DNA from: a virus | Length of the DNA stretch: 25,465 nucleotides | IMG/VR virus record: IMGVR_UViG_3300047392_000092 | Span: 1-25,465 of that record | Strand: one strand, 5' to 3' | Part shown: positions 1-25,465 of the stretch, in pieces | Layout of the letters: each line of letters opens with the position of its first letter | How positions within the stretch are numbered: position 1 is the first letter of the stretch | Made by a program: the position numbers and the translations under genes | Notes under the pieces: generated by a model | Databases searched by the model: none | What the model saw: only the letters and a program-made list of their open reading frames with translations | What the model was told of the DNA's origin: nothing

Positions 1-717
1 ACTAATAGTCTGTTGTTGCTGGCGAATGTATTGTTCATTCTGTTGCATACTTGCTTGGATTCTTGCTACTTGAGCAGGATCCCTGGTTTGTGCTAACTGC
101 TGTTGGAAAGTAGTTTGATAGTTCTGTGTTTTCACAATCTCATCATACGCTTTACGCAACTTAGGTTGCACAGTAAATTCCATTGCTAAAGTCAAACCTT
201 CTTGCCTTGCTCGAACATCATTTAAGTATTCCTCAAATTCTGCTCGCTCAATTTTAAGTTGGCGTGCTTCTTCGTGTATTGCAGATCCTTGACCTAGAAT
301 TGCCGCGGCCTTCTTAGCATCAATAACTACTTCTTTACCATTCTTCATAAACTTGAATTTGGCGTTAGGGTTTGTTTCAGCAAACTCCACGAAGTCAATT
401 AGTTCTTCTGCTGTAGAATCATTACTTTCTTGGCTTACAGGTTCCTCATTAGAGTCCTGGGCGTCTGTTTCTTGATTGTCCGTTGCATATTCTTCTGTGT
501 CGCTAGGTTCAGCAACTTCAACACCTTCAGGTGTTACAGGGCTTGATTCTGCTGCCGCATCTTCTTGACCTGTTGCAGTTGGTTCAGTAGGTCTAATTTG
601 GTTACGCAATGTTTCTTGTTTCATTGCGGTCATTTTAGCCGCTATAGAGTCCAAACTCGGGACTGCACTTTGAGTAGTATCCGCCGCTACTGGGTTAGGA
701 CTATTCGTTGTTTCCAT
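1..717 (-). CDS. Probable head scaffold protein (partial, N-terminal 239 residues)
   Basis: The reading frame opens at an ATG at 717 and runs leftward without a stop to the window edge, giving 239 codons. The ATG follows an AAGGATAGAA ribosome-binding site and lies 45 nt after a CTAAATA motif. The first 40 residues are Ala/Thr-rich. Residues about 45-105 are strongly acidic (many Glu, Asp, Ser), and the remainder is predicted helical, Gln-, Arg- and Glu-rich (QQQLAQTRDPAQVARIQASM near the edge). Composition, and position two genes after the portal, fit a procapsid scaffolding protein, which normally precedes the major capsid gene. The capsid gene would lie beyond the left edge. The scaffold role is inferred from context and composition; no domain signature was recognised. 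Confidence 0.75.
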   Translation of the reverse strand, partial: METTNSPNPVAADTTQSAVPSLDSIAAKMTAMKQETLRNQIRPTEPTATGQEDAAAESSPVTPEGVEVAEPSDTEEYATDNQETDAQDSNEEPVSQESNDSTAEELIDFVEFAETNPNAKFKFMKNGKEVVIDAKKAAAILGQGSAIHEEARQLKIERAEFEEYLNDVRARQEGLTLAMEFTVQPKLRKAYDEIVKTQNYQTTFQQQLAQTRDPAQVARIQASMQQNEQYIRQQQQTIS

Positions 718-762
718 TTCTATCCTTAAATTGTATGAGGGCCTATTGGTTACCTCCACGTT

Positions 763-769
763 TATTTAG
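763..769 (-). promoter_or_regulatory. TAAATA late-type promoter motif for the scaffold gene
   Basis: On the minus strand this reads CTAAATA, in the gap between the 117-residue gene and the scaffold gene. The leader to the ATG at 717 is about 45 nt and contains GGAGG and then the AAGGA site actually used. The motif resembles the T4 late promoter TATAAATA; promoter activity is inferred. Confidence 0.55.
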
Positions 770-776
770 TATCGCT

Positions 777-1130
777 TTATGACTGGGTCGCAGTTTGATC
801 TGCTGTTTCCGTTCTCACTAATACATTCTTTTTATATACAGCACTTTTTAGCGAATTAATAAAGCCATCAATACCACTCAACTGATTAGCAAGTGCAATA
901 CGTTCTGCATTTGCTTCATCTGTATGTGTGCGTATGTTAGCCAACGCATCGTTCACTTCAAATTTAAAGTGATGTATAAACATAGCCAAGTCACGGTTTT
1001 TCATTAATGCTTCTGCTAAACTACCATATTGTTTAACAGCATCACGCTGACTTGGTGTTAACTTTTTAGGGTTACTTGTGTCTATGGTAAGACGCTTATT
1101 GTAAGCGTCTACCGCTTCTTCTGATATCAT
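777..1130 (-). CDS. Hypothetical protein, 117 aa, between portal and scaffold
   Basis: Starts at ATG 1130 after a clear AAAAAGGAAAAGCA ribosome-binding site, 20 nt after the portal stop. The protein is soluble, mostly helical by composition, and mixed in charge, with no transmembrane segment and no motif I recognise. Its place between portal and scaffold genes, in the same transcription unit as the portal, suggests a head assembly or minor head protein. That is a positional inference only. Confidence 0.8.
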   Translation of the reverse strand: MISEEAVDAYNKRLTIDTSNPKKLTPSQRDAVKQYGSLAEALMKNRDLAMFIHHFKFEVNDALANIRTHTDEANAERIALANQLSGIDGFINSLKSAVYKKNVLVRTETADQTATQS

Positions 1131-1149
1131 TGCTTTTCCTTTTTAAATT

Positions 1150-3432
1150 TTAACTGTAAACTTTTGGATCACCCATTGCCATGCTCATAAAGTCCAATTG
1201 CGACTCAGCATCTTGTCCTGCAACTTCTGCGGCAATTTGCTGTGCTTTAACTTCATTTAGCTTGGCAACACTCATGTCCTTCTGATCTGATGGACTTGGT
1301 TGTTTGTTTGCTTGTGCTTGTTTACCTGCTTCAATCATTGCAACAACTTCATCGTTAGTTGGCAAGTATGTATTGCAGTCTTTTACGCCCAACACATACA
1401 ATGTGTCTTCAAATGGCTTTTTAACTTTCTTGTAAATCTCTGGAGTAAGTGAGCCAGCAGTTGCCATGTTTTGAACCATAGCATACAATTCTGTTTGGCA
1501 CTTTTGAATAATTTGTAAGCGTCCTAGTGCGTTCTCTTCAGACTTCATGCCTAGTGCAAGTTCCAAGTGGATCTGCTTGCGATCACAGAAGTTCATATCG
1601 TCCCAGGCTAGGAAGTCTAAAAACTCTGCCTTCTTGTCCGGGTGGCTACCTTGTGCTAATTTCTTAACACCATAGTCATCACCATACTGAATCAATGTAC
1701 GCCATACTAACCACAATGCTTCACGCAAGCCTTCGGCTGCATTACGCACAGTATTGTCTTGAATAATTTGGTTAGGGCTTAGAGCCATTTGCAACTTAAC
1801 ACCACTATTACCTGGTGCCATTACTTCTGGATTGAATACATCGCTAGGAGTAGTCATACCAACCATGGCCATTGTATCTTGTTGAATACGTTGCATAGCC
1901 ACTTCTAAGAACTGTAAGTTGCCACTTGGAGGAGGCATTTGGTAAATGTCTTTTGCAGGATCAAACTTGCTGTCTAAGATAAAGATAGCACTTTCGCCAT
2001 CCTGCATCATCTCAAAGTCAACACGGTCTGGCTTGACACCAATACGAGGAGTTGCTGTTAGCAAGCCCAACTGGATTTCTGCACGAGCGGCTGATGTGTT
2101 GTATTCCTGCATTGGAATAACAGATTCAGCAATACTCATACCATAAAAGTTGCCAGGTAGTGGCTTTGGACACATGTTAGCAACAGGAATAAATTCTACT
2201 TCTCTAGCACTGATAATGTAGCTACCACTGTAAATTAATTCTACTAGTTCTAGTTCGCCATCGCCATCAATGTCATACTTGTTCCATACTGTGACAATAG
2301 ACACTTGTCTACTGTCTGGATCAGCACTTGCGGCCGAACTAACTGGAATACCCATAACTGGCACAGAGTCACGTGCATGGATAGCCAAGTTGTTTAATAC
2401 TGAACCTGCTTGATAAGCACCGTTCATGTTGTATTCAGCAAATTGACGGAAGTTGTCTAAGTCGCCAACAATACCAGGATATAGTTCTGTTGCTTCTTGA
2501 ATTGTCATTGGATCGTAGTAACCACAGAATGGCTGATCCTTCATTTCTGGAACTGTAGGATCACAAATCCAGTAGTGTTGTGCAATAGGGTGGAATTTAA
2601 CGTTAATGTTATAGCCAGTTAGTTTATACTTGGCCTTGTAAGTTGTGTTTCTACGAATACTGTCTTGAATAATGCTTTCTTGTTCGTCCAAGTTACCTTG
2701 TACAATAGCATCACCTTGTTCACCAAACGCCTGTGTTGCTTCGTCACCTTCAACAAAGTCCATCATAAACTTTTGTGCAACACCTTTGGCATATTCTGTT
2801 TTTTGCTCGCCTAATAGTTGTGTTGCTTCTTCCATGACTTTCATCATGTCTACATTTTCTCTACGCTTGCTTTGGCGTAATGCTGTAAGTCCTGCTTCAG
2901 CGGCTTGCTGTTCAAACGCACGAAGTTGATCACTTGTGCCCGATGTTTCAACATAGCGAGTAATTTGTTCACGCACAGGTTTGATCATCATCATACCGTT
3001 TTTGTGCATTGCGGCATCCATAACCCAACGCTCTAAAATAAAGTGTGGATCATTCATTTGGTTAACAACTTTGCTGACCATTTGTGTTGCTTGTCTAGCC
3101 GCTACTTCATCTTCTTCACCGTCTGCCACAAAGTCAAAGTTAATTTCACCATTGGGAATAAGACCTTTAGTAATAACTGCTGTAGCATAATCAACAACTG
3201 GTTTTACACTAGGGTGAATGTAGTCAATGCCGTTTACAGGAGCAGTTGAATCTGTAACTGCTAAACACAAATAGTGATAATCTGACGCACGGTTAACTGC
3301 GTTCTTTGTGCCCAGATAACGCAAATAAGACGCCATTTTGACATCCATTTGGTTTTTCATGCGGACAAAAGTAGCATTTATCTTCTTGTTCTGATTGATG
3401 TCCTGCACGGGTATATTTTTAATATCCAACAT
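1150..3432 (-). CDS. Portal protein (head-tail connector), podovirus/P22-size
   Basis: A 760-residue protein lying two genes after the large terminase and followed by a probable scaffold gene, the standard place for the portal. Its length is close to the large portals of P22-like phages (about 725 aa) and well above most siphovirus portals. In family terms it would form the dodecameric ring at one capsid vertex through which DNA is packaged and ejected. The N-terminal third has long acidic and Gln-rich helical stretches (about residues 160-260). The C-terminal part is Gln/Ala-rich and helical, as in barrel-type portal ends. The start at ATG 3432 has an AAAGGAAA site about 10 nt upstream, and a CTAAATA motif lies 27 nt before it. 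Assignment rests on size, composition and synteny. Confidence 0.85.
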   Translation of the reverse strand: MLDIKNIPVQDINQNKKINATFVRMKNQMDVKMASYLRYLGTKNAVNRASDYHYLCLAVTDSTAPVNGIDYIHPSVKPVVDYATAVITKGLIPNGEINFDFVADGEEDEVAARQATQMVSKVVNQMNDPHFILERWVMDAAMHKNGMMMIKPVREQITRYVETSGTSDQLRAFEQQAAEAGLTALRQSKRRENVDMMKVMEEATQLLGEQKTEYAKGVAQKFMMDFVEGDEATQAFGEQGDAIVQGNLDEQESIIQDSIRRNTTYKAKYKLTGYNINVKFHPIAQHYWICDPTVPEMKDQPFCGYYDPMTIQEATELYPGIVGDLDNFRQFAEYNMNGAYQAGSVLNNLAIHARDSVPVMGIPVSSAASADPDSRQVSIVTVWNKYDIDGDGELELVELIYSGSYIISAREVEFIPVANMCPKPLPGNFYGMSIAESVIPMQEYNTSAARAEIQLGLLTATPRIGVKPDRVDFEMMQDGESAIFILDSKFDPAKDIYQMPPPSGNLQFLEVAMQRIQQDTMAMVGMTTPSDVFNPEVMAPGNSGVKLQMALSPNQIIQDNTVRNAAEGLREALWLVWRTLIQYGDDYGVKKLAQGSHPDKKAEFLDFLAWDDMNFCDRKQIHLELALGMKSEENALGRLQIIQKCQTELYAMVQNMATAGSLTPEIYKKVKKPFEDTLYVLGVKDCNTYLPTNDEVVAMIEAGKQAQANKQPSPSDQKDMSVAKLNEVKAQQIAAEVAGQDAESQLDFMSMAMGDPKVYS

Positions 3433-3459
3433 GAGTTTGGGTTTCCTTTACTGATATCT

Positions 3460-3466
3460 TATTTAG
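3460..3466 (-). promoter_or_regulatory. TAAATA late-type promoter motif for portal
   Basis: Minus-strand CTAAATA directly after the stop of the 90-residue gene and 27 nt before the portal ATG, with the AAAGGAAA ribosome site between. It would start a portal/117-aa transcription unit. Confidence 0.55.
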
Positions 3467-3468
3467 CA

Positions 3469-3741
3469 TCAATAATATTCACCTGGTAAAATGATACGCG
3501 GCTGGTGTTTCTTTGCTTTTGCTTGTTCTTCTTGCTGTCGAGACACATATTCTTGTGCTACTTTTAGATCACATGCATGGCAGTAATACGGGCCATCTTC
3601 TTCTTCAAGTTCGTAAATTGTGTGAGGAACCTGTGCTGTAATCATGGTATCCTCAAACACTTTTGCATGTTTTTCACACAATATAGCAGGAGCACGTTCG
3701 CCCACTGCTGTTAAGTATTTTCCATTTTTTTCGTGTGTCAT
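3469..3741 (-). CDS. Small protein with possible zinc-binding site, 90 aa
   Basis: Starts at ATG 3741, two bases after the large terminase stop, with AAGGATAAAC as ribosome site (it overlaps the end of the terminase gene). It contains two Cys/His pairs: C22-E-K-H25 in LCEKH, and C54-H55-A-C57 in YYCHAC, spaced about 30 residues apart. This is the layout of a small zinc ribbon or knuckle. The middle is acidic (YELEEEDG) and the C-terminus is Gln/Lys-rich. No named family recognised. Location between terminase and portal suggests a packaging or portal-assembly accessory, but nothing proves it. Confidence 0.85.
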   Translation of the reverse strand: MTHEKNGKYLTAVGERAPAILCEKHAKVFEDTMITAQVPHTIYELEEEDGPYYCHACDLKVAQEYVSRQQEEQAKAKKHQPRIILPGEYY

Positions 3742-3743
3742 GT

Positions 3744-5360
3744 TTATCCTTGTGGGTTATAACTTTTCTTCCAAGCAGGCAAGTTAGTCTCGTCTCTTGG
3801 TTTGTAATACTTGTCGCGAGCCGCTGCCATACGCTGTTGTGGACTGCGGTTATCCCAGGGTTCAGCAATGTTTTGCAAGCAAGCCAATAACGCATAACGA
3901 GCAGAGTCAATTGTGTCATCTGGGTCACTAAAGCGTCCACGCTCATCAACATAGTAGTTTTGTGCATCACTTAAAAACTGTGTGCAGTTTTCATTAACCA
4001 TTAAACTACCAATCTCTAGCATTTGACGCATTTGGTTAATGCCGTAACTCTTATGATTAGTTATGCGTCCTTCGCTATCTGGAGGATTCATAATGGGCTT
4101 GTGATACACATTAAGTTCATAACTTTCAAACAGTTCTCTAATACTACTGCTACTCATAGTGTATCGGCCAGGAGTAGATGCATCAGCAGGTAGCACAATA
4201 GGAGTGCCAAACACTTCAGGACGAAGTAAGTGATTAATATACTGGCTTGGCACAGCTTCTTCAATGCCTTGCACACAGATTTGTTTATGTAGATACGCAA
4301 CACGCTCGTAAGGCTCCCAATACATTAAAGTAATAACAGTTTGGTCATTAACAAGGCCCAAGTCAAGTGCAATAACACGCTGTATGTTTGGTATGCGTGT
4401 AAAATCAATTTGTCCTGTAGTATAAGTTGGCCATTCACGCAATTGGAACACAGCACCCTTACCCATAACAGGCTTACCAGCAATACGAGCTTCACGCTCA
4501 TGTGGCAAGTAATCTCGTTCAAGTTGTCGTCTTGTTTCTTTTAACAAGAATGGCTGACCCCATGGGTCGTATTCAGGCACATCATCCCACGACACACGAA
4601 TGTATTCATATCCTTCTTCTTTGTTCCAAAACTTGCTTACAAGTCCGTTCAAGCCTTTTAAGGGCGTAAACGAACACAGTACTTTACCTTGTGTGGTAGC
4701 AGTTCGCGTAACAATTTCAGAGAAAAAGTCATCTGGTGGTTGCTCATCAAATACAGCCAGATTTAATTTAAAACCTTGTAGTTGTCTAACCTCTTGCGTG
4801 TAGTTTGCAAAGAGGAGATAACTGTTAGCACCCGAGACATGCTTAATTTCAACACCAATACAGTTAGCCCCATCATTCCGCATAGTATCAACAACAATAC
4901 AATCACGAGGTATAGCACCTGTGCCCAAGTTTTCCGTAATTTTAACATCTTGTGTGCCAATAAGTTCATTTTGTAATACAAGTGCAACCTGGCTCCAGCC
5001 CTCACCTGCTACCATGCAAGTAATAGGCTTGTTAAAACGATAACCAGTCCACCAGTCAGGATATAAGCCAGTCAAGTGGTAAGCAGTTTCATAACAAGTG
5101 CTAACAGTTTTACCAATACGGTTTGCGGCTAGGATACCACGACGCTCGCTATTGCCTGTTTTGAAGAATGTTAATTGATGTTCAAAAGGTCTAAAGTATT
5201 TTAATTGGTTATACTTCATCTCATCTGCAACATCAATTACCAAGTCTTGCAACTGCAATTGCATGTTGGTAGGCATTTGAGCAAAAGTTTCAGGTGCTAC
5301 ATTATTCTTGTCTAAAGTATAACGCAAGGCACGAGCCATTAAAGTTTCTGTGCCCAGCAT
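3744..5360 (-). CDS. terL: Terminase large subunit (packaging ATPase/nuclease)
   Basis: A 538-residue DNA-packaging motor protein. The N-terminal ATPase has a Walker A-type loop at residues 78-85 (AANRIGKT), Walker B with the catalytic Glu at 201-206 (LAVFDE), and a coupling motif at 229-236 (CSFTPLKG). The C-terminal RNase H-like nuclease begins at ALDLG (331-335), with D333 as the probable first metal ligand. Further acidic candidates are in LPADAS and in SDPDDTIDSARYAL near the C-terminus, so both activities look intact. It would cut concatemeric DNA and pump it through the portal. The ATG at 5360 comes one base after the stop of the preceding 54-aa gene and has no clear ribosome site, suggesting coupled translation. 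A second ATG eight codons in is an alternative start. Confidence 0.97.
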   Translation of the reverse strand: MLGTETLMARALRYTLDKNNVAPETFAQMPTNMQLQLQDLVIDVADEMKYNQLKYFRPFEHQLTFFKTGNSERRGILAANRIGKTVSTCYETAYHLTGLYPDWWTGYRFNKPITCMVAGEGWSQVALVLQNELIGTQDVKITENLGTGAIPRDCIVVDTMRNDGANCIGVEIKHVSGANSYLLFANYTQEVRQLQGFKLNLAVFDEQPPDDFFSEIVTRTATTQGKVLCSFTPLKGLNGLVSKFWNKEEGYEYIRVSWDDVPEYDPWGQPFLLKETRRQLERDYLPHEREARIAGKPVMGKGAVFQLREWPTYTTGQIDFTRIPNIQRVIALDLGLVNDQTVITLMYWEPYERVAYLHKQICVQGIEEAVPSQYINHLLRPEVFGTPIVLPADASTPGRYTMSSSSIRELFESYELNVYHKPIMNPPDSEGRITNHKSYGINQMRQMLEIGSLMVNENCTQFLSDAQNYYVDERGRFSDPDDTIDSARYALLACLQNIAEPWDNRSPQQRMAAARDKYYKPRDETNLPAWKKSYNPQG

Positions 5361-5361
5361 A

Positions 5362-5526
5362 TTATCGTTGGAATGAGATTAGTGTAGCAATAAAGTGTTC
5401 TAAGTCAATCTCATCTAATGGAAACTGGAACACATGCTCGCCATCAGTTAGTCGGACTAGCAGTTCATCACCTACCCATGCGGCATCAATGTCAATGGCA
5501 ATGTCTTTATTCTTTACCAGGTTCAT
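5362..5526 (-). CDS. Hypothetical protein, 54 aa, just upstream of terL
   Basis: A short frame from ATG 5526, with GGAG 7 nt upstream, to TAA at 5362-5364. It overlaps the preceding gene by 20 nt and ends one base before the terL ATG, so it is translationally packed on both sides. The product begins MNLVKNKDIAIDID and continues with a pattern of short strands (ELLVRLTDG, HVFQFPLDEI) ending in a helix. The strand-turn LTDG followed by a short acidic segment is reminiscent of DUF2442-like proteins, but this resemblance is weak. Given its place it may assist terminase; function unknown. Confidence 0.75.
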   Translation of the reverse strand: MNLVKNKDIAIDIDAAWVGDELLVRLTDGEHVFQFPLDEIDLEHFIATLISFQR

Positions 5527-5830
5527 CTACAGTCTCCATAGGATACATTTGAGAGATAACACTTATATGCCACAATGCTTCGCTTAACTTGGCAATTTCA
5601 TCTGCAGAGCAGTTCCATGTATCTGGATCACTTAAATCAGTTGGCTTGCGTGTTAATATTGCTTGTAATCGTTCAGCAATTAATCGTTGGATATGCTCAG
5701 TTTGACCAGGGAATCTAGTCTTAAAAGATTCCCTGTGTGCGGCATTTACCTTTTGCAAGATAAGCGTATCGCGAGTCATACGCTCTTGCTGTGCTTGATG
5801 TATCATACCATCACGAACTTGCTTGGTCAT
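5507..5830 (-). CDS. Hypothetical helical protein, 107 aa, packaging gene block
   Basis: Starts at ATG 5830, overlapping the TAA of the 259-aa gene by one base (TAATG), so translation is likely coupled. The protein is mostly helical, with basic/Gln-rich residues in the first half (HQAQQERMTRDTLILQ) and a more acidic end. It lies two genes upstream of terL, where small terminase subunits are often found, and its size is on the small side for that role. No helix-turn-helix could be assigned by eye. A small-terminase function is possible but competes with the gene at 8034-8384. Confidence 0.8.
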   Translation of the reverse strand: MTKQVRDGMIHQAQQERMTRDTLILQKVNAAHRESFKTRFPGQTEHIQRLIAERLQAILTRKPTDLSDPDTWNCSADEIAKLSEALWHISVISQMYPMETVDEPGKE

Positions 5831-6609
5831 TATTCAAGATCCCAAGGGTTTGAAGCAACTGATTCATTTAGACTCACAAATTCACGATCAATCCATGTGT
5901 CCCAATGGTTACTTTTGTTAACACGGAATGTTTGCATCAATGCACGTAGTTTGCGTCCTTGTGGAGTCATACTACCATCTTCACGCACAATTGTTTGTTC
6001 ACCAGTGCGTGGATCAACCCATTTAATAATTTCAGGGCGTTCACGACCATACTTGTCTAGTTTAACACCATGTGGGCGTTGATCAACAGGTCCTACAATC
6101 TCATACGAAATTTGTCCTGTTTTGTATTTGCGGAAGTATACTGACACTTTCTTGTCTTGCATACGACTTTCAAAGTCAGGGTGTGGAATACTGTTGCTTA
6201 CAAAGATGTTTTGTAATTGATTAGCATCAGGCAATTTAGGATCTTTAGCAGGCACTGGTTTCAAGTCTTCAACTGGGATTAGTTCAGTGCGATCAATGTA
6301 AGGGTTATCGCCGCCTACAAATTTAGGATCTACTTGTTCACCATTTAGCACATCCATTGCTACTTGGTACTTTAACTTATTGGCACGACCTTTTAAGTTT
6401 AAGACAATCCCCGTTTCATCAAATACAAATCTCTCGAGTTCTTTGGCAGTGGGAAAGTCGGTCATTAGACCGTCCATGTCATATTCGCCTGCGTTGCTAC
6501 CAATAGGTGCCGCTGGCTTTACTGCTACTTCTGGTTTTGTTTTTTTAATCTTTGCGGGAGCGGCTTCTGCTGAAGTGTCCCATGGGTTTTCTGGGTTGGT
6601 TGGTTGCAT
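5830..6609 (-). CDS. Hypothetical protein, 259 aa, packaging/head block
   Basis: Starts at ATG 6609 behind AAGGAAAATGAA. The first about 45 residues are Pro/Ala/Lys-rich and probably disordered (NPENPWDTSAEAAPAKIKK). A folded middle follows (GLMTDFPTAKELERFVFDETGIVLNL, which resembles a small alpha/beta unit). The C-terminus repeats the N-terminal-type tag: NPWDTS occurs near the start and NPWDLE is the very end. First gene of the unit that also encodes terL and the 90-aa protein. Not recognised as a known family; a head or packaging accessory is inferred from position. Confidence 0.85.
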   Translation of the reverse strand: MQPTNPENPWDTSAEAAPAKIKKTKPEVAVKPAAPIGSNAGEYDMDGLMTDFPTAKELERFVFDETGIVLNLKGRANKLKYQVAMDVLNGEQVDPKFVGGDNPYIDRTELIPVEDLKPVPAKDPKLPDANQLQNIFVSNSIPHPDFESRMQDKKVSVYFRKYKTGQISYEIVGPVDQRPHGVKLDKYGRERPEIIKWVDPRTGEQTIVREDGSMTPQGRKLRALMQTFRVNKSNHWDTWIDREFVSLNESVASNPWDLE

Positions 6610-6632
6610 TTCATTTTCCTTATCTGTGCAAT

Positions 6633-6657
6633 ACTTGGGGAAGTCTTTTCCCCAAGT
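6633..6657 (-). repeat. Perfect 10-bp stem-loop at the predicted 5' end of the terL operon mRNA
   Basis: ACTTGGGGAA at 6633-6642 pairs with TTCCCCAAGT at 6648-6657 around a 5-base loop. Read leftward it begins one base after the TAAATA motif at 6659-6664, so a start 6 nt after the motif would put a GGGGAA/TTCCCC hairpin at the extreme 5' end of the transcript. There is no T-run after it in the leftward direction, so it is a poor terminator for the gene block. Rightward it is followed by TTTATTT and could stop antisense transcription. Confidence 0.6.
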
Positions 6658-6658
6658 T

Positions 6659-6665
6659 TATTTAG
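6659..6665 (-). promoter_or_regulatory. TAAATA late-type promoter motif for the 259-aa to terL unit
   Basis: Minus-strand CTAAATA overlapping the TAA stop of the 205-aa gene, 49 nt before the ATG at 6609. It is immediately followed by the stem-loop at 6633-6657. Confidence 0.55.
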
Positions 6666-7279
6666 CGAAGTCTAGTGCGTGTGTTTGGACGCATTGTTCG
6701 CTGTGCTGATCTAACGCCAGGAGCATTAGGAGGAGCAAAGCGATTAACAGGTGGAGCAATAGTGCCTGTGCCCATACCACCCATTAACTGCTGTGTGTTA
6801 GGGTTACCACTTAAATCACGCCCATATATGCCACCACCTGCTGGCATACCAAAGCCAATGCTTACATTAGGATTGGTTCGTGTTGCTTGTGTCGGGACAT
6901 AGTTTTGTTGTGTTGGTTGTTGGTTAGGGAATATTTGTTGTGCCACACCACCTACTTGTCCTAGTGCATTACCAACTTGAGGTAAACCAAATTGATTTAA
7001 CATCTGTCCGCCTGTGCCTAAAGCACCACCTACTAAGTTGCCAATACCGCCCATGCTTTTACCACCGCCCATACCATCTGTTGGTAATGGACTTGGAGCA
7101 GGTTGGTTGCCTTGAATGCTAATAGAATCGCCAGTGTATTCTTGTGGGGGCGGCATACCAAAACCAATGCTTACATTGGGATTGTCGCGTGTTGCCTGTG
7201 TTGGCACATAATTTTGTTGTGTAGGGCCTGCAGGACCAAACAAGCCTGCATCACCTATCCCGCTTGATACTGCACCCAT
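6662..7279 (-). CDS. Gly/Gln/Pro-rich protein with internal duplication, 205 aa
   Basis: Starts at ATG 7279, two bases after the stop of the preceding gene, with only a weak AAGAAG site. The protein is low in complexity: Gly-, Pro-, Gln- and Asn-rich with a basic, Arg-rich C-terminus (TMRPNTRTRLR). A unit of about 25 residues is duplicated almost exactly at residues 19-43 and 122-146 (QNYVPTQATR followed by NPNVSIGFGMP). The linker between has hydrophobic Gly-rich stretches (GGIGNLVGGALGTGG). The TR-x-NP core is shared with the neighbouring protein at 7563-7886. It may be a minor virion or assembly protein; no family recognised. Confidence 0.85.
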   Translation of the reverse strand: MGAVSSGIGDAGLFGPAGPTQQNYVPTQATRDNPNVSIGFGMPPPQEYTGDSISIQGNQPAPSPLPTDGMGGGKSMGGIGNLVGGALGTGGQMLNQFGLPQVGNALGQVGGVAQQIFPNQQPTQQNYVPTQATRTNPNVSIGFGMPAGGGIYGRDLSGNPNTQQLMGGMGTGTIAPPVNRFAPPNAPGVRSAQRTMRPNTRTRLR

Positions 7280-7281
7280 GA

Positions 7282-7563
7282 TTACTTCTTATACTTCTTA
7301 GGCAACTTGCTTCCGTTAGCAGTTGAATTAGTTTTAGGACCTGTGTTGCTGTGTAAGCCTTCAAGTGCTGGATTAGTAACACCTGCTTGACCACGACCAC
7401 GCATTTCTAATGCACTAGTGACCATGTTAGCCAATGTTGCTTTTTCACTTGAACTTGTGCTCTTAGCGTCCATAAAAGCGTTACGCTTTGTCATGCTACC
7501 TGCGTTACCTGTTGTAGGACCACGCTTTTGATTGATAGGCTTTGAGTTAGGATTAGTGCTCAT
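7282..7563 (-). CDS. Small basic Ser/Thr/Asn-rich protein, 93 aa, with RGPT motif
   Basis: Starts at ATG 7563, overlapping the stop of the upstream gene by one base (TAATG), with AAAGGAAACC upstream. It is basic (about 15 Lys/Arg, ending KLPKKYKK) and low in complexity, with a short helix around KATLANMVTSALEMRGRG. It contains QKRGPTTGN, a relative of the GRGPT-x-G motif found twice in the next gene. Probably disordered in part; function unknown. Confidence 0.85.
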   Translation of the reverse strand: MSTNPNSKPINQKRGPTTGNAGSMTKRNAFMDAKSTSSSEKATLANMVTSALEMRGRGQAGVTNPALEGLHSNTGPKTNSTANGSKLPKKYKK

Positions 7564-7886
7564 TATAGTTGGTTTCCTTTTGTTGGGCCACGGCCTACAT
7601 TGATTTTATCAGTGTTGCCGAATTTGGGCATGGATTTTGTTGCACCATCACCAACTGCTTGACGTTGTTGTGGATTATGGCAACCCATTGTAATTTCTTT
7701 AGCACGGTTTGGAACTGCTGTGCCGCCACCAGTTGGGCCACGACCTTTGTTGATCAATGCATCTGGGTTTGTTCGAGTGTGCTGATTGCCACTGTACTTT
7801 GTTGATGCCTTGTCAAAGCCTGGGCTTGAAGTGCCTGTCGCGGCATTATAACCAGACACGGCTTTTTGACTATGAGATTCTTTCAT
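7563..7886 (-). CDS. Small GRGPT-repeat protein, 107 aa
   Basis: Starts at ATG 7886 in an ATGA overlap with the 48-aa gene before it, behind a GGAAAATCAAA leader. The protein carries two copies of a GRGPT-x-G unit (INKGRGPTGGG and INVGRGPTKGN), each preceded by a short Asn/Asp segment. It also has TRTNPDALI, which matches TRTNPNVSI in the 205-aa protein. A Cys-His pair (MGCHNPQQRQ) lies between. Gly-, Asn- and Lys-rich, no hydrophobic core visible. Unknown function; probably a DNA- or capsid-associated flexible protein, by inference only. Confidence 0.85.
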   Translation of the reverse strand: MKESHSQKAVSGYNAATGTSSPGFDKASTKYSGNQHTRTNPDALINKGRGPTGGGTAVPNRAKEITMGCHNPQQRQAVGDGATKSMPKFGNTDKINVGRGPTKGNQL

Positions 7887-8029
7887 TTTGATTTTCCTTT
7901 TTTGTTTGCTGCCGCTCTCTTAGTAGAGTAGGCGATAGCCACTGCCTGTTTAACAGGTTTTCCTGCTTTTACTTCTGCGGCAACATTCTTTTGGAATGCT
8001 TTTTTGCTTGTTGATTTCTGTAGTGGCAT
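7883..8029 (-). CDS. Small basic protein, 48 aa, leaderless candidate
   Basis: Frame from ATG 8029 to TGA at 7883-7885. The product begins MPLQKSTSKKAFQKN, has a central AGKPVKQAVAIAYSTKR and ends KKGKSK. It is very Lys-rich with one amphipathic helix. Short basic proteins of this style (MPL-x-K, then AGKP-x-KQAVAIA) are frequent unnamed genes in podophage genomes, from memory. It overlaps the next gene by ATGA. The ATG has no Shine-Dalgarno site; instead TAAATA ends exactly 5 nt before it. Confidence 0.85.
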   Translation of the reverse strand: MPLQKSTSKKAFQKNVAAEVKAGKPVKQAVAIAYSTKRAAANKKGKSK

Positions 8030-8033
8030 AGTT

Positions 8034-8384
8034 TTATTTAGCGTCAGGGCTAACTCCAACAAGTTTGGCTAATGCTTCAGCAAACGCCGCTTGTTTTGCT
8101 TCAATAGCATCTTTACTATCTGTAATTTCTGCTTCAACAATAGTTGTAGCAGTTTTGTCTAATATGATCTTTTCGTAAGTGACACGGTTTTTGGTATCAC
8201 CTTCGTTAATTGATTGTATGTAGCCTTCCATTAAACTAACAACAAATGGCTTGCCCAGCATGTTCTCTGCTGTTTCAAGTATCTCTTTTGCTGTTAGCCT
8301 ATTTGTTTGTCCTTTTGGACGGCCAGCACCAGCACGGGCTCCGCCCTTGCCGTTTTTCTTTGCAGTAGTAGTGTTCTTTTCCAT
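8034..8384 (-). CDS. Candidate terminase small subunit / DNA-binding protein, 116 aa
   Basis: I place the start at ATG 8384 (product MEKNTTTAKKNGKGG...). The longer frame from ATG 8399 would read straight through the TAAATA motif and has no ribosome site. Residues about 13-32 contain GGARAGAGRPKGQTNRL, a Gly/Arg/Lys motif typical of the N-termini of many phage small terminase and related DNA-binding proteins. It is followed by helices (TAKEILETAENMLGKPFVV) and a C-terminal helical part rich in Ala/Glu. The family link is through this motif, and is not proof of packaging activity. It is several genes away from terL, which is unusual but not exceptional. Likely leaderless (5 nt from TAAATA to ATG). 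Confidence 0.8.
   Translation of the reverse strand: MEKNTTTAKKNGKGGARAGAGRPKGQTNRLTAKEILETAENMLGKPFVVSLMEGYIQSINEGDTKNRVTYEKIILDKTATTIVEAEITDSKDAIEAKQAAFAEALAKLVGVSPDAK
8035..8041 (-). promoter_or_regulatory. TAAATA motif 5 nt before the 48-aa gene
   Basis: Minus-strand CTAAATA overlapping the TAA stop of the small-terminase candidate; the spacer to ATG 8029 is exactly 5 nt (AAACT). A start 6 nt after the motif would make the A of the ATG the first base of the mRNA. Confidence 0.55.
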
Positions 8385-8389
8385 AATCT

Positions 8390-8396
8390 TATTTAG
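8390..8396 (-). promoter_or_regulatory. TAAATA motif 5 nt before the small-terminase candidate
   Basis: Minus-strand CTAAATA with a 5-nt spacer (AGATT) to ATG 8384. It lies back to back with the rightward TAAATAC at 8417-8423, forming a divergent promoter pair within 34 bp. Confidence 0.55.
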
Positions 8397-8416
8397 CATC
8401 GCTATGCTGCCAGTCG

Positions 8417-8423
8417 TAAATAC
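8417..8423 (+). promoter_or_regulatory. Rightward TAAATAC promoter motif for the lone plus-strand gene
   Basis: TAAATAC on the plus strand, 23 nt before ATG 8446, with the AAAAAGGAACTGCA ribosome site in between. It is the only TAAATA I find on the plus strand of the whole window, and it precedes the only convincing plus-strand gene. Confidence 0.6.
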
Positions 8424-8445
8424 AGTATCTTAAAAAGGAACTGCA

Positions 8446-8934
8446 ATGCTTGAATATACATGGCAACCAGCAACTGGGCTAGATGTGCCCGATATAGTTG
8501 CTGTATCAATTGAAGACTGTCAACGAGAAATTGAGACTATCTTTACACCAGAACCAACAACGTTTGCTCGCAACATAACTTTTGCAATTGTAAACCAATT
8601 TTATCTACCTGGATCAGAACTTATAAATGTAGCCAGGGACGGTGCTGGTAAACTTGTAGCATATACTTGGGCCAAATCTGGGGAGCGAGCCGCTTGGAGT
8701 GATGATTGCATGTTAGCCATACGCATGGCCCATGTGGATTTGAGTTTGAGCACACGCCAGCGTTTTAGACTTATCACAGACATGATGCAAATGTGGGAAC
8801 AGTTTGCCATCAGCACAAACTGTAAGATTATCAGTAGTAATACTATGCGTAAAAATCAAGATGCGTTCTTAAAATTACACGCACGATCAGGTTATGATGT
8901 GCGTGGGTCGTATGCGTATAAAAGATTAGCCTAG
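8446..8934 (+). CDS. GNAT-like acetyltransferase-fold protein, 162 aa, only rightward gene
   Basis: Starts at ATG 8446 after a strong AAAAAGG site. The pattern suggests a diverged GNAT fold: a central strand pair (ELINVARDGAGKLVAYTWAKSG), then a strand (AHVDLSLS), a helix where acetyl-CoA usually binds (TRQRFRLITDMMQMWEQFA), then a strand and closing helix (KIISSNTMRKNQDAFLKLHARSGYDVRGSYAYKRL). The usual R/Q-x-x-G-x-G/A pyrophosphate loop is not seen, so catalysis is uncertain. It ends tail to tail with the Dps-like gene, the stop regions overlapping by 9 nt, so it is embedded in the leftward virion block with its own divergent promoter motif. The gene call is firm; the fold call is moderate. 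Confidence 0.9.
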   Translation: MLEYTWQPATGLDVPDIVAVSIEDCQREIETIFTPEPTTFARNITFAIVNQFYLPGSELINVARDGAGKLVAYTWAKSGERAAWSDDCMLAIRMAHVDLSLSTRQRFRLITDMMQMWEQFAISTNCKIISSNTMRKNQDAFLKLHARSGYDVRGSYAYKRLA

Positions 8935-9357
8935 TGTGGAACGCAACTGCCAAATCTGTTTAGCAATAGCCAATATACGATCTTGTGCGTAGTTGGCTAT
9001 TTCTTCATGATCTTCATCTTCAGCAATTTCATCAAGTTCAATATAACATTGTTTTAAATGTTCTAAGTCTTCAAGTACTGTAGTCAACAACTCATCAGCA
9101 TCACCTGTTACTGCTGTAGGGCGAATGTGTGCGGCATCTAATATATCAAACAAGTCGTTGGGCATATACGCATCAAGTGTGCGTAGCAGTTCACCAATAA
9201 TATCAATTTGGCCTTGTAGTGATTCGTAAATGCCACCAAGCAATTCGTGATCACTTACAAAGTTGCGGCCCTCAATGTTTACATGGCTCACATGGCTTTT
9301 AAAATAAGCCACAAAGTTGTCATTAAAGACTTGGGTTAGTTGTTCTACTGTTGTCAT
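8926..9357 (-). CDS. Dps-like ferritin-fold protein, 143 aa
   Basis: I choose ATG 9357; a GTG at 9378 would extend it over the preceding gene's stop and the TAAATA motif. Residues 20-56 match the Dps signature: HVNIEGRNF, then HELLGG, then DIIGE, in register with the E. coli Dps segment HWNMRGANF/HEMLDG/DTMAE. Four of the five ferroxidase ligands are present (H25, H37, D52, E56, equivalent to H51, H63, D78, E82). The fifth, Asp67 of E. coli Dps, is Gly41 here, and the usual Trp after the first His is Val. The C-terminal half is acidic (DEIAEDEDHEE) and helical, as expected for a four-helix bundle. Dps proteins form dodecamers that bind DNA and oxidise iron. Here it sits amid virion genes, so it may be packaged or may protect phage or host DNA late in infection. 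Confidence 0.85.
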   Translation of the reverse strand: MTTVEQLTQVFNDNFVAYFKSHVSHVNIEGRNFVSDHELLGGIYESLQGQIDIIGELLRTLDAYMPNDLFDILDAAHIRPTAVTGDADELLTTVLEDLEHLKQCYIELDEIAEDEDHEEIANYAQDRILAIAKQIWQLRSTLG

Positions 9358-9362
9358 AGTGT

Positions 9363-9369
9363 TATTTAC
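9363..9369 (-). promoter_or_regulatory. TAAATA motif 5 nt before the Dps-like gene
   Basis: Minus-strand GTAAATA overlapping the TAA stop of the 827-aa gene, with a 5-nt spacer (ACACT) to ATG 9357 and no Shine-Dalgarno site. Confidence 0.5.
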
Positions 9370-11849
9370 CAAGGCCACCAGTCAGGCTTTGTTTTGCTGG
9401 TTATTACATCGCCAGTGCTGTTCCAGTCTGGATCAAATTCATACAAATTATACTTGTATGATTTTTCACCTGTTTTGCGATTGATCACGGTTTCTCTGAC
9501 TATTCGTTGTGAGGAACCATCTGGGCGTTTAGTTGATACTTCTGCTTCTTGAGGATTTTCAGTGTATTCTCTTAAATTGCCATCTTCTTTCCAAGCCGCT
9601 CTGTGATATTTGTTGCCTTCAATTCTGCTACTAAACACATGATGTTTTGCATCTTCTTTGTCTAAGTATGGATTCTGGAATGTGCCATCTGGTTCAGCAG
9701 TTTTCATTTCCATGGTGCCTGATGGTTTAGATTTTTTATTTAAATTGGCACGAATCTTTTCTGCTGTTTCAACACCACTAGGTTTTGGATCTGCTTCAGT
9801 CCAGTCAACACCACGAGGAACACGTTTACCTGTTGCTGTGTCTGTGGCAAATATATCAACTTTTGTTGGATCAAATGGCCAACCACGGCTTTGCGAATGG
9901 ATTGTTTTGTTGCCTTCTTGCCAAGTGCCTTCTGTTGGTATACCAGCAATTTTATCAAAAGATTGTTGTTGTCTAAAATCTGTTTCATCAGCAAATACTT
10001 GTGCTTTTGGCACTTCAGGTTCGCCAGTCATCATTTCAAATCTGCTGCCACCCGGAGCACGATACTTGTCACCTAGCACACGCTTTCTACGTTCAATAGC
10101 GGCTTGCATGTCTGCTAGTTCTTTTGCTACTTCTTCTGGACTGCGTTGTGATTGTTCATAAGCCAAGCGTTCATTGGCTTCTTTCATTTGTGTCTTTTGT
10201 GTAGGGCCACGAGTACCAGCACCACGTAATCCTGCTTCTGTTTCCACAAACTTTTGAATAGCCTTACGACCATCCTTAACGCTCATTGATTGATAGTCTG
10301 TGCCTAACTTGCTCCAATCGACTGGTGGCAAGCCCTCACCTGCTAGTGTTTGATCAATAAGTTCTTTGTTTAATACTTTACCACGACCGCTAACTTGACC
10401 ATATGCTGATTGTAAAGTTTTGTCCAACTTCTCACGAGTAGTTAATGGAGTTTCAGCTCGTGCTTCTGCAGCCTTGGCTGCTCGTGCTTCAGCAGATTCA
10501 AACGGAACTATGTCGCGTGTAGGTGCTACTGGGCCACTAACTTCACCAATTGCGGCTTGTTGTTCTGCTTGGCGTTTGGCCATAATGTCAGCGGCCATTT
10601 GTTCTGCTTTGGCTTTTGCGGCTGCTTTTTGTTGTGCAATTGCTTCTGCTTCGGCTGCGGCTTGTGCTTGTTGTTGTGCAATAACTGCTGGATCAACTGG
10701 TTGCGATACTTGTTGTTGGCGTTCTCTGGCTGCGGCTTCTGCGGCTGCAACTCTAGCATTTGCGGCTGCTTCTTGTGCGGCAACTACATCAGGAGGTAAT
10801 GCTTGTGTGTTTATTCTTGCGGCTGCTTGTTGTCTAACACCACCGCCACCGCCACCTGGGGCTACAGGGCCAGCAGAACGCAACTGTCCAAATTCAGTTG
10901 GTGTTAATGGTGTAAAGCCAGCTTTACCTAATTCATTATATGCTTGCCCTAATTTGTAAGCATCATATCCTTTTAATCCTAAACGTCCTAGCGTAGGAAT
11001 ACCACCAAACAAATAATCGCTGCCAACTTCTGCAGCCAATTTGTATGGGTCTCGATAACCTGCACCAAATTGTTCGCCAGCGGCTTGAATAGCTTGTCCT
11101 TTGTATGGGACCATACCTTGCGTTCTTGCTAATGCATCTTGTGGTAATTCTGTAATTGGTCTTGCTGCCGCTTGTGCTTGTTCGGGAGTAATTGTGCCAG
11201 CACGGAACTGTTCTAATACATCTGCAGGAATATATGTGTCGCCTACAGGCATACGAGCACTTGGCGTTTCCCAAGGTTTTAGATTTGCTGGATTCGCAGT
11301 TGGTTTTGCAGTTGTATTAAATGCACCACTATAAGCACCTTTACCAAATTCAACACCGCCTTTTACAACTGGTTTAACAGCACCTGCTACTTTGGGAACT
11401 GCTGGGCCTAGGCCAATCATAGCACTATTAACCATGCTGCCTACATCTGCTTCTGGTAATCCTGTAGCACCTGCAATAGGAGCAACTACATTTTCACCTA
11501 ATTTTTCACCTATTACATTACCAACAGTTCGTAATGGAGCATTTTCATAACCAGGAGTGCCTGTGACACCAAACGCACGACCTACTACATCCTTAGGACT
11601 TGTAGTTTCTGCTGTTGCTTGCTCTGGACTACGACCTGCGGCACGAGCCAAAGCATACGCACCATAATCTAAAGTGCCAGTTAAGGCATTTAATGCCGAG
11701 TCAGCCATACTAGCAGTACTACGCCCAAAGGTTTGTAATGCTGTTTCAGGTTGTGTCTTCTTTAAAAAAGCGTCAGGATCAAAACCTGCGGATTTTTTCT
11801 CACGCTTTTCACTGCGAGCCAGGAATGCGTCTGGATCAAACTCTGCCAT
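9366..11849 (-). CDS. Large internal/ejection virion protein, 827 aa
   Basis: Starts at ATG 11849, two bases after the preceding stop, with a weak GGGA site. The N-terminus carries two copies of FDPDAFL (residues 4-10 and 23-29) flanking a charged linker. A Gly/Ala/Pro-rich region with hydrophobic stretches follows (about 100-175; GENVVAPIAGATGL, MIGLGPAVPKVAG). About 335-435 is a long Ala/Gln/Glu-rich segment that should form a helix or coiled coil, preceded by a run of six Gly. The C-terminal third is hydrophilic and ends in the aromatic PDWWPW. Length, composition and position next to the transglycosylase protein fit a DNA-ejection protein stored inside the capsid. No enzyme motif seen. 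Confidence 0.85.
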   Translation of the reverse strand: MAEFDPDAFLARSEKREKKSAGFDPDAFLKKTQPETALQTFGRSTASMADSALNALTGTLDYGAYALARAAGRSPEQATAETTSPKDVVGRAFGVTGTPGYENAPLRTVGNVIGEKLGENVVAPIAGATGLPEADVGSMVNSAMIGLGPAVPKVAGAVKPVVKGGVEFGKGAYSGAFNTTAKPTANPANLKPWETPSARMPVGDTYIPADVLEQFRAGTITPEQAQAAARPITELPQDALARTQGMVPYKGQAIQAAGEQFGAGYRDPYKLAAEVGSDYLFGGIPTLGRLGLKGYDAYKLGQAYNELGKAGFTPLTPTEFGQLRSAGPVAPGGGGGGVRQQAAARINTQALPPDVVAAQEAAANARVAAAEAAARERQQQVSQPVDPAVIAQQQAQAAAEAEAIAQQKAAAKAKAEQMAADIMAKRQAEQQAAIGEVSGPVAPTRDIVPFESAEARAAKAAEARAETPLTTREKLDKTLQSAYGQVSGRGKVLNKELIDQTLAGEGLPPVDWSKLGTDYQSMSVKDGRKAIQKFVETEAGLRGAGTRGPTQKTQMKEANERLAYEQSQRSPEEVAKELADMQAAIERRKRVLGDKYRAPGGSRFEMMTGEPEVPKAQVFADETDFRQQQSFDKIAGIPTEGTWQEGNKTIHSQSRGWPFDPTKVDIFATDTATGKRVPRGVDWTEADPKPSGVETAEKIRANLNKKSKPSGTMEMKTAEPDGTFQNPYLDKEDAKHHVFSSRIEGNKYHRAAWKEDGNLREYTENPQEAEVSTKRPDGSSQRIVRETVINRKTGEKSYKYNLYEFDPDWNSTGDVITSKTKPDWWPW

Positions 11850-11851
11850 GA

Positions 11852-14194
11852 TTATAGTCCCAATCGTTTCTTAATTTCCGGGGCACGCGGATCGTTAGGA
11901 TTCTTACGAAGCCATTCAACTGCGTCTCGTTCTTCTTTACTTAAACGTTTTGTAGGTGCTTCTGGTGCTTGTTGTGGAGTTTCAGGAACAAACTTGCCAC
12001 CAGTCTCAACTTGCTTGCGAGCAAAGTCTAAAGTTCTGCGTGTGCCGTCTGCACTCTTACGCAACCAATCTGCAACTGCTTCTGCACTCCATGTTTCATC
12101 TGGCTTAGTGCTTGTAACGAATTGTAAGTCACGATCAGTTGGGTTTGTTCCCAACATTTTGGCATTAGTAGCCGCAACTTTGTTAACAACTTCCAATACA
12201 TTTTTTGTATTAACAGCATCTTGTGTCTTAAACAATTCACCCATGGTGTATTCACCTGGGATCTGTCCATGGATCAATGTGCCAAAGTTATTAGGTTTGG
12301 TTAATGCATCAGTTGCCGCACGTTCAGCATTGGTAATTTCGCCAACAAGTTTATCACTGCTGGCAACAATGTCGCCTGCTTTCTTAACTACTTCTTTACG
12401 ATATGTTTCACTTACTTCAACGTTTTGTTTTTGTTGTGTTAGTGGCACATTTACATTACCGCCTGCTGGCATTGTAGTTGTGCCTGCTGGAGCACCACCT
12501 GCTGGAGCAGTTTGTGTAGGAGCACCACCTTGAACAACTTGACCACCTACTTGTGCAGGAGCACCAGCTGGTTGTGCTAAATCAAAGCCATATGCTTGAC
12601 GGAATTGAGCACGATCTTCTGCACTCTTGAATGGACCGTTAATAGCAACATAATCTTTTTCAGCATCCAATACGTTAGTGCCGTGTTTCTTTTTAAGGTC
12701 GGTAATAAGACCAATGTCTGCTTTGGCTTGCGTTGTGCCAATGCTTTGTAGTGTAAGTTTTCGAGGATCGCCTTTGTATGGTGCACCACCTTGGATATTA
12801 ACCAATGCAGCCTTACCTGCATTGTCATAGCCACTGCGATAACGAGCACCAGTTGTAGGATCAACATAAACTTCAGCACTTAAACTTGTGCCTTTACCTA
12901 AACCGCCACCAGTCATATAACTTGCCAGTTGTTCTTGCGGAATAGCTGTGTTGTCTGCATTGATACCTTTTAATGGTAAGCCTTTTGCATTAACTTGGAT
13001 CAGGGCAGTTTCACCTTTGTCGTTGGTTGCACTTGTCCACTTGTTGCCAAAGCCTAATTTAACTGCTTCTTCGCCTGCAAGTTGTGGGCTTAGGAAACCT
13101 AACAAGATCATTTTAGCCCAAGAGCCTTGTTGCGACTTTAATTCATCAGCAATAGCACGACTTGCTTTAGGATCACCTTGACTTGCAGCCGCAACCAATT
13201 TAGTTGTTTGCTCTTTTGCCGCATTCATTTGGAATTCTTGTTCTAATAATGCTCGAGTCTGTTCTTTAGCAACAGTTTGCATTGCTGGGAACTGTGCATA
13301 CTCAGGATTCTTAGCAATTTCCATCCACTTGAATGGATCTTTACCTGCTTCTTCAAATAGTCTATTGCGGAACTGTGGAGTATCGCGTGGTTCCATACCA
13401 CCAGCCGCTAATGGCTTATTATCTGGTCCTAATACTGTAGTAGTGCCATCTGCATTTGTGATTAAACGATTACCGTTTTCATCAATTTGCATTTGTGGTT
13501 GACCCATTTGTGGCATCTGTCCAGGAGCAACAGGAGCAGTTGGAGCACCAGGAGTAATTGTAGGGGCACGTTGTGCTTGTCCAGGTGGTAGTGTGCCTGC
13601 TTGGGCACTAGGGATCATAGCATTGAATACTTTGCCCAAGTAACCTTGTGTTTCACGAGGTAATTGTGCTTCATTCATTTGTCCTTGATTGCGTGCCATG
13701 TTTTGTTGCACACGACCTGGTCCTGCATTGTAAGCGGCAGCGGCTTTACGCTCATCACCACCAAATTGTTTTAACAATGCTTGATAATAGTCTTGTCCAA
13801 CACGATTGTACTCTTCTGGAGTTTGTGCTTGTGCTGGACGAACACCATAACCAGGATTAGCCGCAGTTGCAGGCATAACTTGGTTGCGGAACATAGCACC
13901 AGCAGGACTTGTTAGTGGCTGTCCATTAGGAGCAAAGTCTCTACCACCACTTTCAGCCTGTTGCATACGAGCAAAAGTATCTGGGCTTACTGGACCAGCC
14001 GCAGTAAGCATTGTCTTAGGAGCAATTGCTCCAGGAATTTCTTCCTTGGTAATTTTTTCTTGTGTGCCATCGCCGTAGGTTTTAATTTCCTGCGTGTGGA
14101 CTGCTGTGTTGCCTAACTCTTCTCGCTTCTTACGTTCTTCTTCAGTTTCGTAATCTCCAAGATAGTTGCCCATTGCGTCAAATTGTGCTGCCAT
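11852..14194 (-). CDS. Internal virion protein with N-terminal lytic transglycosylase domain, 780 aa
   Basis: Starts at ATG 14194 after AAAAGGATAA. Residues about 70-190 form an SLT/lysozyme-like domain: RMQQAESGG with E81 as the probable catalytic Glu, SPAGAMFRNQVMPATA where the family has its Gly-Ala-Met-Gln turn, and AAYNAGPGRV (153-162) as the substrate-groove motif. The rest is long, Gln/Ala/Pro-rich and mostly helical, with a Gly/Ala/Pro linker (PAQVGGQVVQGGAPTQTAPAGG) near the middle. This layout resembles T7 gp16-type ejection proteins, where the domain opens peptidoglycan during DNA entry. It is the middle gene of a unit with the 245-aa and 827-aa proteins. Confidence 0.93.
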   Translation of the reverse strand: MAAQFDAMGNYLGDYETEEERKKREELGNTAVHTQEIKTYGDGTQEKITKEEIPGAIAPKTMLTAAGPVSPDTFARMQQAESGGRDFAPNGQPLTSPAGAMFRNQVMPATAANPGYGVRPAQAQTPEEYNRVGQDYYQALLKQFGGDERKAAAAYNAGPGRVQQNMARNQGQMNEAQLPRETQGYLGKVFNAMIPSAQAGTLPPGQAQRAPTITPGAPTAPVAPGQMPQMGQPQMQIDENGNRLITNADGTTTVLGPDNKPLAAGGMEPRDTPQFRNRLFEEAGKDPFKWMEIAKNPEYAQFPAMQTVAKEQTRALLEQEFQMNAAKEQTTKLVAAASQGDPKASRAIADELKSQQGSWAKMILLGFLSPQLAGEEAVKLGFGNKWTSATNDKGETALIQVNAKGLPLKGINADNTAIPQEQLASYMTGGGLGKGTSLSAEVYVDPTTGARYRSGYDNAGKAALVNIQGGAPYKGDPRKLTLQSIGTTQAKADIGLITDLKKKHGTNVLDAEKDYVAINGPFKSAEDRAQFRQAYGFDLAQPAGAPAQVGGQVVQGGAPTQTAPAGGAPAGTTTMPAGGNVNVPLTQQKQNVEVSETYRKEVVKKAGDIVASSDKLVGEITNAERAATDALTKPNNFGTLIHGQIPGEYTMGELFKTQDAVNTKNVLEVVNKVAATNAKMLGTNPTDRDLQFVTSTKPDETWSAEAVADWLRKSADGTRRTLDFARKQVETGGKFVPETPQQAPEAPTKRLSKEERDAVEWLRKNPNDPRAPEIKKRLGL

Positions 14195-14209
14195 GTTTGT
14201 GTTATCCTT

Positions 14210-14947
14210 TTAACCTAGTCCGGGTATGCTAACGCCTTTGAACCCAAAGCCCATTTTATCACTACTTGAAGTAGAGCCTTGTGTGCCACGGAAGTCAGGC
14301 TGATAACTTGCGGCTGGAGTTCCAAACAATACACTCGCATATTGATTGTATAATTGTTGTGGCACCATACTTGCACTTACTGCGTTGCCAGCGGCACCTA
14401 ATGCTTGTCCAATACCACCTTGTCCGTAACTGGCCAATTGATTTGCGGCTTGTAAGCGTTGTCCCATTACGTTGTTTGCAACTTGAGCAGCCAATTGTTG
14501 TTGTTGACCTTGTGCTTGCCCTGCCAAAGCACGATCAGCAAGTGCTTGTCTAGCACTACCTAAATTACCAGAGCCACCAAAACTGCGTTTTTGCATTTCT
14601 AGGTTCTGCATGTATTGTGCTTGTGCTGGAGCCATTGCAGCCGCCATTTGTTGTTGTGCGTAATCAGGATCAAACACACTTTGTAAGCCACTAATACCAG
14701 TGCGTAATGCACTTTCACCTGTGCTACCCAATAGTTCTTGTGCTTGGCGTGCTGTGCCTGCTTGGTTTTGTGCGGCATTTAATACACCACCAGCGTTTTG
14801 GTTGTAAATGTTTGTTGCACCGCCAACTGCTTGTGTGTAAGACGGAATAATAGTTCCAGTCAACATTGCAGTTTGTGCTCTAATAGCGGCTTTTTGTTCT
14901 TCAGTTGTAACTGGAGCACTTGAACTTGTTGTTCTGCTAAAATCCAT
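14210..14947 (-). CDS. Internal/ejection virion protein, Gln/Ala-rich, 245 aa
   Basis: Starts at ATG 14947 after AAAAGGAAAAAC, 20 nt downstream of a CTAAATA motif. Residues 15-210 are Gln-, Ala- and Asn-rich helix-forming sequence (AAIRAQTAML, QAQYMQNLEMQKRSFGGSGN, QALADRALAGQAQGQQQQ), with Gly breaks. Small Ala/Gln-rich proteins of this kind next to the transglycosylase protein are typical smaller ejection proteins (comparable in place to T7 gp14), which form part of the channel across the cell envelope. Assignment by context and composition. Confidence 0.85.
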   Translation of the reverse strand: MDFSRTTSSSAPVTTEEQKAAIRAQTAMLTGTIIPSYTQAVGGATNIYNQNAGGVLNAAQNQAGTARQAQELLGSTGESALRTGISGLQSVFDPDYAQQQMAAAMAPAQAQYMQNLEMQKRSFGGSGNLGSARQALADRALAGQAQGQQQQLAAQVANNVMGQRLQAANQLASYGQGGIGQALGAAGNAVSASMVPQQLYNQYASVLFGTPAASYQPDFRGTQGSTSSSDKMGFGFKGVSIPGLG

Positions 14948-14967
14948 GTTATGTTTTTCCTTTTCTA

Positions 14968-14974
14968 TATTTAG
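14968..14974 (-). promoter_or_regulatory. TAAATA late-type promoter motif for the ejection-protein unit
   Basis: Minus-strand CTAAATA, 20 nt before ATG 14947, with AAAAGGAAA between. It would drive the 245-, 780- and 827-aa genes. Confidence 0.55.
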
Positions 14975-14983
14975 TCAGCGGCA

Positions 14984-16924
14984 TTAGCCTCTAACAGGAG
15001 CAACAGGTCCCGATACAAATTGTGCTTGGTATTCTGGACTATTGATGTAATCAACAAGGTCTTGTGGCCTTGCTACTGGTGCCATCTCTTGTAGGCCCCA
15101 TGGTGCTTGTGGTGCGTTAGGCACCGTGTTATACTGCTGAGCATTAAACGTAGGTCCTTCTTGATAACCATGTCCGCCCCAGTAGTATTGACTCTGCACA
15201 GGGCTAGTTGTGTTATAAAATGGTGGTGGTTCAATCCAACCTGGGTTCAATCCTGTTGGGATTCTCAAATCAGGCAATGGTGTGCCAGGAGTTATCACAG
15301 TAGGAGGTGTTGTTGGTGGAGGTGTTACAGGAGGTTTAGGTGTAACAATCGGGAATATAGGAGTAACTGGAGTTGGAGTCCAACCACCTGGATTGTATGG
15401 ATCAACAATGTCAACGGGAGGTGTTGGAGTTTCAACTACAGGAGTTGTTATTAAATCTACACCGCCTACACCAGTTGTTGGTCTAGTATCTGTAATTGTA
15501 ATTTCAGGAACATCATCTACTGGCGGTGTTGTTGTGCCAGTTGTAGGTCTAGTATCTGTAATTGTGATTTCAGGAACATCTGCAGGAGCAGGTGTGCTTG
15601 TTGCTGTGCCATCAGGGTGGATAGTAATACTTGAACCATCATCATATGTGTATGTTGTAGAGCCATTGCCCATATCAACACCGGCACCAGTTCCACCAGT
15701 TCCACCAGTGCCGCCAACATGGCTTGTGCCTGTTGTATCACGTGTTACACTTGAACCATCTGGATTGTTTGTTACACTTGTGCCATCTGCATAAGTTGTT
15801 GTAATGCTGCCGTTCCAGTTTACAGTAGTTGTGCTGCCATCAGGATTAACACTTACAGGAGCAACATAATTGCTAGGTGGGCCATAACCATCATTACCAC
15901 CTGTTACTTCAATAGGAGTGCCTGCTGGTTGAACCCATGCATTACTTGCTTGATCAAAGTAAGCACCTGTTGTTGGGTTAACATAAGTTTCCAATGTGTC
16001 ATCCCACTTGGCACCGTTTGAGTTTTCAATTGACGCAAGTTCAGTGCCTTCTGGTAAGTTGCCAGTGCCTGGGTTTTCACTACTGCGTGGTAAGCCAGAA
16101 CTTTCAACACGGAAGTCTGTTTGCATATTACCATCAACTGAGATTGGACCGCCACTTTCAATTGCTGCCATGTAATCACTTAACAATACTGTTTTACCAC
16201 TATCAAGAACAACTTCAGGACCGTTTGGACCGTTGTAAACTGTTCCTGCTGAACTATCGCTCATGCCAGTTGATACTAAATCTATAGGAGCAGTAGGAGC
16301 AACTGGTCCGTAACCAATTTCATAATTTACTGGAGTTCCGCTACCACCTGTTGAGCCACCGCCAGCTGGTGTGCTTAAATCAACTACAGGAGCAGGTTGA
16401 TATGGACTTGGAGTTGACCCAACTACATTGCTACCAGCGTCACGAGTAATAGTAGAGCCATCATCAAATGTGTAAGTTGTATTACCTGTTGAAGGATTAA
16501 AGTATTGTTGAGCGGCACCTGAAGCACCGCCCAAGAAGCCACCTGTTAATGCACCACCAACAATATCATTGCCAGTTAATGCGGCACCAGTAGCACCTGC
16601 GGCTGCACCGCCTGCGGCACCAGATAATATCTCTCCAGCACCTGCACCAGCAGCCGCACTACCTGCAAGCCCGCCCACATATCCAGTTGCACCACCTAGT
16701 AATGCACCTTCTAAAATGTTGCCACCGTCTTCTGCGGCTCCGGCAGCACCACCTAATGCACCTGCCCATACAGGCGGCACACCCATAGCCATAGCACCAA
16801 CAGTTACAATAGCTTGTAACGGATCATCAACGATTGCTTCTACTGTGTCGCCAATAAAGTCGCCCACATCTTCAATAGCATCGCCTACTGTGTCGAGAAC
16901 ATCTCCAACAAATCCACCGCACAT
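14984..16924 (-). CDS. Gly-zipper / Pro-Thr-rich repeat virion protein, 646 aa
   Basis: Starts at ATG 16924 behind AAAGGAATTATAAT, one base after the GNAT gene. Residues 1-35 are an acidic helix (DVLDTVGDAIEDVGDFIGD). Residues 38-137 are hydrophobic with dense Gly/Ala zipper patterns (GGAAGAA, GGATGYVGGLAGSA, GGALTGGFLGGASG), capable of membrane insertion. After that come Asp-Gly-Ser strand repeats (TFDDGSTIT, YADGTSVT, YDDGSSITIHPDG), and an exact duplication of VPEITITDTRPTTG at 450-463 and 472-485. Residues about 488-570 are Pro/Thr-rich and extended. No catalytic motif. The Gly-zipper head suggests a pore or channel component of the ejection apparatus; the repeat part could be a fibrous spacer. 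Function inferred. Confidence 0.85.
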   Translation of the reverse strand: MCGGFVGDVLDTVGDAIEDVGDFIGDTVEAIVDDPLQAIVTVGAMAMGVPPVWAGALGGAAGAAEDGGNILEGALLGGATGYVGGLAGSAAAGAGAGEILSGAAGGAAAGATGAALTGNDIVGGALTGGFLGGASGAAQQYFNPSTGNTTYTFDDGSTITRDAGSNVVGSTPSPYQPAPVVDLSTPAGGGSTGGSGTPVNYEIGYGPVAPTAPIDLVSTGMSDSSAGTVYNGPNGPEVVLDSGKTVLLSDYMAAIESGGPISVDGNMQTDFRVESSGLPRSSENPGTGNLPEGTELASIENSNGAKWDDTLETYVNPTTGAYFDQASNAWVQPAGTPIEVTGGNDGYGPPSNYVAPVSVNPDGSTTTVNWNGSITTTYADGTSVTNNPDGSSVTRDTTGTSHVGGTGGTGGTGAGVDMGNGSTTYTYDDGSSITIHPDGTATSTPAPADVPEITITDTRPTTGTTTPPVDDVPEITITDTRPTTGVGGVDLITTPVVETPTPPVDIVDPYNPGGWTPTPVTPIFPIVTPKPPVTPPPTTPPTVITPGTPLPDLRIPTGLNPGWIEPPPFYNTTSPVQSQYYWGGHGYQEGPTFNAQQYNTVPNAPQAPWGLQEMAPVARPQDLVDYINSPEYQAQFVSGPVAPVRG

Positions 16925-16925
16925 A

Positions 16926-17360
16926 TTATAATTCCTTTAAACAATTAAACCCTTTAGTTTTGTAGCCTAACTGGTTATAAAATCTTTCAACAACACGTGG
17001 ATTATCCCCTGTTGTTTGGCCAAGCCATACTTGACTTGCTCCTACTTGCATTGCCCATGTTTCCAAATGCTCAATTAGCACAGCGGCAATTTCACTTGAT
17101 CTATATTCAGGGTCAACATACAAGCCAATATCGCTTACACGCTTTGCTGTGTTGAATACACTTTCATGTACAATACCGCATATAAATCCCACCAACTTGC
17201 TATCGTCAAATGCCAACATAGAGAATGTAACAGGACTTACAATTAGAGTTCTTATCTTAGACTCAGTTGCAACACCAAGACTGGTATGACTTAACATACT
17301 GTCCGTAAGTGCTTTTAATGCTGTTACATCTGTTTCAACGGCTTTTCTATACTTTATCAT
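16926..17360 (-). CDS. GNAT-family N-acetyltransferase, 144 aa, leaderless candidate
   Basis: The protein follows the GNAT order: an N-terminal strand and helix (IKYRKAVETDVTALKAL), a central strand (FSMLAFDDSKLVGFICGIV), the acetyl-CoA strand-loop-helix (VSDIGLYVDPEYRSSEIAAVLIEHL, 75-99), and the end motif (DNPRVVERFYNQLGYKTKGF). In the binding loop, R87-S-S-E-I-A92 replaces the usual R/Q-x-x-G-x-A, so the first Gly is Glu. The target is unknown; in a virion block it could modify a structural or host protein. The ATG at 17360 has no ribosome site and lies exactly 5 nt after TAAATA. Confidence 0.9.
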   Translation of the reverse strand: MIKYRKAVETDVTALKALTDSMLSHTSLGVATESKIRTLIVSPVTFSMLAFDDSKLVGFICGIVHESVFNTAKRVSDIGLYVDPEYRSSEIAAVLIEHLETWAMQVGASQVWLGQTTGDNPRVVERFYNQLGYKTKGFNCLKEL

Positions 17361-17365
17361 TGTTA

Positions 17366-17372
17366 TATTTAG
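17366..17372 (-). promoter_or_regulatory. TAAATA motif 5 nt before the GNAT gene
   Basis: Minus-strand CTAAATA beginning two bases after the TAA stop of the 492-aa gene; 5-nt spacer (TAACA) to ATG 17360 and no Shine-Dalgarno site. Confidence 0.5.
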
Positions 17373-17373
17373 T

Positions 17374-18852
17374 TTATTCTTTTACCACTTGAGCACTCAA
17401 GCCACGGTAGTTAAACTGTGCTTGTGTCATTTGTGCTTCACCGCTTAGGGTATCAAAGTTTATTTCCATAATATACCAGTAATATCCTGGTCCAGGCACA
17501 TCAATAATACTTGTAAAGATTGTGTCGTATGGTGGTAATGCAACTGGTGTGTTGTTGTTTACACCAGTTACTTGTAATGTCATATCGTTAGTGCCATCTG
17601 CACCGCCAATATCGCTACCTTTTACCAACAGCGTGTCGCCTACAGCATAGTTAATGCCGCCTCCAGCAACTGTGACCACTGTGTTAAAAAACGCCGCATT
17701 GGCTGTTGCACTTGTTAATGTAGCTGTTCCTGTAACTGCACTGGCAAATTGAATCTGCGTGGGAGTTGCGGCTGTAATCAAATATGTGCCATCAAAACTT
17801 GGAGCACTTGTGCCAGTAATTGTTATGCTTTGTCCCACTGTAAAAGCAATACCAGTGTTTGTTAATAAAACTGTGCAAGTTGTGCCATTGCCAATACAGG
17901 AAGTAATTGGTTTAAAGTTCCAAGGTTCAGTGCGATACGGGATAGCAGGGCCAGGAGTAAAGTATGGACCACCGCTACTCAAACCAGTTGTGCTTTGATT
18001 TAAGTTTGGACGCAATTCAATATCCAATGTGCATAAACTTCCCGAGCCACTTGTTACTTCGGGCATGACACCATAAAATCTTGGGAAAGTGCCTCGTGGC
18101 ACATGACTAGTGCCACCAGTAACTTCTACATTAAGCACTTGTCCGCTTGTGGGTTCTAAACTGCCTGTGTAGTAACTCTTGGTTGCAACCGTTGCGTTTG
18201 GTCCGTCTAAACTAAACACATAATCTGGGTTGGTTGGATCATTATTTGTTTCGCCACGATAACGATTGACCTTTACTGTGTAATACAATGGACTTGTAAC
18301 TGGACTAACATATTCCAACACTGAGTTCAATTGTGCGTTAATAAACACACGGTCAGTGCCGCCAGTAACTGTAACACGAGCATTACAATCTGTAGATGTG
18401 TCAAAGTTGCTTGTCGTGTAATTTACAAAACCACCGCCCAAGTCTGGGTCTGGCGATACTTGCGGATTAGCAAAACGTGCAACAAAGTATGTTGTGGTGC
18501 ATTCAACAACACCAATCGGACTCCATACTTCATTATAAAAACCAGTAGCAAAGCCACTTGTTTCAACTGTGTTACCATTACCAAACGGTGGTGTGCCTTG
18601 TGGTGTAGCAAATGTAAACTTTACTGTTCTGCTGTCTAAACATTCTGCACTGGACAATGCTATGTTGGGATAGTATAATACCGTAGGAGTTGCTTGCACA
18701 TATGGCACACGGAAGTTGCCAGTCAAGTAACCTGTTTCACTACTACTAAAGCCCGCAAAGTTTTGTCCCAAGCCTGCTGGACCACTTAGCACATAGTTGA
18801 TGGCATCTACAATGCCTTCGCTGTCGCTTATCTCTACAGGATACTTGGCCAT
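17374..18852 (-). CDS. Tail structural protein, beta-rich, 492 aa
   Basis: Starts at ATG 18852, overlapping the nozzle stop by one base (TAATG), so the two are coupled. The protein is rich in Thr, Gly, Ser, Asn and Val with few Lys, typical of beta-structured virion proteins, and carries several Cys. Two modules stand out. One is at about 336-372 (VGQSITITGTSAPSFDGTYLIT, an Ig-like strand set). The other is at about 384-432 (GGGINYAVGDTLLVKGSDIGG, then NDMTLQVTGV). Both have relatives in the preceding nozzle protein. The last about 40 residues are a separate cap. Could be a tail hub, adaptor or fibre-base protein; no receptor-binding tip recognised. Confidence 0.85.
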   Translation of the reverse strand: MAKYPVEISDSEGIVDAINYVLSGPAGLGQNFAGFSSSETGYLTGNFRVPYVQATPTVLYYPNIALSSAECLDSRTVKFTFATPQGTPPFGNGNTVETSGFATGFYNEVWSPIGVVECTTTYFVARFANPQVSPDPDLGGGFVNYTTSNFDTSTDCNARVTVTGGTDRVFINAQLNSVLEYVSPVTSPLYYTVKVNRYRGETNNDPTNPDYVFSLDGPNATVATKSYYTGSLEPTSGQVLNVEVTGGTSHVPRGTFPRFYGVMPEVTSGSGSLCTLDIELRPNLNQSTTGLSSGGPYFTPGPAIPYRTEPWNFKPITSCIGNGTTCTVLLTNTGIAFTVGQSITITGTSAPSFDGTYLITAATPTQIQFASAVTGTATLTSATANAAFFNTVVTVAGGGINYAVGDTLLVKGSDIGGADGTNDMTLQVTGVNNNTPVALPPYDTIFTSIIDVPGPGYYWYIMEINFDTLSGEAQMTQAQFNYRGLSAQVVKE

Positions 18853-21308
18853 TATCTATCGTCCTCAGTTTGTGTGTATTGCCATGTTGTAGCAGAACAC
18901 ATCCATGCTGTAGTCTTTGAACTGTTACCAATTTCAAAACTATTAACACGATGTGCATTCTGGTTAACCTGCACCCACGGATAATCAGTGTCAGTTGCCA
19001 TTGTAAGTGCTGTTGTGGCTTGTGCTGGTTGTCCAACAGAGTTAGCACCTTCTAACTTAACATCCACACTACCAATCAGCGTAGGTTGTGTGTTGGGATT
19101 AGCTGGCAAGCCTTTTTGTGTTAGGTTAACAACTTCTGGTAGCACACGATGCACTAACAGTTTACCACTGTAGTCTTCTAGCATTTTAATATTGTCTCTA
19201 CGGAACACACTCACAATTGGTAATGTCTCGCCGTTGATGTCACTTAGCAAATTAAAACCAATGTCCTTTTGCACAATGCGTTTTGATTCATCACCACGAG
19301 CGTAAACTACAGTTCGGCTACCTGGATTGTATTCCCATGCACCATTTGCTTGACCTGTTGGGATAGTAAAATCTGTAATGCCTCCTGTGCCGTTAACTGC
19401 TAACACAGTCATAAAGCAATCGTTAGCAGGAGTTGTGCCTCCAAGCAATGTGCCTAAAATTTTGATATTGTTACCAACAGCATAGCCGCTACCTTTGACC
19501 ACATTGTCACCTTGAACAGCGTAGGCCTTGTATGCACTACCTTGCTGTTGAATATTAAAGCGAGCACCTGTGCCTACACCTGTTACAGTAGTTGCCGCAA
19601 CATTGGTCCATTCTATTAAAGGGTTAGGTGTCCATACTGGGCTTTCGCAAGCAAAGGTTGCTGAGTTAACATCGCGGGGTGCGTTCCATACATCCAAGTC
19701 ATAACGATATGCCAGCATCTTGTTTGGCACGCCATTGTTTGCTTCTGTTGTTGGATAGTAAATTTCTACTTGGTTCTTCTGTGTGTTAACTTCCATAAAC
19801 ACACGATCCACATAAGCAGGATCCAGCTGATCAAAGAACCAATTCTTCACACGCTGATTACCTAGGCCTTGGAAGTCTTGTCCATCAAATACCCAAATGT
19901 CACGTGCATCAATGCCATAAACCAATTTGTCAGTGTTGGCCCAGCAGTTACTACTCAACAGTCCTCTGCCTTGGTTAACAAGTTTAACGCCCAGAATAGG
20001 TGTGCTTGTTGTTGAATAGTTAAGCGGTGAGAACACAACTGTGTCCCAGTAACTTTGTAAGAATAATTGTCCATTACTTGGAAATGCATCAATAACAGCA
20101 CCACGAAGCGGAACTTCTAATTGGTTGGCCACGTTTGTAACAGTTGGTTCCCATGTGATAGGAGCCTGGTTAAGTCCAAACGCTTGGCTCCACTGTACTG
20201 TAACGGGATACTGGCTAATAGTGCCATCTAAGTTTGTTGCAGTAAGTCCACCTGCTACCAATACGCAACCAACGTTGGGAGTATTGTATAGTCGCATAAA
20301 CCGAGCGTAAACACTCTTCCAATTTGGATTGTAGTTCCAAGTATACTTTGCCGCAACACTACCACGACCATTGCGACTTGTGTCCCATGCACTACCAGGT
20401 TGTGCTAGGTAATCAATTGTGCTGGTTGTCGAACTTACAACTTTATATTCACCATCGTAAAATTGGTTAGTATCTGATATAACAATGTAGTCGCCAGCAC
20501 CGTAAGGATTGCCTTCATATGGATGTCCGTTAATGGCAGTTGATGCTACCGTTTGGCTTATGCTAACTTCCCATGTTGTGCCATTGTAAGAACCTGGTGT
20601 TGGTTCACTTAATTGTCTAACAAGTTGTGTGCCAGCCGCAACACCTGTGCCAGACAAGAACGCACCAATGGCAATTTCACCTGTGCCAAATGTGCCTATT
20701 GTTAATGTAGTGCCGCTTATTGAACTACCAGTTGTGTCAAACACATAACGAAAGTTGATACGCTGTGTTGTAGCATCAACATAGGTAATATCGCGTATGC
20801 GTGTGGGCTGGCTCTGACTATACATTACCAATTTAGGATACTGTTCGCCTTCTATGTCTGGCCAAAACATTGGAGCGTTTGCTTCATCATTAAAGAACGG
20901 CACCGTTCCGTTCCACGCTTCTGTAATATTGGTTGCTTGGTTATAAGTTGTAAATGGGCCAGCATCGGGAGTAATGTCTTGCCACGCACCGCCAGGACCT
21001 GTATCATATTCACCGTTACTGGCCCACCAGTAACCTTCAGTTGTGGCTACAACAAAGTAAAAGTTATTGGTAACCCCTGCTTGTCCTTGACGATAACCGC
21101 CTGTAATAAATGTAGGAGTGCCTGGAACACCATCTGGTAATATAGCTTGATCACCCAGGGTTGAGCGAACACCACGCACATCTGTTTCTACGTTTTGTCC
21201 ATCATTGTATTCGTTTGGGCCCAGGGCTGTTGAGGGAACATCTGGGCTAAATGTCATCTTTGATAGTGGGATTCGCACTTCATCAAATGCTTTTTTTGTT
21301 TGTGCCAT
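18852..21308 (-). CDS. Probable tail nozzle protein (T7 gp12 / P22 gp10-like), 818 aa
   Basis: I place the start at ATG 21308 (MAQTKKAFDEVRIPLSK), with AAAGGA about 10 nt upstream. An in-frame ATG at 21347 would read through the TAAATAC motif. The length, the conserved-looking opening (NDGQNVETDVRGVRSTLGDQAIL) and the series of beta repeats ending in aromatic turns (EGYWWASNGEY, WNGTVPFFNDEANAPMFWPD, YGIDARDIWVFDGQDFQGLGN, YRYDLDVWNAPRDV) fit the propeller-like nozzle at the tip of short tails. Two inserted modules occur at about 271-307 (GAGDYIVISDTNQFYDGEYKV) and about 575-647 (VKGSGYAVGNNIKILGTLLGG). It opens the late block directly after the terminator. Confidence 0.85.
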   Translation of the reverse strand: MAQTKKAFDEVRIPLSKMTFSPDVPSTALGPNEYNDGQNVETDVRGVRSTLGDQAILPDGVPGTPTFITGGYRQGQAGVTNNFYFVVATTEGYWWASNGEYDTGPGGAWQDITPDAGPFTTYNQATNITEAWNGTVPFFNDEANAPMFWPDIEGEQYPKLVMYSQSQPTRIRDITYVDATTQRINFRYVFDTTGSSISGTTLTIGTFGTGEIAIGAFLSGTGVAAGTQLVRQLSEPTPGSYNGTTWEVSISQTVASTAINGHPYEGNPYGAGDYIVISDTNQFYDGEYKVVSSTTSTIDYLAQPGSAWDTSRNGRGSVAAKYTWNYNPNWKSVYARFMRLYNTPNVGCVLVAGGLTATNLDGTISQYPVTVQWSQAFGLNQAPITWEPTVTNVANQLEVPLRGAVIDAFPSNGQLFLQSYWDTVVFSPLNYSTTSTPILGVKLVNQGRGLLSSNCWANTDKLVYGIDARDIWVFDGQDFQGLGNQRVKNWFFDQLDPAYVDRVFMEVNTQKNQVEIYYPTTEANNGVPNKMLAYRYDLDVWNAPRDVNSATFACESPVWTPNPLIEWTNVAATTVTGVGTGARFNIQQQGSAYKAYAVQGDNVVKGSGYAVGNNIKILGTLLGGTTPANDCFMTVLAVNGTGGITDFTIPTGQANGAWEYNPGSRTVVYARGDESKRIVQKDIGFNLLSDINGETLPIVSVFRRDNIKMLEDYSGKLLVHRVLPEVVNLTQKGLPANPNTQPTLIGSVDVKLEGANSVGQPAQATTALTMATDTDYPWVQVNQNAHRVNSFEIGNSSKTTAWMCSATTWQYTQTEDDR

Positions 21309-21334
21309 CGTAACGAGGTCCTTTAGTAATGTTG

Positions 21335-21341
21335 TATTTAG
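21335..21341 (-). promoter_or_regulatory. TAAATAC late-type promoter motif for the nozzle gene
   Basis: Minus-strand CTAAATAC, 26 nt before ATG 21308, with AAAGGACC between. It starts 10 bases past the terminator stem at 21351-21384, so it restarts transcription at the early/late boundary. Confidence 0.6.
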
Positions 21342-21350
21342 TGCCAAAGG

Positions 21351-21384
21351 AAAAGCCCTGACACTTCACAGCGTGGGGGCTTTT
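21351..21384 (-). terminator. Rho-independent terminator between early and late blocks
   Basis: An 8-bp stem AAAAGCCC/GGGCTTTT at 21351-21358 and 21377-21384 encloses an 18-base loop. Read leftward the stem ends in CTTTT followed by CCTTT, so the U-run is short, and by symmetry it could also act rightward (GGGGGCTTTT). A weaker 6-bp hairpin (GTTAGG/CCTAAC, 21394-21419) lies just upstream of it in the leftward transcript. It follows the 83-aa gene and precedes the nozzle promoter motif. Confidence 0.7.
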
Positions 21385-21424
21385 GGATTCATCGTTAGGA
21401 CTTATTCTGCATGCCTAACTTTAG

Positions 21425-21676
21425 TTATTCGTTGTTACCGTGCTCGTCTTGCCATTCACGAGCCTTTTTGCACCAATCAAATACTTCATTTACCAATTCT
21501 CGCTCGCTCCATCCCAGCACATGCAAGCGGCTAATGCAATTGGTCATTAAGCACAATAAAAATGTGTCTTGTCTGTGATCGTCGTCGTCAAGTTGGGGAT
21601 AATCGTTTAGGATCTGCATAAACAGATCATCTGCTTCTTCAATTGCAGAATGGATTAGGTTGTCTTCTTTGTTCAT
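21425..21676 (-). CDS. Small acidic protein, 83 aa
   Basis: I start it at ATG 21676 (MNKEDNLIHSAIEEADD...), behind AAAAGGCC and 40 nt after the composite promoter at 21716-21750. The longer frame upstream would read through that promoter. The protein is acidic (DDDDHRQD, EWQDEHGNNE), helical and soluble with two Cys in the middle (LLCLMTNCISRLH). Not recognised. It is the only gene between a near-ideal sigma-70 promoter and a terminator, so it is probably made strongly and early. Confidence 0.85.
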   Translation of the reverse strand: MNKEDNLIHSAIEEADDLFMQILNDYPQLDDDDHRQDTFLLCLMTNCISRLHVLGWSERELVNEVFDWCKKAREWQDEHGNNE

Positions 21677-21715
21677 AATAGGCCTTTTAAAATACGACAC
21701 ATTGTGCATCGCATT

Positions 21716-21750
21716 GTATTTATTATAATACTTCTGGCCTATTGTGTCAA
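21716..21750 (-). promoter_or_regulatory. Consensus sigma-70 promoter fused to TAAATAC
   Basis: Minus strand: TTGACA (21745-21750), a 17-bp spacer, TATAAT (21722-21727), continuing directly into AAATAC so that the 12-mer TATAATAAATAC spans 21716-21727. Both hexamers are exact consensus with optimal spacing. The -35 box begins 4 bases past the methyltransferase stop codon. It points at the 83-aa gene. Confidence 0.85.
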
Positions 21751-21753
21751 GTC

Positions 21754-22392
21754 TTACTTTACTCGTATTGCAACGGGCTGGTAATTGCCACCATGCACAT
21801 AACCAATGTAGTCGTAGTCCCGCTTTTCTTCTTGCCAAGCACGATATTCATGATCTCTCCATGTTGGGTAGTTCCAATACTCATCAAACACAATAATGGT
21901 TCCGCTACGGATATAAGGCTTCAAGTGTTTAAAAATGTCCTTTGTAGCACTATACAAGTCGCAATCAACATGTATCAAACTAGCAAAGCCTGCGTGCTGT
22001 TGGGTCCACTTTGGCAGCGTAGCATCAAAGCGTCCAACTACCAATTTAACATTGTCTGGGACTCGAGGCAACGCTTGTGCAAAGTGTCCAGCAGGTAAAC
22101 CGTTCCAGGGTTCGTAAATGCCTTCAAAGCCATCAAAGCCGTAAATGTCATGCGTTGGGAATAGTTTGGCCCAGTGACGGATACTGCGTCCAGTTGCTAC
22201 ACCAAACTCCAGCATGTAGCCACCCTGTAGCACATGCTGGCTCACTGCCCTGTGCAAGCGTAAGTCGCTACCGTATGACGGCACTTGTTTTAAGTTTTGA
22301 GCACAGTAGTCTAAACTGTCGGTTGTCCAAGCAGGGCGTGGAGCATTACGGTATCTCCACGCTTGCTTGACATCATCAAGCAAGTAATACAT
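21754..22392 (-). CDS. TylF-like SAM-dependent methyltransferase, 212 aa
   Basis: Class I methyltransferase. Motif I is LEFGVATG at residues 61-68. The acidic end of strand 2 is GFDGFEG (85-91, D87 probably near SAM). A third signature, IHVDCDLYSAT (140-150), and FDEYW (169-173) match the macrocin O-methyltransferase (TylF) type, in which Asp residues help bind metal and substrate. The length is at the short end of the family. Starts at ATG 22392, overlapping the previous stop by one base (TAATG). Substrate not predictable; sugars of the host envelope or a small molecule are more typical of the family than DNA bases. Confidence 0.9.
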   Translation of the reverse strand: MYYLLDDVKQAWRYRNAPRPAWTTDSLDYCAQNLKQVPSYGSDLRLHRAVSQHVLQGGYMLEFGVATGRSIRHWAKLFPTHDIYGFDGFEGIYEPWNGLPAGHFAQALPRVPDNVKLVVGRFDATLPKWTQQHAGFASLIHVDCDLYSATKDIFKHLKPYIRSGTIIVFDEYWNYPTWRDHEYRAWQEEKRDYDYIGYVHGGNYQPVAIRVK

Positions 22393-22628
22393 TATTGTAC
22401 TGTGTCCTGTTCAACTGCTTGCTGTAAACGTGCAATATATTGGCATGCTTCTGCAATTGCATCAGCAGAGTCTTGTAGTCTAATACGCATTTCAAACAGT
22501 TGATCTGCGTTTAATACATCGTCCCGTAAGTTATAAAAACTACCTTCAACTACTGCCAATACTTGTTCAAGTACTGCTGTTGCGTAGTCTGCGTGTTGTG
22601 TTGTTTGTTCTGTATTTGTTGTGTTCAT
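22392..22628 (-). CDS. Hypothetical protein, 78 aa, early region
   Basis: I start it at ATG 22628 (MNTTNTEQTTQHADY...), which has AAAGGTAAAAGCA upstream; the longer frame from 22670 lacks a ribosome site. The protein has a Thr/Gln-rich, probably flexible first 15 residues, then two helices (ATAVLEQVLAVVEGSFYNLR and QLFEMRIRLQDSADAIAEACQYIARLQ) suitable for a helical hairpin or coiled coil. Unknown function. Confidence 0.8.
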   Translation of the reverse strand: MNTTNTEQTTQHADYATAVLEQVLAVVEGSFYNLRDDVLNADQLFEMRIRLQDSADAIAEACQYIARLQQAVEQDTVQ

Positions 22629-22712
22629 TGCTTTTACCTTTGCTTTACTATTCTGCAACTGTTGTTGCATACTATTACTTATGTGTTTGTGTTCTGTGTG
22701 CGAGCCGTTTGG

Positions 22713-22982
22713 TCAGCAGTAGTTTAACTTGTATGCTTTACCAAAGTATGCATAGTCGTAAACACCGTAAGACTTGCTGTCAACAACATCCTGCCAGTAT
22801 TCAACTGCTTTAAGTGTGCGTTCAGCTTTTAATTTTAGTCTGCTGACATAATTGCTGTCGGCAATTATTCGCAACATGTCTGCTGGTGATGGATTGAGTT
22901 GTGCTCGTTGTAGTTGACGTTGAGCCAGTTGATACTTTTTAAGTGCAGTATCAACAATTGCTTGTGCTTGTTCTGCGTTCAA
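22713..22982 (-). CDS. Hypothetical helical protein, 89 aa, TTG start
   Basis: The long frame opens at ATG 23042, but that lies at the -35 box of the promoter at 23005-23039 and would not be in the mRNA. The first start after the promoter in frame is TTG at 22982, with AAAAAGG 7 nt upstream, giving LNAEQAQAIVDTALKKYQLAQ as the beginning. The protein is basic and helical with an aromatic C-terminus (YGVYDYAYFGKAYKLNYC). No family recognised. First gene of a unit with the 78-aa protein and the methyltransferase. Confidence 0.8.
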   Translation of the reverse strand: MNAEQAQAIVDTALKKYQLAQRQLQRAQLNPSPADMLRIIADSNYVSRLKLKAERTLKAVEYWQDVVDSKSYGVYDYAYFGKAYKLNYC

Positions 22983-23004
22983 TGTAGGACCTTTTTGTTG
23001 TTGT

Positions 23005-23039
23005 GTATTTATTATAGTGCATTTTGGGCTGTTAGTCAA
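23005..23039 (-). promoter_or_regulatory. Sigma-70 promoter fused to TAAATAC
   Basis: Minus strand: TTGACT (23034-23039), a 17-bp spacer, TATAAT (23011-23016) running into AAATAC. The 12-mer TATAATAAATAC (23005-23016) is identical to the one at 21716-21727. It drives the 89-aa gene, whose TTG start is 23 nt past the motif. Confidence 0.8.
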
Positions 23040-23074
23040 CATTCAAAATAGCCGTTTGATTCCTTTTCAAAGGT

Positions 23075-23106
23075 GTAGGACCATGCTCGAGAAAACATGG
23101 TCCTAC
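23075..23106. repeat. Perfect 11-bp inverted repeat (hairpin) in early intergenic region
   Basis: GTAGGACCATG (23075-23085) and CATGGTCCTAC (23096-23106) around a 10-base loop containing CTCGAG. No T-run follows on either strand, so it is not an obvious terminator. Its TGTAGGACC end (23074-23082) recurs at 22983-22991 over the ribosome site of the 89-aa gene. Confidence 0.7.
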
Positions 23107-23109
23107 TGG

Positions 23110-23145
23110 AGTGCTGGGAAAATGGCCTAATAAAAACCCAGCACT
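23110..23145. repeat. Perfect 9-bp inverted repeat next to TATAAATA
   Basis: AGTGCTGGG (23110-23118) and CCCAGCACT (23137-23145) with an 18-base AT-rich loop. Leftward it begins one base after TATAAATA at 23147-23154, the same arrangement as the stem-loop at 6633-6657. Confidence 0.7.
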
Positions 23146-23146
23146 A

Positions 23147-23154
23147 TATTTATA
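23147..23154 (-). promoter_or_regulatory. Exact T4-late-type TATAAATA motif
   Basis: Minus-strand TATAAATA, 3 bases after the stop codon of the 84-aa gene. A transcript from here would begin within the two hairpins at 23075-23145 and run on toward the 89-aa gene. No gene starts immediately after it. Confidence 0.45.
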
Positions 23155-23157
23155 TCG

Positions 23158-23412
23158 TTAGATACTCAGCTTACGCTCAAACTCCAGCTCAGGGTCTTCG
23201 TAACGCACACGCACTTCATGTTGCACGCCAGGGTATTCATCTGTAGGGAATAGTTTTGTAACTAACCGTTTGACTTCAACTGTGCATAAACCCGCCCGTT
23301 CGTCATCAAAAAACTGCTGTATTGCAGGGCATATAAAACGCACGCCGGCTGCCGGCACACGTGCCATAACAACTCTTAGTGAGTCTCTATTGCTTAATGG
23401 GTATGTAATCAT
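23158..23412 (-). CDS. Hypothetical protein, 84 aa
   Basis: Starts at ATG 23412 with the leader GAGGAACTGAA, nearly the same as the AAGGAACTGAA before the helicase gene. Alternating hydrophobic strands and charged loops (SLRVVMARVPAAGVRFICP, CTVEVKRLVTKLF, HEVRVRYEDPELEFERK) suggest a small alpha/beta fold. No motif recognised. It lies directly beside the iteron array, so a role in origin binding or control is possible but unsupported by any domain. Confidence 0.85.
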   Translation of the reverse strand: MITYPLSNRDSLRVVMARVPAAGVRFICPAIQQFFDDERAGLCTVEVKRLVTKLFPTDEYPGVQHEVRVRYEDPELEFERKLSI

Positions 23413-23450
23413 TTCAGTTCCTCTTTGTACAGTTATATATCAGTGTTTGT

Positions 23451-23565
23451 GTTACGCTGTTACTCTAGTTACGCTATTTGCTGTTTTGCACAACTTCTTT
23501 TTAATAATGAATTAAAAAGTTGCTGTAGTTCTTGTGAAATAGCGTAACATGCGTAACAGCGTAAC
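23451..23565. other. Iteron array with long inverted repeat: candidate replication origin
   Basis: The 155-bp gap between the 84-aa gene and the helicase stop. Five GCGTAAC units: three on the plus strand (23542-23548, 23551-23557, 23559-23565) and two inverted (23451-23457, 23468-23474). They build 29-base arms (23451-23479 and 23537-23565) that are complementary except for four central bases. The arms enclose about 57 bases of AT-rich DNA containing a further hairpin (CAAC...TTTTTAAT with ATTAAAAAGTTG, 23491-23522). Iterons flanking an AT-rich segment beside a superfamily 3 helicase gene are a classical origin layout. A terminator or repressor operator are the alternatives. Confidence 0.6.
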
Positions 23566-23567
23566 AG

Positions 23568-25244
23568 TTACAGGATCAACAAATCATCCTTTTTAGTATC
23601 AACAGGGATAGCTGTGCTAATACGATCCCAAGGGAATATACGAGCCATGCTTTGTGCTTTAAGCCTAAACACATGCCCTTGTGGTTGTGCCAAACTATGT
23701 CCCGACATAACAATATCAATACGGTCTCTTGCATGTTCAGTGTATTCAATTCTATTCCGATTCAAATACTCTTTCCACTTTTTCTTAACTACTCTAGTAT
23801 CTGCTTTTTTGCCATCCTGTAGTAGTGTAATAATGTCCTGTATAATTTTAACATTAATAACACCGCAACTGTTAAAGATCGGCAACAATTGATCAAACAC
23901 AGTATCAAGATTGCTCTTTTGGTCTTCAAAGCGTTGCTTGTAGTCCTCACCGTGTAGCGGGGGCAATACGTTCATTTGATGCACATTAAACTGTGTAATA
24001 ATAGCACCTAAAAAACGTGCCAACAACTTTCTGTCTTTAACTTTGCTAGCAATTTCATTTGCACGTGTTTTTGCTGTTTCAGCATCGCAACCTTCGCGTA
24101 GCATAATTTCATCCAGTAGCGGGATATTAGTGTTAATAACTGAGTAGCGTCTGTCTTCACCACCCGATCCTGAGCCTGATAACTTAAACACACCCAACAA
24201 GTTGTTACTTGTTGCTACAATGCTGTAGTTTCTATCTGCAGGGTAAGCATCAACACCCTTGCGTTCTACACGTGTTTCTAAGCCACCAGTTGCTTTTTTC
24301 ATTTTGCCTGCTGGCAGTTCTTTTTCAGTAGGCTCATCAAAGTGTACTATAACTGCTGTTTCCCAAGTGCCATTAAAGCCATCATCAAGTTCTTTAGCCG
24401 CTGCCAAAACTACGCAGTTTTGCGTAAAGATTGTTTTAGCCAGTTCCATGTAAAGTGTCTTACCATTACCACCGGGACTGCCCCCTAGGTCCATGTTAGG
24501 CGTGTTTGCTACACGCTCAGGAAACAATAACTTGTAAGTGATCCATTGCTTCAAGTAATCAATGTTTTCTTGCTTGCCCCCACCAATACAATAAAACAAC
24601 AAGTCAAAGTCTGGATCATAAGGTTCATCGCCAAAGTCAGGCTCAAGCCAAAAACTTGAAATAACTTTTGCTTTGTTGTAAACTTTGTCCTTTGCCCATT
24701 TGGCATATAAAAAGCTAGCAGTATCAGAATAGTGTGTGTAGTTCTTTGTAATAAACAACTTGTGTATATTGTCATTAGCATTAAACAAATACTTGTCAAT
24801 CAGTTTACTAAAAGCACTTGTTGCTCTTGCTCCATCAAAGCTCTGAAACACAGGATTAATAACGTTTAAATTGTTATCACCAAAGTCCATGCAATATGTG
24901 TATTTGTTGTTAATCACATTGTAACTAATGTGGTATTTTTTAATTGCATCCAGTAGCAGTGGTTCAACTTCTTTCCATTTGTAGTTGTTTGCGGCTTCTT
25001 GATCTGCATCCAGTTCGCTTTTGTCTGCTTTTATTGCATCAATTTTCTCTTGCACTTGTCTAACAATGTAGCGTTGTGCAGTAATTTCTGCTTCAAAGTC
25101 TTCAAGTGCTTGACCTTCAAGCACACTAACTTCTTTGCTGTATCTGCGTTCAATGTCTTCTAACTTGTCTTGTTGATTGCCTAACTCGCCCCGCAGTTCT
25201 TTTAACCGTTCGTCAAGTTGTTGTTGTGTTGTTTTTCTAGCCAT
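23568..25244 (-). CDS. Superfamily 3 replicative helicase (P4 alpha/D5-type), 558 aa
   Basis: Residues 1-85 are a charged, Gln/Glu/Lys-rich coiled coil (LDERLKELRGELGNQQDKLEDIERR). The ATPase core follows: Walker A GGSPGGNGKT (254-263), Walker B VIVHFDE (298-304), motif C YSIVATSNN (340-348) with the sensor Asn, and a basic DRRY (364-367) that may act in trans. These are the marks of SF3 helicases found with P4-type primases. No primase active site (zinc finger or Asp-x-Asp plus His) was visible in the N-terminus, so this is a helicase-only form, or the primase is a separate gene. It would form a hexamer that unwinds the origin. Start ATG 25244 after AAGGAACTGAA. Confidence 0.93.
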   Translation of the reverse strand: MARKTTQQQLDERLKELRGELGNQQDKLEDIERRYSKEVSVLEGQALEDFEAEITAQRYIVRQVQEKIDAIKADKSELDADQEAANNYKWKEVEPLLLDAIKKYHISYNVINNKYTYCMDFGDNNLNVINPVFQSFDGARATSAFSKLIDKYLFNANDNIHKLFITKNYTHYSDTASFLYAKWAKDKVYNKAKVISSFWLEPDFGDEPYDPDFDLLFYCIGGGKQENIDYLKQWITYKLLFPERVANTPNMDLGGSPGGNGKTLYMELAKTIFTQNCVVLAAAKELDDGFNGTWETAVIVHFDEPTEKELPAGKMKKATGGLETRVERKGVDAYPADRNYSIVATSNNLLGVFKLSGSGSGGEDRRYSVINTNIPLLDEIMLREGCDAETAKTRANEIASKVKDRKLLARFLGAIITQFNVHQMNVLPPLHGEDYKQRFEDQKSNLDTVFDQLLPIFNSCGVINVKIIQDIITLLQDGKKADTRVVKKKWKEYLNRNRIEYTEHARDRIDIVMSGHSLAQPQGHVFRLKAQSMARIFPWDRISTAIPVDTKKDDLLIL

Positions 25245-25253
25245 TTCAGTTCC

Positions 25254-25451
25254 TTAAACTAAATCGTATTTCTCTTTAAGACGTTTCGTTGTCTCGATAA
25301 ATTTATTTACAGGCGTTGCTTCTCGCAAGCAGTCCTTGCCATGTCGTTCTCGTAGCAAGTGTATAACACTTCCCATTGTAATTGGCTTGCTAACTTGCCC
25401 GCCGTGTGTCCAAACAGTTGCCGCATCACCTGCTGTTTTTTGGCTCATCAT
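25254..25451 (-). CDS. Hypothetical protein, 65 aa or longer, at right edge
   Basis: Frame to TAA at 25254-25256, ending 9 nt before the helicase ATG. ATG codons at 25451 and 25448 are possible starts, but neither has a ribosome site, and the frame remains open to the window edge, so the true start may lie outside. The protein is basic and helical at the C-terminus (IHLLRERHGKDCLREATPVNKFIETTKRLKEKY). No family recognised; probably co-transcribed with the helicase. Confidence 0.7.
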   Translation of the reverse strand: MMSQKTAGDAATVWTHGGQVSKPITMGSVIHLLRERHGKDCLREATPVNKFIETTKRLKEKYDLV

Positions 25452-25465
25452 GCCTGTAGTAACGT

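Follow-up and report, generated by a model that had tools for sequence, protein, structure and literature searches.

A probable TAAATA promoter box set directly before start codons predicts leaderless mRNAs in a family of uncultured podoviruses

Why do four genes in a stretch of podovirus DNA begin exactly 5 nt after the hexamer TAAATA with no ribosome-binding site, when other genes of the same phage carry the hexamer further upstream, together with such a site? The pattern was noticed in the initial annotation of a 25,465-nt sequence (IMG/VR record IMGVR_UViG_3300047392_000092, positions 1 to 25,465; the window), which proposed that transcription starting 6 nt after the motif, as at T4 late promoters, would make the A of the ATG the first base of the mRNA. 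The phages concerned are a large, uncultured family of environmental tailed phages, across which such a box would give single-base predictions of transcript starts. It would also account for genes whose lack of a ribosome site would earn them low scores or misplaced starts from gene finders.

TAAATA and start codons in the window

All four sites lie on the minus strand. The box at 8035-8040 stands 5 nt before the ATG (8029, the predicted transcript start) of a 48-aa gene (7883-8029; phrog_2423, unknown function), that at 8390-8395 before the ATG (8384) of a 116-aa small-terminase candidate (8034-8384), that at 9363-9368 before the ATG (9357) of a 143-aa Dps/ferritin-like gene (8926-9357), and that at 17366-17371 before the ATG (17360) of a 144-aa GNAT acetyltransferase gene (16926-17360). 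The full TAAATA-N5-ATG pattern thus occupies 8040-8027, 8395-8382, 9368-9355 and 17371-17358. As first described, none of the four starts has an AAGGA-type site, and all four genes, the Dps-like one at least as it stands here, are predicted to be leaderless. A scan of the window finds these four gene starts where 0.42 would be expected; none of 100 shuffled sequences reaches four, the largest number being two, and with the spacer peak described below chance is rejected as the main source of the pattern. TAAATA by itself is not enriched (15 copies, 18.8 expected); 14 of the 15 copies are on the coding minus strand and two, at 9742 and 25309, are intragenic.

At other genes the same hexamer lies further from the start. 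On the minus strand it is found at 14968-14973 for gene 14210-14947 (20 nt, with the site AAAAGGAA), at 21335-21340 for gene 18852-21308 (26 nt, AAAGGACC), at 3460-3465 for the portal gene 1150-3432 (27 nt, AAAGGAAA), at 6659-6664 for gene 5830-6609 (a 49-nt leader with a stem-loop and AAGGAAAA), and at 763-768 for a gene cut off by the window's left edge (45 nt, TTTAAGGATAG). The sole plus-strand copy (8417-8422) is 23 nt ahead of the ATG of the divergent gene 8446-8934, the one convincing gene on that strand, which has the ribosome site AAAAAGGAA. The earlier statement that every gene with a box 20-49 nt upstream has an AAGGA-type site holds for the starts at 14947, 3432, 6609, 21308 and, on the plus strand, 8446.

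Profile matches uphold the Dps-like (Pfam Ferritin, 8.6e-11) and GNAT (Pfam Acetyltransf_1, 7.9e-13) assignments. The name small terminase can be kept only tentatively, the one match of the 121-aa open reading frame being phrog_15261, of unknown function. This gene has an alternative in-frame ATG at 8399, but it is the ATG at 8384 that relatives conserve.

Spacing and start sites in relatives

Among 83 coding-oriented sequences (80 found through the terminase, two through the helicase, and the window), which as relatives are non-independent samples, the spacer between TAAATA and ATG is 4 nt in 25 cases, 5 nt in 117, 6 nt in 26 and 7 nt in one, with no case of N4-N6 on the opposite strand. In these sequences TAAATA ranks first among all hexamers by its excess at N5, and its 18 single-base variants all lack a comparable N5 peak; the spacer counts, the ranking and the variant test were all made independently of the gene caller. 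The distances from box to ATG are bimodal, with 98 at 4-6 nt, six at 7-16 nt and 55 at 17-68 nt, a count that leaves out 127 further sites with no ATG in the chosen frame. The free variation of spacers that would have spoken against the original proposal is not seen in homologues, taken down to about 35% protein identity, with some contigs contributing more than one locus. For the 8384 gene, 65 of 71 homologues have a spacer of 4-6 nt, as do 34 of 42 for the 48-aa gene, 32 of them at exactly 5 nt. The GNAT gene has an identical box and spacer in L098, the only relative found.

The two distance classes differ in their start sites. Starts 4-6 nt after the box mostly lack even a 4-nt Shine-Dalgarno match (81 of 98; the other 17 have a match of 4 nt or longer), and 47 of the 55 starts at 17-68 nt have one of at least that length. 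The gene caller was crude, its choice of starts being biased towards ribosome sites and the box, so that the listing of leaderless genes in relatives and the ribosome-site counts for the window and for 14 podovirus records lean the same way; in the conserved genes of those records, 7 of 34 box-adjacent starts have a ribosome-site match. That listing does not bear out the idea that the leaderless set consists of small accessory proteins, since it includes a protein of 680 aa, a 117-aa gene that follows the portal, and a conserved 195-aa gene located behind the presumed capsid gene.

The base preceding the ATG is a pyrimidine at 67 of 70 non-redundant N5 sites, compared with 124 of 324 ATGs led by AAGGA, as would be expected if the A of the ATG were +1. 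At 13 of 17 N6 sites the sixth base is a T, so that the pyrimidine-purine step at the ATG is kept. In leadered genes the base 6 nt after the box is a purine at 78% of sites, an indirect pointer to a transcript start there. Start codons at N4-N6 comprise 168 ATG, nine GTG, five TTG and four CTG. The box-adjacent starts thus show the marks of leaderless genes: a -10 element roughly a helical turn upstream of the start codon, no Shine-Dalgarno site, and AUG.

At 8040 and 9368 the preceding gene's stop codon falls within the box, whose TAA in the latter case doubles as the stop of an 827-aa gene, and translational coupling therefore had to be excluded with the help of relatives. The ATGs would then be points of reinitiation, and TAAATA would be conserved partly for the stop codon that it contains. 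Such a reading draws on the stops within the boxes before 8029 and 9357, and on the Dps homologues, of which eight of 36 have the leaderless arrangement and the other 28 do not; in most of these others the start overlaps or adjoins an upstream stop, and stop/start overlap without a ribosome site is frequent. Coupling is, however, impossible for the gene at 8384, as no same-strand gene lies nearby upstream. In 31 of 85 non-redundant cases no upstream open reading frame stops within 20 nt, and the spacer is exactly N5 in 25 of them; elsewhere the stop lies at differing distances from the ATG (8 nt in 18 cases, 4 nt in 12 and 9-20 nt in 19) and the box at a constant one. Leadered genes, moreover, carry the identical extended box. 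We consider coupling very unlikely as an explanation. At the gene that follows the presumed capsid gene, the box is usually found downstream of a terminator-like hairpin.

The extended box as a probable promoter

An extended motif, A-N-R-C-TAAATA, is common to the leaderless and leadered classes, and neither has a -35 element. When 97 and 57 non-redundant sites are aligned, R predominates at -13, and C occupies -12 in 70-72%. The presence of the same extended box in both classes, with no -35 element, points to a promoter, not to a signal for ribosomes. It could be argued that TAAATA-N5-AUG acts at the level of RNA, as a non-Shine-Dalgarno ribosome signal within a longer mRNA, given the A/T-rich surroundings of these starts and the absence of ribosome sites from most of them. 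A signal of that kind would not explain why A-N-R-C-TAAATA also occurs 17-68 nt upstream of genes led by ribosome sites, with distances of 7-16 nt almost empty, a distribution that fits a promoter, nor why the motif recurs in divergent orientation between the genes starting at 8384 and 8446; we regard it as extremely improbable.

We conclude, with a probability of roughly 85% as judged from sequence, that the box acts as a promoter of the T4/Aeh1 late type, made of one element, which either abuts the ATG or lies 17-68 nt upstream. In this lineage TAAATA, within A-N-R-C-TAAATA, would span -11 to -6, unaccompanied by a -35 box. For one class of genes it would be placed so that transcription starts at the A of the ATG, to within about a base; the resulting mRNA, having no leader, would have to use leaderless initiation, with the 70S ribosome binding the 5'-terminal AUG. 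For the other class the same promoter would give rise to a leader bearing an AAGGA ribosome site. The prediction of leaderless mRNAs at the N5 genes is well supported in silico. One type of promoter would then feed two modes of translation in the same phage, which could allow it to separate a subset of its genes when host initiation factors change.

The best sigma-70 matches in the window are on early-type genes: a perfect TTGACA-N17-TATAAT at 21722-21750 and TTGACT-N17-TATAAT at 23011-23039, both on the minus strand and each with its last T beginning a TAAATA. The boxes, by comparison, are mostly at structural genes, which suggests that the box probably drives late transcription, being read by host RNA polymerase carrying a specificity factor. 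Non-structural genes carry the box as well in G019/G020, two records that together make up a whole genome, and for some members 'late' may therefore be the wrong label. Could ordinary host sigma-70 read the box, with no special factor? The failure of profile searches to find a phage factor is in keeping with this. The sites do not, however, have the TATAAT-like -10 with A at -11 and T at -7, plus a -35 or extended -10, of a host sigma-70 promoter; TAAATA lacks the T at -7, both classes lack a -35, and the early-type genes of the window, G005 and G007 are served by promoters close to the consensus, TTGACN-N17-TATAAT. Reading by sigma-70 without a further factor is thus unlikely.

The reader of the box and comparable systems

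The likeness to T4 late promoters proposed at the outset proves closer than was suggested, the box being the variant found in the T4-like phage Aeh1, whose late promoter is given in the available parts of two reports as CTAAATA from -12 (PMC1524935, PMC2988020). As far as those parts go, the likeness extends to the core, R and C at -13 and -12, the predicted distance to the start, the lack of a -35 element, and the position upstream of structural genes; promoters of this type are marked by a TATA box TATAAATA or by R-C-TAAATA at -13 to -6, and the sites here conform. The differences are that the present phage is a podovirus with no detectable gp55, and that its boxes stand directly before ATGs. 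Across eight T4-like genomes TAAATA-N5-ATG has little or no excess over the reversed pattern, so this arrangement does not accompany gp55-type promoters.

What, then, reads a T4-late-type promoter in a phage with no recognisable gp55? The gp55 profile phrog_234 finds nothing in the 14 podovirus records or in MW202484 (T4 positive control, 2.5e-70), nor is a gp55-type sigma detected in the whole genome G019/G020. Profile-profile comparison of 284 protein clusters from the 14 records, the window included, gives a best value of 8.8% over 8 columns for a 55-aa open reading frame, which is noise beside positive controls of 99.7% and 99.9%. Profile searches of the phage records find no sigma-70 region 2, and a search of 16 records, in which no positive control rang, finds no T7-type polymerase. 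Small conserved proteins compared with Pfam and PHROGs include no regulator; the single hit, of the 117-aa protein against a family of regulators (0.083), is not credible. A double helix-turn-helix protein present in five records, a candidate for reading the box, was dropped since it is missing from the complete genome G019/G020. The terminase, used to search bacterial genomes for a host, gives a single match, at 29% in a Luteibacter MAG, which is too remote to be of use.

The late sigma, gp55, might instead be supplied by a co-infecting T4-like phage, which would make the structural genes helper-dependent. The exact match of the box to the Aeh1 late consensus, and the lack of a detectable gp55 homologue in the 14 records under a control of that strength, are both compatible with this. 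Nothing links these phages to a helper, however, and their own sigma-70 promoters at early genes leave room for a phage factor that went undetected; a search of environmental contigs for phages carrying gp55 got no further than five close relatives of its two queries. We think it unlikely that a helper reads the box, and just as improbable that podoviruses without a late sigma of their own evolved Aeh1-type promoters for the late machinery of such a partner. If they did, the helper would be needed to switch on their virion genes, some of which would be translated from leaderless mRNAs. Virophages use the late promoters of giant viruses, of which this would be a bacterial counterpart.

In the literature covered, outside which most subscription papers lie, the arrangement of box and ATG in phages is unreported. 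The cI gene of lambda is a leaderless repressor gene whose transcript starts at the AUG. The same is described, in the part of the account available, for the PY54 repressor genes cI and cro (PMC4488713); in both phages, unlike here, these are single regulatory genes of temperate phages with promoters of another kind. The leaderless TA-led genes of bacteria, in the accessible text, have a sigma-70-like -10 box, TANNNT, some 12 bp ahead of the start codon and lack a Shine-Dalgarno site (PMC3160421), a similar arrangement with a different box, since TAAATA here has no T at -7. A further comparable system is the Thermus phage phiYS40, for which the available portion of one report describes leaderless middle and late mRNAs (PMC3594737). 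There, too, a set of genes of the lytic cycle has the leaderless form that is predicted here, although the phage is unrelated, and in the present phages only a subset of genes is involved and the same promoter also serves leadered genes.

Placement of TAAATA at start codons

The window phage, an uncultured podovirus known here from a record of 25,465 bases, carries nearly all of its genes on the minus strand, and its large terminase shares 49% identity with that of MW202484, also an uncultured podovirus, and ∼32% with those of PaP3/LUZ24-like Pseudomonas phages. The initial annotation predicted leaderless mRNAs for four genes whose ATG lies exactly 5 nt after TAAATA (TAAATA-N5-ATG). All four sites are confirmed, at the 48-aa gene (ATG 8029), the small-terminase candidate (8384), the Dps-like gene (9357) and the GNAT gene (17360); 0.42 are expected, and the maximum among 100 shuffles was 2. 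The coding strand carries 14 of the 15 TAAATA copies, and the sole plus-strand copy stands ahead of the sole convincing plus-strand gene. The hexamer as such is not over-represented; what is unusual is its placement, not its frequency. A variant, TAAGTA-N5-ATG (22681-22670, minus strand), opens a 92-aa ORF (22392-22670) and is possibly a fifth leaderless start.

A terminase scan gave 80 related loci (terminase identity 82-93%). Across these and MW202484 (81 loci, 970,967 bases), the coding strand has 446 copies of TAAATA and the other strand 150, and ATG follows at spacings of 4, 5 and 6 nt in 24, 111 and 26 cases, versus none on the other strand. In a second set of 83 sequences, comprising the 80 loci, the window and two helicase relatives, without MW202484, the counts for 3 to 7 nt are 7, 25, 117, 26 and 1, and removal of near-identical contexts leaves 11, 70 and 17 for N4, N5 and N6. 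Start codons at N4-N6 are ATG in 168 cases, GTG in 9, TTG in 5 and CTG in 4. TAAATA heads the ranking of hexamers at the 5-nt spacing. A scan over every spacing gives similar scores to other hexamers, resembling conserved coding words and ribosome sites; the case therefore rests on the contrast between strands, the sharpness of the peak and the failure of every single-base variant of TAAATA to peak in this way. MW202484 has structural genes in common with the window family, and its first 24 kb lack the coding-strand excess (5 forward, 6 reverse).

Two gene classes and the predicted transcript start

Distances from the box to the first ATG in frame of the downstream gene were taken for 322 boxes outside genes, excluding 29 without a suitable gene and 127 without an ATG in the chosen frame; many in the listed part of these 127 stand some tens of nt ahead of ribosome-site-led genes for which the gene caller missed the frame. 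The distances fall at 0-1 nt (7), 4-6 nt (98), 7-16 nt (6) and 17-68 nt (55). Matches to AAGGAGGT at least 4 nt long precede 17 of the 98 at 4-6 nt, compared with 47 of the 55 at 17-68 nt, and a separate count of conserved genes in 14 records gives ribosome sites in 7/34 at 4-6 nt versus 197/264 of the others. Position matrices for both classes are alike 5' of the box, with A at -15, a purine at -13 and C at -12, then TAAATA, and neither has a -35 element. The same extended motif in both classes, together with the gap at spacings that leave no room for a ribosome site, argues for a promoter rather than an RNA signal.

RNA polymerase usually prefers a pyrimidine-purine step at the start of transcription. 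The base preceding the ATG is T or C at 67 of 70 non-redundant N5 sites, compared with 124 of 324 ATGs led by AAGGA. T occupies the sixth position at 13 of 17 N6 sites, which would shift the start one base later, onto A; in leadered genes the sixth base after the box is a purine in 78%. T4 late promoters are described as having TATAAATA at -13 to -6, with the start 6 nt after the box (PMC1524935, PMC2988020); by this rule the A of the ATG at N5 sites would be +1, and the two sequence signs at the short spacers agree with such a start. Leaderless mRNAs are described for middle and late genes of phage phiYS40 (PMC3594737) and for the repressor genes cI and cro of PY54 (PMC4488713), and it is presented as established that 70S ribosomes initiate on 5'-terminal AUGs (PMC9031893).

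In the leader (6664-6610, minus strand) of the 259-aa gene (5830-6609), a stem-loop lies close downstream of the predicted start of transcription. Of the 33 distinct leaders listed for its homologues nearly all have one; the stems differ greatly in sequence, and an AAGGA-type site comes after them. The stem-loop is possibly a 5' stabilising hairpin. TAAATA is missing in 11 of 55 homologues, several having TAAGTA instead.

Translational coupling and conservation of the spacer

The box and the upstream stop codon overlap at 8029 and 9357. ORFs of 40 codons or more are opened in 85 non-redundant cases; in 31 of them no upstream ORF ends within 20 nt, and the spacer is still exactly 5 nt in 25 of those 31. 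The 8384 gene is predicted to be first in its transcript, divergent from the plus-strand gene at 8446-8934. Translational coupling is thus excluded as a general cause. Behind the presumed capsid gene lies a conserved 195-aa gene whose box is usually separated from the upstream stop by a hairpin and T-run.

For three of the four genes a spacer at or near 5 nt is mostly kept in relatives, as expected. The spacer is 4-6 nt in 65 of 71 homologues of the 8384 gene and 34 of 42 of the 48-aa gene, some loci coming from the same contig, and is identical in the one relative of the GNAT gene. The Dps-like gene differs: the box lies at 5-6 nt in 8 of 36 homologues and most others overlap or adjoin the upstream stop. 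Many such starts in loci L104-L129 (TAATATGA and similar) lack a ribosome site and would represent a second non-Shine-Dalgarno mode. In three loci without the 48-aa gene (L014, L016, L027), TAAATA-N5-ATG is kept and opens an ORF of a few codons before the next gene, apparently a promoter outliving its gene.

Recognition of the box

For Aeromonas phage Aeh1, a review of T4 late transcription gives a/gC at -13/-12, and the original paper gives CTAAATA from -12 and a substantially diverged gp55, the late sigma factor (PMC1524935, PMC2988020). This box is the same as that of the window lineage. In eight T4-like genomes TAAATA-N5-ATG is little or no commoner than the reversed pattern (10 versus 5 in T4), implying that this position of the box is a trait of the window lineage. 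Two points are new: podoviruses without recognisable gp55 carry a T4-late-type box, and this box is docked precisely on the start codons of a gene subset; our literature search found no report of either.

Neither the gp55 profile phrog_234 (T4 control 2.5e-70) nor PF04542, which matched T4 itself weakly, had a match in 14 podovirus records or MW202484, and profile-profile comparison of 284 clusters with eight gp55 proteins gave at best 8.8% over 8 columns (positive controls 99.7% and 99.9%). Two records, G019 (39,456) and G020 (38,992), have different end genes, each spanning a junction missing from the other, and thus jointly cover a whole circularly permuted genome; it encodes a primase and a putative helicase, and we recognised no polymerase in it. 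A T4-like helper could possibly supply the reader of the box.

The best sigma-70 matches in the window are TTGACA-N17-TATAAT (21750-21722) and TTGACT-N17-TATAAT (23039-23011), both on the minus strand and both at early-type genes, and early-type genes of two relatives (G005, G007) have sigma-70 promoters much as in the window. Host sigma-70 alone is another possible reader of TAAATA. Our own reading is a switch from early sigma-70 to late TAAATA promoters, which would involve a factor not recognised in the searched records. In both near-perfect window promoters TATAAT continues into TAAATA (TATAATAAATA).

Non-structural genes of G019/G020 (L136-L139) are also preceded by boxes, several of which have an ACTGAAT-like word 7 nt upstream and A, not C, before the box; these may form a second promoter class. 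A protein with two helix-turn-helix motifs (L087:6238-6924, L142:8295-8996 on the minus strand, L092:13916-14617, L090:5947-6660, L097:6674-7399) is a candidate regulator in part of the family; its gene lacks a ribosome site and has TACATA, TATATA or TAAGTA 4-5 nt ahead of the ATG.

Follow-up and report, generated by a model that had tools for sequence, protein, structure and literature searches.

Helicase-initiators and their iterons

The C-terminal domains of SaPI Rep and of Cch2 bind iterons located directly downstream of their own genes, and SaPI Rep apparently binds as two hexamers (PMC7581432). In PICIs the origin is 3' of rep and always has an AT-rich region with an iteron set on either side, and a 2018 paper described this two-set layout 3' of the initiator gene as absent from every known bacterial replicon other than PICIs (PMC6092414). 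Recognition of a stem-loop has been proposed for pRN1-like proteins and for Bordetella phage BIP-1 (PMC4234260). In the Vibrio cholerae PLE, the swapping of replication modules has been attributed to the pressure exerted by the nuclease Odn (PMC8263062).

The locus described here lies in a viral record of 25,465 bases, analysed as a whole and called the window, and it contains an array of short repeats next to a helicase gene. From sequence comparison, and by analogy with the systems above, it is highly probable that a tailed phage starts its replication at this array: the helicase would bind the iterons, the core would melt and forks would leave in both directions.

The array and its surroundings

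Almost all genes of the window are on the minus strand. Since it encodes a terminase, an SU10-type portal and virion structural proteins, the window is assigned to a tailed phage and not to a satellite. In the direction of the genes, the end of a primase gene is followed by the helicase gene, the repeat region and a gene for an 84-aa protein, the gap between the last two genes being 155 bp long (23413-23567). The features are the following:

23158..23412, minus strand: 84-aa protein, function not assigned; next gene after the candidate origin in most relatives
23450..23479, plus strand: inverted-repeat arm distal to the helicase (2 exact units and 1 degenerate unit)
23451..23457, minus strand: iteron GCGTAAC
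23459..23465, minus strand: degenerate iteron GAGTAAC (GTTACTC on the plus strand), read from the sequence
23468..23474, minus strand: iteron GCGTAAC
23480..23536, no strand: 57-nt AT-rich core, presumed melting site, with an inner imperfect hairpin (23490-23526)
23537..23566, plus strand: inverted-repeat arm next to the helicase stop (3 exact units)
23542..23548, plus strand: iteron GCGTAAC
23551..23557, plus strand: iteron GCGTAAC
23559..23565, plus strand: iteron GCGTAAC
23568..25244, minus strand: 558-aa SF3/D5-type AAA+ helicase, presumed initiator (PF19263, PHROG DNA primase)
25254..25463, minus strand: C-terminal part of the primase gene, truncated by the edge of the contig; near-identical to the primase end of the relative L009

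The array thus has six units, five of them exact copies of GCGTAAC and one degenerate, with three on either side of the AT-rich core in opposite orientations. The first-pass annotation of this DNA had described the exact units, two on one strand and three on the other, and these were confirmed; the degenerate sixth had not been listed. The inverted-repeat arms, put there at 29 bp, measure 30 nt each, with 90% complementarity, a spacing of 57 nt and mismatches confined to the central four bases of the arm, and the hairpin attributed to the core was found at 23490-23505 / 23511-23526. The helicase stop occupies 23570-23568 and the first unit begins at the third base beyond it, in agreement with an arm said to start 3 nt past the stop.

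GCGTAAC occurs 8 times in the window against 2.35 expected, a count reached in none of 100 shuffles (0/100); five of the eight copies lie inside the 115-bp stretch and the remaining three are scattered singly. A search for further GCGTAAC clusters, which had been proposed as a check, found none, and neither this count nor an inverted-repeat scan revealed a second array in the window, whose contig is probably incomplete. The inverted repeat scores 22.5, against 13.0 for the runner-up among all 200-nt stretches of the window and 11.5 for the top score in 100 dinucleotide shuffles of the gap. A cumulative GC skew, also proposed earlier, shows no sign change at the array and is uninformative on this 25-kb fragment.

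The array has folding z-scores of -8.2 as RNA and -7.1 as DNA. The strong predicted RNA fold would suit an RNA element or a transcription terminator of the helicase gene, the latter having been named as an alternative in the first-pass annotation. We rejected this explanation as highly improbable, as no terminator-like site was called in the gap, no Rfam family matched at its curated score, and the relatives described below carry uncompensated changes and unpaired extra units.

The helicase

For the 558-aa product, matches were obtained to PF19263 (DUF5906; E=9e-12) and to primase families of PHROG, and it contains the motifs GGSPGGNGK and FDEP, which on our own reading we take to be those expected of a D5/SF3-type AAA+ helicase. 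Its open reading frame carries the PF19263 match only, the primase being a separate gene; the L009 primase has a weak PriCT_2 match. Residues ~426-558 are the presumed iteron-binding part, a proposal based on the comparisons given below. AlphaFold modelled the whole helicase with a pLDDT of 44.6, and the model of the C-terminal region is winged-helix-like at low confidence (mean pLDDT 49); many winged-helix proteins occur in its Foldseek and VIA lists, none of them significant, the best Foldseek E being 0.13. In profile comparisons, this region showed no homology to a DUF3987 helicase, a VapE-type helicase or a GIY-YIG protein.

Among annotated phages and plasmids the helicase had no match at useful significance, and no close relatives were found in the genome-contig collection. 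Manatee Spring phage MW202484 was considered as a relative, with 49% shared in the terminase, but was discarded because no such helicase is annotated there.

Conservation of the layout in relatives

All close relatives are uncultured contigs from viral metagenomes, and a wider set of loci was obtained by scans with the 84-aa protein (13 loci) and with the relatives' small terminase (31 loci). In the viral contigs L009 and L010, a helicase 69% identical to that of the window is followed by an array of GTGTAG units, a core and inverted CTACAC units, and then by a homologue of the 84-aa protein; the array is 3 + 3 in L009, and in L010 one left unit has decayed. The core CTACAGCAACTTTTTAAT-n7-TAAAAAGAAGTTGT is common to the window, L009 and L010 despite their differing iterons. 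L015 and L016 have a similar region with GTGTAG(G/C) units and a different core. An additional cluster of three units in direct orientation is also present in this kind of region; in L015 it consists of GTGTAG units downstream of the 3+3 array (6788-6822). The relatives keep the position of the array, its inverted layout and a similar core length, whereas the sequence of the repeats differs:

GTGTAG (GTGTAGG): L009, L010, L015
GGTGCGTA: L031, L058
AGCGTA: L035
AGTGTAGTA, three perfect 9-mers per side: L038
CAGCGTAG: L054
TTTACAG or TTTACAT, beside VapE-type helicases: L022, L046, L024

In L009, L010, L015, L031, L035 and L058 the region is also directly 3' of the helicase gene. As a strict iteron test, at least two forward and at least two inverted copies of one 6-9-mer were looked for, and such sets were found in the window, in these six loci, in L038 and in Bordetella phage BPP-1; in the 7-mer-or-longer version of the test, none of 400 random stretches contained one. 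At least three helicase classes stand beside arrays (PF19263, VapE-like PF05272 and DUF3987), and the VapE-type and most DUF3987-type regions fail the strict test despite visible repeats, so on these comparisons the claim of an iteron array appears firmest for the PF19263 class. L025, L050 and L036, with other helicases, have weaker or unclear arrays.

These relatives bear on a second explanation, in which the array would be a stem-loop origin of the pRN1 type, with hairpin or cruciform extrusion as the relevant property and the repeats in the arms incidental. The array does fold stably both as DNA and as RNA, and in pRN1 a 21-nt stem with a 58-nt loop, 3' of the primase-SF3 gene, is required for replication and is retained by relatives as structure without sequence (PMC4234260). 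Against it, each arm is itself tandemly repeated, the arm changes between L009 and L010 disrupt pairs and are uncompensated, the additional three-unit cluster of L015 is in direct orientation, and L038 and L054 have extra units outside the stem. Iterons recognised as duplex DNA and placed in inverted orientation would explain the tandem arms, the uncompensated changes and the extra units, and the stem itself follows from that orientation; a stem-loop origin is, on balance, unlikely. In the comparison of relatives for compensatory changes, proposed in the first pass, the L009/L010 changes in the arms came out as uncompensated; concerted unit changes elsewhere do look compensatory, the units being inverted.

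The iterons beside unrelated helicase classes (the PF19263-type loci, L038 and L054) share a GYGTA-like core, which may reflect convergence, an array inherited from a common ancestor, or an extra binder that they share. When the units are read by this core, those of the window face outward and those of the other PF19263 relatives inward.

Which protein the iterons follow

Comparisons among the relatives point to the helicase, mainly its C-terminal part, as the protein that iteron type tracks, and not to the 84-aa protein or the small terminase. L009 and L031 have 84-aa homologues that are 98% identical and small terminases that are 97% identical, but their helicases are no more than 27% identical and they have different iterons. 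Conversely, L031 and L058 have 84-aa homologues of 33% identity and helicases that are ~74% identical over 172 aa (59% over the whole 235-aa overlap), and their iteron is identical. In the helicase homologue of L031 (629-2416), whose frame is intact, GGTGRD replaces GGNGKT and VSEK replaces FDEP, so that its ATPase motifs look degenerate.

The limits of DNA homology follow the same lines. L031 and L058 share L031:1931-2551, that is, the helicase C-terminus and the array only; homology between L031 and L035 stops at L031:2548, and that between L031 and L009 (91%) begins at L031:2552. The last L031 iteron ends at 2552, which puts these breaks at most a few bases away from where the array ends on its outer side. 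The helicase is also mosaic: over residues 1-200 the window groups with L009, and in the remainder L009 groups with L015 (chi-square p=1e-6), with which it shares its iteron, whereas the 84-aa protein, in contrast to the helicase C-terminus (Fisher p=9e-7), groups the window with L015, these statistics being drawn from three taxa only and from sites that are not independent. Finally, whole sets of units have changed in concert between close relatives. The five copies of TGCGTA in L031 correspond to five copies of AGCGTA in L035, with helicases 88% identical, and TTACAG iterons in L022 correspond to TTACAT in L024, with helicases 87% identical, while the core of L022/L024 retains CAG (TACAGTATA).

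Physical linkage can explain part of the identity, homology-break and mosaic evidence, but not the concerted changes. Linkage alone would let the helicase gene, whose 3' end adjoins the array, take the iterons with it, yet the 84-aa gene, similarly close, does not travel along. An iteron determined purely by the helicase leaves the shared GYGTA-like core unexplained. The constant layout and place of the array, together with this covariation, come from sequence comparison, and they favour the earlier proposals that the array is an origin and that the helicase reads GCGTAAC. The 84-aa protein, suggested as an alternative binder, varies independently of the iterons.

This independent variation also weighs against an operator array through which the 84-aa protein or the helicase would repress the 84-aa gene and what follows. 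Iteron arrays often serve as operators too in plasmid replicons, and the array does lie just upstream of the 84-aa start codon, but no promoter-like site was called in the gap; the operator reading is very unlikely, and an operator of the 84-aa protein was rejected. Autorepression by the helicase could exist alongside origin function. Likewise, a packaging (pac) or recombination site might be suspected from the small terminase, which is encoded within ~1 kb downstream in many relatives. This possibility was rejected as extremely improbable, given the differing arrays beside the near-identical small terminases of L009 and L031, and given that in the window the array persists together with a terminase and a portal from other families.

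Between the window (1150-5360) and L009 (10280-12978), terminases and portals are of different families and the replication module is shared (helicase 69%). Therefore, the module moves between structural backbones.

Proposed mechanism and possible exchange of specificity

An origin of this type would work as follows, if binding, double-hexamer loading, melting and bidirectional forks resemble what is described for SaPI Rep, Cch2, P4 alpha and pRN1, from which we infer them. Helicase subunits would bind the GCGTAAC iterons, three per side and inverted, through their C-terminal region, and two oppositely oriented helicase assemblies would be loaded and would then melt the AT-rich core between them. 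The separate phage primase, encoded just upstream of the helicase, would prime synthesis, and two forks would depart, one in each direction.

The comparisons further suggest that each virus's helicase is exchanged along with the repeats that match it, and that the two are re-tuned jointly, as a lock would be with its key. More tentatively, the helicase C-terminus and the array may be swapped as a unit, with a junction just outside the array, between genomes otherwise alike, and the iteron sets may be rewritten in concert; we regard this as a possibility and with some doubt. If true, the initiator-iteron specificity of free-living phages would evolve fast, as a trait of incompatibility or escape, for example against rival phages or origin-directed nucleases, as shown for PLE versus Odn. 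In L009, the primase gene is preceded, at a distance of some hundreds of bases, by a gene for a GIY-YIG-type protein (3878-4669; weak Pfam match). Odn, which cuts PLE origins, contains a domain belonging to that superfamily. Any link between this gene and origin exchange is speculation.

Arrays in cultured phages

In Bordetella phage BPP-1 (NC_005357.1 26607-26712; L060 608-713), an AT-rich core of ~70 nt with a hairpin has two TTTGCCTCG-type 9-mers on one side and two copies in inverted orientation on the other, in a non-coding stretch before bbp27 and downstream of the primase gene bbp29. This array, apparently unannotated, is a likely origin in a cultured phage, and its 9-bp repeats mean that iterons do occur in at least one member of the phage class treated in PMC4234260. 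The layout is not universal, since none of nine other sampled cultured phages with D5-type primase-helicases passed the strict test in the 600 nt after the gene (432 nt for Mae-JY02). Two of them have inverted-repeat arms with repeat-like sequence: Microcystis phage Mae-JY02 (L069, after 4147; 42-nt arms, GGGAAGAT...) and Mycobacterium phage Prithvi (L061, after 4072; 23-nt arms, GAGTAGTAC...). These repeats lie within ~160 nt after the primase-helicase gene and look similar, although they fail the strict test.

The kind of array is already known from SaPIs and PICIs, and its presence in tailed phages, as deduced from sequence, contradicts the exclusivity stated in PMC6092414. Since the window, its relatives and BPP-1 show the same organisation in tailed phages, the two-set layout is no hallmark of satellites. 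In the literature searched, which took in few subscription journals and not the original papers on the SaPI origin, no description of a two-set iteron origin for such phages was found. Nature provides a ready series of helicases paired with different iterons (GCGTAAC, GTGTAGG, GGTGCGTA and AGCGTA among them), in part on nearly identical backbones, from which to learn which residues of an SF3-type initiator read which bases, and the series also suits the question of whether origin specificity leads to phage incompatibility. In addition, the layout provides a simple rule for finding unannotated phage origins.

Comparison with known systems

The first-pass annotation had proposed a P4-type model; its idea of a helicase acting on iterons held, although SaPI/PICI and Cch2 origins, and not P4 itself, provide the closest model. 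In the satellite phage P4, whose origin has two separated repeat regions, the alpha protein carries a bacterial-type primase domain in the same polypeptide, whereas the window has a separate primase gene. P4 alpha and the window's helicase belong to the same broad helicase-initiator class, and the winged-helix domain of the former binds origin repeats (PMC4234260). The Vibrio cholerae PLE shows a comparable restructuring of iterons and swapping of replication modules within one element family (PMC8263062), but its initiator, RepA_N, is of another family. As in the window, pRN1 has a hairpin-forming element of ~100 nt, with a 58-nt loop, 3' of a primase-SF3 gene, and its sequence diverges while the structure stays (PMC4234260); for the pRN1 stem-loop and the one predicted for BIP-1, however, the authors report no iteron structure, whereas the arms in the window consist of iterons.

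SCCmec Cch2 is closer, being a D5-like helicase with short iterons directly downstream and C-terminal binding (PMC7581432), although there the iterons are three direct AAGTG copies, without a second inverted set. In SaPIs and PICIs, as in the window, the origin region is directly 3' of the helicase-initiator gene, and Rep reads its iterons through its C-terminal domain (PMC6092414, PMC7581432). The iterons of the window appear to track the C-terminal part of the helicase. Unlike these satellites, the phage of the window has its own terminase, portal and virion genes, and its iterons are of ~7-9 bp, set in inverted 3+3 arms and followed by the conserved 84-aa gene.
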